IMG/VR virus record: IMGVR_UViG_3300030333_002778
Location: 1-64,000 of that record
Strand: one strand, 5' to 3'
Length of the DNA stretch: 64,000 nucleotides
Source: a virus
How positions within the stretch are numbered: the first letter of the stretch is position 1; every line of letters starts with the position of its first letter. A program made the position numbers and the translations under genes. Positions 1 through 64,000 of the stretch are shown here, one piece after another. A model generated the notes under the pieces. The model was not told the DNA's origin, did not search any database, and worked only from the letters and a program-made list of their open reading frames with translations.

Positions 1-430
1 GATCTGTAGAGCAATCTTCACATGATCCTAAATCAGAAAACATTTTATTTACACAACATTTTATTGTTCCATAAACCCATGCAAAACTACTTGCACTTAA
101 CCATTGATCATTTACTTTTACTCTATATTGTATTTTATAAATACCTTGGGTCATCACATCACCTGCCGCACCATTTAAATAACTCATATTTATATTAAAA
201 GTACATCCATTACCACAGGGTAAAGAAGAGCCTAATATAGATGAAGGTATTACAAAACTATCATCAGATCCAGGAGGAATTATTAAAATTTCTACATCCT
301 GTATATTTTGAAGTAATTGTCCAGTCCATCCTGATTGAGTTACAGGAGCTTGTCCTGTTGTATCTGTAAATACTATACTTGTACCATTACATGATTCTAC
401 TGCTGAAAAATTTATTGTTACACTTGCCAT
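1..430 (-). CDS. Hypothetical virion-associated protein, 3' end outside window
   Basis: The reading frame opens at an ATG at 430 and stays open to the left edge for 143 codons, so the C-terminus is missing. The product starts MASVTINFSAVESC and is rich in Ser, Thr, Val and Ile, with a cluster of Cys at CGNGC, KCC and CEDC. There is no signal peptide and no membrane segment. It is the fifth gene downstream of the major capsid gene on the same strand. The element AATTGTTTA, shared with several other virion genes, lies directly before the start. A beta-rich virion component is likely from context and composition, but I do not recognise the family. Confidence 0.7.
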   Translation of the reverse strand, partial: MASVTINFSAVESCNGTSIVFTDTTGQAPVTQSGWTGQLLQNIQDVEILIIPPGSDDSFVIPSSILGSSLPCGNGCTFNINMSYLNGAAGDVMTQGIYKIQYRVKVNDQWLSASSFAWVYGTIKCCVNKMFSDLGSCEDCSTD

Positions 431-495
431 TAAACAATTATATTAAATACAAGTATAGGGGGATTTCTCCCCCTTAACTTGTAAGATTAAATTTA

Positions 496-888
496 TTACA
501 CTACGTAACAAACAGTCACATCTAAATCACCTGCGTTAAATGTTCCAGTTGTTGTTATAGAGATAACACCACCCTGAACTGCATCTAATGCTAATGGAGT
601 AACTACTGCTGAACTATCTTGCTTATTTGCTGCATTCAAGTCTGCAAGTACTACTACTGGTGTAAGATCAACATGAGTTCCTCCTGCTGGTCCTATATTT
701 GCAATAATATTAGTACCATTTGTTAATGCTACATTAGCATACATATAAACACCTACTATCGTTGCTTTTGGTGGAATAATTACAGTACTGTCATAGTCAC
801 CTGCTGCTGTCGAACTAAATACGAAATTAGCTGTAGCACATTGAACTTCTCTGTTTATTCCTTTGCTTTTTATTGTTGGAGCTGCCAT
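496..888 (-). CDS. Putative small virion (decoration or fibre-like) protein
   Basis: A 130-aa protein of predicted beta character. It is rich in Ala, Thr and Val, and the stretch IIPPKATIVGVYMYANV resembles the hydrophobic beta strands of phage head-fibre or decoration subunits. It has no signal peptide or membrane helix. It lies between two other structural candidates in the block downstream of the major capsid gene. The leader carries AATTGTTTAACTT about 30 nt before the ATG, an element shared with neighbouring virion genes. The virion role is inferred from position and composition, since no diagnostic motif is visible. Confidence 0.65.
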   Translation of the reverse strand: MAAPTIKSKGINREVQCATANFVFSSTAAGDYDSTVIIPPKATIVGVYMYANVALTNGTNIIANIGPAGGTHVDLTPVVVLADLNAANKQDSSAVVTPLALDAVQGGVISITTTGTFNAGDLDVTVCYVV

Positions 889-920
889 TATATTAAAATT
901 TTATTAAGTTAAACAATTAA

Positions 921-1895
921 TTAAAGTACTACTGCTGGGAAATTACCCGCACATGAGTTAAACCATGGATTTAATTCATTTTGTAATGCTGTCTGCATTG
1001 CAGTTCCTGCATTATTTAAAGCTATAATAGTCATTTCTGGACTAGCCATATCTTTATTTAAATTAGCAGAAGCATGCATATCATCATGAAGAATAGTATA
1101 CATATCATACTCAACTCCTGATGTAGCATATACTGGGTATGAAGGAATAGGGAATTTCATTAAATTCGTAACACCTTCTTCTCCTAAGTTCTTTCTTTCA
1201 AGATCTGATACATGTTCATAAGTACCTGTACCAAATGCTGGATCTGTTGAATAAGTAACTGCAGTAGTTCCTCCATCAATAAATCCACCTTCTACGGTAA
1301 CCTTAAAATATACTTGCTCGTATCCATCAATTATTTTATAAGTTTGAGCTATACTAGTCAAACTTAAACCATAATCTGCACCATTATTTGTAGATGCTGC
1401 AACTACATAATCTTTAGCAATAGGGTCAGCATTAATTAATGCTACAAACTTAGCAGATATGTTAGCAACTGTATCTGAAGCTGTTGTAGTATAATTAAAA
1501 CGTCTTACTAATTGTCTTTCTGATCCTTGTACTTTATCGAATCTAAAAATAATAGACATTGAATATTCTGTACTATTTACTAAATTAATATCCAATGTAC
1601 CTGCACCTACGTTACCTACATGAGTAACTTGTTGAGTTGGTCCTGCATATACAGCCCCCATCCATTTATGCACTTGCGAGCCTTGGATTTTAGCTGAAAA
1701 TTTAGGAGCAACACCTGCTGGTGTACCTTGGGCTATATAGATATAAGGAGCATCTGCAATAGTTTCACCTGCTGCTAATCTCGTCATATCTGGTTTAAAA
1801 GCTGCTATTTCTCCGTCAGCTAAATCTGATACAGCTGTACCAGCTGATCGGGCTACATTTTTCCCGATTAAAATTTTATAATTTTCGTGTCTCAT
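921..1895 (-). CDS. Putative virion structural protein
   Basis: A 324-aa protein with alternating polar and hydrophobic beta segments and many Thr, Ala and Gly residues, as in virion proteins. It starts MRHENYKILIGKN and ends NFPAVVL. No enzymatic motif, signal peptide or membrane segment is seen. It follows the connector-like gene at 1927-2604 on the same strand. The leader carries the AATTGTTTAATTTTT element 28 nt upstream of the start, as before the major capsid gene. It could be a tail or head auxiliary component. I do not recognise a named family. Confidence 0.7.
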   Translation of the reverse strand: MRHENYKILIGKNVARSAGTAVSDLADGEIAAFKPDMTRLAAGETIADAPYIYIAQGTPAGVAPKFSAKIQGSQVHKWMGAVYAGPTQQVTHVGNVGAGTLDINLVNSTEYSMSIIFRFDKVQGSERQLVRRFNYTTTASDTVANISAKFVALINADPIAKDYVVAASTNNGADYGLSLTSIAQTYKIIDGYEQVYFKVTVEGGFIDGGTTAVTYSTDPAFGTGTYEHVSDLERKNLGEEGVTNLMKFPIPSYPVYATSGVEYDMYTILHDDMHASANLNKDMASPEMTIIALNNAGTAMQTALQNELNPWFNSCAGNFPAVVL

Positions 1896-1926
1896 TATAA
1901 ATCTTTTTTAAAAATTAAACAATATT

Positions 1927-2604
1927 TTATTCTTGTGACATTTGTTCAACCATATGAGTTTGGAATCTTGGGTTAGCTGTATTTTCTAAAGCCATACCAA
2001 CTGCCATTGTAACAATTTCAGTATGTGTATGATTAGCCAATTCACAATCTATACCCTCAGATAAACTCATAGTTATAGGTTCTTTCAAATATCTTAAAAA
2101 GTATTTGTCAATAGACAAAGATCCATCGCTTATTAGCTCTGAAAAATTTTGGTGCATTAATCTAACAATTTGATTTCTATCAGGTTTATTAAAAGGATCT
2201 TTAATAATCTTATTATAATCATCATGTTGAATAACTTTAACACCTACACGATCTGTTACTAAACTACCATTGCAGTCCATATAACGAATTTCACATTCTT
2301 CGTTAATAGCAAACCAATAATCTTGAGGTAATTCAAATAATACACCATCAGGCTTTTCGGCCCCAGTAGGAGCAGTAGGTTCTATCATAGTTTGTATAAT
2401 AGTTTCCCTTAAATCATCCGTCCTTTTCTGTGTTTCCTCAAACGTTTCATCTCTAACATCGTGCGAATATCTTTGCTTAACAAATTTGTCTTGTGCTTTA
2501 TTTAACCACAAGTCAATTTCTTCAGGTTCAAAGTTAGGGTAGTTAAGACTATCAGTCTTATCTAACCCCACCTTGAATTCTATGTGCATTTCTGCTATCG
2601 TCAT
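1927..2604 (-). CDS. Putative head-to-tail connector/adaptor protein
   Basis: A 225-aa protein. Its N-terminal part has the pattern FEPEEIDLWLNKAQDKF followed by VKQRY, which matches my recollection of a conserved crAss-like phage protein encoded near the portal and capsid genes and thought to form a neck or ring. The region LPQDYWFAINEECEIRY continues that resemblance. The ATG is shared with the end of the upstream gene (3377-2604, one-base overlap), which indicates translational coupling. A connector role is inferred from pattern and position. A head-completion protein of another type is possible. Confidence 0.65.
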   Translation of the reverse strand: MTIAEMHIEFKVGLDKTDSLNYPNFEPEEIDLWLNKAQDKFVKQRYSHDVRDETFEETQKRTDDLRETIIQTMIEPTAPTGAEKPDGVLFELPQDYWFAINEECEIRYMDCNGSLVTDRVGVKVIQHDDYNKIIKDPFNKPDRNQIVRLMHQNFSELISDGSLSIDKYFLRYLKEPITMSLSEGIDCELANHTHTEIVTMAVGMALENTANPRFQTHMVEQMSQE

Positions 2605-3377
2605 TATTTACTTTTTTTACTAGCTTGTAATTTTGATTTCAGGGATAACACAATATCCTGATTTTTAGGACTCTTTAAATATCCAACTGCAGTTTCTATA
2701 TCATGTCCTATAGGATTATCACCGAACATATAATGTCCACCTCTAATTCTAAGAGCATTAATAGCAACTAAGTCTTCTATAAAAACCCTAGTTTTGAAAT
2801 CCGCAATTCCTATAATATTATTAAATTCTTTAGGATCTTTTTCAATGATATCATTTAATGTATTTTCAACTAAAGTATCAGAAGCGTTTTCAGCTCTTTT
2901 ACCCATTAATTTTAATACATCTCTCATTTCTTTAGTCGTTAAAGAACTAAATTTCTTATAAGCTTTACGTTTTTCTTTGACAACTAAGTTGTCTTTTTTA
3001 GCATCTTCTTCCGCATCATATAAAACATACTCTGCTTTAGGAGTTGCTGATAAGTCATTTACTGAATTGGCTACTCTTTTACTAGCAAATAAAATCTTAT
3101 AATCTAGAAAATCTTTTGGATTATCTAATTTTAAAGTTTTTTGTTTGTCTGTTAAAACAATAGTATAATCTCTCCAGTAAGTAGAATATTTATTTAACGT
3201 GCCATTCTGTAGACTTAATTTCTTTTCAAGTTCCTTTTCCTCCTCTTCTGTAAGACCGGTAGCATAGCCAGCACGTCCGTACTGAGCTATGACCGTATCT
3301 TTACATTTAGGGAATCTATGATAACCTGACCAGCGATGTTTCTCTACTGACTTCACGATTACAGTACCTTTTGCCAT
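2604..3377 (-). CDS. Hypothetical virion-block protein
   Basis: A 257-aa, Lys-rich, predicted mostly helical protein. It begins MAKGTVIVKSVEKHRWSGY and contains the acidic helix TEEEEKELEKKL near residue 45. The C-terminal third has GIADFKTRVFIEDLVAI and the glycine-rich RIRGGHYMFGDNPIGHDIETAVGYL. No catalytic motif is visible. It lies directly downstream of the major capsid gene and overlaps the next gene by one base. A structural or assembly role fits the context, but I cannot name the family. Confidence 0.65.
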   Translation of the reverse strand: MAKGTVIVKSVEKHRWSGYHRFPKCKDTVIAQYGRAGYATGLTEEEEKELEKKLSLQNGTLNKYSTYWRDYTIVLTDKQKTLKLDNPKDFLDYKILFASKRVANSVNDLSATPKAEYVLYDAEEDAKKDNLVVKEKRKAYKKFSSLTTKEMRDVLKLMGKRAENASDTLVENTLNDIIEKDPKEFNNIIGIADFKTRVFIEDLVAINALRIRGGHYMFGDNPIGHDIETAVGYLKSPKNQDIVLSLKSKLQASKKSK

Positions 3378-3399
3378 AATTATAAATTAAAAATTAATA

Positions 3400-4848
3400 T
3401 TAATTACCTGCTGCATTAGTACAAACTAACTCACCACATGCCATTGGGTTTTTGATCATGATACCACATTCAGTTAACATGTGTACTGAATAACCGTCAA
3501 GATTATCAGAACGCATAGTGTTTACTGATTTAGCTGTGTTACCAAATGGATCAACAGAACCTGCTGTATGCCACATGATATCCTTAGATCCTTTTTTATG
3601 AACTGTTTGGATATTTGATTCTCCACCAGCCATTCCAAAATCTAAGAATGTAAATCTGTATGATTCTAAAGGTCTACCCGTTTCAGCGTGTAACTGTCTA
3701 TTGATAACAGTATTATCATATAAAGGTAAATGTTTAAGAGTAATCTTAGTTCCATTTAATCCCATATATGTTTTAAACTGTCCACCTAATGCAAGGTTTT
3801 GTCCACTACCAGTTACAAATTTAGAATCTACTAAAGTCCAATTAGACGCAGCTGTTTTCATAGCTTTGTCAAACTCAGCAAATCCATATTCACCAGTAAA
3901 TGCAACAAAATCTCTAGATGATTCTGGAGACACGTTGTAAGATAGATCAATTAAAAAGTCTCTAATGATATCTTCAGTTAATGTAGTATAATCACGTTTA
4001 TTAGCTGGAGCAATTTGCTCTCTAATACCCGCTCCCTCATAAACTGGAAGTCCATTATTTCCTAACATATCAGTTACTCCATTTGAAGCACTTGAGAAAG
4101 TTGAGTACCAATAAGCTCTTTCAATCTCTCTGTACCATTGTGCCATTGCTTCCCACTCAGCATATCTAGTCCAAACCGTAGATTTTTTTCCAGGGTTATT
4201 AGGATCAGATAACTGAATAACAAGCGCATCAGTTGCTGCACTTCTAGTTACAGTATATGATTTTCTTAAAGTAGTCATATGATTTCTCATTTTGAAAGGA
4301 GAGCTGAAAGTTGTATTACCTCCAGTAGAGAACTCAGGAACAGTTGTATATTCCTTAGAAAACTCTCTTCCAGCTTTGATTAAATCAGGATCCATAAATT
4401 TTGCTGGATCTGGGCTCGTTAGTTTTAACGTATATACCCATGCTGAACCATCAAAATAAGGATCTTCCATTACTCTTACTCGATATGATCGATCATCTGC
4501 CACAAGAACTTCTTGATTAGCGAACCATTTTTCCGCAAATTTTACACGGAATGTAGTTCTGTTTAGACCAGGCTGTACGCCTCCGTCTCCTAAGTTTGCT
4601 ACTACAGCGATAGACTTTTCATCATCACCTTGTAAATACCAATCATATTCTCTATTCCCCAATTCTTTCGTTCTTCCCATACCTGATGTAAGATATTGAA
4701 TTGGATTAGAACCCTGCATTCCAAAAATTCGAGTAACTAAAGTACTCATAACTTCTGGCTCAGTTAAATATGCTGTAGACAAGTGATTTTGTTGTGTCAA
4801 TCCTGAGTGCCACTTAGTTTTATAAAGTTGCAATCCATTTATAGCCAT
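3400..4848 (-). CDS. Major capsid protein
   Basis: A 482-aa protein, close to the roughly 490 aa usual for crAss-like major capsid proteins, which form the icosahedral shell with an HK97-type fold. The N-terminal region has AYLTEPEVMSTLVTRIFG and IQYLTSGMGRTKELG, a pattern I associate with crAss-like capsid proteins. The position also fits: it sits directly after the acidic scaffold-like gene, with portal and TerL further upstream on the same strand. The leader holds AATTGTTTAATTTTTAA about 28 nt before the ATG, probably supporting strong translation. Assignment rests on recalled family pattern, length and gene order. Confidence 0.88.
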   Translation of the reverse strand: MAINGLQLYKTKWHSGLTQQNHLSTAYLTEPEVMSTLVTRIFGMQGSNPIQYLTSGMGRTKELGNREYDWYLQGDDEKSIAVVANLGDGGVQPGLNRTTFRVKFAEKWFANQEVLVADDRSYRVRVMEDPYFDGSAWVYTLKLTSPDPAKFMDPDLIKAGREFSKEYTTVPEFSTGGNTTFSSPFKMRNHMTTLRKSYTVTRSAATDALVIQLSDPNNPGKKSTVWTRYAEWEAMAQWYREIERAYWYSTFSSASNGVTDMLGNNGLPVYEGAGIREQIAPANKRDYTTLTEDIIRDFLIDLSYNVSPESSRDFVAFTGEYGFAEFDKAMKTAASNWTLVDSKFVTGSGQNLALGGQFKTYMGLNGTKITLKHLPLYDNTVINRQLHAETGRPLESYRFTFLDFGMAGGESNIQTVHKKGSKDIMWHTAGSVDPFGNTAKSVNTMRSDNLDGYSVHMLTECGIMIKNPMACGELVCTNAAGN

Positions 4849-4880
4849 TCACTTATTTTTTAAAAATTAAACAATTATTA

Positions 4881-6050
4881 TTACTTGACCGCTTTTTGGA
4901 ACAAACTAAAGTCAACATCTTCACTTGATCTCGTTCTAGATTTACTTTTAAGTTTCTTAGTAGAAACACTAGAAGCTCTTTCTAAACTTTTTCTAAGTGA
5001 TGAAGTAGCTTTTGTTCGCGCCTTTTTTTCAACCTTGGAAAAATCAAAGTTGTTAAAATATAACCAAGCCATTTTCAACTGTGCGTCTGGATCCTTTTCA
5101 GAATCTGTGACCAACTTTGTTTTTCCAGTCTTGCGGTCAGCTTTAGTTATATATTCGAAAAAATCTTTCTTCTGTTTTTTAGAAATAGGGAATCCCGCTA
5201 TTTCTTCTCTTTTATCTATATCAGTTTCTAAATTAGTAAGAAATTCTTTATATTGTGCCTCTCTTTGTTCATTAGCTTTCTGTTGCTCTTTTATTAAATT
5301 AGCACGTTCAGCTTCTTGATGTTTCTGTAATTTAGCTAAAGATCTAGAAGCTCTTTTGGCAAGAACTCCTCCATCTAATAAATCTTGAACTTCATCTATA
5401 ATTTCTTCTTGAGAGTATCCTTCTCTTCTCATTAATTCAGCTACAAGTTGCTTTTGCATATTCTCATTTTTTTCAATAGCCTTTTTATCTATACGATTAA
5501 AATCTACATCAGAATGAGCTCTAACAAAATGTTGAGGATCTCCTCCCTGCTCTACATAGTTGATAAATTCTTTAGATGTAGGATCTAGAGAATCTTTATA
5601 TTTCTCTATTCCTTTCTTTATTTGATCTTCAACTACTTTTGCAAGACCCTCTTCAGAATCTTCAAAATCTTCATCACTATAATCTACAATACCTTCTTCT
5701 CTTAAAAAGTTTGCAACAACAGCTATTTCAGAAGGAGCTTCATCTGAAACTTCTTCTTTAGAAGTTTCTTCTGCTTTTACTTCTTCTTCTTTTTCTTCTT
5801 TTTCTTCAACTTCTTCTAATTCTTTATATTGAATTTCTAAATTATCAGAAGAAAGTTCTTCAACATCTTTTGATTTTGATTCTGTCTTTTTTTCAGGAGT
5901 TTCAGTTTTATCTTCTATTCCTGTATCATCACCTAAGGATTCTCCATCAGGTAAATCTTTAATTTCTAAATTATCTTGCGGTACCATTGTATCCCCAGCA
6001 AGAATATTAAAACCTTCAAAAGGTTTTTCTTCATTGGTTTCTTTACTCAT
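4881..6050 (-). CDS. Putative capsid scaffold / assembly protein (acidic)
   Basis: A 389-aa protein with a very acidic first third, including runs of Glu around residues 75-100, then a predominantly helical, charged middle with coiled-coil character (QKHQEAERANLIKEQQKANE) and a basic C-terminal segment KKLKSKSRTRSS. This acidic-then-basic layout, together with a position directly upstream of the major capsid gene, is typical of phage scaffolding proteins. It has its own promoter-like sequence at 6077-6107. Another virion-assembly role is possible, since there is no sequence signature specific for a scaffold. Confidence 0.7.
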   Translation of the reverse strand: MSKETNEEKPFEGFNILAGDTMVPQDNLEIKDLPDGESLGDDTGIEDKTETPEKKTESKSKDVEELSSDNLEIQYKELEEVEEKEEKEEEVKAEETSKEEVSDEAPSEIAVVANFLREEGIVDYSDEDFEDSEEGLAKVVEDQIKKGIEKYKDSLDPTSKEFINYVEQGGDPQHFVRAHSDVDFNRIDKKAIEKNENMQKQLVAELMRREGYSQEEIIDEVQDLLDGGVLAKRASRSLAKLQKHQEAERANLIKEQQKANEQREAQYKEFLTNLETDIDKREEIAGFPISKKQKKDFFEYITKADRKTGKTKLVTDSEKDPDAQLKMAWLYFNNFDFSKVEKKARTKATSSLRKSLERASSVSTKKLKSKSRTRSSEDVDFSLFQKAVK

Positions 6051-6076
6051 AATTAAATATATTTAACATAATTTCA

Positions 6077-6107
6077 CAAAAATAAAATTAAATTCCAATA
6101 AAACAAT
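6077..6107 (-). promoter_or_regulatory. Bacteroidota-type promoter for scaffold/capsid genes
   Basis: Read on the minus strand, the -7 box TATTTTTG (6077-6084) matches TAnnTTTG. The -33 box is ATTG (6104-6107), one mismatch from TTTG, with a 19-nt spacer. The spacer equals that of the promoters at 13,995 and 63,586, and the bases after the box are also alike. The start codon of the scaffold-like gene lies about 27 nt downstream. Confidence 0.5.
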
Positions 6108-6153
6108 TCTTTTTTTAAAAAAATCTAATTTTTTTTACATTTATTATAGCGGT

Positions 6154-6525
6154 TTATCGTTTACCACCATCATACACTACAGCATGACCTTCTTTAACTA
6201 ATGTGTCATTTATACACACTTGTGTTAGAACATCTTTGCCTGCTAGTTTATTAATATGCAACCTTCCAAGAACCCTACCATATTTACCAAGTTCTTCAGA
6301 TTGCAGCTCAAAACAATTAGCAGCTCCTTCCAGAATATCTATAAGTCTTTCCTTAGCAGCTAATCCTAATTTTTTCTCTACTTTATTTCTTGTTCTAGAT
6401 TCTGGAGCATTAATACCAGCAAGACGAATTCTCTTCTTTACATGGACATCAAAACCCAAATCTATATCAGCATCAATGGTATCTCCATCAACTACTCTTA
6501 TTAATTTTGCATTATATCTATACAT
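6154..6525 (-). CDS. Thermonuclease-like (SNase) protein
   Basis: A 123-aa protein covering a compact staphylococcal-nuclease (SNase) domain, a calcium-dependent OB-fold nuclease that cleaves DNA and RNA. The N-terminal VVDGDTIDADID gives the metal-binding acidic residues, RIRLAGINAPESR holds the catalytic Arg region, and GKYGRVLGRL gives the second conserved Arg. There is no signal peptide, so it acts in the cytoplasm or is packaged. SNase-like genes are known in crAss-like phages. The ATG overlaps the stop of the gene upstream (9092-6525) by one base, so they are probably co-translated. A role in host DNA breakdown or DNA processing is inferred. Confidence 0.85.
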   Translation of the reverse strand: MYRYNAKLIRVVDGDTIDADIDLGFDVHVKKRIRLAGINAPESRTRNKVEKKLGLAAKERLIDILEGAANCFELQSEELGKYGRVLGRLHINKLAGKDVLTQVCINDTLVKEGHAVVYDGGKR

Positions 6526-9092
6526 TAGTCTAAATTGTATCTAAAATTCATATCTGTATTTTTAAAGAAAGTTTCTCTATCTTCATATCCTTCAGTAACT
6601 TTATAATCCCAATCTACACCACGTACTGAAGGTTGATGTTTATTCTTTCCTGATATATAATCATTCCAATTAGTCCATAATAATTCACCTTTATCATTTG
6701 TTTTAGTTGGACTACATGTTATACAATATACATCGGTCAAACCATCATATTTACCTCCTTGTATTGGATTTTCTTTTCTAAATTGAACTGGGTCTAATAT
6801 ATACCTAGAATAAAATCTACCCTCCCTAGGTAAAGAATCGTCATATCCCCAACCTGGATTATCCTCTGATCCTACTAATTTATTTGGATTATTTTTAAAA
6901 TATTTTTGAAAATTATATCCATGTCCCATATTATAAGCTAACATAGCTCTATATTTTTTTTCGTTTGCATTTGGTGCGTCTACAATATAAGGCCTATCCA
7001 TTAACCAATCTAAATAAGTTGCTTGAAAGTATCTAGCTATTACCGGATCATTTGGATCAGCATCTTCAGGTAAATATCCTCTTTCTATCCACATATTCCA
7101 TGTTCTAGGTAAAGTTTGAGCTAATCCAAAAGCACCTGCAGAACTTGTTCTAGGATCACCATCTTGAAGTTGTAAATAGTTTTCTTTCCATAACATATTA
7201 TTTAACTCTTCATCAGTAAACCATTTATTCTCTATTTTATCTAATTCTTGATTATACCATTCTTTACTAAATTTCTTTATTTTTTTTTCATCATCACCAT
7301 TATTCTGAGGTTTTAAAGCCATTAAAGATTCCATTAATGTAGACTCTTCATTTGTGGAGGTAGGAGGAGTCGAACCTCCGTATTCAAAGCGGGGTACATC
7401 ACCACGCGATGACAAACCAAATCTACCCCCATGTCTAGCTCGTGCTCTGCTATGTCCATATTTAGCACGTACTCTATAATTATCAGATCTAGTTCTAAAC
7501 TTAAGAGTATCCATCAATGGATCTCCTGTTGTTGTCATTCTTCCACCATATCTAGCTGTTACAGTCTGCTGATTTTGTAGATCATCTATATTATATTTTT
7601 CAAAAAAATTTTTTATAATTTTTTTATTCTTTTCTGTTATAACATTCATAAGATATCTAATATTCATATCTTCATCTATAAATTTAGGATCATCATGACG
7701 ATATTCAGGAATTCTAAACCTTTCTATAAATCTTTCTAAAGGTAAAGTAAGTTTTCCATCACCAAATGAATCTAAATATTCTCGCCAATGTTCAGCTGTC
7801 ATCTGCTCATATCTATAATCATATATACCTTTATCTAGCATATCTTGTCTTATAGCTCCCATATCAGCATGAGTCTCTTCTGTATCCTCAAGATGACCTC
7901 CTTCGTTAGAAAAATTTAGAGCACTAAGCATTCGTTTTTCTCTTTCTGGTAAATAATGTGAAAATCCATGATGGCCTATTTCATGTGCTAAAGTTGATTT
8001 AATATTATCAACCCATTGTGGATGTATTTGATCCATATATGGACTAACAGTTACAGTTCCTAAAAGATCCTTCCATCTAGGATCATCAGGATTTTCATTT
8101 GCCATTCTTAAAATAGAGTTTATTTCTTTTTGATTCATTTTTGCACCTACATCATCCCATTCAAAAGGATAGTCATAATAACCCTCTCCCTGTGTACGAT
8201 CATAATAATTTTTTGTAGAATAAAGCTCTTTATGTATATTTGGACCTATTTTAAATGGCCATGCATATCCACCAGTAGTTTCATGATCTCCTATTTTTCT
8301 TCTACTATATATTGCATTTACTAAATTTGGGTATTTACCTGCCTCTTCACTATCTAGAAACTCGTCTAAATTCTTATATTTTTTTGTTATATCTTTATAA
8401 TTTAATATATCTGGATTAGCTTCATAGAATGCTGCAAGATGTTTTTGTTGATTAACTACATTATCACGTTGTCCAAGAAAAGTTAAATTTCCAAGCGCAT
8501 CTGTAAATAAACTCTTTTGATTTTTCCAAGATTTTCTTGGTATATTATCAATAAATCTACTATCAAAATCTAAAAAAGAATCTTCACCCATCCATTCATC
8601 TAATAATTCTTGTTCCTGATTATACTGTGTATATTTATTATTAATTGAAGGATATACTGAAAGAAAAGGAGTATTCTCTATAAACTCTCCTGAATATCTT
8701 CTCTCAGCTAAACTATCTGGATCTGTATAATACTCCATTAAATCTGAAATATAATTTCTATCAGGAACATTCATAGGATTGAATTCGTTTTTCATATAAT
8801 CAGACATTATAGGATTTGGCCAAACTCTTATATCCTTTCTTAAACCTTCAGTATCAATTTCATTAGAACCTTTACCTGTTATATAACCACGTTCATCTAC
8901 TAAATTTGGATATTTTGAATGTAATTCTTTTTTCTGTTGCTGAAAATATTTTTCTGGATTTTCTATACGGTCTTTTTCTTCCGCAGTTAATTTACTATCT
9001 TTCCTAGATATTTTATTAGCTTTTAGTTGATTTAATAACTTTCTAAAAACTCCAGGTTTTTTATTACCACCATTTTCATAACGTCTCCTCAT
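6525..9092 (-). CDS. Zincin-like metalloprotease / lytic transglycosylase fusion
   Basis: An 855-aa two-domain protein. Residues 365-420 hold a zincin motif, HEIGHHGFSH at about 370, with EETHADMGAIR about 30 residues later providing a likely third ligand. Residues 605-760 resemble a soluble lytic transglycosylase: the likely catalytic Glu is in WKENYLQLQDG (about 637), followed by GAFGLAQT (653-660) and LAYNMGHG (about 718). The linker, residues 510-585, is Arg- and Gly-rich, and its DNA looks like a tRNA (see the repeat-type entry at 7356-7430). Peptidoglycan cleavage during DNA entry or lysis is the likely role of the C-terminal domain. It overlaps both neighbouring genes by one base. Confidence 0.75.
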   Translation of the reverse strand: MRRRYENGGNKKPGVFRKLLNQLKANKISRKDSKLTAEEKDRIENPEKYFQQQKKELHSKYPNLVDERGYITGKGSNEIDTEGLRKDIRVWPNPIMSDYMKNEFNPMNVPDRNYISDLMEYYTDPDSLAERRYSGEFIENTPFLSVYPSINNKYTQYNQEQELLDEWMGEDSFLDFDSRFIDNIPRKSWKNQKSLFTDALGNLTFLGQRDNVVNQQKHLAAFYEANPDILNYKDITKKYKNLDEFLDSEEAGKYPNLVNAIYSRRKIGDHETTGGYAWPFKIGPNIHKELYSTKNYYDRTQGEGYYDYPFEWDDVGAKMNQKEINSILRMANENPDDPRWKDLLGTVTVSPYMDQIHPQWVDNIKSTLAHEIGHHGFSHYLPEREKRMLSALNFSNEGGHLEDTEETHADMGAIRQDMLDKGIYDYRYEQMTAEHWREYLDSFGDGKLTLPLERFIERFRIPEYRHDDPKFIDEDMNIRYLMNVITEKNKKIIKNFFEKYNIDDLQNQQTVTARYGGRMTTTGDPLMDTLKFRTRSDNYRVRAKYGHSRARARHGGRFGLSSRGDVPRFEYGGSTPPTSTNEESTLMESLMALKPQNNGDDEKKIKKFSKEWYNQELDKIENKWFTDEELNNMLWKENYLQLQDGDPRTSSAGAFGLAQTLPRTWNMWIERGYLPEDADPNDPVIARYFQATYLDWLMDRPYIVDAPNANEKKYRAMLAYNMGHGYNFQKYFKNNPNKLVGSEDNPGWGYDDSLPREGRFYSRYILDPVQFRKENPIQGGKYDGLTDVYCITCSPTKTNDKGELLWTNWNDYISGKNKHQPSVRGVDWDYKVTEGYEDRETFFKNTDMNFRYNLD
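7356..7430 (-). other. tRNA-like sequence inside a coding region
   Basis: On the coding (minus) strand there is a perfect T-arm, GGAGG-TTCGACT-CCTCC. It is flanked by GGGGGTA and TACCTCC, which pair as a 7-bp acceptor stem with one G-U pair. Between them lie a 3-bp D-like stem (GAT/ATC) and a 5-bp anticodon-like stem with one mismatch. The fold is imperfect: U8, U33 and a normal variable loop are missing, so a working tRNA is doubtful. The segment is read in frame as residues 555-580, the linker between the two enzyme domains. Confidence 0.45.
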
Positions 9093-11503
9093 TAATCTTT
9101 TTTATATGGTTTTATTTCTCCTTCCATTTGAAAAGGATTTTCTTCTACCTCTTCTTCTCCTTCTTTTTTTCTTTGTAAATTATATCTAAATAAAGATTGC
9201 TCTTTAAACTTTTGCATTTCTCTCGCATGACGTTCTTTAAGAGCTTCTGGACTTTCAAACATCCATAGAGGATTTCCACCAGGTTCAGTTCTATATGGTA
9301 TAAAGAAATTCATAAGAGGAGAATATTGATCATGATATTCTATATTAGGATTTCTACCACCGCTAGGTCCAAATAACCAATTATATCTATTTGTTACTCC
9401 TGATTGATATCTATCATATTCCGTAGAAATCGTACTTCCTCTATGCCCCCACCATATCATTCTATCTGAAATAATAGGTTTAAATGTTGGATTCCATGAA
9501 CTTGTAGTTTTTAAATATGGATTAATTCTATAATTTAATGCATTTCTAAGATTTGCTTGTTGTATATTAACATTAAATAAATTTGGATTTTGATAAGGTG
9601 TCCATAACTGACCCATACCTTTATTACCAAATAAGTTATTAAAATAATTTGATTGGTTAAGACCTGCTTGATTTCCATATATACCTTTACCTCCTAATAC
9701 ACCACCTCCTAATTCAGGAGCAGTTCTATACATTTTTAAATTAGGATCCCATCTCATTTGTTGATGAGTCATATATCCTCTATTATTTAATAAGAATGGT
9801 GAACCTCCTTGAATGTTAAAACCTTTTGTAGAATATTTACCAAACTGAGGACCAAATAATAAACCCTCTCCTGGAGATTGAGATAAAGTTTTATTTAATT
9901 TTTTATTCCAATTAGCAAGATTTCTTTCAGCACCACCTCTATAACCTTTAAAAAGAGTTAATCTAGTAGGGTCAATACCTTGACTATATTTAAAAGTATA
10001 AAAAGCTGCAGGATCAAACTGGCCTGCAGGAATTTGTCCTCCCTTTGTTTGATTAACCCAATTACCAGTCATATGTGCAAAGTTGGGATTAAGTTTATTA
10101 TTTTGTGCTATATTAGCTGCTCTAATATTAGCATTAAAAGTACCAGCCGCTGGGCCTACATTATAATAAGTTCCAAAAGGACCTTTAGGCATAAGAGCAG
10201 CAGACCAATCTTTCCAAAATATATTTCTAGGATCTAAATCTTTCAGCCTAACACTTCCTAGTTTTCTCTTTATATTTGCAAGATTACCAAAATCCATTAA
10301 TTTACCCATACCTGTTGTACTACCTTTTGGCCAATTATTATATAAGGTTATAGGATTATATGCTTTTACTATACTAGCAAATTGACCTACTTTATTTTTA
10401 AAAGGAGAAATTATATTATTTTTCCAGAATTTCTTTTTAAATAATTTAGGAAAATGTTTTATATCTTTAAGAGCTCCCCATCCTCTTCCTCCTACACCCC
10501 ATATAAATTCACCAGGCCCATTACTTGCTATCATCATAGATTTTGGAATGGGATTACCCTCAGGATCATACCCTCCCATAAACATAAAATCATGAGGTTC
10601 TCCATTTTTTGTCCAATCCCCGCTATATTGTACACCACCTTCTGGTGTAAAAGTTATTCCCATATTAGAACTCATAAAACTTGCAACATCATTATTAAAA
10701 GCTTTATATACATTATATTCTTCAGGACTAAAACCTATTGTATCAAGAAAGAAAGAATCGGGTGCACCTGTTAATCGAAGATTCATTCTTTCTTTTTCAG
10801 ATAAACTGCCTATATATGCATCCATTTTATTAATTACCGAATCCGCTAATTTATCATTTTCTTTCCAATATTTTTGTGTAGCAACTCTATTAAATAATTC
10901 AGTAAGATCTATACCAAGATTAGCAGCCATAGGCCATTTTTTATTTAATACCTCATGAGGTACTGCCCAAGAACCATCTGCATTTCTTATTAAAGCTGAA
11001 AGAGGATCATTATAAAACCTCTTCATTTCTCTATAATATTTATTTGATTCTGATCTACGTATTGATTTATCTTTTTTTACATTTGAATAAAAAGCCTCAT
11101 AATTTCTCATGAATTCTCTTTTCTGCTTAGGATCATTTAAATCAAAATCTGTATCTATAGATTCTAAAAACTCATTCCAACGTAACATTTCTTCGCCTGC
11201 CATACCTCCCTCAGTATAACTATCAAATCCATAAAAATCTGCATAATCAGAATGTAGACCTTTATCTCTTAGTACACTTGAATCTCCTGCTCTGTTTCTT
11301 TCTTTTCCTACTTCCCAAAAAGCATCATCAGGAATCTTCCAAAAATCAGACCAGCCTTGTGCAGGTAATCCTACAGTATTAAGCAGAAAATTTTCTGGAT
11401 CAATAAAAACTTCATCTTCTGGATGAGGAGGTGGTCCACCATGACTCATCTTAGATCTGCCTCTAGGTACTAGATATTTATTATTTTTTCTTATTAGATT
11501 CAT
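9092..11503 (-). CDS. Large hypothetical protein between portal and zincin gene
   Basis: An 803-aa protein rich in Asn, Gly, Tyr, Trp and Pro. The N-terminal RGRSKMSHGGPPPHPEDE resembles the short glycine-rich boxes in other large proteins of this phage. The central third has long aromatic- and Asn-rich stretches (residues 400-720), and the C-terminal tail is charged (EKLKERHAREM-like, then EEEVEE). A segment near residue 515, LTLFKGYRGG followed by GLLFGPQFGKYSTKG, is faintly like ADP-ribosyltransferase folds, but this is weak. The 3' end of the portal gene overlaps its start by 23 nt. A virion or assembly role is inferred from position only. Confidence 0.65.
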   Translation of the reverse strand: MNLIRKNNKYLVPRGRSKMSHGGPPPHPEDEVFIDPENFLLNTVGLPAQGWSDFWKIPDDAFWEVGKERNRAGDSSVLRDKGLHSDYADFYGFDSYTEGGMAGEEMLRWNEFLESIDTDFDLNDPKQKREFMRNYEAFYSNVKKDKSIRRSESNKYYREMKRFYNDPLSALIRNADGSWAVPHEVLNKKWPMAANLGIDLTELFNRVATQKYWKENDKLADSVINKMDAYIGSLSEKERMNLRLTGAPDSFFLDTIGFSPEEYNVYKAFNNDVASFMSSNMGITFTPEGGVQYSGDWTKNGEPHDFMFMGGYDPEGNPIPKSMMIASNGPGEFIWGVGGRGWGALKDIKHFPKLFKKKFWKNNIISPFKNKVGQFASIVKAYNPITLYNNWPKGSTTGMGKLMDFGNLANIKRKLGSVRLKDLDPRNIFWKDWSAALMPKGPFGTYYNVGPAAGTFNANIRAANIAQNNKLNPNFAHMTGNWVNQTKGGQIPAGQFDPAAFYTFKYSQGIDPTRLTLFKGYRGGAERNLANWNKKLNKTLSQSPGEGLLFGPQFGKYSTKGFNIQGGSPFLLNNRGYMTHQQMRWDPNLKMYRTAPELGGGVLGGKGIYGNQAGLNQSNYFNNLFGNKGMGQLWTPYQNPNLFNVNIQQANLRNALNYRINPYLKTTSSWNPTFKPIISDRMIWWGHRGSTISTEYDRYQSGVTNRYNWLFGPSGGRNPNIEYHDQYSPLMNFFIPYRTEPGGNPLWMFESPEALKERHAREMQKFKEQSLFRYNLQRKKEGEEEVEENPFQMEGEIKPYKKD

Positions 11504-13973
11504 TAGCCTTTTTGGTTTTTGCTGCTGTTTTCTTTATACTTTCATTAGCTCTATTTGCTCTTTTCTTTTCTGCTAACTCTTCTCTTTTTAATTGAAGATC
11601 TGCTTGATTCTTTTCTCTAGCTGCTCTATCTCTATTAGCAGCATCTAATCTGGCAACTTCACTTCTATCAGTATTATCTACATAACCATCATTATTATGA
11701 TCTGCATCTGCCATCCTTGCTTCTGCTGCAATTTCTGCAACTCTGATCTTAGTATCAGAATCTAATTGCTTTCTTGCATCTTCTCTATCTTCTTTTTCTC
11801 TTTCTAATTGAGCTTGAGCTTCAGCTTGTTGTTGCTGCATTTGTTGAGCTTGCTGTTGTAATTGTTCTTCTCTTTGTTTTTGCTCTTCTTGAGATGTTTT
11901 TAATTTTGTTCTCATCTTCGCCATAGATTCAGTAGTTAATACATCTGCTACATCAGAGAATCCTATAGATCCAGATTGTAATGCTGCTTGAGCTAATTGT
12001 TTCATAGACTCTACATTTCTATCATCTTTAGAAGAATTACTTACAAATACACCATAGTTAGTTTCAGAAAATGTATCTGCTTCTATATTCATAAAACTTC
12101 TTGTCATATCATCCATAATGTACTGAAGTTTTTTTCCAGATCTCCAAGCCATCTTAGCTACATCTACTAATGCTTGTAATACTCTTTTTTTAACTTCTCC
12201 ATGATTATAAAACCAATATTCTGTAATATGAGATGATTGTACTACTGCACGTTCTGTATTTCCTACTAATTCTGAAGTCTGTACTTGTCCTTGACGTTGT
12301 CTAGAAACTCCCGAGAGTTCACCAACTTCGACCTTTATCTGCTCTAATAATTGGACATGGGTATTTATATAGTTACCCATAGAAAGGTCTATAGACTGAA
12401 ATTGGTTAAATGGAGCTGCTTGTTGGGATCTATTACCCTCCTCTCGGGAGTTAATAAACATAACTCCTAATGCTTCTAAATAGTACATCCACTTTGAAAC
12501 GTCCCACCCTTCAGAAGAAGGTATCTGTGCAACATCCATTAAAGCGACTTTACCTTTAGATTTAGCTAGAGCTAATTCAGTTCTATAATAAACAATATTA
12601 TATAAATATTGATAAGGCTTCATTCTATCAATTAAAGAAATAGATTCTGAATTTCTTTCATTGTAAATATATCCTACATAACCAGATTTGACTATACTAG
12701 GATTATCCATATCTCTTCTTTGATTTTCTTTAGGCCTTATATTAACGTAAATATCTTCAGCTATTTTTGTACCTTCCCAATACTCACTTATCCAATGCCA
12801 TTTTAAAGTTACACCATCAAATTCCCATTCTCCTGTATCTTTATTTTTAACTGCATTATCAGGTATTTCAAATATTTCATCTACAATATCTTCATTTATT
12901 TGACCCTGTTCATCTACCATTTTTATGAATCCTACTTTTCTCATAGATTTCCATTCGCATTGAATAACTCTAATCATACCATCTTTACGATAAGATCTTA
13001 TAGCATCAGGATCAAATGTACCTCTTGCATCATAATTTATTATATTAAATTCTGAATAAGGATAATTTAATCCATTATTATCCATATGACTATCTCTTCC
13101 TGAGTATCCTTTTTCTAAAGCATCTATTTCTCTAGGAGTTAAATCATCATGAAATTCATCTATAACAGTAGATAAAGTTAACCATCTTTCTTCTATTATA
13201 GATTGAGCATCTTCAATATGTGGAGAATCAGGATCTAAAATAACTCTAATATCTAATGGGTTACAAAGTCTAACTACAGGTTCTCCTGAAACTTCTCCTA
13301 CCCAATATATTTCTTCTCCCGCTACTAAAGCATCTTTAAAACCAGCATTAAACTTACTTTCAATACTTTGTTGTTTAACTAAATATTCTAAAATACTTTG
13401 ACCTTGCATTTCGCGTATATCCTGGTAATCATATTTCATATATTTCTCAACTTGATCTGGAGTAGGTATTTCCATCATCTTAGCTCTTTCAGGATCTACT
13501 TGTTCCATCTTAGCTCTTTCTTCTGCCATTTGTTGTTGTTGTTCTTTAGGAATAATCATATCATAAAGAAACTGCAACATCATTTCTTTCTTCTTTCTTT
13601 CCATTTCAGATATAGCATCAGGATCATGAGTTATAACTTTAAAGTTAAAAGGTCTCTTGATTTCTTCTCCCATTAATAATTGGATCTTAGGAGATATAAT
13701 ATCATAGTGTTGAAGGTTGGCTGGGAATTCATCCTTATTATATCCATAAGGATTTATAACGTACTCAAAATCTTTTTGATCTAATGTACCATTATACAAA
13801 TCATAATTGATTTGTTTTCTATGTCTAGATGATCTACCATTATAAGATATATCACTATACGTAACTTTTTCTAATTCATCTATACAAGATTTACCCCAAT
13901 TCTTAGTCTTTTTAGATCTGCTAAGTTTCTGTTTTGGCAAGTCTTCTAGTATATAATTTGACTGTTTATCCAT
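11481..13973 (-). CDS. Portal protein
   Basis: An 830-aa protein of the size and pattern of crAss-like portals, the dodecameric ring through which DNA is packaged and ejected. The N-terminal third carries SRHRKQINYDLYNGTLDQ and PANLQHYDIISPKIQLLMG, typical of large portal proteins. The middle has the long helical wing and stem region. The last 150 residues are Gln/Lys/Glu-rich coiled coil. That tail contains DHNNDGYVDNTD (758-769), an exact match to the EF-hand calcium loop pattern. The gene follows TerL with its own promoter at 13,995-14,025. Assignment rests on family pattern, size and gene order. Confidence 0.88.
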   Translation of the reverse strand: MDKQSNYILEDLPKQKLSRSKKTKNWGKSCIDELEKVTYSDISYNGRSSRHRKQINYDLYNGTLDQKDFEYVINPYGYNKDEFPANLQHYDIISPKIQLLMGEEIKRPFNFKVITHDPDAISEMERKKKEMMLQFLYDMIIPKEQQQQMAEERAKMEQVDPERAKMMEIPTPDQVEKYMKYDYQDIREMQGQSILEYLVKQQSIESKFNAGFKDALVAGEEIYWVGEVSGEPVVRLCNPLDIRVILDPDSPHIEDAQSIIEERWLTLSTVIDEFHDDLTPREIDALEKGYSGRDSHMDNNGLNYPYSEFNIINYDARGTFDPDAIRSYRKDGMIRVIQCEWKSMRKVGFIKMVDEQGQINEDIVDEIFEIPDNAVKNKDTGEWEFDGVTLKWHWISEYWEGTKIAEDIYVNIRPKENQRRDMDNPSIVKSGYVGYIYNERNSESISLIDRMKPYQYLYNIVYYRTELALAKSKGKVALMDVAQIPSSEGWDVSKWMYYLEALGVMFINSREEGNRSQQAAPFNQFQSIDLSMGNYINTHVQLLEQIKVEVGELSGVSRQRQGQVQTSELVGNTERAVVQSSHITEYWFYNHGEVKKRVLQALVDVAKMAWRSGKKLQYIMDDMTRSFMNIEADTFSETNYGVFVSNSSKDDRNVESMKQLAQAALQSGSIGFSDVADVLTTESMAKMRTKLKTSQEEQKQREEQLQQQAQQMQQQQAEAQAQLEREKEDREDARKQLDSDTKIRVAEIAAEARMADADHNNDGYVDNTDRSEVARLDAANRDRAAREKNQADLQLKREELAEKKRANRANESIKKTAAKTKKANESNKKK

Positions 13974-13994
13974 TATCCAATTATCGTTAATTTA

Positions 13995-14025
13995 CAAAAA
14001 TATGTAAAATATACAAAATCGCAAA
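13995..14025 (-). promoter_or_regulatory. Bacteroidota-type promoter before the portal gene
   Basis: On the minus strand, TTTG (14,022-14,025) is followed after exactly 19 nt by TATTTTTG (13,995-14,002), an exact match to the Bacteroidota primary sigma consensus TTTG-N19-TAnnTTTG. Transcription would start near 13,988, about 15 nt before the portal ATG. The same boxes and the same TGTAAATT continuation occur at 63,586-63,616. Confidence 0.6.
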
Positions 14026-14029
14026 TATT

Positions 14030-16042
14030 TTAAAAGGTTTTTTTAGTCTTCTTAAATAAAGAAGATCTCCAAAATTTATCACCTTCACTAAATTTAAATT
14101 GCGCCTCTAAATCAATATGATAGTTTTCATGACTATGTAATATACATAACATAAATGCTATTACACGGTCAAAGTTACCATCTTTCTCATAAGCTATCAA
14201 CTCCTGAATTAAAGGAATTGAATATATACTATGGAGATTTAATTGATCTCCTTCTTCAGTATCTGCTCGTTTTTCTAACAACCAATCTCTTAAATAAATT
14301 TCACATTGTACTTTAATAGGTTGGCTCATATGAACACCATATCCTCTACTTACCGTAGATCTATTTACAATATCTTTTAATATATTTGGTTGTGGTTTTA
14401 ACAAATGAAGACATTTTTTTTGCTCAAAATATATCTTCAATCCTTTTAAGTTATTCTCATACAAACTCTGTGCATTATAATAAGTTAAAAGCTTTCTAAC
14501 ATTTTCATAATATTCTTTAGCTGTTTCAGGTCTACCTGTATATTCTGCTACAGGAATATTATAAGTTTTATCAAACTTCTGAAATGTTTTATATATGAAA
14601 GTACTTCCTAAAGAACTAGTAGTAGAATCGTCCTGATCATAAGGGTCAGTTCCAGCTATGTATAATCCATAAGGAGTATTACCATCATTATCTCTAAAAG
14701 GATGTTCCCATATTACAACACATCCTGTTTTATCATCTGTAGGTTTAATTGGGAATTTAGTTATAGGTTTTAATTCTATATTAGGCATCCATTTAACTAT
14801 ATCCTTTTCCCAATACAGCTCTCCTAACATAGCCATGTCTTGAGCTTTCTTAGTTACTTCTAATTCTCCTAACCAAGCATTCAACTCAATAGTTGGGAAT
14901 ATATTTCCACTACTTTTTAGAAATGCTTCTCTAGGAGTTTTAGGAGATTGTGTAATATACTTTTCCCATGTAGTTCTTGAATCTGTAGTTTTAATGATCT
15001 TTCTTTCTTGATCTAAAAATTCTTCTGCTGCAGCTCTATTTGAGTTACCTTCTTCATCTACCATAGAAACTACATCACCATTTTCTAAAGTAACTTTTCC
15101 TGGTTTATACCACATATCATCTATAAAGAACCCACAATTAGTTCCAGCTCCTCCTTCATCCCATACATTTTCAAATGGTCTTAACCAATATTTATCAGGG
15201 TTATAAAACATTTCTGCAAAATCATTTGATCCTCCTTCCATATCACCACCCGTTCCGAATATTAATGGCATACCAATCATTACATTACCATCTCTAAATA
15301 CAGGTGCTGTAATCATATATGCATTTATAAGATTAGGAAATTTACCAGCTTCTTCCCATAACATAAGATCGGCAGTTTTACCAATAGCTGCTGAAAAGTT
15401 ATCTTTAAATGTTAATGTAAAAATTTCACTATTATATCCATTCCATACTTCTTTACCTTCTACTATTTCTTTGAATCTAGCTTTAACAAAATCTCTACGA
15501 TCTGGATTTCTACGTTTCGCCCATGCTGTATGTTTGTTTAAAAAGTTAATCATTTCTAAACTCATGGCCATTGTAGCACCACCATATTCATTTAAATATG
15601 CACCAATAATACTTGTAGAATCCTTAAAGAAATTATATTGATGAACACATAGAGCACCATTCTTATATGAGAAACCTTTACGTCTCGCTTTAGCTACTAT
15701 CATACCTTGACCATTTTCTCTTGCTTTTTCACATTCGTCAAAATAATAATAATCCATATCTAAAAAACTTGGAAAGGTTAAAATCTTCCTTTCCAACTTT
15801 CCTTTTTTTACAGTAGCTTTTATTTGTGTAAAATTAAGATAGAAATAATGAGGTCCTGTTATTCGGACCCCACCTACTTCGAATCCTTCCAAACACCTTC
15901 TAGTTTGCTCATCCCAATATTCTCTATATGCATAGGTTCCTGGGGGAGAATTTGTGTAATAGCCATTTTTTAAAAAACTTCTAGCTTCACACGAAAACTC
16001 CCTGGTATTAACAAACGAAGGAATTTGACCGAAATGATTCAT
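14030..16042 (-). CDS. terL: Terminase large subunit
   Basis: A 670-aa packaging motor protein that cuts concatemeric DNA and pumps it through the portal. A deviant Walker A-type segment is visible at 117-127 (AKARRKGFSYK), and a Walker B at about 226-235 (LMLWEEAGKF), where the Glu is catalytic. The C-terminal nuclease half contains IAGTDPYDQDD, supplying acidic metal ligands, and a late acidic/His cluster near HSHENYHID. The length matches crAss-like TerL. It is followed by portal and the other head genes on the same strand. No small terminase is recognisable next to it. Confidence 0.9.
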   Translation of the reverse strand: MNHFGQIPSFVNTREFSCEARSFLKNGYYTNSPPGTYAYREYWDEQTRRCLEGFEVGGVRITGPHYFYLNFTQIKATVKKGKLERKILTFPSFLDMDYYYFDECEKARENGQGMIVAKARRKGFSYKNGALCVHQYNFFKDSTSIIGAYLNEYGGATMAMSLEMINFLNKHTAWAKRRNPDRRDFVKARFKEIVEGKEVWNGYNSEIFTLTFKDNFSAAIGKTADLMLWEEAGKFPNLINAYMITAPVFRDGNVMIGMPLIFGTGGDMEGGSNDFAEMFYNPDKYWLRPFENVWDEGGAGTNCGFFIDDMWYKPGKVTLENGDVVSMVDEEGNSNRAAAEEFLDQERKIIKTTDSRTTWEKYITQSPKTPREAFLKSSGNIFPTIELNAWLGELEVTKKAQDMAMLGELYWEKDIVKWMPNIELKPITKFPIKPTDDKTGCVVIWEHPFRDNDGNTPYGLYIAGTDPYDQDDSTTSSLGSTFIYKTFQKFDKTYNIPVAEYTGRPETAKEYYENVRKLLTYYNAQSLYENNLKGLKIYFEQKKCLHLLKPQPNILKDIVNRSTVSRGYGVHMSQPIKVQCEIYLRDWLLEKRADTEEGDQLNLHSIYSIPLIQELIAYEKDGNFDRVIAFMLCILHSHENYHIDLEAQFKFSEGDKFWRSSLFKKTKKTF

Positions 16043-16257
16043 TTTTTCTTAGCAACTTTTTCAAATCCACTAATACCAAAACATCCGAGTACTACCCAGA
16101 CAAATGAATCATATACAAATTCATTTATAACTAGATCATGTCCTACTGATCCTGTTACTAAATCGATTACCATTACAATAATCATTATTAAAAAAGCCAC
16201 GAATCCTACGATAGCTTTTTCATTCCAATCATTGGAATCTTTAAAAATTTCCATCAT
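16039..16257 (-). CDS. Small two-helix membrane protein, holin-like
   Basis: A 72-aa protein with two predicted membrane helices, about residues 16-36 (IVGFVAFLIMIIVMVIDLVTG) and 50-64 (SFVWVVLGCFGI), and a basic tail KVAKKK. Size, two helices and charged tail fit a class II phage holin, which opens the inner membrane at lysis. A generic membrane protein cannot be excluded. It overlaps the TerL start by 4 nt and precedes a run of exported proteins, so a place in the lysis/envelope cassette is likely. Confidence 0.6.
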   Translation of the reverse strand: MMEIFKDSNDWNEKAIVGFVAFLIMIIVMVIDLVTGSVGHDLVINEFVYDSFVWVVLGCFGISGFEKVAKKK

Positions 16258-16258
16258 A

Positions 16259-16636
16259 CTAATTAAATTTATTTAACATTAAAGTATCTATAGAATGCTG
16301 AACAGTTTTTTTGTCCGCATCTAATTTAAACATAACATTAGCATTAAACCTTTCTTTTTCTTCCCCACTTTCAAAAATTATAACAGTAGGTATAGCACTA
16401 ACATTATACATTGATTGAACATCCATATACATAGAAATATCTATTCTATAAACTTTACAATCTTTTAATTTTGATAATTCTTTAAATTCATTAGCAGAAT
16501 TCCACGATGCCCAAAACTCAACCGCTACTATATTCTTTGCTATTTTTGATTTAAAATTATCTGAATTTAACATTTCTTGACCTATACAATTATTCAATCC
16601 AAATAGTATCAAAAAACTAATTATAATTCTTTTCAT
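16259..16636 (-). CDS. Exported thioredoxin-fold protein lacking the CxxC pair
   Basis: A 125-aa protein with an N-terminal export signal (MKRIIISFLILFGLNNCIGQ). A Cys at 17 would fit a lipoprotein only loosely. The mature part follows the thioredoxin pattern: VAVEFWASW at 37-45, then SAIPTVIIFESGE around 80-92 with the conserved cis-Pro at 83. The redox motif that should follow W45 (Cys-x-x-Cys) reads NSAN, so both catalytic Cys are Asn, and disulfide chemistry is unlikely. A periplasmic binding or chaperone-like role is possible. It overlaps the next upstream gene by 4 nt and lies in the exported-protein cassette. Confidence 0.7.
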   Translation of the reverse strand: MKRIIISFLILFGLNNCIGQEMLNSDNFKSKIAKNIVAVEFWASWNSANEFKELSKLKDCKVYRIDISMYMDVQSMYNVSAIPTVIIFESGEEKERFNANVMFKLDADKKTVQHSIDTLMLNKFN

Positions 16637-16977
16637 TTTCTTAATAGTTTTATTTCATCCTTAAGTTCATCAAGGTCTTTTATTAATTGATCAATTTGAT
16701 TACGAGCCATTTGATCTTTCATATTAAACTCCATACGAGTTGGAGGCCATGTATTACTAGCAGCTGGATCTCCCATATCTATTGTATATGTACCTGTTCC
16801 TGGTTTTGGCATTTCTAAAGCTCTTTCTACTTTATCTTCTAATTCTACAAACTTAGAATTTATAGTACCCATTAAACCAAAGTAAGCAGATATAACACTA
16901 GCAACTCCTACTACTATACCTATTAAAGTTTTTATACTTATTTGAAATTTACTTTCTTCTGAGAGTTCTTTTGCCAT
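16633..16977 (-). CDS. Membrane-anchored coiled-coil protein
   Basis: A 114-aa protein with one membrane helix at about residues 15-37 (TLIGIVVGVASVISAYFGLMG). A coiled-coil stretch follows it (INSKFVELEDKVERALEM), and there is a second coiled coil at the C-terminus (QIDQLIKDLDELKDEIKLLRK). The region between is rich in Pro, Gly and Thr. The layout recalls phage spanin subunits or holin-associated proteins, but no lipobox or partner signature proves this. It overlaps genes on both sides by 1-4 nt, so it is translated together with the exported thioredoxin-like and T9SS-tailed proteins. Confidence 0.6.
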   Translation of the reverse strand: MAKELSEESKFQISIKTLIGIVVGVASVISAYFGLMGTINSKFVELEDKVERALEMPKPGTGTYTIDMGDPAASNTWPPTRMEFNMKDQMARNQIDQLIKDLDELKDEIKLLRK

Positions 16978-17747
16978 TATTTTGTTATTAAATATTTAAC
17001 TTTTCCACTTTGAATATATAATCCATCTGGCTCTCTAATAGCTTGTCCTAATAAATTATACATTATATTATTATCTTTAGAATTTTCTATTATATCAGGA
17101 ATATTAGATGAACAAGGAAGTCCTGTGTCACAATCTAAATATTCTGTTATTACAACATCTACATATTCTATTATAGTATCAGTTGTAAAAAACTCTACAT
17201 ATTCTATTTCTACTATAGTATCAAATACAATTACATCTACATATTCAATAACATCTACAAATAATGTATCTAATACATCTTCGTATATAGTTACTGTATC
17301 TGTTACAAATATATACTCAGGTACAAATGTTTCTACTTCTACTGTATCTATTAAGATCTGAGTTATATATTCAGTATTATATATTGTATCTATTTGAAAG
17401 ATTGTTTCATATATATAAAATGGAACCTCTAGAGTATCTGTTTCAAAAACATATTCTATTACATCTACATATACTGTGTCACAATCTGGTGGAGGTGGTA
17501 TACAATCCATAGGTGAAGTTGGTACTACATCAGCTCCCTCATCACTGGCATCGACACAATCTACCCACCCATCATTAATCCATTGAGTAACAACGCATCC
17601 ATCAGGTGCATATTGAGTCCAATTTGCTGGATCATCTCCACAATAAAAACCTTCTTGTTCAGCACAGTCTAAACATAATTGCTGAAAATCAAATTGAGAA
17701 TAAGCAAACGAGCTTATTAACAAAAGTATGTATATTATATTCTTCAT
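16977..17747 (-). CDS. Secreted LDLa-like protein with type IX secretion tail
   Basis: A 256-aa protein with a clear signal peptide (1-17, cleavage after AYS). Residues 25-73 are Cys-rich and end in DGWVDCVDASDEGAD, the calcium-binding signature of LDL-receptor class A modules. Residues 88-205 are a low-complexity repeat of acidic beta-like units such as DTVYVDVIEYV and DTIIEYVDVV. The last 30 residues (NIMYNLLGQAIREPDG, then LYIQSGKVKYLITK) match the ending of the Bacteroidota type IX secretion (T9SS) type A sorting domain, YNLLGQ...GLYI..GK. It should be exported and displayed on, or released from, the host surface. A role in adhesion, spread or superinfection control is inferred. Confidence 0.7.
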   Translation of the reverse strand: MKNIIYILLLISSFAYSQFDFQQLCLDCAEQEGFYCGDDPANWTQYAPDGCVVTQWINDGWVDCVDASDEGADVVPTSPMDCIPPPPDCDTVYVDVIEYVFETDTLEVPFYIYETIFQIDTIYNTEYITQILIDTVEVETFVPEYIFVTDTVTIYEDVLDTLFVDVIEYVDVIVFDTIVEIEYVEFFTTDTIIEYVDVVITEYLDCDTGLPCSSNIPDIIENSKDNNIMYNLLGQAIREPDGLYIQSGKVKYLITK

Positions 17748-17751
17748 TATT

Positions 17752-18774
17752 TTAAAATATTAAATAGTTAAACCCAAACCTTACATCGAAAATTTCTTTA
17801 CCCCAGTAACGCATATGTGTTCCTTCTACAAACATTCCTAAATGTCTATTAAGTCTAGCACCTAATACTATACCTGCATCCCATTCTAATAGATCTAAAC
17901 CATCTTCATATTCATAAGAATATTTATCTAATCCATAATGAAAAGGTAATACATTACCCCATGCATGTAACCAAAAATTCTCTGTCCATTTATAATAAGC
18001 TACTCCAAATACAGTGCTTATTTCTTTCTGCAAACCAAGTCTAGAAAGCTCTTGTTCATTAAATGATGCTACAGCATCTCCAAAATAATGCTTAAAAAAC
18101 TCATCATCACTTGTTGCAACTAATTCTTCTCCTTGAAACCAATGCCATTCTCCTTGTACATATTGTGTAGAATATCCAAAATCTTCAGCTAGATCTTGGA
18201 ATGTTGATTCACCTGGTACCCAAAAATCTTCTATAGGATTTATTCCGTATGCAGGATGCACTCTCATTACTGCACCTGCACTTATATCTATATTACCTTT
18301 ATTCCATCTATATCTTGTATCAAAAGAAGTATATTTTAAATCTACTCTTTGGTTATCTTTGTACTGGAATTTTGTGACGCATTTAGTTCCCAAGTATCTA
18401 ATCCAGTAATCCTGATCAGTAAACTTTTCACCACGATTACGTATAAAAGAATAATTAAACAAATACTCCCAACCATTAGCATTACCAATAGTAACGTCAT
18501 CTGAAACATTTCTTTCATCACCATAATACCATGTTTTAACTTTGTATTCATAATCAAATCTTGCTATTTTACGAAGGCCTACCGTTATATTAAAATCATA
18601 AGGATTGACCTCCGTTACATCCTCATAACCTTTATTTACCGCAATATAATCCTCTCTTTCTGTCATTGATGTTCCCATTGACATCGATGAATAAAAGGTT
18701 GAGTATTTAAAAAAATTATTCTGTCCTGTTGCAAAACTAAAACAAAATATTAATATGTATAAAATTCTTTTCAT
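17752..18774 (-). CDS. Phage-encoded outer-membrane beta-barrel protein
   Basis: A 340-aa protein with a signal peptide (MKRILYILIFCFSFATGQ). Alternating aromatic/hydrophobic beta strands run through the rest (VDLKYTSFDTRYRWNKGNID, WDAGIVLGARLNRHLGMFVE), and it ends in an aromatic strand DVRFGFNYLIF with C-terminal Phe. This is the usual signature of a BAM-assembled outer-membrane barrel. It begins one base before the stop of the small basic gene upstream (TAATG coupling). Such a protein could mask receptors or change the host surface. The family is not recognised, but the outer-membrane location is well supported. Confidence 0.7.
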   Translation of the reverse strand: MKRILYILIFCFSFATGQNNFFKYSTFYSSMSMGTSMTEREDYIAVNKGYEDVTEVNPYDFNITVGLRKIARFDYEYKVKTWYYGDERNVSDDVTIGNANGWEYLFNYSFIRNRGEKFTDQDYWIRYLGTKCVTKFQYKDNQRVDLKYTSFDTRYRWNKGNIDISAGAVMRVHPAYGINPIEDFWVPGESTFQDLAEDFGYSTQYVQGEWHWFQGEELVATSDDEFFKHYFGDAVASFNEQELSRLGLQKEISTVFGVAYYKWTENFWLHAWGNVLPFHYGLDKYSYEYEDGLDLLEWDAGIVLGARLNRHLGMFVEGTHMRYWGKEIFDVRFGFNYLIF

Positions 18775-18908
18775 TATCTTCCTTGTCTATTATATTTTTT
18801 AAAATAATTTTTACTACTTTTTGAAGAGGACATTTTGCTTTTAGCATGTATCCCCTTTCTTTTTTTACTAGCGTTTCCGCTAAATACAAACGCTGCTCTT
18901 TTTGTCAT
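18774..18908 (-). CDS. Very small, highly basic protein
   Basis: A 44-aa product, MTKRAAFVFSGNASKKRKG... ending SKNYFKKYNRQGR, with about one third Lys/Arg and a Ser-rich middle. The stop TAA overlaps the ATG of the outer-membrane protein gene by one base, and the start lies inside the end of the gene upstream, as expected for a tightly packed operon. I recall short basic proteins with a similar SKNY..KY.GQGR ending in other Bacteroidota phages, but I cannot verify this here. Nucleic-acid binding or a virion-internal role is possible. Confidence 0.65.
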   Translation of the reverse strand: MTKRAAFVFSGNASKKRKGIHAKSKMSSSKSSKNYFKKYNRQGR

Positions 18909-19137
18909 TTCTAAATTTCATTAATTCCGCACACCTTTCATATTCTTCTTCTTCCTCGTAATATTGTATTAAAACATCTACATCACATTCTTCATCTTCT
19001 AACATATTAAAAGGTAGCATTACTTCATCCTTATTATCTAATATTTCATCAAATGTACATTTACCAGTAATAATAAGATAAGCATTATCAAATGCTTCAC
19101 TTAATATTTCAGTATCATACTTTTCTTGCCTATGCAT
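18880..19137 (-). CDS. Small acidic protein, paralogue of 41,026-41,373
   Basis: An 85-aa acidic protein. Its C-terminal half, DVDVLIQYYEEEEEYERCAEL, closely resembles the end of the protein at 41,026-41,373 (VFDVLLDYFESTEEYEICADI). The shared pattern is D-V-L-[IL]-x-Y-[YF]-E-x-x-E-E-Y-E-x-C-A-[ED]-[LI], predicted to be two short helices. I recall similar short acidic proteins repeated in crAss-like genomes, with unknown function. It overlaps the genes on either side (8 nt with DUF5675, 29 nt with the basic protein), so it is part of one operon. Confidence 0.7.
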   Translation of the reverse strand: MHRQEKYDTEILSEAFDNAYLIITGKCTFDEILDNKDEVMLPFNMLEDEECDVDVLIQYYEEEEEYERCAELMKFRNDKKSSVCI

Positions 19138-19609
19138 AATCTACATATTTAATTGTAACCTCTTCTCCAGCTTCTAATGCAGCTGCAATAGGAGGATATA
19201 TCCTAGCATATGCTTGAGAAGACTTTCCTATAAATCCATCTTTCTTTATTTGATTATTAGTTTGAGTATCTCCTACTAATAAACAACCAGCAGTATGCTC
19301 GTCAGTATTTCCACAATGTATGAGAATATACTTAAAATTAGGAACATTAATAACATGCAAGGTACCCTTATGTATATCGGCAAACCGTTTAGTATAGTTA
19401 TCATGGATCCTACCGATCTTTCTAAGTATAACTTTATACTCTCCGGCAGGGATTCTAGTCTCCGCCATAACTTTTTCATTGTAACTATCTCTATATTCAT
19501 CTTCTAATGTGTATGCTAAAAACTTAGCGTTATCTGGATCTGTAACGTCAAACAACACTCCCGATGTTGAGTCCTCTCCACTACTTATTCTTATTACTTT
19601 TAATTTCAT
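19130..19609 (-). CDS. DUF5675 family protein
   Basis: A 159-aa protein with the DUF5675 layout: YTLEDEYRDSYNEK, then ETRIPAGEYKVILR, then HKGTLHVINVPNFKYILIH followed by GNTDEHTAGCLLVGDT. The conserved His and the Cys in TAGCLLVG suggest a catalytic pair like that of YkuD-type L,D-transpeptidases, so a peptidoglycan-related enzyme is possible, but that is inference. Members are common in phages of Bacteroidota. No signal peptide is seen. It overlaps the next upstream gene (19,581-19,829) by 29 nt. Confidence 0.8.
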   Translation of the reverse strand: MKLKVIRISSGEDSTSGVLFDVTDPDNAKFLAYTLEDEYRDSYNEKVMAETRIPAGEYKVILRKIGRIHDNYTKRFADIHKGTLHVINVPNFKYILIHCGNTDEHTAGCLLVGDTQTNNQIKKDGFIGKSSQAYARIYPPIAAALEAGEEVTIKYVDYA

Positions 19610-19829
19610 TTCTTTTTTTAATACTTCTAATTAATTTTTCCAAATACCCGTCAAAACTTTTCATATCCATACATTCTAAAGTCATCATCACTTCTCCTCG
19701 AAAACATAATGCACTTCCAAATAGATCTAAAGTTTCCTCTCCGCCAATTTTGCGTATCAATACCTTTTTACTATCCTTTGCAGGTTTAAAATGATATTTA
19801 TCTTTCAATATTTTTCTTGTTATTGCCAT
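19581..19829 (-). CDS. Hypothetical small protein
   Basis: An 82-aa, basic, probably mixed alpha/beta protein: MAITRKILKDKYHFKPAK, then LFGSALCFRGEVMMTLECM, and a Lys/Arg-rich C-terminus. It has no membrane segment or metal-binding pattern. It is supported as a real gene by dense packing: one base separates it from the zinc-ribbon gene upstream, and it overlaps the DUF5675 gene downstream. I do not recognise the family. Confidence 0.55.
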   Translation of the reverse strand: MAITRKILKDKYHFKPAKDSKKVLIRKIGGEETLDLFGSALCFRGEVMMTLECMDMKSFDGYLEKLIRSIKKRNEIKSNKNK

Positions 19830-19830
19830 A

Positions 19831-20148
19831 CTATTTTATTTTATATTCAGGCCATCTATCATCTGGACATGTAGATGTACCCCACTTTGCTTTAACATCA
19901 ATAAAGCAACCACACTTAGAACATTTTTCATCCTTTCTCCATGGACAAGTATTACAGATAGCAATTCGCTTTTCAAATACTTCTTTGCCCGCATCATGCA
20001 TTCCAGATTTAACATATTTTGCTAAACTTTTTGTAAAATTCCAAGCCTGTTTTGTTATACTTGGCATAACTAATGGTTTTTGATTACCATATTCCTGAAC
20101 ACTTGGTCCAGTAGCTTTTTCCTTTTTTTTATTACATCCGCATCCCAT
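19831..20148 (-). CDS. Zinc-ribbon-like Cys-rich protein
   Basis: With the start at 20,148 the product is 105 aa and begins MGCGCNKKKEKATG. This start is preferred because it avoids overlap with the gene upstream, and the CGC element looks like a genuine N-terminus. An upstream ATG at 20,193 would add 15 residues. The C-terminal half carries ERIAICNTCPW-x(7)-CSKCGCF-x(10)-STCPDDRW, a four- to six-Cys zinc-binding ribbon that I associate with small proteins in many phages of Bacteroidota. Function is unknown. Binding nucleic acid or protein through the zinc site is likely. Confidence 0.7.
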   Translation of the reverse strand: MGCGCNKKKEKATGPSVQEYGNQKPLVMPSITKQAWNFTKSLAKYVKSGMHDAGKEVFEKRIAICNTCPWRKDEKCSKCGCFIDVKAKWGTSTCPDDRWPEYKIK

Positions 20149-20152
20149 AATA

Positions 20153-20695
20153 TTAACGTTCATATAAACCAATATCTCCGCCCCCACGGACACGAGAATC
20201 AGTTTTGATTTCTTTTTTAATTCTATTCTCTAATTTATCTAAACTATCTACTATATTCCCTACTTTCTCTAGATTAATAGCTACATCCTTTGCATTATAC
20301 AAAGGTTTACCATTATCATCTGTTTTCAAAAAGTCTATAGTTTCAAAATAGTTTGCCAATTTATCTGAAGCTCCTCTAGCTGCTTTCATTAATCTCATTG
20401 TATGAGTTTCTTGAAATTCAACATATCTAGTTTTTGCTTCCTCTATATCCTTATCTTCTTTCCACTTTTCATCTTTCATAAAATCTTTTAAGATGATCTC
20501 CTTTCTTTTATTAGAAGGATATGCCATATAAGGACTATTAAAATCACACATAAAAAATATATATGATATTTCTCTAGTAGCTTTATCTTTACTTTTTGAC
20601 TTATCTCTTTTCCATATTTTATTAAAAATAGGAATAGCCAATGATTCAGCATTTAAAACTATATGTCCTCCTTTTATATCAAATAATGATGCCAT
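20153..20695 (-). CDS. Conserved hypothetical protein, crAss-like
   Basis: A 180-aa protein, mixed N-terminal half then helical. ISYIFFMCDFNSPYMAYPSNKRKEII around residues 43-68 is a distinctive segment that I recall from an uncharacterised crAss-like phage protein encoded near the IHF-like gene. The C-terminal half (DVAINLEKVGNIVDSLDKLENRI) is predicted coiled coil. The last residues, RVRGGGDIGLYER, are glycine-rich. No catalytic motif is seen. It sits one base from the gene upstream. A structural or accessory role is possible, but function is unknown. Confidence 0.65.
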   Translation of the reverse strand: MASLFDIKGGHIVLNAESLAIPIFNKIWKRDKSKSKDKATREISYIFFMCDFNSPYMAYPSNKRKEIILKDFMKDEKWKEDKDIEEAKTRYVEFQETHTMRLMKAARGASDKLANYFETIDFLKTDDNGKPLYNAKDVAINLEKVGNIVDSLDKLENRIKKEIKTDSRVRGGGDIGLYER

Positions 20696-20696
20696 A

Positions 20697-21047
20697 CTAT
20701 TTTGGTCTTACAGGTTTTATATTCCTGTTATTTCTTATTCTTTTAATTAAATTTTTATTTTCCATGATCTTAGATTGAGAAGTTTTATTTCCTGTAAAAT
20801 TAGCAAACTTATTATTTTCCATTTTTGTAATATACTTTTCAATTTCTCCATCTGTTAAAGGTCTAGGTATATTATTTTCTTTAGTAAAGTATATAGGTGT
20901 ATTTTTTAATCTAGGATCAGTAGTATAAGGTTTCTTAGCAGTTAGAAATTCATATACTAATTTAGAATTATTTCTTGTAGTAGATTGTTCATCTGCTATG
21001 TCTCTTTTTAAACTTTTTAATATGTAAGATGGTATACCTTTTTTCAT
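20697..21047 (-). CDS. Hypothetical basic protein
   Basis: A 116-aa basic protein: MKKGIPSYILKSLKRDIADEQ at the start, then the segment TTDPRLKNTPIYFTKEN, and an Arg/Asn/Lys-rich tail KRIRNNRNIKPVRPK. It is predicted helical with disordered ends. The start overlaps the stop of the gene upstream by one base, showing coupled translation. No family is recognised. The basic tail would fit binding to nucleic acid or to an acidic virion protein. Confidence 0.55.
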   Translation of the reverse strand: MKKGIPSYILKSLKRDIADEQSTTRNNSKLVYEFLTAKKPYTTDPRLKNTPIYFTKENNIPRPLTDGEIEKYITKMENNKFANFTGNKTSQSKIMENKNLIKRIRNNRNIKPVRPK

Positions 21048-21235
21048 TACCTTAATCTTAATGCTTTTAAACTTTCTATTCTAGAATTTAAATTATATAA
21101 TCTTTTTTTATATTTTTCTACCTTTTCTGGATTCTTTTCTGCATTTGCTAAACTTTTAAGTCTAGTCACCTTTATTACTTTTTTTTCAAGCTGCTGTTGT
21201 TTATTCTTTTTAAATCTTTGATTAAACGTTTCCAT
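21047..21235 (-). CDS. Small basic coiled-coil protein
   Basis: A 62-aa Lys/Arg-rich protein made almost wholly of helix (FNQRFKKNKQQQLEKKVIKV, then KYKKRLYNLNSRIESLKAL). It overlaps the IHF-like gene by 14 nt upstream and the next gene by one base downstream. Its place next to an IHF-like gene makes a DNA-binding or bridging role plausible, but nothing in the sequence proves it. Confidence 0.55.
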   Translation of the reverse strand: METFNQRFKKNKQQQLEKKVIKVTRLKSLANAEKNPEKVEKYKKRLYNLNSRIESLKALRLR

Positions 21236-21419
21236 TTATACTATATAATCTTTTAGGTTTAACTTTAAATACACCAAAATGATGTAATCTTATTTTAACT
21301 AAATCTTCGCTTTGCATTTGTGTATGTACAAATTTAAATTGAGATTTTACAATATCTTCTACAACAAATTCTGGTAGATCATATTTAGTAGCTAATTCTT
21401 TTATTACTCCTTGATCCAT
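21222..21419 (-). CDS. IHF/HU-like DNA-binding protein
   Basis: A 65-aa protein with the pattern of the helical body of HU/IHF proteins: KELATKYDLPEFVVEDIVKSQF followed by LVKIRLHHFGVFKVKPKRL. The last segment corresponds to the conserved GFGxF region, here HFGVF. It is shorter than bacterial HU (about 90 aa), as the DNA-clasping arms are reduced. IHF-subunit-like genes are a known feature of crAss-like phages. It probably bends or compacts phage DNA, or helps regulate transcription. Confidence 0.65.
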   Translation of the reverse strand: MDQGVIKELATKYDLPEFVVEDIVKSQFKFVHTQMQSEDLVKIRLHHFGVFKVKPKRLYSINGNV

Positions 21420-21420
21420 A

Positions 21421-21735
21421 TTATTTACATCTCTTGTAAGCTATCAATGTTCCAGCAGTTAATCTTATTTGAGTAAAATTACCATAAAATATTCTTCCTA
21501 ATAATTTAGATTCTATACTATGATCTGCTGAAAACCCTTCCCAGTCTACAACTGTAGCCCCACTTGCATGAGCATAATCTAATGTAGCAGTTACCAATGC
21601 AGATGGATTCGATATAGCTACCCAATCACCTTCGAATAGATCTGTACCAGTAATCATAGTAGCACCACAACCACAACGATTGTCACCAGTCATACCTACT
21701 TTTCTTTCTATATTTTTTAATTCTGTTTGCGCCAT
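21421..21735 (-). CDS. Putative small virion-type beta protein
   Basis: A 104-aa protein: MAQTELKNIERKVGMTG, then a Cys pair RCGCG, then a beta-rich body (FEGDWVAISNPSALVTATLDY, SKLLGRIFYGNFTQIRLTAG). The ending IRLTAGTLIAYKRCK resembles short phage head- or tail-associated beta proteins. No enzyme motif is present. It is followed upstream by a tRNA gene and precedes the IHF-like gene. A structural role is a guess from composition. Confidence 0.5.
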   Translation of the reverse strand: MAQTELKNIERKVGMTGDNRCGCGATMITGTDLFEGDWVAISNPSALVTATLDYAHASGATVVDWEGFSADHSIESKLLGRIFYGNFTQIRLTAGTLIAYKRCK

Positions 21736-21761
21736 TTAATTTAATTTATTTAATTAATTAG

Positions 21762-21833
21762 TTGCGGGAGATGGACTCGAACCAACCTAGACGGGCTAAT
21801 GAAACCCGTGAGTAACCCCTACTCTATCCCGCT
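21762..21833 (-). tRNA. tRNA, anticodon CAT (Met or Ile2)
   Basis: The minus strand folds as a cloverleaf. The acceptor is GCGGGA/TCCCGC (the 1-72 pair is A-A). The D-arm is GAGT/ACTC with a loop containing GGGG. The anticodon stem is CGGG/CCCG plus an inner U-G pair, with loop TTCATTA. The T-arm has loop TTCGAGT and one mismatch in its stem. The anticodon is CAT. Unusual points are the unpaired 1-72, as in initiator tRNAs, U at position 37, and no encoded CCA. Its 5' end overlaps the stop of the 158-aa gene upstream by 10 nt. Confidence 0.7.
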
Positions 21834-22300
21834 ATCTTTTTTTTCCTTTGATTATGATAATATTCAGTAGCAGGTGCTTCTTTCTTATCAAAGCAACTAT
21901 GTACATGCATATAATCAAAATCATAAGACCATGGATTTTTAAAATGTGATCCTACTATTCCTTTTTTAGAAGTCATTAAATATCCTAGGTTTTGACCTGA
22001 TTTATCTAATAATCTCCACATATATCTAGATGTTCCATCATTAGCTGGACCATGAAATGTAATTACTATTCCATGGGTATCACAATATTTCTTAGCCTCA
22101 ACTCCATCAAAAAAAGAATCATTACCCTCTAAATGATCTTTAGTGCAATCACATGCAACTATATCATAAGTGGCATTATCTACTTTAGCTTTGTCTGAAT
22201 CACTTAATTTATCATACTTAGCTTTACTCTCTGCTATAAGAGCATCTACTTCTGCTCTTTTCTTGATTCTTCTACGTTCTTGTTGTTCTTTAAAATCCAT
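21824..22300 (-). CDS. Hypothetical 158-aa protein
   Basis: Charged N-terminal helix (MDFKEQQERRRIKKRAEVDALIA), then an alpha/beta part with Cys in IVACDCTKDH. A C-terminal segment follows with YMWRLLDKSGQNLGYLMTSK and DFDYMHVHSCFDKKE, holding several His and Cys that could bind metal. The family is not recognised. The TAG stop lies within the tRNA gene's 5' end. Its ATG overlaps the stop of the 25-aa gene upstream by one base (TAATG), indicating coupled translation. Confidence 0.6.
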   Translation of the reverse strand: MDFKEQQERRRIKKRAEVDALIAESKAKYDKLSDSDKAKVDNATYDIVACDCTKDHLEGNDSFFDGVEAKKYCDTHGIVITFHGPANDGTSRYMWRLLDKSGQNLGYLMTSKKGIVGSHFKNPWSYDFDYMHVHSCFDKKEAPATEYYHNQRKKKIAG

Positions 22301-22377
22301 TAGCTTCTTTTATATATCTTTAATATTCCTGCTGCAGTTATAAACGCTACTGCTACACAGATAGGACAAGGACACAT
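22300..22377 (-). CDS. Tiny Cys-rich membrane peptide (25 aa)
   Basis: The product is MCPCPICVAVAFITAAGILK plus a short basic tail. It has three Cys in a CPCPIC N-terminus followed by one short hydrophobic helix. The stop TAA overlaps the next ATG by one base, and its own ATG overlaps the upstream stop by one base. That makes two consecutive TAATG junctions, which strongly supports translation in spite of the small size. It could bind metal or iron-sulfur at the membrane. Function is unknown. Confidence 0.55.
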   Translation of the reverse strand: MCPCPICVAVAFITAAGILKIYKRS

Positions 22378-22556
22378 TATATCTCAAATCCAAAATTTAA
22401 TAACATAAATCTAAATCTTTTACATTCTTTTCTTTCTTTTTTACATGAAGTGCTAGCACATAAGTAAAATTCCAGAATAGTAAGTATTCCAAATCTAAGA
22501 CTTATATTAATCTTATTCTTTTTATTTCCTTTTTTCCAACTGTTTATAAAATTCAT
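22377..22556 (-). CDS. Small basic protein, first gene of the minus block
   Basis: A 59-aa product beginning MNFINSWKKGNKKNKINISL and ending MLLNFGFEI, with two Cys in TSCKKERKECKR. It is strongly basic with one hydrophobic stretch (FGILTILEFYLCAS). It is the first gene of the leftward operon, about 22 nt after a promoter-like TATATTTG. Its stop is fused to the next start by TAATG. No family is recognised. Confidence 0.5.
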   Translation of the reverse strand: MNFINSWKKGNKKNKINISLRFGILTILEFYLCASTSCKKERKECKRFRFMLLNFGFEI

Positions 22557-22584
22557 TTCGCTATAGTTTAATATTAATAGAAAA

Positions 22585-22592
22585 CAAATATA
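22585..22592 (-). promoter_or_regulatory. Putative -7 box of the leftward operon
   Basis: On the minus strand TATATTTG matches TAnnTTTG exactly. No TTTG is found 19-20 nt upstream, only a T-run, so the promoter is incomplete. The box lies 29 nt before the first leftward ATG in the AT-rich divergent control region. Confidence 0.35.
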
Positions 22593-22670
22593 AAATAATT
22601 TCTTATAAAAAAAATATTTTTTATAAAATTTTTTTCATGGTGTATATTTAAAGATGCAGACCATTATTGG

Positions 22671-22715
22671 AATCTCCCCCCGGGCCCAACACCTCAATCA
22701 ACCCCCCGTGGGTCG
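22671..22715. other. GC-rich island with repeated C-run/GGG units
   Basis: In very AT-rich surroundings this stretch holds two similar units: AATCTCCCCCCGGGCCC (22,671-22,687) and AATCAACCCCCCGTGGG (22,697-22,713). GGGCCC is palindromic, and each C-run could pair with a nearby GGG. It sits in the divergent region just before the first TTATGACC motif. It may be an origin-associated or regulatory element, or a structured 5' leader. It has no coding value of its own. Confidence 0.5.
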
Positions 22716-22718
22716 ATT

Positions 22719-22738
22719 TTATGACCTACTACCATTAC
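22719..22738 (+). repeat. TTATGACC motif, copy A
   Basis: TTATGACCTACTACCATTAC shares TTATGACCTA, ACC and TTAC with copies B and C. It begins about 60 nt before the ATG of the 104-aa gene. Its own ATGACC is in frame with that gene, so it could also be an alternative start. Confidence 0.4.
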
Positions 22739-22780
22739 ATATTATTGCGTATAGAGAATCTTACGCGCAACTTGTTGATT

Positions 22781-23095
22781 ATGTCGCAAAGCACAGAATC
22801 TAAACAAGCGCAATACATAACTATTGCTATCTCAGCTATCTTCGGTGGTGATGGAGTCAATACTCCTTCTCCTAAGATGTGCAATGATGGTGTTGAGAGA
22901 TTCATTATGAAGACTCCTGACATCTGTGTACTACCTGAAGATGGTGGCAGACCTCGTATTGAGGAAGGTACTACAGTGTTCCTTGATGTTACTGAAGAAA
23001 ATGCTCAGTGGGTCGAGGTTGTCTGTGACCTGCTTGAGAAAGCAAAAGCTGATGGTCAATCTACTATTGAGATAGATTGGAAGCCAAAGGTGTAG
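22781..23095 (+). CDS. Hypothetical early protein, 104 aa
   Basis: The product starts MSQSTESKQAQYITIAISAI and continues GGDGVNTPSPKMCNDGVERF. It is acidic towards the end, with DVTEENAQWVEVVCDLLEKAKADG forming a predicted helix. The frame is open upstream to 22,667 and holds another possible start at 22,721 (MTYYHYILL...), but the chosen start follows an AT-rich leader and avoids the structured GC-rich DNA. The codons look richer in G and C than in neighbouring genes, hinting at a separate origin. It is the first rightward gene, so expression right after infection is likely. No family is recognised. Confidence 0.55.
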   Translation: MSQSTESKQAQYITIAISAIFGGDGVNTPSPKMCNDGVERFIMKTPDICVLPEDGGRPRIEEGTTVFLDVTEENAQWVEVVCDLLEKAKADGQSTIEIDWKPKV

Positions 23096-23112
23096 TTAGT
23101 GTTGAAGCTGAA

Positions 23113-23210
23113 GCCTGAGTGTCATTCACGGATATTAGTGCCACTTAGGGGAAGTCTCGCATAGCTTTCTTACTCAATATGCGCCTTTCGGGGTTATCTC
23201 TTTTTTTTAT
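23113..23210 (+). terminator. Two hairpins and T-run after the first early gene
   Basis: CCTGAGTG (23,114) pairs with CACTTAGG (one G-U pair). CGCATA (23,159) pairs with TATGCG before 23,184. A run of eight T follows at 23,201. This looks like a terminator or processing structure and leads directly into TTATGACC motif copy B. Confidence 0.45.
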
Positions 23211-23240
23211 TTATGACCCATGACCTTTACGAAAGTGTGC
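23211..23240 (+). repeat. TTATGACC motif, copy B
   Basis: TTATGACC-CAT-GACCTTTACG-AAAGTGTGC matches copy C in about 25 of 30 positions. It follows a T-run and lies about 20 nt before a 56-aa gene. Its ATG opens a 13-codon frame (MTHDLYESVQSIT), so a leader peptide is possible. Confidence 0.55.
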
Positions 23241-23259
23241 AATCAATAACGTAATAAAA

Positions 23260-23430
23260 ATGAAAAAAACATATGATATTTACAATAACAAAAAGATTAA
23301 ACAGTTAGTAAAGCATTTCGTTGACATGCCTATGACTGAAGATAACTTTGAATTATTAAAGAAATTAGTATTAGATGACTTTGAAGAATATGTTGAGTGG
23401 TCTGATGGTAAACCATATACTAATTTTTAA
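23260..23430 (+). CDS. Small early protein, 56 aa
   Basis: The product starts MKKTYDIYNNKKIKQLVKHF and continues with the acidic, helical EDNFELLKKLVLDDFEEYVE, ending DGKPYTNF. The basic first half and acidic second half suggest a compact protein-binding helix pair. It starts after an A-rich leader (GTAATAAAA) and is followed at once by a strong stem-loop (23,444-23,530). No family is recognised. Expression early in infection is inferred from position in the divergent region. Confidence 0.6.
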   Translation: MKKTYDIYNNKKIKQLVKHFVDMPMTEDNFELLKKLVLDDFEEYVEWSDGKPYTNF

Positions 23431-23443
23431 TTAAACCGAGATT

Positions 23444-23530
23444 GAGCTAGTGAAAATGAAGCATATGAAAACCCTATAAAGATAAGATAGAAGGGCTTAT
23501 TTAGTATTCATATGTGGATCAACCTAGCTC
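23444..23530 (+). ncRNA. Nested rod-like stem-loop after the 56-aa gene
   Basis: Three nested perfect pairings give a rod: GAGCTAG (23,444-23,450) with CTAGCTC (23,524-23,530), CATATGAA (23,462-23,469) with TTCATATG (23,507-23,514), and CCCT (23,472) with AGGG (23,492). No T-run follows, so it is more like an RNA stability or regulatory element than a simple terminator. Function is unknown. Confidence 0.45.
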
Positions 23531-23556
23531 TTTCTCATGACTTTGTGTTGGTTGGT

Positions 23557-23622
23557 AAGATAATAAAGCTCTGAATAAGAAATGCTACTTAATTTATTTA
23601 TTCTTTATTATCTTTTCTTTTT
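23557..23622 (+). terminator. 12-bp stem-loop with T-rich tail
   Basis: AAGATAATAAAG (23,557-23,568) and CTTTATTATCTT (23,603-23,614) are perfect complements. They are followed by TTCTTTTTTT. This fits an intrinsic terminator with a 34-nt loop. TTATGACC motif copy C starts directly after it. Confidence 0.5.
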
Positions 23623-23652
23623 TTATGACCTAAGACCTTTACGGAAGTAAGC
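23623..23652 (+). repeat. TTATGACC motif, copy C
   Basis: TTATGACC-TAA-GACCTTTACG-GAAGTAAGC is nearly identical to copy B. No convincing gene follows for 260 nt, so the motif is not simply a ribosome-binding region. The 260 nt hold two hairpins: TGTAAGTA/TACTTACA at 23,765-23,788 and a 12-bp pair at 23,831-23,875. Confidence 0.55.
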
Positions 23653-23828
23653 GATAGTTGTTGTAATAATAAACATACTAAAATTATTTAACAGTTGTGA
23701 ACTCCTTGCTTGACTACTTAAAATCAATCAACACTAGAAGTAATGCTACAACAATGAAATTAACTGTAAGTATGTGTTATTACTTACAACATTATCGTAC
23801 ACACATGTATTTAACACTTTTATTAACA

Positions 23829-23875
23829 TTTGTATTATACTTATATTAATATATATATAGCGAAAGTATAATACA
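23829..23875 (+). promoter_or_regulatory. 12-bp inverted repeat overlapping promoter-like boxes
   Basis: TGTATTATACTT (23,831-23,842) is the perfect complement of AAGTATAATACA (23,864-23,875). TTTG at 23,829 is 19 nt before TATATATA at 23,852, a partial match to the Bacteroidota promoter. The pair could therefore be an operator or an mRNA leader hairpin for the SSB-like gene starting at 23,917. Confidence 0.4.
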
Positions 23876-23916
23876 CCAAAGCGAAGAGCACAATGTCATA
23901 ACTGTGCATATTTATT

Positions 23917-24609
23917 ATGGATTTAGAACAATTTTTAAATTCTTTAGAGACTGGTCAATGTGGATTAATCTCTTATCGTAGAAATAATGACTCTGAAGAT
24001 GGTACTAAAAACTTTAGTATAGAATTAGCAGAGAAAATTATTCCTCCTACAAGTAATACTAGTAATGCTATGAATGCAATATCATTATTAACTGTTGGAG
24101 ACAAAAGATTTAGTAGTCGAGGACATCGTAGAGCATGGCCTCCAGTTTCCCCAAAGTTTTTACTTCATTTAGGCGTAAAACAGGATGAAATTGACGCTAT
24201 GGACATTGGAGATGTAACAGAGTTATTCATCAAGAGTCCAAAAGCAATGAATAATCAATATTTAAGATTAAAGATTACTGAATTATTAGACAGTCAATTA
24301 GAAACACATTTTGCTAACTTTAAAAATGGTCAGAAACAAATTGCTTATATGAGAGCAAATCTTGATAAAATGGCTAAAAAGATGGGAGGTAAAGATTCTG
24401 ATTTCTTCATGAGTTTAAATGAAACTACTGGAGCATTAGAAAATGTATTTAGTTTGACTGATGTTGTTGCAGTACCAGAATTAGAACAAGATACTTCATC
24501 TGTTCATACTTGGGCTGAAAGATATGTAGAACAATCAAACATGAACTATAACAAGTCTAAAACTGAAGTTGTAGAGACTGTTGAGGCTGAAGAAGAGCCA
24601 TTTCTATAA
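23917..24609 (+). CDS. Putative early ssDNA-binding-like protein
   Basis: A 230-aa protein starting MDLEQFLNSLETGQCGLISY. The body has QYLRLKITELLDSQLETHFA and a basic helical region around residue 150. The last 20 residues are acidic and end EAEEEPFL, close to the acidic -PF tails by which SSB proteins recruit replication partners. The OB-fold itself cannot be confirmed by eye, and a second protein with a better SSB tail is at 33,814-34,371. It is flanked by long structured untranslated regions. An early DNA-binding role is likely but unproven. Confidence 0.55.
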   Translation: MDLEQFLNSLETGQCGLISYRRNNDSEDGTKNFSIELAEKIIPPTSNTSNAMNAISLLTVGDKRFSSRGHRRAWPPVSPKFLLHLGVKQDEIDAMDIGDVTELFIKSPKAMNNQYLRLKITELLDSQLETHFANFKNGQKQIAYMRANLDKMAKKMGGKDSDFFMSLNETTGALENVFSLTDVVAVPELEQDTSSVHTWAERYVEQSNMNYNKSKTEVVETVEAEEEPFL

Positions 24610-24618
24610 ATCTTAAAT

Positions 24619-24679
24619 ATATTAGAGAGATAGTATTAAATTATCCGTGATTTAGCTTTGCATGCTATCTCTCTAATAT
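24619..24679 (+). ncRNA. 15-bp perfect stem-loop after the SSB-like gene
   Basis: ATATTAGAGAGATAG (24,619-24,633) pairs fully with CTATCTCTCTAATAT (24,665-24,679), leaving a 31-nt loop. It starts 10 nt after a stop codon and is not followed by a T-run. It probably protects or regulates the upstream mRNA, or is the start of a structured RNA. Confidence 0.5.
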
Positions 24680-25176
24680 TTAATATAGCTATAATAGGTA
24701 CCTTTCTAGAAGGTCCTAATCATCGCGTCTTTATATTAGAGGCATCTATATAAAGTTAAGAACTTAGAGTCTTGTTAAAACGAAAAGAGTCAACTTATGT
24801 TGTATGATGTTAAACTTACTAGAATAAAGATAGGATCTAGTACTATTATAGTCTTTATGGAGATAACTAGTATTAGAGTAAATGACCCTGAAGCGTTTGA
24901 AAGTTAATGAAAGCTGCAGTAATTGTCATTAATGAGTAGTGGAGAAATTTACTCTAATGCTTTAAGTAAACTATACCATAATTTAATAGTATGGGTAGAT
25001 ATAAAGTAGATAAATTCACCTAGGAACTACACACGGTAACAGTGAACTAGGAAAAATAAGTTTGTTTTTATATACGGTAAACACAAACAGAAAGTAAGTG
25101 AGCAATCTATTTAGATCAGGTTTAACATGTCTTGTCCTCTTGATCGGCTTTGTGGGGTTGCTCACTTGTTTTCACT
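24680..25176 (+). ncRNA. Gene-poor stretch with serial stem-loops
   Basis: No convincing long gene lies here. Hairpins follow each other: ACCTT/AAGGT near 24,700; CTTTATAT/ATATAAAG at 24,729-24,755; ATTAGAGTAAAT (24,872-24,883) with ATTTACTCTAAT (24,947-24,958), enclosing TTAATGA/TCATTAA; GTTTGTTTTTA/TAAACACAAAC near 25,062-25,090; and AAGTGAGCAA (25,096-25,105) with TTGCTCACTT (25,158-25,167). The last has a short T-rich tail and may terminate transcription. The rest may be structured RNA. Confidence 0.45.
24797..24907 (+). CDS. Possible 36-aa early peptide
   Basis: ATG at 24,797 opens a 36-codon frame, MLYDVKLTRIKIGSSTIIVF, continuing MEITSIRVNDPEAFES. The composition is protein-like and an A-rich stretch precedes it. 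Against it: the end lies in a strong RNA stem (24,872-24,958), and the leader element seen before other early genes is absent. It is listed as possible only. Confidence 0.3.
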   Translation: MLYDVKLTRIKIGSSTIIVFMEITSIRVNDPEAFES

Positions 25177-25191
25177 AATGTTAAATTAAAA
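25177..25191 (+). promoter_or_regulatory. AATGTTAAATTAAAA leader element, copy 1
   Basis: AATGTTAAATTAAAA begins 25 nt before the ATG of the small lipoprotein gene. The identical string recurs at 25,318 and 26,840, each 25-28 nt before a start codon. It is probably a translation-enhancing leader or part of a phage promoter. Confidence 0.5.
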
Positions 25192-25201
25192 AATATAAAA
25201 A

Positions 25202-25318
25202 ATGAAAAGAATAATTTATACATTACTACTAATAGGACTATTCACGAGTTGTGCTTCTGGCAAAATAAACTCGTGTTGGAGTAGTAATGGAAAAACAATA
25301 AATGGTCTGTATAAATAA
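25202..25318 (+). CDS. Tiny lipoprotein (38 aa)
   Basis: MKRIIYTLLLIGLFTSCASG is a lipoprotein signal peptide with lipobox-like LFTSC. Cleavage would leave a peptide of about 22 residues starting Cys-Ala-Ser-Gly, with a second Cys in NSCWSSNGK. Such short surface or periplasmic lipoproteins are known in phages for superinfection exclusion, so that is a reasonable guess. The leader element lies 25 nt before the ATG. Together with the next three genes it forms a cluster of small membrane-directed proteins. Confidence 0.65.
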   Translation: MKRIIYTLLLIGLFTSCASGKINSCWSSNGKTINGLYK

Positions 25319-25332
25319 ATGTTAAATTAAAA
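25318..25332 (+). promoter_or_regulatory. AATGTTAAATTAAAA leader element, copy 2
   Basis: This copy is identical to copy 1. It starts on the last base of the lipoprotein stop codon and lies 27 nt before the ATG of the next gene. Confidence 0.5.
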
Positions 25333-25344
25333 AAAATTACAAAA

Positions 25345-25752
25345 ATGGAAGAATTATTACATCGAGCAGAGATAATTATGGTAGTGCTATCTCTGATCGT
25401 ATTTGTTTTACTACTAATTTGTGCTAAACAACACAGTATAATACAAAATATGCAATCTTCAGCAGAAGAATCTATGCAGTTGTTTCAAGAATATAAAGAT
25501 TTAGTGAGGGAAAGATATGGTCCTTCAACTTACATGCTTAATCGTGACTTTGATCATAAGTATGAAATTGATATATTTGAAGATGATGATGATCCATCTA
25601 TAAAAACAGATGGTAAAGGTGGTGTACTTTATTATAAAACTAGAAAAGATATGTTTATGGATAATCCTTGTACAAAAGAAGAATGGGAAGAATATCATAA
25701 ACATAAAGATTTTCATGATCAATATCAATTTATAATAAAGAACGATGATTGA
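25345..25752 (+). CDS. Membrane-anchored acidic early protein
   Basis: A 135-aa protein with one N-terminal membrane helix (about residues 10-28, IIMVVLSLIVFVLLLICA). A soluble acidic part follows, with IDIFEDDDDPSIK, and a Lys/His-rich C-terminus (EEYHKHKDFHDQYQF). No signal peptidase site is seen, so it is probably anchored in the inner membrane with the rest in the cytoplasm. The family is unknown. It is followed, with an 8-nt overlap, by a 32-aa membrane peptide. Confidence 0.6.
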   Translation: MEELLHRAEIIMVVLSLIVFVLLLICAKQHSIIQNMQSSAEESMQLFQEYKDLVRERYGPSTYMLNRDFDHKYEIDIFEDDDDPSIKTDGKGGVLYYKTRKDMFMDNPCTKEEWEEYHKHKDFHDQYQFIIKNDD

Positions 25753-25843
25753 AATATTTATAATAAGCCTATTTGCAGGGATAGCGATAGGCTTATACAT
25801 ATCAAGTCAAATTAATCGTTGGATAGATAAAAATAGTAAATAA
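25745..25843 (+). CDS. Membrane peptide (32 aa)
   Basis: MIEIFIISLFAGIAIGLYIS is a membrane helix followed by SQINRWIDKNSK. The gene overlaps the end of the previous gene by 8 nt and is followed after 2 nt by another membrane peptide, as expected for a real operon. Single-helix phage peptides of this kind often bind a host membrane enzyme, but the target is unknown. Confidence 0.5.
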   Translation: MIEIFIISLFAGIAIGLYISSQINRWIDKNSK

Positions 25844-25845
25844 TT

Positions 25846-25935
25846 ATGAAAAGAGATGAAATTCAAACAACAGCATTACTCATAGCAATAGTAATATTCT
25901 ATGTATTAATGCTTTTAATAATGATAACACGATGA
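25846..25935 (+). CDS. Membrane peptide (29 aa)
   Basis: MKRDEIQTTALLIAIVIFYV, continuing LMLLIMITR, is a short basic head and one membrane helix. Its stop codon overlaps the next start in ATGA, so translation is coupled. Function is unknown. It may act as a small membrane effector like its neighbour. Confidence 0.5.
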   Translation: MKRDEIQTTALLIAIVIFYVLMLLIMITR

Positions 25936-26117
25936 AAGAATCAGCATTTTATAATATAAATATGAAAGGTAAACGTGAACCTAATGAGTCTAGAGAAGAC
26001 TATAAAGCACGTATGAGGGAGGTGAAAGAAAGAACAAAATTACATTTAAAAGGAAGAATAATATGGGACAGTAAAACTCTTGGTACATATATCAAGAAAT
26101 TACATGGCCCATTATGA
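25932..26117 (+). CDS. Small basic early protein (61 aa)
   Basis: The product starts MKESAFYNINMKGKREPNES and continues with a Lys/Arg-rich helix (YKARMREVKERTKLHLKGR). It ends SKTLGTYIKKLHGPL. It is coupled to the peptide upstream through an ATGA overlap. The charge suggests binding to nucleic acid or to an acidic host protein. A strong stem-loop starts 4 nt after the stop. Confidence 0.55.
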   Translation: MKESAFYNINMKGKREPNESREDYKARMREVKERTKLHLKGRIIWDSKTLGTYIKKLHGPL

Positions 26118-26867
26118 TGTTGTGGGATGGAGTATATCGTAAGAATACTTGAGGATTTTTAGTTGATTGTAATTATTTTTTGTCCTTTCATGCATCCCAC
26201 TTATTAAAGGGGAATTTAGTATAGTGAGTGGCGCGTTGCTATACACATTTTTGCTGACATAATCTTGGATGGTTTCCCCAGTATACAAAGAGGAGTGCTC
26301 GATATAAGACGAGGTTATTCACGCATTCGTACATGTAGTTTTAAAAGTTCCATCTTAATTCAAGCATGTGAGAGCTCCTCTGTGATATAAACAAAGAAAG
26401 ACGGAAGACCGTTAGACTATTATTAATTATAATTGTAACAGGTTATAAACGTTAGTTTAATAAAGAACGTCACTATGTAGAAAGAGGTTATCCATTTATC
26501 TTCGGATATTTCGATGAATGATCATTGTAATTGTGATCTGATAGATCTGTAGTTAATTCTACGGGGAGAATCAGCATAGTTACCATAGACTGTCATGAAG
26601 TCTTTCACTTGTTTATGTATTAGCCAGTGATATGGATATAATAATAGATAAGCCGGCCAGCTTATCGCGGGAAAGTAATCCGTATTGGATGACTTAACAC
26701 AATAGTGTTAAACCCATTATTATTGAAGTATCACTAGGCTGATACGCTTATAGCAAATACTATTATCATTATGATAATGTATAAATATTTAGTTATGTCT
26801 ATTCTCATTGAATACAATATACATATCTAATGTTACAAGAATGTTAAATTAAAATTAAATAATTATT
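26118..26867 (+). ncRNA. Candidate large structured RNA (about 700 nt)
   Basis: No gene of useful length is present. Instead, perfect stems follow one another: GTGGGATG/CATCCCAC (26,122-26,200); GGGGAA/TTCCCC (26,209-26,279) enclosing GTATAG/CTATAC; AGAGGAG/CTCCTCT (26,289-26,381); a TATC-TTCG-GATA hairpin with the very stable UUCG loop (near 26,500); GTAG/CTAC; GATAAGC/GCTTATC (26,647-26,666); TTAACAC/GTGTTAA (26,694-26,711); GTATCA/TGATAC (26,728-26,745); and ATTATCAT/ATGATAAT (near 26,765). The density is far above what neighbouring DNA shows. It may be an ornate phage RNA of the GOLLD/ROOL kind, or an origin region. Confidence 0.5.
26840..26854 (+). promoter_or_regulatory. AATGTTAAATTAAAA leader element, copy 3
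   Basis: The third identical copy of this element lies 28 nt before the ATG at 26,868. It ends the structured region and opens the replication operon. Confidence 0.5.
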
Positions 26868-27107
26868 ATGTTTTGGAAAGATGCAGTAAATAATAAATAT
26901 AAACATCTGATGAATTTAGTACCAGATGTTAGAAAGAAAGCTAAACTCCCTTATTCTGTCAATGTATTAGACGAGAAATTGGTAGAGTTAGAAAAAGAAT
27001 ACAACCGATTACAAGAACTAGACGCTAGTGACAAAGATATAACAGAAATAGAAAACCTTATAACAGATTTAAAAAGTTCCATAACTATATTGATTATTGG
27101 AACATAA
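26868..27107 (+). CDS. Hypothetical helical protein (79 aa)
   Basis: MFWKDAVNNKYKHLMNLVPD begins the protein. Residues 30-60 form a charged coiled coil (DEKLVELEKEYNRLQEL, DKDITEIENLITDL), and the end is hydrophobic (SSITILIIGT). No family is recognised. It is the first gene of the replication block, and the leader element lies 28 nt upstream. Confidence 0.55.
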   Translation: MFWKDAVNNKYKHLMNLVPDVRKKAKLPYSVNVLDEKLVELEKEYNRLQELDASDKDITEIENLITDLKSSITILIIGT

Positions 27108-27134
27108 TTATTATCTTTATAAAAACGTTAATAT

Positions 27135-27215
27135 ATGTGGATATTAAAAGTATTAATTGCACTAGGAATCTTATATAGTTTAGGATATTTATTCAACTCG
27201 TGGGAAGAACAATAA
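27135..27215 (+). CDS. Membrane peptide (26 aa)
   Basis: MWILKVLIALGILYSLGYLF followed by NSWEEQ is a single membrane helix with a short acidic tail. It is followed after 2 nt by the next start codon. It resembles the other membrane peptides in the early region in size and plan, and its target is unknown. Confidence 0.45.
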   Translation: MWILKVLIALGILYSLGYLFNSWEEQ

Positions 27216-27217
27216 AT

Positions 27218-27424
27218 ATGAGTTATATGAAATGGTTATCGACTCTTACCAAGGATGAGGTAGAGGAGATGAGAAATGAACTTCATAAAGCTGTAGCCAA
27301 CAAACAAATCAAATTAAAATATAAGGATACAGAATATACTACTATGAAAATGAGTAGTATAATAAACTATATGGATGATTTCTGGGAATTTAAAAATTGT
27401 GTAAAATTAGAAAAGGAGGATTAA
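27218..27424 (+). CDS. Hypothetical small protein (68 aa)
   Basis: The start MSYMKWLSTLTKDEVEEMRN is chosen at 27,218, directly after the stop of the membrane peptide. A longer frame from a GTG at 27,200 would overlap that gene. The rest is charged and helical (ELHKAVANKQIKLKY, NYMDDFWEFKNCVKL). No family is recognised. The stop codon lies inside a hairpin (27,412-27,435). Confidence 0.55.
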   Translation: MSYMKWLSTLTKDEVEEMRNELHKAVANKQIKLKYKDTEYTTMKMSSIINYMDDFWEFKNCVKLEKED

Positions 27425-27435
27425 TTTCCTCCTTT
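27412..27435 (+). terminator. 9-bp perfect hairpin before the DNA polymerase gene
   Basis: AAAGGAGGA (27,412-27,420), loop TTAATT, TCCTCCTTT (27,427-27,435), then CTTGTTAAT. It covers the stop of the preceding gene and could end or attenuate transcription before the polymerase gene. Confidence 0.5.
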
Positions 27436-27482
27436 CTTGTTAATAGCATGTATAAATATATACAGAAGTAAAAATTTAAATT

Positions 27483-29354
27483 ATGAGTAAAATAGTATTA
27501 ATTACAAATCAAAAACAAATAACGACTCCAAATTGTCCTTTTGAAATAGGAACAATGGAAGAGTGTGTAGATTATTTGAAAGGTCAACAATATATAGCTG
27601 TTGATACTGAAACTGAGGGTAAGGATTTCACCCGCAAAAAAATAGTAATGTTTCAAATAGGAACAAAAGAAATTCAATATGTTATAGATACTAGATATAT
27701 ATCTATAGAACCACTAAGAGATATACTTGAAGATACAGAATATCATGTAAAAATATTTCATAATATTAAGTTTGATTATAAGTTTATTAAATCAAATTAT
27801 AATATTGAAGTAGAGAATATTTATGATACTATGTTAGCTGAAGGTGTATTACATTGTGGTAAAGATAAGCACGGATACAGCCTTAACCGCCTAACACAGA
27901 GGTATTTAGGGGTGACGCTTGACAAAGAAGTTCGTAACAAATTTATAGGATTAGATGGTAAACCATTTACTGCTGAACAAATTTGTTATGGAGCTAAAGA
28001 TGTACAATATTTGATTGAAATTATGGAGACTCAATTAGATCAGATATTTAAACTAGAATTACATTATGTATTAATACTAGAAAATAAAGCAGCTTTAGCT
28101 TTTGCAGACATAGAATATAATGGTCTATGTTTTGATCAAGACTCTTGGCTTAAGAATGCTCAGGTAAATGAAACTGAAGTTACTTTACTCGAACAAGAAT
28201 TGGATCAATGTATTGTTGATAATAATCTAGATGATTTTATTTCTAATCATGTTCAGCTTGATTTCTTTACACCTGTTGAAGATCTTCGTAAAGTCAATGT
28301 TAAGTGGTCATCTCCTATGCAAGTTAAGAATGTAATGGAAAGACATTTAGATACATCACTTGAAAAAGTTAATGCATTTGAATTATCTAAATATAAAGAT
28401 AGACCATTTGTAGGTAAATATCTTAAATATAAAGAAAAACAAAAGATATTAAGTACTTATGGTAAATCTTTTCTTAAATATGTGATGAAAGATGGTAAAG
28501 TCAGAACAAGCTTTTGGCAAATATTAAATACTGGGCGTGTGTCTAGTGGATCTAAAGAGGATCGTAAGCCTAATATGCAGAACATTCCAGCGAGGAATCA
28601 GTTTAGGAATTGCTTTCATGCAAGAGATGGACACAGTATTGTATCTGTTGATTACAGTGGGCAGGAGTTAGCTATTATTGCTTACGGTTCTCAAGATCCT
28701 GTTTGGATTAAATGTAGAAAGAATAATGAAGATCTCCATTCAGTATGTGCTGAATTAGTATTTGGTGATAAATGGCATACAGGTGATAAAAAGAAATTAA
28801 GAAACATGATTAAGACTATTAATTTCGGATTAGCTTATGGTATGAGTAAGTTTAAATTATCTGATACATTAAATATTGATGTAGATGAAGCTGATGAACT
28901 TATAAAGAAATACTTTAGCGCATTTCCTAATATAAAAGCATTTTTAAATAAACTTGGATGGTATGGTGTTATGAATGGTCATATTAAAACTTTTAAACCT
29001 TTTAGAAGAATTAGATGGTTTGAAAATTGGTATGCAGGTATACATAATTCATATAAAGATTTCAAGATTAAAGGAGCGATTGAGCGTGCATCTAAAAATA
29101 CTCCTATTCAAGGTACAGGAGCGGATATGATTAAACAATCTATGATTCTCATAAGAGAAGAGATTAAGAAAAATAATTATCCTTGTTACATGGTAACACA
29201 AGTACATGATGAAATAGGTGTAGAAGTTAAAGATGATTTCGCTGAAGAATGGGCTCATATACAATGTGAGTTAATGAAGAAAGCTGGTAAAATGATTGTT
29301 GATGGATTTGAAATGTCAGTTGATTATACAATAACTAAAAAATGGAGTAAATAA
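27483..29354 (+). CDS. Family A DNA polymerase with 3'-5' exonuclease
   Basis: A 623-aa replicative polymerase. The exonuclease domain has YIAVDTETEG (D41, E43), FHNIKFDYKF and YGAKDVQYLIEI. The polymerase domain has GRVSSGSKEDRKPNMQNIPA, then motif A SVDYSGQELA (catalytic Asp about 390), motif B KKLRNMIKTINFGLAYGM, and motif C VTQVHDEIGV (HDE about 575-577). There is no 5'-3' exonuclease domain, as usual for phage polymerases. All catalytic residues are present. The stop shares its last base with the start of the helicase gene. crAss-like phages use either family A or family B polymerase, and this one uses family A. Confidence 0.95.
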   Translation: MSKIVLITNQKQITTPNCPFEIGTMEECVDYLKGQQYIAVDTETEGKDFTRKKIVMFQIGTKEIQYVIDTRYISIEPLRDILEDTEYHVKIFHNIKFDYKFIKSNYNIEVENIYDTMLAEGVLHCGKDKHGYSLNRLTQRYLGVTLDKEVRNKFIGLDGKPFTAEQICYGAKDVQYLIEIMETQLDQIFKLELHYVLILENKAALAFADIEYNGLCFDQDSWLKNAQVNETEVTLLEQELDQCIVDNNLDDFISNHVQLDFFTPVEDLRKVNVKWSSPMQVKNVMERHLDTSLEKVNAFELSKYKDRPFVGKYLKYKEKQKILSTYGKSFLKYVMKDGKVRTSFWQILNTGRVSSGSKEDRKPNMQNIPARNQFRNCFHARDGHSIVSVDYSGQELAIIAYGSQDPVWIKCRKNNEDLHSVCAELVFGDKWHTGDKKKLRNMIKTINFGLAYGMSKFKLSDTLNIDVDEADELIKKYFSAFPNIKAFLNKLGWYGVMNGHIKTFKPFRRIRWFENWYAGIHNSYKDFKIKGAIERASKNTPIQGTGADMIKQSMILIREEIKKNNYPCYMVTQVHDEIGVEVKDDFAEEWAHIQCELMKKAGKMIVDGFEMSVDYTITKKWSK

Positions 29355-30550
29355 TGAATATATCTAAAATAAAAGATAAAATTCAAAGAAAAGGTCTAAA
29401 TAAATGGTTTAGTAAGCCGTGGTATGGGAGGGGTACTCTACAATATGCTACCGGTTCAGGTAAGACACGTTGTGGTGTTCTGGCCGCGGCTTATTTAGCC
29501 AAAATAACTAATATGGATGCTAGGATATTAATATTAACTCCTACTGAAACTATTAGAGATAGATCATGGAAAGATGAATTTTATAAATGGAACGAAGGTG
29601 ATGTATATGAACAATGTGTTAAATGTGTTTGTATACAAACCGCATATAAATGGATAGGTCACAGTTTTGATCTAGTAATTGCAGATGAAATACATAATTA
29701 TGTATCTCCTGAATATTTTAATTTCTTTGCTAATAACAAATTTGTTAGGATATTAGGATTATCTGCATATATAGATCCAATTAAATTGAGATTATTAAAT
29801 AGTATAGCACCTGTAGTAGAATCTATTTCTACATTAAAAGCACAGGATCTTGGATTGATTAGTCCATTCAAGATATATAATGTCCCGGTTAGATTGACCA
29901 CAGATGAACAAATAGAATATGATAAAGCAGATAAATCATTTAATGGTTTATTTTCCTTTTTTAACAAAGATCTTAAAACTATGTTTGCTTGTATGAATAC
30001 AAATGTATATAGTAATTTTCTTGCTAAAAAAGGCATGGTTCTTGACGCTTCTGTGGCAAGCTATCCGTTTATGTGTAATGCAGCAATGGCTAAGAGAAAG
30101 AATATAATATATAATTCTAAATCTAAAATCAAAGCTGTTAAAAAACTATCAAATATTTTTTCTGAGAAGAAGGCTATTATATTTTCTCAGACTATTGAAT
30201 TTGCTGACAAAGTCACAGATGAATTAGATAATTGTGTAAGTTTTCATAGTAAAATTCCTAAAAAGAAAAGAAATGAAAACTTGAATTTGTTAAAGAGCGG
30301 GAACTCAATAACACGAATATCTACTGCTAAGGCTTTGAACGAAGGTATGAATGTACCTGATATTTCTATGGCAATTATTGCTAGTGGAACAAGCAAGACT
30401 AAAGATATGATTCAGCGTATTGGTAGAGCAGTACGTTGGGAAGCTAATAAAGAAGCTTCAATCTTTCGTCTCTACATTCAAGACAGTCAAGAGGAGAAAT
30501 GGGTTAGCGCTTCTCAGGAAAAATATGAAGTTGAACAATTAAAATTATAA
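29354..30550 (+). CDS. SF2 DNA helicase
   Basis: A 398-aa superfamily 2 helicase. Motif I is ATGSGKTRCG (32-41), motif Ia LTPTETIRDRSW, motif II ADEIHNY (about 110-116), motif III ILGLSAY, motif V ISTAKALNEGMNVPDI and motif VI IQRIGRAVRW. The lack of extra domains suggests a compact unwinding enzyme like T4 UvsW or crAss-like SNF2/UvsW-type proteins. It probably remodels branched intermediates during replication or repair. It overlaps the polymerase gene by one base and is followed by the next gene after 1 nt. Confidence 0.92.
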   Translation: MNISKIKDKIQRKGLNKWFSKPWYGRGTLQYATGSGKTRCGVLAAAYLAKITNMDARILILTPTETIRDRSWKDEFYKWNEGDVYEQCVKCVCIQTAYKWIGHSFDLVIADEIHNYVSPEYFNFFANNKFVRILGLSAYIDPIKLRLLNSIAPVVESISTLKAQDLGLISPFKIYNVPVRLTTDEQIEYDKADKSFNGLFSFFNKDLKTMFACMNTNVYSNFLAKKGMVLDASVASYPFMCNAAMAKRKNIIYNSKSKIKAVKKLSNIFSEKKAIIFSQTIEFADKVTDELDNCVSFHSKIPKKKRNENLNLLKSGNSITRISTAKALNEGMNVPDISMAIIASGTSKTKDMIQRIGRAVRWEANKEASIFRLYIQDSQEEKWVSASQEKYEVEQLKL

Positions 30551-30551
30551 T

Positions 30552-30989
30552 ATGAAAACAATTCTTGAAGCAAAAGATCATCTGCGCAAGAATTATAAGT
30601 CTGGTACTGGTTGTCCCGTTTGCGGACAACTAGTCAAGGCCTATAAGCGTAAGTTAAATTCAAATATGTGTAAAGCATTAGCAATTATATATAATAGAAC
30701 TTCTGATGGATCTACTATACATGTACAAAATACTTTTTCTGATTTAGGATTAAGAGCAACTGCTATGGATTATACTCATCTAGAGAAATGGGGATTTATA
30801 GAAACAGGAGATGTACATGGTCACTGGAAAATAACTAAAAAAGGTAAAGATTTTCTGGCTAATCAATCTGTAGCTTCTGCATACTGTTTAGTATATGCAG
30901 GTAAGGTATATGAATGGTCTAGTGAAATGATTACCATTGAAGAAGCTTTAACAAAACGATTTAAATTAACAGATGTAATGCAATTATGA
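30552..30989 (+). CDS. Putative winged-helix protein with CPVC motif
   Basis: A 145-aa protein. Residues 18-26 hold GTGCPVCGQ, half of a zinc knuckle. Residues 50-105 look like a winged helix: TFSDLGLRATAMDYTHLEKWGF and GHWKITKKGKDFL, as in small DNA-binding regulators. The C-terminal part (SAYCLVYAGKVYEWSSEMITI) is beta-like. DNA binding or transcription control is likely. The stop overlaps the start of the next gene in ATGA. Confidence 0.65.
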   Translation: MKTILEAKDHLRKNYKSGTGCPVCGQLVKAYKRKLNSNMCKALAIIYNRTSDGSTIHVQNTFSDLGLRATAMDYTHLEKWGFIETGDVHGHWKITKKGKDFLANQSVASAYCLVYAGKVYEWSSEMITIEEALTKRFKLTDVMQL

Positions 30990-31153
30990 AACACGATGAA
31001 ACACGAAATGGAATACCTTGGGATGCGATAGATGATTACTATCAAACTCTCGAAAAAAAGATTATTACAGTGACGTATGTCATTGGTAATCAGACAATTA
31101 CAAGTCATAAAAAAGTAAAAAAATTCGATAAAAAACTTGTCGAAAAACTATAG
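30986..31153 (+). CDS. Small hypothetical protein (55 aa)
   Basis: MKHDETRNGIPWDAIDDYYQ is followed by a beta-like part (KIITVTYVIGNQTITSH) and a Lys-rich end (KKVKKFDKKLVEKL). It is coupled to the winged-helix gene through ATGA. It is shorter than usual gene-calling thresholds but has good coding character. No family is recognised. Confidence 0.55.
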   Translation: MKHDETRNGIPWDAIDDYYQTLEKKIITVTYVIGNQTITSHKKVKKFDKKLVEKL

Positions 31154-31192
31154 TTTTATTATATTTACAAACTTAAAATTTCCTATAATTAT

Positions 31193-31777
31193 ATGAATAT
31201 AGAAATCAATGTTTTTGGTTTAATAAATAATAAATTAACAGCATCACAGTATGTTATGTTAAATTTATTATTTGAAAATAAGAAGGAGTTATTTGTAAAT
31301 TATGTTAATCTATATGGATTTGCAAAAAGAGAACTACAAGGACTGGTGGATCAGGGTTATATATTAACTTGTGATCCACAACAGCCCTTAACTTGTATAA
31401 CTATTGCAAGAGATAAAGTCAGAAAATTATTAGGAATAGAAGAATCTTATTTCACAGAATTATTTGAAAAATATCCTATAAAAGTATACAATGGTAGAAC
31501 AGTGCGAGTATTAAGACCTACAACGCTTTCTTCAAAGGGAGCACAAAATTGTAAAGCTAAATATGATCGTGTTGTAAAGGGTAATTTGCAAAAACATAAA
31601 TTCATTATGGATTGTTTAAATAAAGAAATAGAAACCAGAACAAGAGGTGGAAATTTACAATATATGCATGCATTAGAAACTTATTTAAACAAAAATGCTT
31701 GGGATGCTTATGAGTCCCTATTAGATAGTAATAATAACGTATCTTCAGATACAAAATATGGTGAAGGATTAATATGA
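31193..31777 (+). CDS. Hypothetical replication-block protein (194 aa)
   Basis: The N-terminal part, LTASQYVMLNLLFENKKELF, continuing to KRELQGLVDQGYIL, looks like a winged helix of the kind found in phage replication initiators or helicase loaders. The C-terminal half is charged and helical (KYDRVVKGNLQKHKFIMD). It directly precedes, with a 4-nt overlap, the DnaB-like helicase gene, where a loader or initiator is often encoded. The role is inferred from that and is not proven. Confidence 0.55.
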   Translation: MNIEINVFGLINNKLTASQYVMLNLLFENKKELFVNYVNLYGFAKRELQGLVDQGYILTCDPQQPLTCITIARDKVRKLLGIEESYFTELFEKYPIKVYNGRTVRVLRPTTLSSKGAQNCKAKYDRVVKGNLQKHKFIMDCLNKEIETRTRGGNLQYMHALETYLNKNAWDAYESLLDSNNNVSSDTKYGEGLI

Positions 31778-32766
31778 CAAAAATAAATAAACCTAGATTA
31801 CAATATACAAGTATAAAGAAAGCAACATTTGATGCTACTCAGTATATTGAAAAGAGAAGAAAAGGATTAATTAAATCCTTAAGAACTCCATGGTCTAAAT
31901 ATAACCATGTGAGTATGGACGGAATAGAGTGGAACACTATACATACTATAGCGGGTATGTCTGGTAGTGGTAAAACTGCTATTATAAATCAGTTAGAAAC
32001 AGAATTATTTAGATTAAATACAGATGAAAAATTTGCTGTATTATCATTTAATTTTGAAATGCTAGCACGTCAACTAATAAGCAGAAAGTTTTCTAATGCT
32101 TTAAATACAACAACTAGAAAACTACATAGTGGTATAGAAGGATATTCTTTATCTGATGCTGCTTATTATAAAGTTCTTTCTACAGGAAAGGAATTATCTC
32201 AATTACCTATATGGTATGTAGAAATGCCTGGAAATGTAGAGTTAATTAAAAATACAATAGAACATTTTGTTACATCCGCAGAAAATAAAGATCGTGGTGT
32301 AGTAGTTATGTTAGATCATACAATTCTTGTAAGAGGTAAAGCCGGAGAATTAGAACGACTAATATTAGTTGAACTGATGGTTATGGCAAACTCTCTTAAA
32401 AAGAAATATAAGATTGCATTTGTATTTTTATCTCAGCTGAATAGAGAAATAGAACAAGCTGATCGAGTTGTAGAACCATCACAGCAATTTCCTAAAAAGA
32501 AAGATTTATTTGGTGGTGATTCAGTATATATGTTCTCTGATTTAGTAATGGTTTCAATGAATCCTGAGCAATTAGGATTAGAAACTTATGGACCAAAGAG
32601 TTGGCCAACTAAAGATGCATTATTTTGGCATTTTCTAAAAGTAAGAGAGGGTAAACCTTGTATTGCTAAAATGAAAAACGAATTAATGTATAATAGAGTG
32701 GTTGATTATACGGTAGAAAATGTATATGAATTAAATACTAATAAAGATGACAAAAATATGGGATGA
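31774..32766 (+). CDS. DnaB-like replicative helicase
   Basis: A 330-aa RecA-fold ATPase. Walker A is IAGMSGSGKTA (about 61-71). The sequence AVLSFNFEMLARQLISRKFS corresponds to the DnaB H1a region. Walker B is GVVVMLDHTIL, and the H3 region is IAFVFLSQLNREIE, then FGGDSVYMFSDLVM. The N-terminal domain of bacterial DnaB is reduced to a short helical part, as in some phage helicases. It should form the hexameric replication helicase working with the primase at 34,408. It overlaps the next gene by 20 nt. Confidence 0.87.
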   Translation: MTKINKPRLQYTSIKKATFDATQYIEKRRKGLIKSLRTPWSKYNHVSMDGIEWNTIHTIAGMSGSGKTAIINQLETELFRLNTDEKFAVLSFNFEMLARQLISRKFSNALNTTTRKLHSGIEGYSLSDAAYYKVLSTGKELSQLPIWYVEMPGNVELIKNTIEHFVTSAENKDRGVVVMLDHTILVRGKAGELERLILVELMVMANSLKKKYKIAFVFLSQLNREIEQADRVVEPSQQFPKKKDLFGGDSVYMFSDLVMVSMNPEQLGLETYGPKSWPTKDALFWHFLKVREGKPCIAKMKNELMYNRVVDYTVENVYELNTNKDDKNMG

Positions 32767-33118
32767 TAGTAATTTTATATCAACTGGTAATGACTATGAT
32801 ATAGATTATAGCAACTCAGAAGATTATGAGAGTTGTGTAAAAGAACTAGAAGCATTAGCAAGAAATATAGAGGAAGCAAAACGACCTGGATATACTCAAG
32901 CTAATGGAGACGTATTGGCTAATTTCAAGAAAGCGGCAGAATTAGCTGGGACAACACCTATGCAAGCATGGGGTGTATATTTTTATAAACATGTAGCTGC
33001 AATTTTATCTCATGCTAAAGATCCTAATATTCCTCAAGCGGAAGATTTGGATGGTAGATTTGCAGATGCGATGAATTATCTTAAATTGGGTTTTTACCTA
33101 TTAAAACAGAAAAAGTAA
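32747..33118 (+). CDS. Conserved phage protein of unknown function
   Basis: A 123-aa protein. KRPGYTQANGDVLANFKKAAELAG, then TPMQAWGVYFYKHVAAIL, then DLDGRFADAMNYLKLGFYLL. This pattern (R-P-x-Y-T...D-V-L-x-N-F...G...K-H...G-R...D-x-x-Y) is one I recall in small proteins of many phages. It is predicted all-helical. It sits between the replicative helicase and an ATPase gene, so a replication accessory role is likely but unproven. Confidence 0.65.
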   Translation: MTKIWDDSNFISTGNDYDIDYSNSEDYESCVKELEALARNIEEAKRPGYTQANGDVLANFKKAAELAGTTPMQAWGVYFYKHVAAILSHAKDPNIPQAEDLDGRFADAMNYLKLGFYLLKQKK

Positions 33119-33119
33119 T

Positions 33120-33791
33120 ATGGCGAATTTAGTTATTATATGTGGAAAGTCAGGATCCGGCAAGTCCACCTCTGGAAGAAATTTGGATCCTAAAACTACT
33201 TTTTGGGTAAATAGTGATCAAAAAGCATTACCATTTAAAGGATGGAAAAAGAATTATTCTAAAGAAAATAAGAATTATTCTAAAGTATCTTCTTTAGTGG
33301 AAACATGTAATATTTTGAAAGCTATACCTGAACGTGCTCCTCACATTAAAACTGTTATTGTTGATACAATTAATCGTATGATGACAGATAAAGTAATGGG
33401 AGAAAGACATGTTAAAGGATTTGAAAAGTGGACTCAATTATCTGGTGGTATATATGATATATTTACTATAATAAATCAAATATTACCTGATGATATTGAT
33501 GTATTTGTATTAGCGCATTCTGAGGAAGGATACAATGATATGGGTGCTCAATATAAGAAAGTAATGACAGCTGGAAAACAACTTGATCGCATTGTTTTAG
33601 AGTCTATGTCAAGCGTTGTTTTATTTACTGAAGTTAAAGCCGATGGTAAAGGAAAGAACGAGTATATGTTTCAAACACAAACTGATGGTGTTTCAACTGC
33701 GAAATCACCTGAAGGAATGTTTGAAGAATATTTAATTCCTAATGATTTATTAGAAATTAAAAAAGCGATGAATAAATATTATAATGAATAA
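33120..33791 (+). CDS. RecA-fold/AAA ATPase (Sak4-like)
   Basis: A 223-aa ATPase. Walker A is ICGKSGSGKST (about 8-18), Walker B TVIVDTINRMM (about 78-88), and the sensor-like DVFVLAHSEE lies near 130. Its size and position before an SSB gene fit the Sak4/AAA_24-type phage single-strand annealing ATPases, which act with SSB in recombination. The subfamily cannot be settled by eye. It starts 2 nt after the preceding gene and is in the replication operon. Confidence 0.82.
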   Translation: MANLVIICGKSGSGKSTSGRNLDPKTTFWVNSDQKALPFKGWKKNYSKENKNYSKVSSLVETCNILKAIPERAPHIKTVIVDTINRMMTDKVMGERHVKGFEKWTQLSGGIYDIFTIINQILPDDIDVFVLAHSEEGYNDMGAQYKKVMTAGKQLDRIVLESMSSVVLFTEVKADGKGKNEYMFQTQTDGVSTAKSPEGMFEEYLIPNDLLEIKKAMNKYYNE

Positions 33792-33813
33792 TTAATCGAT
33801 TAAAATTAAATTT

Positions 33814-34371
33814 ATGTATCAAATTAATCAGACTGTAAAGTCAGAGGGATCGTCTACCTCAGTATTCCCGTTAGGTATAACGGAAAATGCAGAAATGACG
33901 AATGTTAGTGTTGACACTGCTAGTAATGGTAATGCATTTCTTAAGTTTGAATTTACTTCAAATGAAGGATCTAAGCTAAATCATTTCGAGTGGCCAATAG
34001 ACACACAAAATGAAGGTTGGGAAAAGAAATTACAATCTCAAATGAAGAGAGTAAAACATATCCTAACTAAATTTATGGAAGAAGATAAAATAATTATTAA
34101 TGCAGATTCTTTTGAAGGATTTGCTAAAGGTGTAATCACTTTACTTGGTAATACTTATGTAGGTAAGAAATTAAGAGTAAAAACTGTTTATAGCTACAAT
34201 AATTATGTATCTATTCCTAAATATGTTCCTTTCGTTGAAACTATGGATATTAATCCAACTAAGTTAAATATAACAAGTTTTGATAAAATGGAAAAAGATG
34301 AAGCTGATAACCCAGCTACATTAAGTTCAACAAGTACAGAAACTAAATCAGATGGTGATTTACCATTCTAA
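33814..34371 (+). CDS. ssb: Single-stranded DNA-binding protein
   Basis: A 185-aa protein. Residues 20-140 have beta-strand patterns (FLKFEFTSNEGSKLNHFEWP, KLRVKTVYSYNNYVSIPKYV) consistent with an OB fold. The last 30 residues are disordered and acidic and end KSDGDLPF, the typical SSB tail that recruits partner proteins. It follows the RecA-fold ATPase and precedes the primase. The tail and context make SSB the best call, although the core is divergent. Confidence 0.75.
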   Translation: MYQINQTVKSEGSSTSVFPLGITENAEMTNVSVDTASNGNAFLKFEFTSNEGSKLNHFEWPIDTQNEGWEKKLQSQMKRVKHILTKFMEEDKIIINADSFEGFAKGVITLLGNTYVGKKLRVKTVYSYNNYVSIPKYVPFVETMDINPTKLNITSFDKMEKDEADNPATLSSTSTETKSDGDLPF

Positions 34372-34407
34372 ATAAAATTTAGTTTCTTTGCGTTAATAAA
34401 ATATATA

Positions 34408-35442
34408 ATGTATAAAATAAATATTTCGTTAACCAAAGAAGCTGTACTTAATAAAATAAGTTCGTACCAAATTTTTAGTTATTATTTGGGCCGTGATTTT
34501 AAATCCGGCATAGTATTGAGTAGTCCCTTTAGACAAGATGATAAACCAAGTTTTTCTTTGTTTACCGATCGTAAAGGGACTATTCGGTATAAAGATTTTG
34601 GTACTGGTGAATCGGGTGATTGTTTTAATTTTATTCAGAAGAAATTCGGAATAGGTTTTTACGATTGCCTTATTCGCATTAATAACGACTTTAAATTGGA
34701 CTTAATGTACAGTGGAATTGGCAGAACAACTGTTCCTTATGACGGTTTCAAGACTGCAATCAAAGAACTAAATTTTAATCCTAAAAAATCTATAAATGTT
34801 AAAGTACAACCTTATACTTTTATAGATGAACATTACTGGAATCAATATGGTATTGACAAGAATTTACTTAAAGTATATAATGTATTTTCTTGTAAATGTG
34901 TTTTCATTGGAGATAAAACTGTAGCTACTTATGTAAATAATAATCCTATTTACGGCTATTTGTTTTATAAAGATGAAGAATACACATGGAAAATCTATCG
35001 TCCTTTATCTATTAACGGATACAAATGGATGAGCAATACCAATAGAACTGTATTTCAAGGATGGGATCAATTACCTAGAAAAGGTGATTTTATTATTATT
35101 ACTAAAGCATTGAAAGATGTTATGGTATTAAGAACATTAGGATTCATAAGTGTTGCATTGCAAAATGAAATCGCAGGTATAAAGGATACTGTTGCTCATG
35201 AATTATATGAGAGATTTAATGATGTATATATATTAAATGATTTTGATTATACTGGCGTAAGAGGCGCTAATAAACTAAAAAAGAAATATGGTTTCAAACC
35301 TATATTTCTTCAATGTTTTAAAACAAGATCAAATGGATTTAAAGATATATCTGATTTCAGAAAATCTCATTCATATGAAGAAAGTAAAAGTTTAATAAAA
35401 AAATTAATAGATAAATGGAAATACGAAGAGAACAACCCGTAG
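34408..35442 (+). CDS. DnaG-type primase (TOPRIM) with altered catalytic site
   Basis: A 344-aa protein. The N-terminal part has SPFRQDDKPSFSLF and TIRYKDFGTGESGDCFNFIQ, the pattern of phage primase N-terminal domains, but without the usual zinc-ligand cysteines. The TOPRIM domain is at 225-300. The first motif reads IIITKALKDVMVL, with Lys where the catalytic Glu is expected. The second motif is YILNDFDYTG (D278, D280). Primer synthesis for the adjacent DnaB-like helicase is likely. The change from Glu to Lys should be checked, as it also seems present in some other phages. It overlaps the next gene by 28 nt. Confidence 0.8.
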   Translation: MYKINISLTKEAVLNKISSYQIFSYYLGRDFKSGIVLSSPFRQDDKPSFSLFTDRKGTIRYKDFGTGESGDCFNFIQKKFGIGFYDCLIRINNDFKLDLMYSGIGRTTVPYDGFKTAIKELNFNPKKSINVKVQPYTFIDEHYWNQYGIDKNLLKVYNVFSCKCVFIGDKTVATYVNNNPIYGYLFYKDEEYTWKIYRPLSINGYKWMSNTNRTVFQGWDQLPRKGDFIIITKALKDVMVLRTLGFISVALQNEIAGIKDTVAHELYERFNDVYILNDFDYTGVRGANKLKKKYGFKPIFLQCFKTRSNGFKDISDFRKSHSYEESKSLIKKLIDKWKYEENNP

Positions 35443-37895
35443 AAGAATTTATTGGAAAAGCTAAATCTAATAAATTCAAGATTGGTGATGATTCTGTAGG
35501 AATAATCATCGACTCTTTAATTAATTTATATTCTGATCCTATTGGTTCTATTGTAAGAGAGGTAACATCTAATTGTTATGATGCTCATAGAGAAAAACGT
35601 CTTAAAAGAAAAGGAGTAATTCCTATGACTTCTGAAGACAAACTTCAATATTGGCATAAAGAAGATAAAAACCCTCAAATAGAATTTCAAGATGAGAATA
35701 TATTATTAGGTATTGGTAATGCAATGATATTTAGAGATTTTGGCGTTGGATTAAGTCAATATAGAGTAGAAACTATCTATACTATGTTTGGTAATTCAAC
35801 TAAAAGAGATAACAATCTACAAATTGGTGGATTTGGAATTGGTGCTAAATCTCCATTTGCATATACTGATACTTTTTATATTATAGCAAATCATAATGGT
35901 ATAAAATATTCATATATGTTATACAAAGGTAACGATGCATTTCATATGGATATGATAAAGAAAGTACCAACATCAGATTTAAATTCAACTGAAGTTATTA
36001 TACCTATAAAAGAACATTCAGATCTCAGAACATTTAGAAAATCTATAGAACAACAACTATTATATTTTGAAAATATTAGATATATAAATGTCGAAGAAGG
36101 TTTAGGAGCTAATATTAAATCTATAGCGTGTGATTATGAAGATGAAGATTTAGCTATTTCTTTAGATTTAAAATCTGCAAGTATAGATCAAGAACTTCAT
36201 TGTATGGTAGGTAGAGTCAGATATCCTTTAGATTTTAATTCTTTAGATAATATTTGGAAAGATAATTATAATAATAAAGAAAAAGATATTCCTGCTGCAA
36301 TTAAATTTGATATTGGTGAAATTGATTTGGTCCCTTCAAGGGAAAATATTCGATATACTGATAGAACTAAAGAAGCTATTAAAGCTAAGATTGAATCTGT
36401 TAGAAAAAGTTGTATATATGATTGTAATAGAGAATTAAATAATGCTACTGATTTTATACACTGGTTAGAAATGTCTACTTCTATTCTTAAAAGGGATACT
36501 TGGCGAAGAACTTATGATAGTGTTTTTGAAATAAGAGCTTCTTTAGCAGGATTGAAGAAAGACGATATTAAATTAAATTTAGTAGGTGAACTAAGTGTCA
36601 ATCCTTTATTAGATAAATCTGAAACTAAAATGTTTTCCGGCTTTACTTGTTATACTATTTCAAAAGAACCTAGTAAAAATCATGTAGGTGGTTATAGATT
36701 ACTTAAAAAAGTATCAGTTTTAAAAGATTTCTTAAATTATCCGGTTTATTATCAAGAACAAAATTATGAACCTGATGAAGAAGGGAATGTTAAGACAAAA
36801 ACTTTTAGAAAAGCTAAAGATATGGCTATTTTAAATTATGTTTTAGAATCTAATAAAAACTCTTTTATTCAATTAAGAAAGAATAGAATAGATGATAAAG
36901 TTATTGAATCTGAAAAAGAAATTGATCTTTGGAATAATAAACAAGAAGCCAGGGAACCAGAAGTAATTAAATCTGATTTTGAAATTATGTCTAAACTTAT
37001 AGATGGGTGTAAACATAGATTTAGAATGTATGATGATTTTAAACAAGAAGTATCAGATGATTTAGTTGGTGAATATGAATCCGATCAAGCAAGAAGAAAA
37101 AGATTGGGTAAAATATTTGGTAGAAAACTTTATTTAGGTCGTAATATGGACGAAGCTAAATTTGGTAATATAGAAACTGAAGTTACTGATCTAGGAGCTT
37201 ATAAGGATAAAGGTGGTATTGTAATATATGGTTTTTCAAAAGACAATGAGTTATTAAAACAGATAGGAGGTATTTGTAGACAAAATGGAATGAATGAACA
37301 TGCTCCTGAGTATGCTAATACTAACTTTAACTGGGCTCCAGCGGAAGAAAATAGGCAAAGTTATAGAGATTTTCATGAAGGAGTTGTTATTTTAAAAGTA
37401 GCAGCTAATCTTAAAGATCAATTAGCCGAATTTATAAATGTTAATGACTTGTTTAAAATGAAACACGATATAATAAAAAAATGGTATACTTCTCATCTTA
37501 TTATGGAAGATACCGAAAAGATTAATTTCTTTCAATTCTTTAGAACTTTAAATGAAGATTTGTTTTATAAATGGCGTAAACTTCACAGACTCCATGATAA
37601 AAACTATCGTAGATTTAGATATCTAAATGAATATCAGTCTGATGAATTACTTGATTTATGTAAATCAAATAATTTACAAGATGATAAAGCTTTAGAAACT
37701 CTAAAAGAATTAAAACAATATGCCGAAGGTTTAGATTTACTTAAATATATAGATATAATACAACCTACTCAAGAAGAAACGAGAATAGAAAATAAACAAT
37801 TATTTCTTGAGTTACGTAAGTATCTTAAATTTAAGAATAAAGCTACTTTAAAGTATAAAAAAATTAGAAAAAATAATAAAAAATTAGTAAATTAG
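35415..37895 (+). CDS. rIIA-like GHKL ATPase
   Basis: An 826-aa protein. The GHKL (Hsp90-type) ATPase fold is clear in the first 250 residues: the N-box is SIVREVTSNCYDAH (about 45-58), then FRDFGVGLS, then IGGFGIGAKSPFAY (about 138-151). The length and the rIIB homologue directly downstream fit T4-type rIIA, a membrane-associated protein that protects the infected cell against prophage-encoded exclusion and affects lysis timing. The C-terminal two thirds are long helices, ending in a Lys/Asn-rich tail. It starts inside the primase gene end. Confidence 0.85.
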   Translation: MEIRREQPVEEFIGKAKSNKFKIGDDSVGIIIDSLINLYSDPIGSIVREVTSNCYDAHREKRLKRKGVIPMTSEDKLQYWHKEDKNPQIEFQDENILLGIGNAMIFRDFGVGLSQYRVETIYTMFGNSTKRDNNLQIGGFGIGAKSPFAYTDTFYIIANHNGIKYSYMLYKGNDAFHMDMIKKVPTSDLNSTEVIIPIKEHSDLRTFRKSIEQQLLYFENIRYINVEEGLGANIKSIACDYEDEDLAISLDLKSASIDQELHCMVGRVRYPLDFNSLDNIWKDNYNNKEKDIPAAIKFDIGEIDLVPSRENIRYTDRTKEAIKAKIESVRKSCIYDCNRELNNATDFIHWLEMSTSILKRDTWRRTYDSVFEIRASLAGLKKDDIKLNLVGELSVNPLLDKSETKMFSGFTCYTISKEPSKNHVGGYRLLKKVSVLKDFLNYPVYYQEQNYEPDEEGNVKTKTFRKAKDMAILNYVLESNKNSFIQLRKNRIDDKVIESEKEIDLWNNKQEAREPEVIKSDFEIMSKLIDGCKHRFRMYDDFKQEVSDDLVGEYESDQARRKRLGKIFGRKLYLGRNMDEAKFGNIETEVTDLGAYKDKGGIVIYGFSKDNELLKQIGGICRQNGMNEHAPEYANTNFNWAPAEENRQSYRDFHEGVVILKVAANLKDQLAEFINVNDLFKMKHDIIKKWYTSHLIMEDTEKINFFQFFRTLNEDLFYKWRKLHRLHDKNYRRFRYLNEYQSDELLDLCKSNNLQDDKALETLKELKQYAEGLDLLKYIDIIQPTQEETRIENKQLFLELRKYLKFKNKATLKYKKIRKNNKKLVN

Positions 37896-37899
37896 TAAA

Positions 37900-38916
37900 A
37901 TGAAAAATACGTATTTAGTCTGTAAAGTCGATAAAGAAAATGTTCAGATCATTATCGATGGACTCCCTAAAACTCTTTCTAGAAAATATAAAGAAGCTGA
38001 CTCTGTAATTCAGTTAGCTAAAAACTTTAATAAATCTAGAGATGAGAATGAACGAAAAGCCATAATGGGCAAAGTTCAGGAATTGCTAACTCCTGGATAT
38101 CGAATTCAACATAAGACTGACGGTCGATTTGAATTTGACGGTGGTAGGAAAATGTATCTTAAAGGTACTACTGATCCTATACCAAATTTCTTAGCAAAAA
38201 AGTTAATGAAATGGATGGAGGAAGATATTCCTTTAACAGGTTTGATTAACTTTTGGAAGCATCTGTTATTAAATCCGGATAAAGCTGTTAGAAAGCAATT
38301 ATATAGCTTTCTAGAGCATAATGGCCATCCGATAACAGACAAAGGGTATTTTCTCGCATATAAAGCCTGTAAAGTCAAGAAAAAGTACGATAAAAAGACT
38401 GGGGAAGAAATTGTTCAGTTTCAGTACAATGAAGACACTGGTAAAAGAGAAGAGAAATATACTCAATCATTAACTTTTGCACCTTATCATAGTGGCGCTC
38501 ATGGAATGGTAATTAAAGTAGGTCAACCTATTGCAATGCCAAGAGAGGAGTGTGACTCTAATCCGGATCGAACATGTTCTGCAGGTCTTCACGTGGGATC
38601 TATGGAATATGTTCATGATTTTGGATATGGTGATGGTGTAATATTAGAAGTATTAGTTAGTCCACGTAATGTTGTAGCAGTACCGTCTGATTATGACAAT
38701 ACTAAAATGAGATGTTGTGAATATTTTCCTATCGCTATTAGTAATGGTGAAAATGAAGATGTTTATTTAGAATCTGATTATACTGGATTTGATCATGACT
38801 CTATGGTAAAAGACTTAGAAGCTTATGAGAAAGCTAAAAGAAAGCAAATAGCTGATCTTGAGAAAGAATTATCTCAAAGAGATCAGATTGCAGCTGAAAT
38901 TACTTCTAGTAATTAA
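37900..38916 (+). CDS. rIIB-like protein
   Basis: A 338-aa protein with the rIIB pattern: LTGLINFWKHLLLNPDKAVR, then FLEHNGHPITDKGYFLAYKA (about 145-165), and DRTCSAGLHVGSMEYVHDFG (about 225-245). The C-terminal 40 residues form a coiled coil (LEKELSQRDQIAAEI). T4 rIIB works with rIIA, and the two genes here are adjacent, 4 nt apart, in the T4 order A then B. A hairpin downstream (38,923-38,948) may terminate the transcript. Confidence 0.88.
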   Translation: MKNTYLVCKVDKENVQIIIDGLPKTLSRKYKEADSVIQLAKNFNKSRDENERKAIMGKVQELLTPGYRIQHKTDGRFEFDGGRKMYLKGTTDPIPNFLAKKLMKWMEEDIPLTGLINFWKHLLLNPDKAVRKQLYSFLEHNGHPITDKGYFLAYKACKVKKKYDKKTGEEIVQFQYNEDTGKREEKYTQSLTFAPYHSGAHGMVIKVGQPIAMPREECDSNPDRTCSAGLHVGSMEYVHDFGYGDGVILEVLVSPRNVVAVPSDYDNTKMRCCEYFPIAISNGENEDVYLESDYTGFDHDSMVKDLEAYEKAKRKQIADLEKELSQRDQIAAEITSSN

Positions 38917-38922
38917 GTTAAC

Positions 38923-38948
38923 AGGGAGGGGGTCTTAACGGGCTCCCT
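38923..38948 (+). terminator. G/C-rich hairpin after rIIB
   Basis: AGGGAG (38,923-38,928) pairs with CTCCCT (38,943-38,948), and the inner GG/CC pairs extend it. It is followed by ATTTCCCTAAAATTTT. It lies in the 53-nt gap between rIIB and the RusA-like gene and may be a partial terminator. Confidence 0.4.
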
Positions 38949-38969
38949 ATTTCCCTAAAATTTTATAAT

Positions 38970-39461
38970 ATGGATAAAGTACAAATCGTTATTCCTAAAT
39001 TTATTACACATATTGCTAAAACTAAAAATAAATATGTGAAAATAAACGGTCAAAAATTATTTACTGGAATGAATCATCATTTACGAGCTCTTGTAGTTCG
39101 TAGAATGCACACATATATTCAACAATATATACCATCTGTTTTAGAATTAGATGAATTATTACCTATGAAAGTAAAGTTGTATGTTTATACAGCTATTAAT
39201 CATGGTGATATTAGAATGTATAAAGGTGAATTAAGATGGCGTGAACCTAAAAAAGATTATATACCCCGATGGGATGTAGATAATCTATGGATTTGGATTA
39301 AATGTTTTCAAGATACGTTAGTAGAAATGGGTAAAATAGAAGATGATAATGTAACTCATATTCCAAATTCTGGTGAAATAGAGTTTATACCAGTTAAAGA
39401 TTTTAAAGATCGTAAATTAATTTTCGAATTAACAAAATATAAAAAAGCAAATGAAAATTGA
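38970..39461 (+). CDS. RusA-like Holliday junction resolvase
   Basis: A 163-aa protein. The acidic pattern D102-V-D104-N-L, D115, then D125-D126 (in RWDVDNLWIWIKCFQDTL and GKIEDDNV) is that of RusA, a metal-dependent nuclease that cuts four-way junctions. RusA proteins are about 120 aa, and this one has an extra N-terminal basic segment (KTKNKYVKINGQKLF). It probably trims branched DNA before packaging. It overlaps the PD-(D/E)XK nuclease gene by 11 nt. Confidence 0.8.
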   Translation: MDKVQIVIPKFITHIAKTKNKYVKINGQKLFTGMNHHLRALVVRRMHTYIQQYIPSVLELDELLPMKVKLYVYTAINHGDIRMYKGELRWREPKKDYIPRWDVDNLWIWIKCFQDTLVEMGKIEDDNVTHIPNSGEIEFIPVKDFKDRKLIFELTKYKKANEN

Positions 39462-40476
39462 TATAGATCATATAAGCCACTCTTCTTTGAGTGCGCTTAA
39501 TGTAAGCCCTCAATATTTTCTTAAATATAAAAGAAGAGAATTAAAGGAGGATACTAAAGCATTAGATTTAGGATCTGCTATTCATTGCTACGTTTTAGAA
39601 AACAATCATTTTCATGAACGTTATGCAGTAATGGATGTAGAACCTGTAGGAGGAATGATGGGAACATTTATAGAAACATATGCAGAAACTTCATTAACAG
39701 TTAATGAGTCTATGCCTGTGCAACTTAAAATAGATACCCATCAAACTCTTCAAGAATTAGCTTATGATAAAGCTGGTTTTAAAATACCTTTACAAACTGT
39801 ATTAAATAAATTTAATTTACCTGAAAATAAAAAGTATTTTGATTTCTTAGTACAAAATAAAGGAAAAACAGTTCTGTCTCAAAGTGATATGGATACTGTT
39901 TCAAAATGTGCGCTTTCTTTAAAAGCTCACAAACTTGCAAACTTTTTAACTACGCCTGAAAAGGCTGAGTTAGAAATTTCTTGGAAGCATGATGATATGA
40001 ATGTTAAATCTATTATTGATAATTTAATATTTGATTTAGATAATAAAACTATTTATCTTGTGGACCTAAAAACAACTTCAAAGTCAGTTTATAATTTTGA
40101 GAGAAGTTATTTCTCTTATGGATATTATAGACAAATGGCAATGTACAAGCTAGCAGTACATGCTTTTGTAAATGAATTTAAAGAAGCTATAAATGGTTCA
40201 GGTGGAGATGTCAGAGAATGGGATCTTCGCGATATGGATGTAAAAAGTTATATTGTGGTTGTACAAACAACCGGTCTAAATGAATGTGTTGTCTATGAGC
40301 CTTCTGCTTATGATATTACGTTAGGAGTAGAAGAAATCTCTAATTTAATTAGTAGATTAAAATGGCACATAGGCAATGACCAGTGGGAGTACCCAATGGA
40401 ATATTATGCTAATAATGGATCAACTAAATTGAAATTATCGAATGAGTATATCTCTAGAATTAAGGAAAATTCGTGA
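39451..40476 (+). CDS. PD-(D/E)XK exonuclease (RecB/Cas4-type)
   Basis: A 341-aa protein. The N-terminal LDLGSAIHCYVLEN resembles the GxxxH motif of RecB-type nucleases. ELEISWKHDDMNVKSIIDNL leads to IYLVDLKTTSK (D205, K207), the D...D-x-K metal site. GYYRQMAMYKLAV is the QxxxY motif. Such enzymes process DNA ends in phage recombination together with an annealing ATPase or SSB, as encoded nearby. It overlaps the downstream gene by 35 nt. Confidence 0.87.
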   Translation: MKIDIDHISHSSLSALNVSPQYFLKYKRRELKEDTKALDLGSAIHCYVLENNHFHERYAVMDVEPVGGMMGTFIETYAETSLTVNESMPVQLKIDTHQTLQELAYDKAGFKIPLQTVLNKFNLPENKKYFDFLVQNKGKTVLSQSDMDTVSKCALSLKAHKLANFLTTPEKAELEISWKHDDMNVKSIIDNLIFDLDNKTIYLVDLKTTSKSVYNFERSYFSYGYYRQMAMYKLAVHAFVNEFKEAINGSGGDVREWDLRDMDVKSYIVVVQTTGLNECVVYEPSAYDITLGVEEISNLISRLKWHIGNDQWEYPMEYYANNGSTKLKLSNEYISRIKENS

Positions 40477-41023
40477 AGAAGTAAAACCTAATAAAACTTT
40501 AGACTTCATATTTCCATTAATTGGATACAGTAAAGCGGAGTTAGCCCCATTACTTGTAAATGCATATCTAGGTGATGTGGATTTATATGATTGGGACTTA
40601 ACTTCGCCTGATGTATTTATATTAATGAGATACCGTGGAGATATGAATTGGATAAAATTAGAAAAAAGATTTGAAGAAGATAAGAACTTTAAAACTTCTT
40701 ATTCTCTTTATGATGGTAAATATGTAATGTTTGTATTTACTATTGATTCTAAATTTATTAATGATTTTAACAAAGTATTAGAAGGAAAATATTCAGAATT
40801 ATCCGATCCCGCTAAAATTCTTATAATGAGACACCGTTCTCCACGTAGCTCAATGTCTAAGATCCTGGTTAAGGATGAATCGCTAAAGGAATATTGGGAA
40901 AATAAAATCCAATCCCCTTTACCGAACAATTCAGAAGTTTGGCCTATTTTGGAAAGAAAGGATGAATTATTTGATAAGCGTGATTTCAAGAAATTAATGA
41001 ATGTAGTAGAGTTACCTGTGTAA
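40442..41023 (+). CDS. Conserved hypothetical protein, last gene of plus block
   Basis: A 193-aa protein. MSISLELRKIREEVKPNKTL is followed by mixed alpha/beta parts (YDWDLTSPDVFILMRYRGDM, MFVFTIDSKFINDFNKVL) and a helical end (WPILERKDELFDKRDFKKL). I see no enzymatic motif. The 35-nt overlap with the nuclease gene suggests co-translation and a linked role in DNA processing. Its stop lies in a perfect hairpin that separates the two convergent operons. Confidence 0.6.
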   Translation: MSISLELRKIREEVKPNKTLDFIFPLIGYSKAELAPLLVNAYLGDVDLYDWDLTSPDVFILMRYRGDMNWIKLEKRFEEDKNFKTSYSLYDGKYVMFVFTIDSKFINDFNKVLEGKYSELSDPAKILIMRHRSPRSSMSKILVKDESLKEYWENKIQSPLPNNSEVWPILERKDELFDKRDFKKLMNVVELPV

Positions 41024-41030
41024 CTCTACT
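41005..41030. terminator. Bidirectional terminator between convergent operons
   Basis: AGTAGAGTTAC (41,005-41,015), loop CTGT, then GTAACTCTACT (41,020-41,030), an 11-bp perfect stem. It contains the ends of both convergent genes. The symmetrical form fits a terminator for both strands, although T-runs are short. Confidence 0.65.
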
Positions 41031-41373
41031 CTTCATGTCCGGGATTTAATAGATATCTAATCAATTTCCCCCTTTTTTCAGAACGCGACTTATTCGCTTT
41101 TGTAATATTATCTTTTATTTGTTTAATATCCGCGCATATTTCATACTCTTCTGTGCTTTCAAAATAATCTAATAGAACATCAAATACTGATCTATCTTCA
41201 TATTCAGTTAAAAGCCAGAAAAAAGTATTAGGAAATATACTAAAGTCATAATTACTAAGTATTAATCTATAAGTATTAATCATAGATGATCTTTTAATTA
41301 TTTCTTTTTCTTTTTCACTAAATTCTTCTTCTTCTTCGAAATCATCGTTAAAATTATCAAAACTGTATTTCAT
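41026..41373 (-). CDS. Acidic protein, paralogue of 18,880-19,137
   Basis: A 115-aa acidic protein. The first third is very acidic (NDDFEEEEEFSEKEKEII). The middle has SNYDFSIFPNTFFWLL, and the C-terminal half carries VFDVLLDYFESTEEYEICADI, shared with the 85-aa protein at 18,880-19,137. The pair suggests duplication of a short acidic helical module. The start overlaps the stop of the giant polyprotein gene by one base, so it is translated after it. Function is unknown. Confidence 0.65.
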   Translation of the reverse strand: MKYSFDNFNDDFEEEEEFSEKEKEIIKRSSMINTYRLILSNYDFSIFPNTFFWLLTEYEDRSVFDVLLDYFESTEEYEICADIKQIKDNITKANKSRSEKRGKLIRYLLNPGHEE

Positions 41374-44300
41374 TATTTAAGATCAAAGAATTTTATTTTA
41401 TCTCCAGGATGTGTATTCCATTCCTTAAATGGTAATATTCTCTTAAAGTATTTACTTATTTTAGCATCTCCTTTATCATAACCTCTAGTCTTTCTCTTAT
41501 ATCTTTCAAAATCTCCACCTGTTAATACAGATGTTAAATCTGATGTACCTTGAGAGAAGAATTTATATAATGCTTCTAGTCCAGACATACCTGCCATTGG
41601 TGTTCTTAATATATCAAAGAATGCAGTCGTAGGTAAGTAGAATAATAATTCTGATTCTACCCTTTTGATCGTATATAAAGCCTGCCATTCTGCTCTACTA
41701 AGCTCATCATCTTCTTTATCTCCTCTTATTCTTCCAGGTAATATTAATAACAACATTAAGAAAGCTATTTCTCCTAGCGCTCTTTTTAAATTAGCTTTTT
41801 GCCATGTAGGTAATTCTTTATAACGTTTACCAAATTCAAAATTAAGTTGTCTAGCTTCTTTAAACATAGTAACTATAAATTTAGCCGCGGTTACATAGTT
41901 TCCTTCTACTTCAGACATCAATCTTTCATTATAATCTGCTTTTTTATAAGGAGATTTAGCATCATAGATTACTTTTTCTATTCCTTCAAATCTTCTCATT
42001 GCTCCTGGTCTAAGCCATTTACGGAACTGCATAGCTGCTCTACCCATTGCATATTGTTGTAAAGCTGCTCTGTCTGATGAATTATAAATACCATGCATTC
42101 TTTGATAAACTGCTTTTACTCTTTCTATAAAATCAGTTTTATCTCTATGTGTAAATTGTTCTGCTACTTCAGGATTTAGTACTAATCTTTTATCTTTTAC
42201 TTTATATGCATCCCATAGATTAATATATTTACCACTAGATAACTTAAACTGCATATTCATCATTTGTGCAATAAATAATTGAGACTGTATTCTGTGCTCT
42301 CCAGCCGACATCATAAAATAAATAGCTCCTGGGTTTAAAGATCTAATAAAGAAATTTTTATGGTCTATTCTTTGTCCCGCTTCATTAAAATTGGATAAAA
42401 CATCAAAGTTTTCTAATAACATTCCTAATTTTGAAGTAGGTCTTCTTGATGCGACATCATTTATTATTCCAGGTAATGATAAATTGTATTTAGCAGTACT
42501 CTTTCCATAAGTTTTTAAATTTAGATATTGTCCTGCAAAAGCTTCTACCCAGTTTAATAACATACCAAACCCTGCATTAGATAAACCAACGTGTGGGTTT
42601 AATGCTAATACTCTTAATGCATTATAATTAATAGCAAGATCTACTAACTTAGTGTCTGTTATCTGTCTAGTTCCTCCGCCTAATGTTTTAATAGTCGAAC
42701 CTTTTTTCTTTTTCTTTTGATAAACAATCATATCTAAATAATCGTTAAATCTATCATAAGATCTTGAAATTTCACCTGAATAAGTTATTTCTTCTCCAGT
42801 TACCTTATCTACTATAGGCATTCCTTTACCGCTCAGTTTTCTTACTTGTCTGTGTTTTAATAATTCCTTAGTCATCTCTAACTCATTAATAATAGTTTGC
42901 ATATTATTATAGTTATTAGCCATTGTAAAGAATTGTCTTAATGAGCTTCCCAAGTCGTAAGATACTTCTTCTGGAGTAAGATCAAAATTCTCACCAGTTC
43001 CTATCTTCAAAGTATAATGTGTAGGGACATAACTTAAAGGCTCTCCTGTTTTTGAAACTATTTCACCATAAGATGTTTGATCATCCCCAACAGTAAAGTA
43101 ATCTATAAGTGTTTCTTTAGCTGTTCTTTTTAGTTTTTTATCAGACTCTAATAATAACTCTGCTTTTGAAGCTCTAATAGATGGTAAGAAAAATCCTGTT
43201 TCTTCAGTCCCTCTTCTATATTGCTGTTCTAATAATGTATTAGCATATTTAAAGTTCTCTATAAAATAATTATAGAATATTTTTCTTTGATCTCCTTCAG
43301 GTAATGCTTGTAATTTTTTATACTGCTCACTATATTCTATAGGATTATTTTTAAAGAAATTAGACCAAGTATCTTTACTAGATAAATTTGTGCCATTTTG
43401 TATACTATCTCTAACAAATTTTCTTTTCTTTTCATACCATTCGTATGTATGCTGATTAAGAATTCTTCCAGTTAACTTTCCATCTTTAGTTTTTTCAAGC
43501 ATAAAATCATAAAGCTCTCTAAAACTATTTGTTCCTACCCCTTTTGAAGTTTGAAATGCTTCTAACTTCTTAATACGTTCATACAATCCTATATCCTCTT
43601 TACCTGTCCCGTATAAAAACTTTTGTTCTTGTTCATGTGTTTTATATACTTGTTCTTTAACTAATTTATCAACAGCTGCTAATACTGAATCTTTAGAATC
43701 CCCCATAGCATCTAGCCATCTAGCTAATAAACTAATATCTCTTCCCGCTTTTACTAATTCATTTTGTATAAACTCTTCTTTATTTTCAATTCTAGGATCT
43801 GAAATATAATCAGATAAGAAATTTGCTAATAAAGGTCTTCCTAAAGCTTTATATAATTCATATACTTTTTGTCTTTTATAAATAGCAGGAGCTACAATTT
43901 CATTTATTTCTTGTTCGTAGCCTTCGTTAGCTAATAGCGGAGCAGCTAATGATATTTCATCTAACATATCATATGTCTGAACAAATTTTAATACTTTATT
44001 CAGCTCTGGTATATTAACAGAACTAGTTGTTTCAAGTTCTCTTAGTTTATTGTATGCTGCATCAATATCTGCATTAGCTCTTCTCATAAATAGAATAAGC
44101 CCTTCTTTTTCTCCGATCTCATCTAGCTTTCCAAGTAAATCTTTTAATCCTGTTACATATTCTTTTGCATCTTTTTGTCGTTGTAATGAAGCTATTTTCT
44201 TTTTAAGATTGTTCTTAGCTGTTTCAAATATTTGCGATATCCTATCAGTCTCTTTATTAGCTTCTGCTTGAGCTCTTTCATTATTTGGATTTAAAAAGTT

Positions 44301-47300
44301 AAACATGTTTTTTAATGTCTTGTTCTTTATAGGCTTAAGCTTTTTAAGTTTAGAAGCTACAGGACTAGCTGGATTTAATAAATCAACACTAGTCATAATT
44401 ACTTCTCCTGCTTTATTAATTGTAACATCAGCTTCTAAGCCTACTATATTCATTTCGTCTATTTTTATTCCTTTATTCTGAATAATATATCTATATAGCG
44501 AAAGTTGTAATCTATACTGATTAAGTAAGTTATTAGGAATTGTAGCTAAAGGGCCTGTAAAAGATGGTAATTGAGACTCTAATGTTAAGAATTTACCTTT
44601 CATTTTAGTTTTAAAGTCATGTATAATTCTTTTTCCTGTAGATGTAACCTCTATAATATCTACTTGACCTCCAATAATATCACTTTTATCTGCTACTTTT
44701 GTTTCCGTGTACAATCTACTTCCAGCTGTTATTTTAGATCTAACCCAAGCTCTTAGTTTAGGTAAGTTCTTATTAATAGCAGCTTTAGAACTAGTATCTA
44801 GATTTAAAGAATCTATTATTTGTTTATCCGTTAAGTTATTTACAATACCTTCCATGGTTTTGTGTAATTGCGTACCAACACCATCTTTTAAGAATTCCCA
44901 TAATTTTTCTACTTTTTCAGATGTATTAAAAGGATTACCTGCTCTTCTATTAGCAGCTGCTACTTTTTCAGCTATTTCTTTAGAAGCAAATGGTTTAGAG
45001 AAAGCTTCTATAAAAGAAGTCGTTCTATTTAATTTTATACCATCTAATTCATAGAAATTATTTTCAGTAGTAGGATCTTGAATCCTATTACTTTCATTAA
45101 TCATCTGTGAAAAGTTTTGTTTTTGATTGTTTAAAGCATAGTACTTTTCTACTCCTAAATTATCTATATTTAAACCGGTTATATCTCCATTTAATATACG
45201 AGAAGCCATAGGTCCAAATACATTATCTAATTGTTGTCTAAGCTCATCTTTTGCTTCTTGGTTTCTAGTAAATAATGCTTTTATTTGGTCCCATATTTTT
45301 CTTAACGTTCCTATGAATCCTTTGTATTTTTCTCTAACCTGCTGTTCATTTACTATATATTCAGCTAATATCTTACCTGCAGTTTCTTTTTGGAATTGAT
45401 AGTCTTCTGTATATAATTTTTCATAATCTTTTACGACTTGGCCGTATAAATCTGTTTTAGAAGCTAGTGCTAATAGTCTTTGAACTGTAGGCTTATCTTC
45501 TAATGCTTCTATAAAGAAGTGACTTAATTCCTCTGGTACAGTATATCTATCTCTATTCTGATCTAAATACATAATTCTATTAAGCATATCAGCTGCACCT
45601 ACTGCATCTACACCTAATTTTTTCTTAAGATTATTAATAGTTACTGCTTTAACTCCAAAATGTTTTTCAGCAAATCCTATTAAATAATTATCTAGATCTT
45701 TCAAAGCAGACTCTTTCATTTCTGGGCTTAATCTATATTCAAGTGTATTATTTCTACTTGTTATAGACCCTGAATCAAACATATTTGTTTGTGGTTGAGT
45801 ATTTTGCTCTGTTTTATTGGCAGGATGGATACTTTCGTATCTTTCTTGCGCATACATTTCTACAAATCTGTATCTTTCTCCTAAAGGAGGTATTTCTTGG
45901 TATATTGCACCATTTAAATTCCCTGAATTTGTTTCGCTAGCAGCTAAAAATTTATATAATCTCCATTTACCTGCATTATATGATCTAAAATAATGTACAA
46001 ATTCATTTGAATTTGGAACAGCACCTTCAATTATAAGATTTGGGTTTTGACTTTTATGTAAATAATGTTGATTAGCCTTTAAATTATGCGCTTTAATTAA
46101 TTGCGGAGTTCTATGAAGAACTTTTTTATCTGCTATTTTTAAGAATCCAGGATCTGTAAACATATTTCTAATAATCTGATGAGTAGCATTTAAGAAATAC
46201 TGATCATTCCACATTGAATTAGCCTCTGTTCTAAAGTAATTAGTCAATCCTGAAGATTTCCAATAGGATACTGGAACAAGATCTACAAAAGAATTAGGTC
46301 CTTTCATTAATCCTGAAGTAACAATAGAATACGATATTAAAGATTTAGCTAAATTTGCTACATCTTCTCTAGGGTCTAATAATAATTCGGCCCATCTATC
46401 TGTTATCTCTGATCTTTCTGATGGGTCTAGTTTAACACTATTATTAAATGCTATTAATTGTATAAATTTATCAGAACTTAAGTTATCAGGATGTGCATAT
46501 AATAAGCCTAAGAATGGGTCATTAAATAAGTCGTGTTTCTTTTTAATTTTAGCTAACCTAGAAGCTAATGATTTTTGGTATTTGAATAATACGTTTTCAA
46601 GACTTTTTGTTCTAACTTCTCCTGATTTAGTATAAAATAATCCTCTCATAGGAGAATCAGGTTTAATTACAGAGAAATATAAACCTAAACTATTAATAGT
46701 ATCTATATTTTGTGGTGATAATATACCATCTTCTTGACCTGTTAATTGTGCTATATTTCTTTTTAATTCTATAAACCCATTTTTATTAAATGGAATAAAG
46801 AAACTTGTAAATTCATTAGCGGATTCTATACCATATGTTATGTAAGACTGTACTCTCTTAGGTATTTTAGTAATTTCTATAGCAGATTTACTACTTTGTA
46901 TATAATCTACATTATCCATAAATTGTTCTAGGTAACTTAATCTACTAAATCGTTTTATACCATCTGGTGATAAATATCTATTACTTTTTGAAACATCTTT
47001 TGCTACTTTTAAGTATCTCATAAAGTCACTTAAAATTTGTATTTGTTTTTTAAGATCTGCTTCATTTGAAAGATCTGCTTGTAAACCTGTATCATTTAAA
47101 TAAGATGCAGTAGGAGTAAATTCTATTAGATTTTTTCTATTTATATTATTATAATAATCTAGTTGGCCTAATTGTTCTGCAGTAGTTCTAGCAATTTGAG
47201 CATGATTAGTAAAAGCAGGCGCATTTTTTACATTTTGTTCTAATTTTCTTATAATAGGCTGATTTATAAAATCTAATGCAGTTTCAACATTAAATCCAGC

Positions 47301-50300
47301 TCTATTTAGTATAGCAATTACTCCATGGTTAAATAGAGTTACACCTGCACGACCAATTCTTAAGTTTTTAGCATTATCTAAAGACTCACTCTGATGTGCA
47401 GCTATATAATTTAATATATATTCTCCATCAAAACCTTTTATTTTTGTCAGATCTACATGTGATGAAATATTATTTGCTCTTATGTTTATAGAATACTCTG
47501 GTTTTATTGTCATATCAGTAGACTGTGAAAGCGCGCTTCCTACAGAATGGTTTGAAAATGCTCCAATTAATGCAGCTGCTTGTTTATTAACCTCTTCTAA
47601 GTACATTTGACCTGAAGTACTAAATAAATTTAACCTACTCATTGTAGGAATTATACCTAATCTTTCGTATTTATTAATTAGATTTACATAAACATCTGTA
47701 TCTAGAGGATTCATAACCTCTTCTACATGATTTTTAGAAGTTAGAATAGTATAATTTATATCATATATTAAATTATCTAAAGCTTTTGTAGATACGCCAT
47801 CAAAATTTTGTTTTTCTTTATATTTTACATAATCAAAAGCTGAAATCTTTTCTCCATTATTTGTTAGTTCGGGGAACATTAAGAACATTTTATCAATATC
47901 AAAATCAGCTCCCATTTTATTTACAACTTCAGTAGGTAATATTACTATACCACCCGCGTTCTCTGGTAAGACTTCTACTATTTCTAATGCCATCATAGAA
48001 ACTTTTAATTGTGTAGGAATCCTATAACCAATAGATGTAAGTGCTTCTCTAGTTATGTTATTTTTAGCTAGATATTCTTCTGTAACTACTCCTGCAGGTA
48101 AATTATATTTAGCTCCTAATTGATAAGGTAATTTTATTTGAGCTACAAAACCTCCGTTTTTAGTAGGCTTTATAGTAAGTTCATCTGAAAGTTTATGTCC
48201 ATACTGAGCTATTTGAATAGCCCCCATTCCTTTTGTTTTCTGTCTTAAAACTCTATTTTTATATAGATTATTTAAAATAGACTCAAATGTTTTTGCAAAT
48301 GTAGGAAAAGAAAGAGGTGCTTGGAAATCATATCTAGTTTCTATATTATCAATTATTTCGTCTATATTTAATATCAAATAATAATTATCCTCTAATTCTC
48401 TTTCGTTTAAAGAATTTTCTAATATACCTCTAACCTTTAAAAGAAATTTTTTCTGATCTTCATAGTACTGATTAAATTCAGCTGCACCTTTTATTTCATC
48501 TCTATTTTCATATCGTTCCTTAAACTCTTGCCAACCCATTTCTTTTACTAATCCATCATGAGATCTTTTTATTTTTTCTGCAAATGCACTATCATATAAA
48601 TCTCTTATTTGATCTCCTTTTATAGAAATACCATTTAATGTGTAATTAAAATTAGACTCTATATTAGCAGTAATAAGTTTACCAAATTGAGTTCCATATA
48701 ATTGTTTTTTAGCTTTAAAATCAACTACTTGTGGTGATCTTAGATTTCTAGTATCTAACTCAGTTACTACTATATCTTTTAATTGTTCTTGAGTTGTTGG
48801 ATTTGATATACCAACAGCTCCTGTCTTAACTGCAGACTCAAAACTTACCATATCTATTTTCTTAAGACCGCTGTATTTACCTACAGCTTCCATACGTTGT
48901 CTTAAGTTATTTATCGTTACTGATTCTGAGCTATCTTTTTCATTTTCTGTCATCTCTCTTAATAATGGATAAACAGAGTGTTTAATTTGCTCCCATACTA
49001 GAGTTTTTCTACCATTATTATCTTCTACTATTCTATCTCCCCAATAAAAAGTTTTTAAAGGATCAAATAATAGTTTTTTAGATTCTTTATTTCCTAGTTT
49101 TCCTTTTGACCAATATTTCTCATAGTATACTCCATGCTTTTCAGGTATCCATTTACCCTGGGACTCTAAATAAGATTTATAAAATTCTATAGTAGAAAAA
49201 CTTTGCGCATCTGTTTTATTTAGATTGGCAAATTGGTCTGCTATTTGATCAGCCTTTTTAGAACCGGCTTCTTTCAATGCTTTACGTATATTCTCAACTA
49301 ATGTAGGATCTTTTTTATATACATCTTTAAATATAGAATGTGATATAGTATTACTCATACCATACTTTCCTATTACAGGATCAAATCCAGGAGTTATACC
49401 TGCATAATTTCTTTTACCCGCATCTATAAATATATTACCTGTATTATCTGCTTTATAAAATGCAGGATCCCCCATCATCATAGTATATATATGAGGTAAA
49501 TAAACAATATCATTAATAGCAAATTCTACCAAAGCTGGCATAATATTTGTATTAATAGTCTTTCCCTGTAAACTTTTAGGAGGTAATAATATATTCTTAT
49601 ATGTATTATCTTTTTCGTTCTTAGAAACTATTCCTTCTTTTTCAAATTTGTTTAAAGTCTCTGTTATATTTTGTATAACATATTCTCTGAGTTTATTTTT
49701 TATCTCTTTAACGGCATTACTCATCTGCTCTTGACTAGCAGTATTTGAGTCTCTTAACATTCCTAACTCAGTATAGAAATCTATATTATTTAAAGTAGGA
49801 AATATAATAAATCTTAATCCATTTGCATTTTTTCTATCACTCATATGATCTCCAGGCTCATTTTTATAATGATAATTCTGTATCATACTTTCTCTGCTTA
49901 TTTTATTATCTCCAAATAATTGGTCTTGAACTTTTAATATTCTACCATACTCTCTTAAAGCTAGCGGATATAATAAATCTACTGCAGTATCTACAAATTG
50001 ATTAGCTTGGTTAACACTAGTGCCATTCCAAGTTATATGACTAGATCCTGGATATATTCTAGGTAATGCCATATACATAGATTGCATTTTATCAGATCTA
50101 GTTCCTATATTTATTTTAGTAAAAGGCTGACTTCTATCAGTAAAAAAAGCCCATCTAGTTAAAAGAGATTGTTGTGGATTTAAATCTTTATAAGATGTTG
50201 ATCTTCCTTTATATCCTGCTTCCTTAAGAGAGTCTAATGTAACTATACTTAATTTTTCTCTAACATTATCAAATTTTTCTATAAGATCAAGGATTAAATG

Positions 50301-53300
50301 ATCTTCATAGAATGTATCTTGTTTATATTTATTTATAGCGCTTTCATAAGTATTTTTACTTCTTAGTTCTAATACTCTTTTAGAATCAAATGTATTTAGA
50401 TTAATAGCATATATATTTTTACCATTACTATGGAAAGAAGCTAAGGCTTTATCTACTTTAAAGTTAGATGCTAATTGAGCAAACTTATTTAAAGACCCCA
50501 TTTCCATATCTCCTGCAACAAATGGGCTGATTCCTTTTCTTAATTTAGCTAGTATATGTGAATAAGAATTTGATCCTGACATATACTTATGTAAGTCTCT
50601 AACAAAAACTTCATCATTATTATATAAACTATTATAAGCTTCATTAGGAATTAATATACCAGTTCTATCTAGTATTTTTTTCATCTGCTCAATATACTTC
50701 TTCTTAACTTCTCTATGAGCATTCATCTCTTTTTGCTGATCTCCTTCTTTTACAATAAACTTTAGATTTGACCATAAGTCAAATATTTCTTTAGCTGTAG
50801 ACTCATTTATAGTATCTTGTTTACCTTCTTGTATATTAAATAGATCTGTAGTTACTTCTCTATTTCCTATCCAATCATTGATAATCATTCTATTAAAACT
50901 ATTTCTATTTGCATAGACTAGTTTTATCATACCATCTTGAATAATAGGAATTTCAAAATCTATAAGTTGATCATTCATATGGGTTATAAACTTATTTTTA
51001 AAAGCCGGTGACCCATTATTTATTCTATCCAATACAACCTCCGCTATTTTATTATCCTCTGCTAATAGCTCTAATCTATTCATTACATCTCCCTGTGGAG
51101 TATTCGCTAATGCAAATTTTAAATAAGAGTAAACTTCAGAGAATGAGTAGAAACTTTTTTCTCCTAATAAACCTCCTCTAGACCCATCATTTTTTTGTAT
51201 TAAAGATAGTTCTATTTTTACATCTTTAGATAATGTAGCTTTTCTAGGTCTCTCAAAGAAATTTATCCCATGAATATGTTGCGCTGTTTCTAATTCTGCG
51301 TTTTCTAAATCAGTTTCAAACTCTTCTGATGCTGCTATATCAGATGTATTTTCTTCAGAAATATCTATTTGTTCTTCTATTTCAGCATTTTGAGTTTCTA
51401 TTAATTTTCCAGACTCTTTAAATCCGAATCTTACACCAAATACTGTTAAGTTTCTAACAACAAGATCTCGGAATCCGGGGCTAACAACATTTATATTATT
51501 TTCATCAAATTGACTATAAAAGTTTTCTTGTAATGCTGCTTTTGACCATTCTTCTCCTTGTTCTATTCCTGCTTCTGTCATCTGCTCACCTATCCTTTCC
51601 ATATTTTGTCTTGCAGCTTCTAGTTTTGCTACTAATATTTTAGGATCTGTTAATTTTTCTAGCCATAAATCACCATATTCTTTCTGATAAGCTTCTCGCA
51701 TCTTATTAGTAATCACATCTACAATTTCATTCTTTTGAATATTAGTATATCCAGGCTTTTGTCTTAGTTTATACGCGACTGTTGATCGTTCTCTTAATTC
51801 TTTAGTAGTATACTTATTATAGTTTCTAGAACTTAAATCACTAAACATCTCATTAAGAGTAAGATCCATACCTAAGAATTTCTTTATGTATGTCATAATA
51901 TCCTTAAAGAATTTAGCTATGGTTCCTATTAAACCTCTATTTTCTTGAGTAATTCTATACTCCATAAAAGATTCCGCTAATTTTGTTTCAAGCTCTTGTT
52001 GATTTTGTATACCCCACTGTTGTTGAGCAGCTTTAAATAAAGAAGATTTTTCATTAGCAGTTAAATGTAAATCTATTATTCTTCGCATAGCTTCCCAATA
52101 AGCTGTACCTTTCTTAGCAAATTGTGCTAATGTTACCATACCCTGATGGTAATATCCATAAGCTTGACGACCATCTTTTAAAGTAATATACTTAACTCTT
52201 GCAGCTATTTCTAATCCCTCTTCACCAAACTTATCAATAAACCATTGTACTTCTTCTTCAGATAATAAAAGATTAGATTCTGGATTAACTTCATATTGTC
52301 TTAATTTAAAATCAGTATCTATATCATCACGAGATTTTGTAGGAGGCTTCTTTTTAGGCGCTTTTTTTATTATTTCCTTCTTTTTATTCTTTTTTTCCAT
52401 CTGTTCTCTTGCAAAATTATCTAGATTTTGCATTTTACTAGGGTCAAAAGATGGACTATACTTATTATCTATCTGAGCTTGTGGATCAAATCCAAATAAA
52501 TTAGAATTTTGATTAAATTCAGGCCCTTTATTTAAGAAATCTGGGACTTTTTTTGGATTAGATTTAAATTTTTCTTCAGTAGGCTCTACATAAATATTAG
52601 AATTATAGAACTGTTGAGATCCATTAGCTGGAATATCTGTTGAAATAGGTAATATATTAGGATCTGTTAAGTATTCAAAATAAGAATTCCATGACCCTAG
52701 TTTAGATTGAAAAGGATCTTTCATCATTTCCATTCTAGCCTTCTGAATATTATATTTCTTACTCATAAGATGTTCAACTAGTGCTTCTCTTATACTTTTT
52801 CCACTCAGATCTAGAGTTTTAGAACTTATATATTTATTTTTTCCTTGTTTTTTAACAGCTCCTGTTTCTTTATCGTATTCAACAAAGAAAAATTCAGGAT
52901 TGTATGATAAATTATGTCCATTAAGAGCTGTTAGAAAATTATTTCTTTTATTTTGTCCTGCAGCACGGTATTGTAATCCAATAATTTTATCTTTATATGG
53001 AAATACTATTTCAAAATTATCAAACACAAGTCCTGGAGCATTCTTGCTATACGTTCTTACAGTATTAACTATTTTTTTAATCTCACTTTCTATAGTAGCC
53101 GGAGTTAAACTATAGTCTAATATAATTTCAATAACTGCATCAGCTGCTTCTTGACTTAGATTAGATGTAGATAATCTAACAGGAGTAAGTATTCCGTTTG
53201 CTCTTTTAATAGCAGCATATATAGCACCATGCTCTATAAAAGTAGAAATATCAAAATCCATATTATTTTTTTGCCATATAATAACACCTTCATTTTTATT

Positions 53301-56300
53301 ACCATATCCTAATATTAATGAATTAGCATCTCCGAGTACACTTATAGGCTGTTCTATAGATTTACCATCCTTTTTTAATCTTAATACCCAACCGTTTCCT
53401 TTACCTGCAATCTTACCTTTTATATCTTTTAGTTCTTTTTGCTTTGCAAATATTTCTCTTATACGGGTATTTTCTTTAGAAAAAGCGCTGATTCTAAGTT
53501 GTCCTAGATTTACAGTAGGATCAGAAGCTAAACGAATACTAATAACCATTTTAGTAGGATCATTAGATTTATAAAACTCATTATTAGGTTCTGGTCTTAA
53601 TATAATATCAGTCCCTACTCCTATATTAGGATCATTAATAGCCTGAAAATCAAATATTTCATTATTATTTCTAACATTAGAATCTTTTCTAATAACTAAT
53701 GCATTACCCTTTTTATCTGTAAGTATCTTAGGGCCCGCATTATCTTGTAATACAATTCTTTTACCTTCTCTTACTATATATCCACTGCTATTTAATCTAG
53801 GAGGATAGTAATATAATACTTGATATTTACGATCAAATTCTTTTCTGTTTTCTGTCAAAAGCTTATTCATAGCTTCTGTCATAGGAATCATTTTCAATGT
53901 AGATTTTGGTACAGGATTACCATTACTATCTACAACTGTAACAACTACAGCTTCATTGTGAGGACCTACACTTTCAAGACCATAACTCATAAATTGAGGA
54001 GTCATCGCAGTACCTTTAGTTTCTTTTAAAGTTTTTTCATCTAAAACAGTAGGATTAGATGTGGTAGTAGGAGTAGTTTTAGTTTCATCTGTCTTAGAAC
54101 TTTCTGCATTTTCTGCAGCCTTTCTCATTTTGTTCTTTTGTTTCTGCTGATTTAGTTGATCTTTCTCTTTATTTAGTATGTCTTTCTGCTCCTTATTCAT
54201 CTCCATATTCAGCTTTTCTATTCTATCTATTTCATCTTGCTTCTCTTTAGCTTCTTTTAGGGCTTGTTGTAAGGCTTCTTTATTTTTTAAAGACTGTTGT
54301 ATTTGTAACCACTCGTTCTTAATCTTTGTTGCTGCTTCTTGAAATCTAGCATTGTCAGGATGTTGTAACATCCATTGATCTATATCTTCCTCAGTTACTT
54401 TTTCTTTTACTATAAAATCTCTAAAATCTTGTATTAGTGCATCGGTTGCTGATTCAGCAGCTGCTTGCTCTATAGAAGGTTTAAGAACTTCATCGAGATC
54501 TTTTTTCTCCATAGTAGTTAACTCCTTTCCCGACTCTAGTTTATTTATATTTTGTATTTGTTTTAAAGCCATATCCCTTAGCGCTCTATATTGTGCTTGT
54601 CTATGTCTTTTTCTAAGTACATCTCCATTTTCTACCTCTTCTAAAAACTTCTCTTCTTCTTGGAATTGCTCTGGAGTTAATATCTCTGATGACTCACTCT
54701 TTAATTTATCAGAAACTACTTCTAATTCGCTTATGTAACCTTCTAACTCTTTTATTTGTTCCTGCATAGAGTTAATAAGCTTATCATTCTTTTCTCTTTC
54801 TGATTGAGGAGTATCTTTAAGATTATTATATTGCTCTAAACCTTCTTTATTTTCTATTAATTGCTCTAAAGCTAGTTTAGAAGCTTTAATCTGCATGATC
54901 AGATTATGTCTCATTTTTGTTTGAGCTCCTAGTTGTTTGTATTTTTCTTGAGAGTAGATATCTGATTCTAGATCTAATTCAACTTGTTCATTAATCTCAT
55001 TTATCAGATTTTGATATATTTGCACAGCCATTTGTTGCTGCGCTACTCTAGCAGAAATACCAGGACCATACTTGGCTCCAAAAGGACTTTTAAAATATTT
55101 ATTATAAGCAGTACTTGCTTGCTCTATTATACTTAGCATATCTGCTTTTACATCTTTTATTTGTTCTTGAGTAATACCAGCATCAGTAAGAATTTCTTCC
55201 ATGATCGGGTCTTCCATCATTTCTTTTAAAAGATCTCCATTATTAACTAGTTCATTATTCATAGCTAAATTAACTGCCAATAATCTTTGTAACTGCTTAA
55301 CCTTATAAGTATCTCCTTTTTCTTGAGCTTCTTTCATTTGCTCAGAAACATTAGCAAGCATTTCCATTCTTTTAGTAATAGCTTGTATCTTAGCCTGCTC
55401 TTGTTTTTTATAAGCTTTACGATTCATAAGACCTGCACCGGCTGTCATCACAGCACCTCCTGCAAATCCCATAATACTAGATGACCAAAATCCACCCTGA
55501 GTAGAATACTTTCTAAGACGACTAAGTAAACTATCATCTGTCATAGTATCTCTACCAACATCATCAAAACCTGCTAAAAGATCTCCTTGTAGAATACCTT
55601 CTTGCATAGCTATCCAGTTAATTTGCTCTTCTATAGCTTCTGTATAAGACCATAAACCAAACTTTGCTAAGGCTTTAGCTTTTGGCTTAATCCATTTACC
55701 TACTTTACCTAATCTTGTTTTTGGTATTACAGTTTTTGGGGCTTTTAATGTAGCATCTTGAGCCGTTCTAACAGCTGAAGAAGTAGCTCCTTTACCTCTA
55801 TATTTAGCACGACCAAACATTAAACCATATTGTGCAATATCAAAAAATGCATTAGTCCAATCCCATTTAAAAGTATGAGCTGCAGCATGAGATGAAATAT
55901 ATCTTGCAGCCGCATCAGCAAGAGCTGGATCATTTAAAGATATTCCAGACTCTTTTAAAAATTGTTGGCCTCCTTCTGATTCTAAAAACTCATCTAAATT
56001 TTTTTGATTTTGGAACCAAGCAAGATTCTTTTCATAAGATAGTAATCCAGTTTCCGCAGCTTCTCTATAATTCTCCATATATCTCATAGACACACCCCCT
56101 ACTACTGCTTTTGTCATCCAGTCTGTAGTTTTATTACTAAATAATTTTCTATCTAAAAACTTACCTGTATTTGCTATTCTTGAATACTTACTTGCTCTAG
56201 CAGCATTATTAACAGCTTTTAAAGGTCCCACACCTGCAAATTTACCGGCTTTTGTTACAGCCCATGCAGGAAAAAATAACGATAGAGCAGATCCTATCGA

Positions 56301-56834
56301 TACCATATTATTATACCACCAACCTGAGTCATTAGGTTGCCATGAAGAACCTGGATACATTTCATATATAGGGGTAACTTCTTTTGTCCATTCTCTTATT
56401 CCACCCCCTAAATCTGAAATAGCATTAGTAAAACCATCATTTATATCTAAATTTATTAAATCTAATAAAGATCCGAATCCTTCAATAGTACCCCCAACTA
56501 TTTCTCCTATTACAAATTGATTTAAAAAACTAGTAAATTGGTCCCAACCAGTTTGTCTACTAGCACGCATCATATCTATTTGAGATGGATCACTAACCCC
56601 AAAATCTACATCTGGCCAATCATAAAAATTAGTATTATATGTAACACCTTGATGCATAGAAGGATCCTGAAATCCTAAATCTACACCGTGGATATAATCC
56701 TGTAGACTTAAAGGATCTGCAGCTGCACTGGCTTTTTTAGGCCCACTTATTTTCTTCTCTGAATTTCTTTCAGGTAATTGTGTAATAGGGTCTATACCTT
56801 GAGTCTGTGTTTGTATAAAATCTTGTAATCCCAT
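41373..56834 (-). CDS. Giant virion polyprotein with crAss-type RNA polymerase
   Basis: A 5,153-aa protein. From the N-terminus: a hydrophobic segment near 450-470 (SSIMGFAGGAVMTAGAGLM); coiled coils up to about 1,000; a decayed zincin-like part near 1,570-1,680; the two-barrel RNA polymerase with catalytic DFDID at 2,977-2,981 (GADFDIDKMFLMFPEL); a second decayed zincin-like part near 3,760-3,860 (PEELSHFFIEALED); a PD-(D/E)XK nuclease-like part near 3,930-4,110 (GTQLHKTMEGI, IIHDFKTKM); and a C-terminal part with a hydrophobic stretch (IAFLMLLLILPGRI). The crAss-like vRNAP is packaged and injected to transcribe early genes. The 10 nt to the next gene upstream suggest co-transcription. There is no sign of a frameshift. 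Confidence 0.92.
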   Translation of the reverse strand: MGLQDFIQTQTQGIDPITQLPERNSEKKISGPKKASAAADPLSLQDYIHGVDLGFQDPSMHQGVTYNTNFYDWPDVDFGVSDPSQIDMMRASRQTGWDQFTSFLNQFVIGEIVGGTIEGFGSLLDLINLDINDGFTNAISDLGGGIREWTKEVTPIYEMYPGSSWQPNDSGWWYNNMVSIGSALSLFFPAWAVTKAGKFAGVGPLKAVNNAARASKYSRIANTGKFLDRKLFSNKTTDWMTKAVVGGVSMRYMENYREAAETGLLSYEKNLAWFQNQKNLDEFLESEGGQQFLKESGISLNDPALADAAARYISSHAAAHTFKWDWTNAFFDIAQYGLMFGRAKYRGKGATSSAVRTAQDATLKAPKTVIPKTRLGKVGKWIKPKAKALAKFGLWSYTEAIEEQINWIAMQEGILQGDLLAGFDDVGRDTMTDDSLLSRLRKYSTQGGFWSSSIMGFAGGAVMTAGAGLMNRKAYKKQEQAKIQAITKRMEMLANVSEQMKEAQEKGDTYKVKQLQRLLAVNLAMNNELVNNGDLLKEMMEDPIMEEILTDAGITQEQIKDVKADMLSIIEQASTAYNKYFKSPFGAKYGPGISARVAQQQMAVQIYQNLINEINEQVELDLESDIYSQEKYKQLGAQTKMRHNLIMQIKASKLALEQLIENKEGLEQYNNLKDTPQSEREKNDKLINSMQEQIKELEGYISELEVVSDKLKSESSEILTPEQFQEEEKFLEEVENGDVLRKRHRQAQYRALRDMALKQIQNINKLESGKELTTMEKKDLDEVLKPSIEQAAAESATDALIQDFRDFIVKEKVTEEDIDQWMLQHPDNARFQEAATKIKNEWLQIQQSLKNKEALQQALKEAKEKQDEIDRIEKLNMEMNKEQKDILNKEKDQLNQQKQKNKMRKAAENAESSKTDETKTTPTTTSNPTVLDEKTLKETKGTAMTPQFMSYGLESVGPHNEAVVVTVVDSNGNPVPKSTLKMIPMTEAMNKLLTENRKEFDRKYQVLYYYPPRLNSSGYIVREGKRIVLQDNAGPKILTDKKGNALVIRKDSNVRNNNEIFDFQAINDPNIGVGTDIILRPEPNNEFYKSNDPTKMVISIRLASDPTVNLGQLRISAFSKENTRIREIFAKQKELKDIKGKIAGKGNGWVLRLKKDGKSIEQPISVLGDANSLILGYGNKNEGVIIWQKNNMDFDISTFIEHGAIYAAIKRANGILTPVRLSTSNLSQEAADAVIEIILDYSLTPATIESEIKKIVNTVRTYSKNAPGLVFDNFEIVFPYKDKIIGLQYRAAGQNKRNNFLTALNGHNLSYNPEFFFVEYDKETGAVKKQGKNKYISSKTLDLSGKSIREALVEHLMSKKYNIQKARMEMMKDPFQSKLGSWNSYFEYLTDPNILPISTDIPANGSQQFYNSNIYVEPTEEKFKSNPKKVPDFLNKGPEFNQNSNLFGFDPQAQIDNKYSPSFDPSKMQNLDNFAREQMEKKNKKKEIIKKAPKKKPPTKSRDDIDTDFKLRQYEVNPESNLLLSEEEVQWFIDKFGEEGLEIAARVKYITLKDGRQAYGYYHQGMVTLAQFAKKGTAYWEAMRRIIDLHLTANEKSSLFKAAQQQWGIQNQQELETKLAESFMEYRITQENRGLIGTIAKFFKDIMTYIKKFLGMDLTLNEMFSDLSSRNYNKYTTKELRERSTVAYKLRQKPGYTNIQKNEIVDVITNKMREAYQKEYGDLWLEKLTDPKILVAKLEAARQNMERIGEQMTEAGIEQGEEWSKAALQENFYSQFDENNINVVSPGFRDLVVRNLTVFGVRFGFKESGKLIETQNAEIEEQIDISEENTSDIAASEEFETDLENAELETAQHIHGINFFERPRKATLSKDVKIELSLIQKNDGSRGGLLGEKSFYSFSEVYSYLKFALANTPQGDVMNRLELLAEDNKIAEVVLDRINNGSPAFKNKFITHMNDQLIDFEIPIIQDGMIKLVYANRNSFNRMIINDWIGNREVTTDLFNIQEGKQDTINESTAKEIFDLWSNLKFIVKEGDQQKEMNAHREVKKKYIEQMKKILDRTGILIPNEAYNSLYNNDEVFVRDLHKYMSGSNSYSHILAKLRKGISPFVAGDMEMGSLNKFAQLASNFKVDKALASFHSNGKNIYAINLNTFDSKRVLELRSKNTYESAINKYKQDTFYEDHLILDLIEKFDNVREKLSIVTLDSLKEAGYKGRSTSYKDLNPQQSLLTRWAFFTDRSQPFTKINIGTRSDKMQSMYMALPRIYPGSSHITWNGTSVNQANQFVDTAVDLLYPLALREYGRILKVQDQLFGDNKISRESMIQNYHYKNEPGDHMSDRKNANGLRFIIFPTLNNIDFYTELGMLRDSNTASQEQMSNAVKEIKNKLREYVIQNITETLNKFEKEGIVSKNEKDNTYKNILLPPKSLQGKTINTNIMPALVEFAINDIVYLPHIYTMMMGDPAFYKADNTGNIFIDAGKRNYAGITPGFDPVIGKYGMSNTISHSIFKDVYKKDPTLVENIRKALKEAGSKKADQIADQFANLNKTDAQSFSTIEFYKSYLESQGKWIPEKHGVYYEKYWSKGKLGNKESKKLLFDPLKTFYWGDRIVEDNNGRKTLVWEQIKHSVYPLLREMTENEKDSSESVTINNLRQRMEAVGKYSGLKKIDMVSFESAVKTGAVGISNPTTQEQLKDIVVTELDTRNLRSPQVVDFKAKKQLYGTQFGKLITANIESNFNYTLNGISIKGDQIRDLYDSAFAEKIKRSHDGLVKEMGWQEFKERYENRDEIKGAAEFNQYYEDQKKFLLKVRGILENSLNERELEDNYYLILNIDEIIDNIETRYDFQAPLSFPTFAKTFESILNNLYKNRVLRQKTKGMGAIQIAQYGHKLSDELTIKPTKNGGFVAQIKLPYQLGAKYNLPAGVVTEEYLAKNNITREALTSIGYRIPTQLKVSMMALEIVEVLPENAGGIVILPTEVVNKMGADFDIDKMFLMFPELTNNGEKISAFDYVKYKEKQNFDGVSTKALDNLIYDINYTILTSKNHVEEVMNPLDTDVYVNLINKYERLGIIPTMSRLNLFSTSGQMYLEEVNKQAAALIGAFSNHSVGSALSQSTDMTIKPEYSINIRANNISSHVDLTKIKGFDGEYILNYIAAHQSESLDNAKNLRIGRAGVTLFNHGVIAILNRAGFNVETALDFINQPIIRKLEQNVKNAPAFTNHAQIARTTAEQLGQLDYYNNINRKNLIEFTPTASYLNDTGLQADLSNEADLKKQIQILSDFMRYLKVAKDVSKSNRYLSPDGIKRFSRLSYLEQFMDNVDYIQSSKSAIEITKIPKRVQSYITYGIESANEFTSFFIPFNKNGFIELKRNIAQLTGQEDGILSPQNIDTINSLGLYFSVIKPDSPMRGLFYTKSGEVRTKSLENVLFKYQKSLASRLAKIKKKHDLFNDPFLGLLYAHPDNLSSDKFIQLIAFNNSVKLDPSERSEITDRWAELLLDPREDVANLAKSLISYSIVTSGLMKGPNSFVDLVPVSYWKSSGLTNYFRTEANSMWNDQYFLNATHQIIRNMFTDPGFLKIADKKVLHRTPQLIKAHNLKANQHYLHKSQNPNLIIEGAVPNSNEFVHYFRSYNAGKWRLYKFLAASETNSGNLNGAIYQEIPPLGERYRFVEMYAQERYESIHPANKTEQNTQPQTNMFDSGSITSRNNTLEYRLSPEMKESALKDLDNYLIGFAEKHFGVKAVTINNLKKKLGVDAVGAADMLNRIMYLDQNRDRYTVPEELSHFFIEALEDKPTVQRLLALASKTDLYGQVVKDYEKLYTEDYQFQKETAGKILAEYIVNEQQVREKYKGFIGTLRKIWDQIKALFTRNQEAKDELRQQLDNVFGPMASRILNGDITGLNIDNLGVEKYYALNNQKQNFSQMINESNRIQDPTTENNFYELDGIKLNRTTSFIEAFSKPFASKEIAEKVAAANRRAGNPFNTSEKVEKLWEFLKDGVGTQLHKTMEGIVNNLTDKQIIDSLNLDTSSKAAINKNLPKLRAWVRSKITAGSRLYTETKVADKSDIIGGQVDIIEVTSTGKRIIHDFKTKMKGKFLTLESQLPSFTGPLATIPNNLLNQYRLQLSLYRYIIQNKGIKIDEMNIVGLEADVTINKAGEVIMTSVDLLNPASPVASKLKKLKPIKNKTLKNMFNFLNPNNERAQAEANKETDRISQIFETAKNNLKKKIASLQRQKDAKEYVTGLKDLLGKLDEIGEKEGLILFMRRANADIDAAYNKLRELETTSSVNIPELNKVLKFVQTYDMLDEISLAAPLLANEGYEQEINEIVAPAIYKRQKVYELYKALGRPLLANFLSDYISDPRIENKEEFIQNELVKAGRDISLLARWLDAMGDSKDSVLAAVDKLVKEQVYKTHEQEQKFLYGTGKEDIGLYERIKKLEAFQTSKGVGTNSFRELYDFMLEKTKDGKLTGRILNQHTYEWYEKKRKFVRDSIQNGTNLSSKDTWSNFFKNNPIEYSEQYKKLQALPEGDQRKIFYNYFIENFKYANTLLEQQYRRGTEETGFFLPSIRASKAELLLESDKKLKRTAKETLIDYFTVGDDQTSYGEIVSKTGEPLSYVPTHYTLKIGTGENFDLTPEEVSYDLGSSLRQFFTMANNYNNMQTIINELEMTKELLKHRQVRKLSGKGMPIVDKVTGEEITYSGEISRSYDRFNDYLDMIVYQKKKKKGSTIKTLGGGTRQITDTKLVDLAINYNALRVLALNPHVGLSNAGFGMLLNWVEAFAGQYLNLKTYGKSTAKYNLSLPGIINDVASRRPTSKLGMLLENFDVLSNFNEAGQRIDHKNFFIRSLNPGAIYFMMSAGEHRIQSQLFIAQMMNMQFKLSSGKYINLWDAYKVKDKRLVLNPEVAEQFTHRDKTDFIERVKAVYQRMHGIYNSSDRAALQQYAMGRAAMQFRKWLRPGAMRRFEGIEKVIYDAKSPYKKADYNERLMSEVEGNYVTAAKFIVTMFKEARQLNFEFGKRYKELPTWQKANLKRALGEIAFLMLLLILPGRIRGDKEDDELSRAEWQALYTIKRVESELLFYLPTTAFFDILRTPMAGMSGLEALYKFFSQGTSDLTSVLTGGDFERYKRKTRGYDKGDAKISKYFKRILPFKEWNTHPGDKIKFFDLK

Positions 56835-56843
56835 ATTTTATTT

Positions 56844-59800
56844 CTATTTTTTGATCCAGTTTGGATGTACTATACTTGTATTAAAAAGATTATCTTTATT
56901 GTATCCGAATTCTCCTATAGAGAAATGCCACCATTCTTTTGGATTTTGTAGTAATGGTTCATATGTATATATCTCTCCAAAAGGATTATCTTGATATCCT
57001 AAGTCTTCTTGTCTTGTTTTGAATAAAGGATCGCTAGTAGGGAACGTATCTGTACCATACATTCCTCCTCTAGTAGCCTCTCGAGAACCTGCTTGTGATA
57101 AAGATTTTAATACTACTCCTGCTATTATACCTTTAATATCACCTAGATTTCCAAAGTTATTTCCTATTTCTTCAAGATCAGTAAGAGTAGATAGCATTGT
57201 ACCATTTTTATCAAATATTGCCATATCATAATGACCAGGCTCTTGAGAAATATCAAATGCTTGTCCTATTACATGGAATCCTTTATTACCTTCTGCAACA
57301 TAAGGACCTACTTTACCCCCATCAATCCATTCTTGATGTGCTTGTTGTTGTCCTGTATAAGATCTAGATATATCAGAAATAGGTATTCTAAATCCACCTG
57401 CTCCTCCAGATACAAAGCCTAATTGTAATTCTCCACTTTCTATTAATTCTCCTACATTTTGATTTAAATAAGTGTCACCTGATGTATAAGGTAATTTAAA
57501 ACTTTTTAAGACATCAAATATACCATAAAGATTTCCATTTTTATCAGATCTATCAAAGAAATTTACTTGCTGTCCATCTACTATTTGAGATGATCCTAAA
57601 ACTCTATTAACCTCATCAAAAGATAACTTCATTATTTCAGCTAATGGTTTCTTTATATTTACATTTGAATCTATAACATTATTTCCGCTTGCCATTCCAA
57701 ACCCTATATCATATAAGTTATGAGTTTGCCAATGTTCATCACTATAAACTGTTTGTCCTTTTTTAGCAAGGAATCCAAACTCACTTCCAAATGAATCTTG
57801 TACATCAAACACCATTTCATTTGCAGTAACTGGTTTATTAGGTTGTCCCTGAGGTACAATATCCCAACTTTCTGCATCTATTCCTCGATTAATTGCATTC
57901 TTTTTATCTTTCTTTAACCAGTAACTAGCTTCATTTATTCTTGAAGGATCATTAAACATTAATATATTACCTAATTGAACTATTTCATCTCCATTGAACA
58001 TTGTTGTTCCATCTGCATATACAGGCTGGCCATTTTCATAATCAATTATAGTACCTTTTGTAGGTACAAATATATTATTTCCTACACTTAATGCTTCTCC
58101 ATCAGGTCCTTCTTTAAAGTAATATAGTCCTACTGGTACACCATCTGACCTTAAAGTATTACTTGGTATTATATTACCTGGTATTTCTCTTGCTTTAGAT
58201 TGGTCTAAATAAGCAAGGAAATTACTATTATTTACCATTTGTTGGTTTGTACTCAATTCTATTTGCTTATTATTATCATCTTTACCATAATTTAAATGTA
58301 AATTTTGATATTGAGGAGTAGCTGCAGTGTATATTCTTAAGTTAGGTTTATCTGCATCACCAGTAGGTAGGTTTAATTCAACTGCATATCCATCAAATGC
58401 TCCTATAGGCGTTGAAGAGTAATGTAAGATAACATTCTTTCCTATTCTATAATCATCTTCATATGTTTTATTTGCAGCGGTTGGAGATTGACCCCATTGA
58501 TAATCTTCCATTAATTCTAACACTTGTTGAGAATTTAGTGTAGTACCATCTTCTAATACCCATGGATGATCTTCTTCACCAAATAATATTTGTGTATATG
58601 TTTTAGCCTCTTCTGCATCTACATCAGCAAATCCAGTACCTTTATATTGATTATTATTATAATTTCTACCATTAAAAGGTTTTGTATCTCCAACTATTTG
58701 TGTCATTTCACTATAAATAGGAGCAGCATTACCTGGACCTATCCATTGGAAATATCCATCCCACTGTGTTAATACTTGTTCATAATTATCAGCTGTACCT
58801 GCCATATTATATAATTTTTGCATATCTCCTACTCCCGCAATAGGATCTCCATCTTCATCAAATTGTAAGAAAGTAAATCCATTTTGCATAAACGCATCTC
58901 TATCAGCAGCATTATTATAATCATACCACACACCATTAAGACTAACCTGTGAAGCAAAACCATTCTCATCCATACTAGCTGGGTTAGCTTCTATATCTAA
59001 ATTACTAGCAGCTTGTTGGAATAAATTCATAAGAGAGAATTCATAATTCTTCATTTTACTTTCAGCCAATAATATTTGATTATCTAAAGTTTCTCTTAAT
59101 TTAGAATCAAGATTACCACTTCTTTCTAGATTTGCTTTTCTATTTAAAAGATCTAAATATTGAACTTTAAGATTTTTAACTTCTTGTGCAAAATAACTAC
59201 TTTGCCATTGAGGTTCTTGTTCAGATATTACTACTCGTTCTGGTTTTGATGTAGCTTCTTCACCATTCCATGTCCATATATTTTCTAAAATAGGTTTTCC
59301 AACTGTCATGTTCACTGATCCTACAGTACTCTTTTCAAAGTTTATATCTTTAACATCTGGTCCAGTATTACCTGGAGTAGTATTTCCTCCTTTTGTAGAT
59401 GTTATATCAAAAGTAAGATCTGATTCTAAGAATCTTTCAGCCATTCTTCCTAATAAACCAGCTCTAGCATATGATAAAGCAGCATTAGTAGGTTGACCAT
59501 TTTGATCTAGTAATGGATTCTCTTCTAGTACTCCATCTATTAATTCTTGTGCATTTTCTTGATCTCCATAAAGATTTTTCAAATATGTCATTGCATAATC
59601 ATTAACAGAGCTTATATAATCTTCTTCAGTATTATACCATTCAGGAGAAAGCATTAAATTTAATTCATTTCTAAATCCAGAATTAAGTGCAGACATATTA
59701 TTCATAGTTGCTGTTCCTGCAGTATGATATAATCTAGCTCTATTAATAGAATTATTTTTAGTTTTTATTACTTGTCCTGAAGTTTCAGAATCAGGATCCA

Positions 59801-60449
59801 TATCAATAACATCTGTTTCTGTAAGTTCTTTTTGTAGATCTTTAAAGATAGCATCTATTTCTGAATCTTGATCTACATTAGGATGTAAACCTGAATATAC
59901 AAATGGATTAAATGTTTGTTGACCTGTAGCATCATTATACGACATATGATCCTCATAGTTTATTGAACCATCAGAACCAACTCCTTCTTGTATCCATGTA
60001 TTAAAGTTACCCGGATCTAAAAAAGGATTAAATATTTCATCATAATCTCCTGCTGTTCTGGCTTCATTCTGTGCTTTAATATACTCACTAACATTTGCTG
60101 TATTAGTTTTAATTTGGTATAGATTTCCAAATTTCATATCTTTATCTACTTGTCTAGCTATTGTTTTTAATTCTGGAATCATAGCATAGTAGTTTCCATT
60201 GTATTGATTGTACAGATCGTCTAATTGGGTAGTAACGTTTTCTCTATATTCTTTTAGATATTTTTTTTCTGCTGGGTGATATGCTTGTATACCCATGATT
60301 GAATCTTGGGTAGCATTAAATAATAATTCTCCCTGATTATCTCTTTTCTTTTGTTGTCCCGCCATCGTTGCCAATTCTTGAAATGGTAAAGGAACGTAAG
60401 TATTTATTACGTTCTGTTTAGCCGGACTCATGTATTCATTTATAGCCAT
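56844..60449 (-). CDS. Large putative virion cargo protein (1,201 aa)
   Basis: A 1,201-aa protein starting MAINEYMSPAKQNVINTYVP, then LPFQELATMAGQQKKRDNQG, a pattern I recall from large proteins encoded beside the vRNAP in crAss-like phages. It is rich in Asn, Gln and Asp, with a helical N-terminal third and a beta-rich middle and end (for example QLGFVSGGAGGFRIPISD). No enzyme motif is seen. Its place, 10 nt upstream of the polyprotein gene, fits a cargo or ejection protein of the crAss-like capsid. That role is by analogy. Confidence 0.75.
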   Translation of the reverse strand: MAINEYMSPAKQNVINTYVPLPFQELATMAGQQKKRDNQGELLFNATQDSIMGIQAYHPAEKKYLKEYRENVTTQLDDLYNQYNGNYYAMIPELKTIARQVDKDMKFGNLYQIKTNTANVSEYIKAQNEARTAGDYDEIFNPFLDPGNFNTWIQEGVGSDGSINYEDHMSYNDATGQQTFNPFVYSGLHPNVDQDSEIDAIFKDLQKELTETDVIDMDPDSETSGQVIKTKNNSINRARLYHTAGTATMNNMSALNSGFRNELNLMLSPEWYNTEEDYISSVNDYAMTYLKNLYGDQENAQELIDGVLEENPLLDQNGQPTNAALSYARAGLLGRMAERFLESDLTFDITSTKGGNTTPGNTGPDVKDINFEKSTVGSVNMTVGKPILENIWTWNGEEATSKPERVVISEQEPQWQSSYFAQEVKNLKVQYLDLLNRKANLERSGNLDSKLRETLDNQILLAESKMKNYEFSLMNLFQQAASNLDIEANPASMDENGFASQVSLNGVWYDYNNAADRDAFMQNGFTFLQFDEDGDPIAGVGDMQKLYNMAGTADNYEQVLTQWDGYFQWIGPGNAAPIYSEMTQIVGDTKPFNGRNYNNNQYKGTGFADVDAEEAKTYTQILFGEEDHPWVLEDGTTLNSQQVLELMEDYQWGQSPTAANKTYEDDYRIGKNVILHYSSTPIGAFDGYAVELNLPTGDADKPNLRIYTAATPQYQNLHLNYGKDDNNKQIELSTNQQMVNNSNFLAYLDQSKAREIPGNIIPSNTLRSDGVPVGLYYFKEGPDGEALSVGNNIFVPTKGTIIDYENGQPVYADGTTMFNGDEIVQLGNILMFNDPSRINEASYWLKKDKKNAINRGIDAESWDIVPQGQPNKPVTANEMVFDVQDSFGSEFGFLAKKGQTVYSDEHWQTHNLYDIGFGMASGNNVIDSNVNIKKPLAEIMKLSFDEVNRVLGSSQIVDGQQVNFFDRSDKNGNLYGIFDVLKSFKLPYTSGDTYLNQNVGELIESGELQLGFVSGGAGGFRIPISDISRSYTGQQQAHQEWIDGGKVGPYVAEGNKGFHVIGQAFDISQEPGHYDMAIFDKNGTMLSTLTDLEEIGNNFGNLGDIKGIIAGVVLKSLSQAGSREATRGGMYGTDTFPTSDPLFKTRQEDLGYQDNPFGEIYTYEPLLQNPKEWWHFSIGEFGYNKDNLFNTSIVHPNWIKK

Positions 60450-60456
60450 ATCTTAT

Positions 60457-63400
60457 TTATTTTGTAGTTTTAAAAAGATCAAATAAATTACTAAGGTTAA
60501 AATCATCTCCTCCAATATTTAAATCACCTTTAAATGCATCCATGTCAAAAGCTCCATCTTCACCAAAATAATTTGGAAACATTCTTTGTATTCCGCTTAG
60601 TTTTAATGCATCCATATTTTGTAAATTTTGTGTTAGCTTATTTTTCTGAGCTAAATTAGATATACCTTCAAAGAATGATTTTTCAAAGCCTTGTTGAACT
60701 CCTTTTCTTTGATTCATAATATTTCTAATTCTTGCAGTTTCTTGTCTTTCACTTTCACCTATTTTAAATAAAGCATCTGCATAAGAAGCAGCTCCTTTTT
60801 TATTCATTTCTTCAAATAGCGCTCTAGTTTTTTGATCTGCTCCCATCTTAGTACCAAACAATTTAGCTAGATTACTAGCATATTCAGAAGAACTACCTCC
60901 ACTAGCATCTCTTAAATAGTTAGTTGCTGTATTTAACATTTGTTCATTAGAAGCAAGAGCAGATGTAGGATCATTATACATATTACCTTCTAAAGTTCTT
61001 AAAAGTTGTTCTGTTCTTTTATTACGTATAGGCGCTTCTCTTTGAATAGGTTCTTTAGATTTAAAAAAGTTATACCAATTAGCTGCATTTTCTGGTCCAA
61101 AAGTAGAACCTATTCTATCAAGAAATCCTTTTTCTCCAAATAGGTTTGATAGAAAATTCTTTTTATTTCCCCCTTCTCCATCTTCTCCATTACCATCACC
61201 AGTATTTCCTGTATTATTATTTTGATCAAGTTCTTGCTGAGTAACTGGAGCCATATCTTCATCGCTAATATCAGTCTTATATATATTTCTAGCATCATCC
61301 CACCAATCTTCAAAAGTTTCTCCTGCTCCACCTTCAAAATCAGGTCCTTTATTTTCTTGCCATAATTTTCTAGCTTTATTTTTATTAAGAATACTAGCCA
61401 TATCACCTTCTTCTAGTACTTCGTTTTTACTATATAAATCCAAAGCATCACTTACTCTAATTTTAGGTCCTATATTTAAGTTTGAAAAAGGTTTTTTTAA
61501 TGTTGAGAAAAAGTCTTTATAACTTTGTCTTCTTGCATCAAGATCTGCTCCTTCAGGAAAAGGTCCAAACATAGGATCTTGACCACCTTCAGCGCTCCAT
61601 CTTTCTTTTGGGCCACCTTCTTTAGTACGATTAGGATTTAACCAATCTATAACACTTTGTACTTTTCTTTTACCTTCTCCTGTTTTTATTCTTGGTATTC
61701 TTCCTCTAAAAGGTTCTATAGGAGTACTCATAAATTCATCGTATTCTTCCTCTTCTGCTGCTACATCTAGGTTTCCTGCATTCGGATCATTTTTTCTTCC
61801 AAAATTTGTAGGTAATCCTAACTCATCTGCAACTATATCCCACTGACTATTTGCTTGGTATTGGGACAAAGGAGGTGGTTTAGAACCTTCTCCAACAGTT
61901 CTATCATCAACAGGAGTCTCCCCGCTTAATATAGCACCAAGATCATTTCCCATTAAACCTCTTTCCATTAAATTAAAACTAGGCTTACCCTCTATAGGGT
62001 CTCTTTTTTCATTTACTGCATTGAATCTACTTAGATCTACATCTCCAAACTCTAAAGGAGTGTTCATAAATTCATCATACTCTTCTTCTTCAGCTTGTGT
62101 ATCAAGAGCTCCTGGATCTACTTTATCTGCAGTTAGATCTATACTCTCTAACATATTACCACCCTGTACTACATTTCCTTCAGCATCTATCCAACTATCA
62201 CTCTCAACACCACGTGGTCTGTAAGTTGAATCGAACTGCATATACTGATCTCGTAATTCATCAGTCATTACAGGAGCTTCTGAAACGACTGTATTTCCTC
62301 CTCCTGTTATTTGTTGTATAACAAATTTACCATAAGGATCTCCATAATTTCTTGATATATCTTCTAATTGTTGTTGTAAACTCCAATCATTCAGATCTTT
62401 TCCTGCATATGTTGTAACTAAATCTTGTATAATTTGTTCCATATTAGGAGGTTGTGCTTGTTTCGTGTCCCCTCCAGTTTCATATTTTCTCATTCCATAT
62501 GCAGCCAATGGCATTCCTGGTGGTGGAGGTCCTTGTTGAGGTCCCTGTTGTTGCTGTTGAGCAAAATATTTTTGAGCTAGATCTGGAAAATCTCTCATAA
62601 GTTCCTCAGGAGTAGCGCCTCCTTTCATAGCATCTCCAAATGCTATTTGTCTAGCTTGTTCTTGTTCTTGCTCTAAATCTTGTAATTGTTTTTGTTTAGA
62701 CTTCATCATTTGTTGTGCAGTCTTCTTACCTATATCGTCAATACTAGGATCGTTTAATATCTTTTTTAGTTTTTCCATATCTTTTGCAAGCTTTTTAGAA
62801 GCGTCTGCAAATGACATATTGTGTATTTTAGATTTTAATTTTTTAGAAAATACATACTGCTCTTGACCTCCTCCATTTACTACTTCTCCTCCTTGAGAGT
62901 GACTCTTTCCTTTTAACTCATGTAATCCAGGCATTCCTGTAGATTGCATTTGTCCTGTAGTTTGTGGAGGTGTATTACTTTTAATAGTTTCTCCTCCTTC
63001 TGCTTCATATTCATTACCTTGGCCTCCATACATTCTTCGTCCTCCTTCTGAACCTAATAACATAGGCAGTTTATTATTATACCAACTAGCCATCCAGCTC
63101 ATTTCATCACCCTCACCTAAACCTTCAATTTCACTTTTAACATTTCCTAATTGACCAGCCATACTACCCATATAATCCATCATTTCCATTCCTAGATTTG
63201 GCATATCTAAAAATGGAGTCTCAGCTTTACTTTGTAAAGCCATTAAATTATCTGTTAATCCTGCTATATTAGAAGTTTTAGTACCTCCTGTTGTTAGTTC
63301 GTCTTCTAATTGATTTGCTTTAGTTCTAGCTTCATTTCTTTCTTCTCTTATTTTTTGATTTTCATTAAAAATATATTTAGAGCCCATAGAATCTAATATA

Positions 63401-63564
63401 GGATCTGCTAAAGAAAAAGGAAAAGGTAAAGCCTGAGCTACATTTAAATCTCCTATTGTTCCTGCTAATTTTAATCCCTGACTTGCTTTAGGCATTCTCA
63501 TAGGATTACCTCCGTAGGCATACCACGAAGTTGTCTTTTTTACTTTCTTTTTTCTTTTAGCCAT
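60457..63564 (-). CDS. Large putative virion cargo protein (1,035 aa)
   Basis: A 1,035-aa protein starting MAKRKKKVKKTTSWYAYGGN. It has glycine-rich boxes YGGNP, YGGQG and YGMRKYETGG. Near 215-240 is LKGKSHSQGGEVVNGGG, a pattern I recall in structural proteins of many phages of Bacteroidota. Gln/Glu-rich coiled coil follows at 265-345. Two copies of a repeat, AEEEEYDEFMNTP near 492 and AEEEEYDEFMSTP near 620, flank a disordered acidic part. The C-terminal third is helical. It precedes the cargo candidate and vRNAP and has its own promoter. A packaged or assembly role is inferred. Confidence 0.75.
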   Translation of the reverse strand: MAKRKKKVKKTTSWYAYGGNPMRMPKASQGLKLAGTIGDLNVAQALPFPFSLADPILDSMGSKYIFNENQKIREERNEARTKANQLEDELTTGGTKTSNIAGLTDNLMALQSKAETPFLDMPNLGMEMMDYMGSMAGQLGNVKSEIEGLGEGDEMSWMASWYNNKLPMLLGSEGGRRMYGGQGNEYEAEGGETIKSNTPPQTTGQMQSTGMPGLHELKGKSHSQGGEVVNGGGQEQYVFSKKLKSKIHNMSFADASKKLAKDMEKLKKILNDPSIDDIGKKTAQQMMKSKQKQLQDLEQEQEQARQIAFGDAMKGGATPEELMRDFPDLAQKYFAQQQQQGPQQGPPPPGMPLAAYGMRKYETGGDTKQAQPPNMEQIIQDLVTTYAGKDLNDWSLQQQLEDISRNYGDPYGKFVIQQITGGGNTVVSEAPVMTDELRDQYMQFDSTYRPRGVESDSWIDAEGNVVQGGNMLESIDLTADKVDPGALDTQAEEEEYDEFMNTPLEFGDVDLSRFNAVNEKRDPIEGKPSFNLMERGLMGNDLGAILSGETPVDDRTVGEGSKPPPLSQYQANSQWDIVADELGLPTNFGRKNDPNAGNLDVAAEEEEYDEFMSTPIEPFRGRIPRIKTGEGKRKVQSVIDWLNPNRTKEGGPKERWSAEGGQDPMFGPFPEGADLDARRQSYKDFFSTLKKPFSNLNIGPKIRVSDALDLYSKNEVLEEGDMASILNKNKARKLWQENKGPDFEGGAGETFEDWWDDARNIYKTDISDEDMAPVTQQELDQNNNTGNTGDGNGEDGEGGNKKNFLSNLFGEKGFLDRIGSTFGPENAANWYNFFKSKEPIQREAPIRNKRTEQLLRTLEGNMYNDPTSALASNEQMLNTATNYLRDASGGSSSEYASNLAKLFGTKMGADQKTRALFEEMNKKGAASYADALFKIGESERQETARIRNIMNQRKGVQQGFEKSFFEGISNLAQKNKLTQNLQNMDALKLSGIQRMFPNYFGEDGAFDMDAFKGDLNIGGDDFNLSNLFDLFKTTK

Positions 63565-63585
63565 TATATATTATTTACCAATTTA

Positions 63586-63616
63586 CAAAAATAATTAAAT
63601 TTATTAAACTTCCAAA
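63586..63616 (-). promoter_or_regulatory. Bacteroidota-type promoter for the vRNAP operon
   Basis: On the minus strand TTTG (63,613-63,616), 19 nt, then TATTTTTG (63,586-63,593), followed by TAAATT, is the same arrangement as before the portal gene. It lies about 22 nt before the ATG of the 1,035-aa gene and should drive it together with the cargo candidate and the giant polyprotein. Confidence 0.6.
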
Positions 63617-63620
63617 CTTT

Positions 63621-64000
63621 TTATCTGAAAGAAGCTCTAAAATGTACCTGAAAATAGTAAAGTAAAAACTTTATATTTTTAGATACTCCAGTTACATCAT
63701 CAAAATTATCATATATAAGTTCTGTCATTATATATTTATCTCTTAATCTTTCCTTAAATAATCTACTAGGATCATATAATGATTCATTAAATACATCGGG
63801 GTTTTGAATATCTGCATTTATAACATTTCTAGGAACAATCATTTGCCAACTACCTTCTATATCTTTTACATTATCTCCTGGAACTAAATCTATCCATCCA
63901 CTAGATTGATAGTTATTAGTATATCTAACTTCTTTAAAAGGATCTCTAACTGATACTTGATAATTAAATACAGATTCTTCTGTTACTCTATAAGTTTCCA
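63621..64000 (-). CDS. Virion-type protein, 5' end outside window
   Basis: The frame is open from the right edge to the stop at 63,621 (126 codons). The visible part reads ETYRVTEESVFNYQVSVRDP at the start and ends NIKFLLYYFQVHFRASFR. It contains RLFKERLRDKYIMTELIYDN. An internal ATG at 63,842 is not the true start, because the frame continues upstream with good coding character. Its beta-rich ending and position before the cargo operon suggest a tail or head-fibre component. The family cannot be named from the fragment. Confidence 0.65.
   Translation of the reverse strand, partial: ETYRVTEESVFNYQVSVRDPFKEVRYTNNYQSSGWIDLVPGDNVKDIEGSWQMIVPRNVINADIQNPDVFNESLYDPSRLFKERLRDKYIMTELIYDNFDDVTGVSKNIKFLLYYFQVHFRASFR

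Follow-up and report, generated by a model that had tools for sequence, protein, structure and literature searches.

A predicted T9SS-exported surface protein with an LDLa-like head, encoded beside an outer-membrane barrel gene in a crAss-like phage

The locus and its genes

The window analyzed here is a stretch of 64,000 nucleotides, positions 1 to 64,000 of the 89,460-base IMG/VR virus record IMGVR_UViG_3300030333_002778. The gene that concerns us occupies 16977..17747 on the minus strand, begins with an ATG codon, and encodes a protein of 256 aa. Over the same interval (16977-17747) the plus strand is non-coding; an ORF on that strand (17125-17361) was considered and rejected, being merely the antisense of the stalk region. 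The parts of the gene and its immediate neighbors are as follows.

16977..17747, minus strand: main gene, predicted T9SS-exported surface protein with a signal peptide, LDLa-like head, acidic stalk, and short CTD
17697..17747, minus strand: predicted signal peptide, residues 1-17, MKNIIYILLLISSFAYS; the mature chain starts at Q18
17502..17675, minus strand: LDLa-like head, residues 25-82; putative calcium-cage acids D59, D63, D69, and E70
17130..17480, minus strand: acidic beta-type stalk, residues 90-206, with DT every 10-17 residues and no K/R/H
16980..17105, minus strand: predicted short T9SS CTD, residues 215-256; predicted cleavage between S214 and N215, with Ile at +2
17752..18774, minus strand: partner outer-membrane beta-barrel, 340 aa, with a signal peptide and C-terminal Phe; starts the two-gene unit
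16633..16977, minus strand: small single-TM protein, MAKELSEESKFQ..., with weak XhlA/Rz-like Pfam/PHROG matches; conserved neighbor
16259..16636, minus strand: secreted thioredoxin-fold protein (PF00085, 1e-9); conserved neighbor
16039..16257, minus strand: small membrane protein, FKDSNDWNEKAIVGFVAF, a holin candidate; conserved neighbor

A sequence-only reading of this DNA had proposed a phage gene with a signal peptide, a Cys-rich segment, an acidic region, and a T9SS-like ending, and all of these are present, on the minus strand. Two features were absent from that reading, namely the lack of K, R, and H throughout the mature chain and the coupled outer-membrane barrel gene at 17752-18774. 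The hydrophobic N-terminus of the protein ends AYSQ; its assignment as a signal peptide is based on a pattern that is conserved among aligned relatives and on a helix over residues 2-16 in the structure model.

In IMG/VR, a scan with the single sequence recovered 40 relatives at 50-83% identity and an alignment query recovered 220, so this ORF is far from a chance one. The INPHARED phages hold no relative of the main protein, yielding two chance matches only (E about 5), and searches against Pfam, NCBIfam, PHROGs, and TIGR04183 gave a weak LDLa match and nothing else. Head and tail hardly change across 36 aligned sequences, and the stalk varies in length. As we read it from the sequence, the layout combines a putative binding head with a spacer and an anchor.

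The surroundings contain recognizable phage genes, including those for a terminase, a portal, a major head protein, and a DNA polymerase, together with a RIIA-like gene at 35415-37895 whose product is a homologue of the RIIA-like lysis inhibitor (phrog_612, 5.9e-58). The terminase is 42% identical to that of cr118_1 (Crassvirales, Suoliviridae), and the PHROG assignments of the portal and the major head protein match as well. A single ORF of 5153 aa fills 41373-56834, as expected for the giant transcription protein of crAss-like phages. With terminase, portal, major head protein, and giant ORF all of the Crassvirales kind, the phage is crAss-like, a placement made by similarity alone. A DUF5675 protein (PF18925, 3.7e-24) is encoded at 19130-19609, adjoining the gene block.

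On the other side of the main gene, the single-TM protein at 16633..16977 likely belongs to a lysis module. The thioredoxin-fold protein (16259-16636), which stands beside lysis-type genes, lacks a CxxC active site and has SWNSAN instead. The small membrane protein at 16039..16257 has no convincing match in Pfam, NCBIfam, or PHROGs.

The barrel partner

The pairing of the two genes is constant. All 78 loci with room for it have the barrel gene upstream, at a median gap of 6 nt, and the cargo gene is found downstream of the barrel in 72/72 loci with room (66 recognized by a strict head pattern, and six variants by eye). The AF2 model of the partner is a beta-barrel (pLDDT 78), and its Foldseek matches are to autotransporter barrels, FapF, and porins. 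Homology to PorP/SprF or PorV was considered for the barrel and is not supported, as there is no Pfam or NCBIfam match and these best fold matches are generic. No barrel relative was found in the INPHARED phages, and in the cultured crAss-like relatives Fpv20, FPSV-F12, phi14:2, and Azobacteroides phage neither cargo nor barrel is annotated upstream of the terminase.

The LDLa-like head and its bacterial relative

The Cys-rich segment contains DGWVDCVDASDEGAD, which corresponds to residues 59-73. Across the 36 aligned sequences D59, G60, D63, C64, D69, and E70 are invariant, and we take the acids among these to match the calcium-cage positions of LDLa (LA5). The Pfam model of the LDL receptor class A module, PF00057, matches 28/36 relatives (best E 4e-4), and the window copy scores 13.8 bits, under the Pfam gathering score of 24.1. 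The structure model of the head is confident (pLDDT about 89). A comparison of such a model with LDLa had been suggested by the sequence-only reading: 29 of the 31 Foldseek matches are LDLa-containing or LDLa-type modules, at E > 1, the module being small, with a TM score to the target of up to 0.62 and an rmsd of about 2 A over about 40 columns.

The head shares with LDL receptor class A the acids of the calcium cage (DGxxDCxDxxDE) and, in the model, a probable likeness in overall fold, but it does not have the six-cysteine I-III, II-V, IV-VI pattern of PF00057. The fourth cysteine position is taken by Asn58, which is invariant in the 36 aligned sequences; the next Cys after C64 is C82, so that the sixth LDLa cysteine is displaced; and there is an extra Cys toward the N-terminus. 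Because the fourth Cys is replaced and the sixth displaced, we term the head LDLa-like and not strict LDLa. That wording is supported, and the head would be expected to bind calcium. The module first proposed here is supported by its acids, by the LDLa-type nature of its Foldseek matches, and by the PF00057 matches among relatives, and not by the cysteine pattern or the Pfam cut-off for the window copy.

Such modules are rare in bacteria. A GTDB-wide scan for the head returned a sole bacterial relative, a 1138-aa protein encoded in a Crocinitomicaceae MAG (PBMY01000001.1) and bearing the head in duplicate; when 399 genomes of the order were sampled, the module turned up in this one and in no other. 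The gene for the 1138-aa protein sits amid ordinary chromosomal genes. Its product has a tail that scores 41.5 bits with TIGR04183, and the one cellular relative of the head is consequently a T9SS cargo itself. The same genome encodes PorP-family proteins and 53 tails over the TIGR04183 cut-off.

The acidic stalk and the absence of basic residues

The stalk ranges from ~60 to 170 residues in length across the relatives and has a pLDDT of about 30 in the structure model. The mature chains of 83 relatives add up to 16,067 residues without a single K, R, or H, a count to be read as one constraint repeated and not as 83 independent events, the sequences being mutually related. The CTDs of these 83 hold 552 K/R in 3,388 residues (16%), and K+R+H makes up 12-15% of other window proteins, the barrel included. 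The switch from no basic residues to many coincides with the predicted PorU site, which supports the view of the tail as a separate, removable tag.

The 1138-aa Crocinitomicaceae cargo comes close to this composition: its mature part, of about 1,013 residues, contains neither K nor R, and seven His. T9SS cargo of that genome (loci L124-L153) is strongly depleted of K/R in the mature part, several proteins being near zero, and its basic residues lie in the CTD; the median K+R of the mature part is 2.7%. Such depletion may be a mark of exported proteins generally rather than of T9SS cargo. The total lack of basic residues in the phage chain, nearly matched by one host T9SS cargo, is a constraint on its composition.

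The C-terminal tail as a predicted short CTD

Ye et al. (2025) described 48 short CTDs of 43-55 aa in Prevotella intermedia, which they called the only species reported with both long and short CTDs (PMC11969387). These have Ile at +2 of the cleavage site, a motif B (Tyr, Gly), a motif D (GxY then Ile), a basic motif E, and a motif B-D spacing of 1-6 aa; they are predicted to bind PorV as long CTDs do, and for five of them the cleavage site has been mapped experimentally (PMC11969387).

The phage protein ends YNLLGQAIREPDGLYIQSGKVKYL. Its tail shows motif B as Y230..G234, motif D as G242-L-Y-I245, and a basic motif E made up of K249, K251, and K256. The residues after the predicted cleavage site are N215-I216 in the window, and +2 is Ile or Met/Leu/Val in nearly all of the 83 relatives. 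In the family the predicted CTD is always C-terminal and measures 40-43 aa, which puts it on the lower limit of the published P. intermedia range of 43-55 aa or slightly under it. A motif B/D pattern (in which Tyr may be Phe and the motif D Gly may be Ser, with a spacing of 6) fits 83/83; a looser version fits 82 family members and only three of the other ~2,660 phage ORFs.

The standard model, TIGR04183, is silent on the window protein, on the whole phage record, and on all 36 relatives (curated cut-off 23 bits). This search had been put forward as a check on the proposed sorting signal, and taken literally its result is a refutation. The silence is nevertheless not decisive against a T9SS reading, because the model, which describes a domain of ~72 residues where the phage tail has ~42 aa, also misses or barely registers short tails of the host kind: of four flavobacterial proteins with matching short tails it missed three and gave the fourth an E of 0.37.

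Those host tails came from a search of 399 genomes of the order in which phage tails were the sole query and which gave five matches below E 2e-4. All five are the exact C-terminus of a small signal-peptide protein (e.g., SGIEEMRPAQITNGKMYDLLGRELKEAPFRQLYIQNGKKLFRIE), and SprA, which is common in that order, is present in 5/5 of the genomes with these first matches. A second search with the five host tails yielded about 20 small secreted proteins in three groups that are unrelated by mature sequence, as expected for a sorting tag. Short CTD-like tails are thus borne by about 20 small secreted flavobacterial proteins (L190-L208, L213), and these may extend the known range of short CTDs.

With a profile of the host short CTDs, the best phage tail reached 33 bits, the median being 10.6 and the window copy scoring 13.5. 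None of 2,190 shuffled tails exceeded 13.0 bits, and the ends of 1,762 other phage ORFs stayed at 7.4 or below. As the window tail barely exceeds the best shuffled one, the case for the window copy rests on the family. When phage and host short tails were aligned with hhalign, the probability was 96.8% and E 2.4e-10 over 42 columns, the full tag length, a profile comparison that is not fully independent, since the host tails had been found using the phage tails. The better check is a phylum-wide search with a combined phage and host short-tail profile. All 28 of the matches checked lay within the last 60 residues of their proteins (about four expected) and 25 of them carried the PNP-type hallmark; nine of the 10 tested were over the TIGR04183 cut-off, so that canonical type A CTDs were recovered. 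The phage-only profile, used phylum-wide, was noisier (14/25 C-terminal vs 4.6 expected, eight with the hallmark).

Long CTDs were rejected as a comparison: a profile of 28 from one genome scored the phage tails weakly and aligned with them over motif B alone. The type A tail of the sequence-only reading is best restated as a short CTD and not the TIGR04183 domain, one that matches host short tails and helps to recover type A CTDs. A second secreted phage protein is encoded just ahead of the cargo in one relative locus (L032, 341-853); its ending, KGVYIDIFGRRHSTPPKGLSIMNNQKYLRL, resembles a further short CTD.

A predicted route to the cell surface

The 256-aa protein is probably a phage-made cargo of the host T9SS that reaches the surface of the infected cell and stands there as a head-stalk-anchor fiber. 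We infer the host, and with it a T9SS, from the placement of the phage in Crassvirales and from the tail and head of the protein. The sequence shows the tag, the head, the composition, and the pairing with the barrel; the following course is proposed. The protein would be exported by Sec, with removal of residues 1-17, and the LDLa-like head would fold in a Ca2+-dependent manner. The chain would then pass through the host SprA pore, where its final ~42 residues would serve as a short CTD and bind PorV. PorU would cut near S214 and N215, and the mature chain would be bound to surface polysaccharide or released. Finally, it would act jointly with the outer-membrane barrel encoded just upstream, which might anchor or assist it, or have no mechanical link to it.

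As to purpose, we tentatively favor a remodeling of the infected-cell surface that would mask the phage receptor, by which other phages might be excluded or progeny kept off debris. Masking is favored because the cargo-barrel unit is fixed and late-type, not variable. More speculatively, the two genes may make up a display system of a large crAss-like clade, in which a barrel and a K/R/H-free T9SS fiber, with a putative calcium-binding head common to a host T9SS adhesin, would shield the receptor.

The main rival to masking is adhesion, in which the heads of a T9SS-exported adhesin would stick infected cells or debris together, to particles, or to new hosts, and so offer more contacts for progeny phages. 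LDLa modules are protein-binding modules, the head-stalk-anchor layout with its variable stalk length is suited to such a role, and the bacterial relative of the head, a big T9SS cargo with several domains and two heads, itself looks like an adhesin. Adhesion leaves the obligate barrel partner and the location beside lysis genes unexplained, however, and we regard it as possible but doubtful. Lysis comes next: the barrel and the acidic protein might break the outer membrane late in infection. Two observations speak for this: the conserved genes around the cargo encode small membrane proteins, a thioredoxin-fold protein, and, in certain relatives, what is likely a peptidoglycan peptidase; and in a PHROG search of the window no classical spanin stood out clearly. 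A spanin would not be expected to carry a T9SS-type tail and a ligand-binding head, though, and the barrel resembles an ordinary folded outer-membrane protein, which makes a lysis module unlikely.

The absolute pairing with the barrel and the silence of TIGR04183 could also be accommodated if the protein were a periplasmic subunit or plug of the barrel, its tail docking to the barrel and not serving as a T9SS tag. Against this, the tail matches C-terminal tails that the host carries on unrelated secreted proteins and helps to recover canonical T9SS CTDs, and we consider a plug quite improbable. A virion fiber, or another structural protein of the phage, is hardly credible; phage fibers do often have long beta-rich stalks, but structural proteins are not expected to have a signal peptide, and the gene lies outside the head and tail genes, adjoining lysis-type genes.

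If display through the host T9SS is true, a group of phages decorates the host surface with a conserved protein, probably a core one, by way of a secretion system that is limited to the Bacteroidota superphylum, and Flavobacterium johnsoniae would allow a direct test of the interplay of phage and T9SS. The results also suggest that flavobacteria have short CTDs, of which all earlier reports concern P. intermedia. The standard family model misses them, and current lists of T9SS cargo may therefore be incomplete.

Comparison with known systems

Phage T5 makes Llp, a receptor-blocking lipoprotein on the infected cell. The likeness to our protein is at most a functional analogy in receptor masking, there being no sequence relation, and Llp is a lipoprotein and not a T9SS cargo.

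Closer in route are two cases in which phage-encoded cargo has been predicted. In Cryophage, T9SS cargo was predicted to use the host system and superinfection exclusion was also suggested (PMC7468147); there, variable islands encode the cargo, which has type A sorting domains and consists of enzymes or of proteins with PA14 domains, whereas the present protein is a conserved LDLa-like fiber that ends in a short CTD and keeps a constant barrel partner. The crAss-BACON ORF carries a T9SS sorting domain (PMC6949934), and it shares with the present gene both the occurrence of such domains in crAss-like phages and a position upstream of the head genes. It differs in having BACON carbohydrate-binding domains and belonging to gut phages; the gene described here encodes an LDLa-like head, and its clade is not represented in the annotated phage collection. 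The earlier statement that no well-described phage effector of this type is known must be narrowed to the architecture, since predicted cargo exists in both cases; neither an LDLa-like phage protein nor a cargo-barrel pair was found in the literature searched, most subscription papers lying outside it.

By published features, the phage tag resembles the short CTDs of P. intermedia in its Ile at +2, its motifs B, D, and E, and its few strands in place of a seven-stranded sandwich. Unlike them it is phage-encoded, mostly has Gln and not Arg/Lys after the motif B Gly, and is cleaved and exported by prediction. The 1138-aa Crocinitomicaceae cargo has in common with the phage protein the Cys/Asp head (there in two copies), a K/R-free mature chain, and a T9SS tail. 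It is, however, bacterial and much larger, with PKD-like and other domains, a full-length CTD, and no acidic DT stalk.
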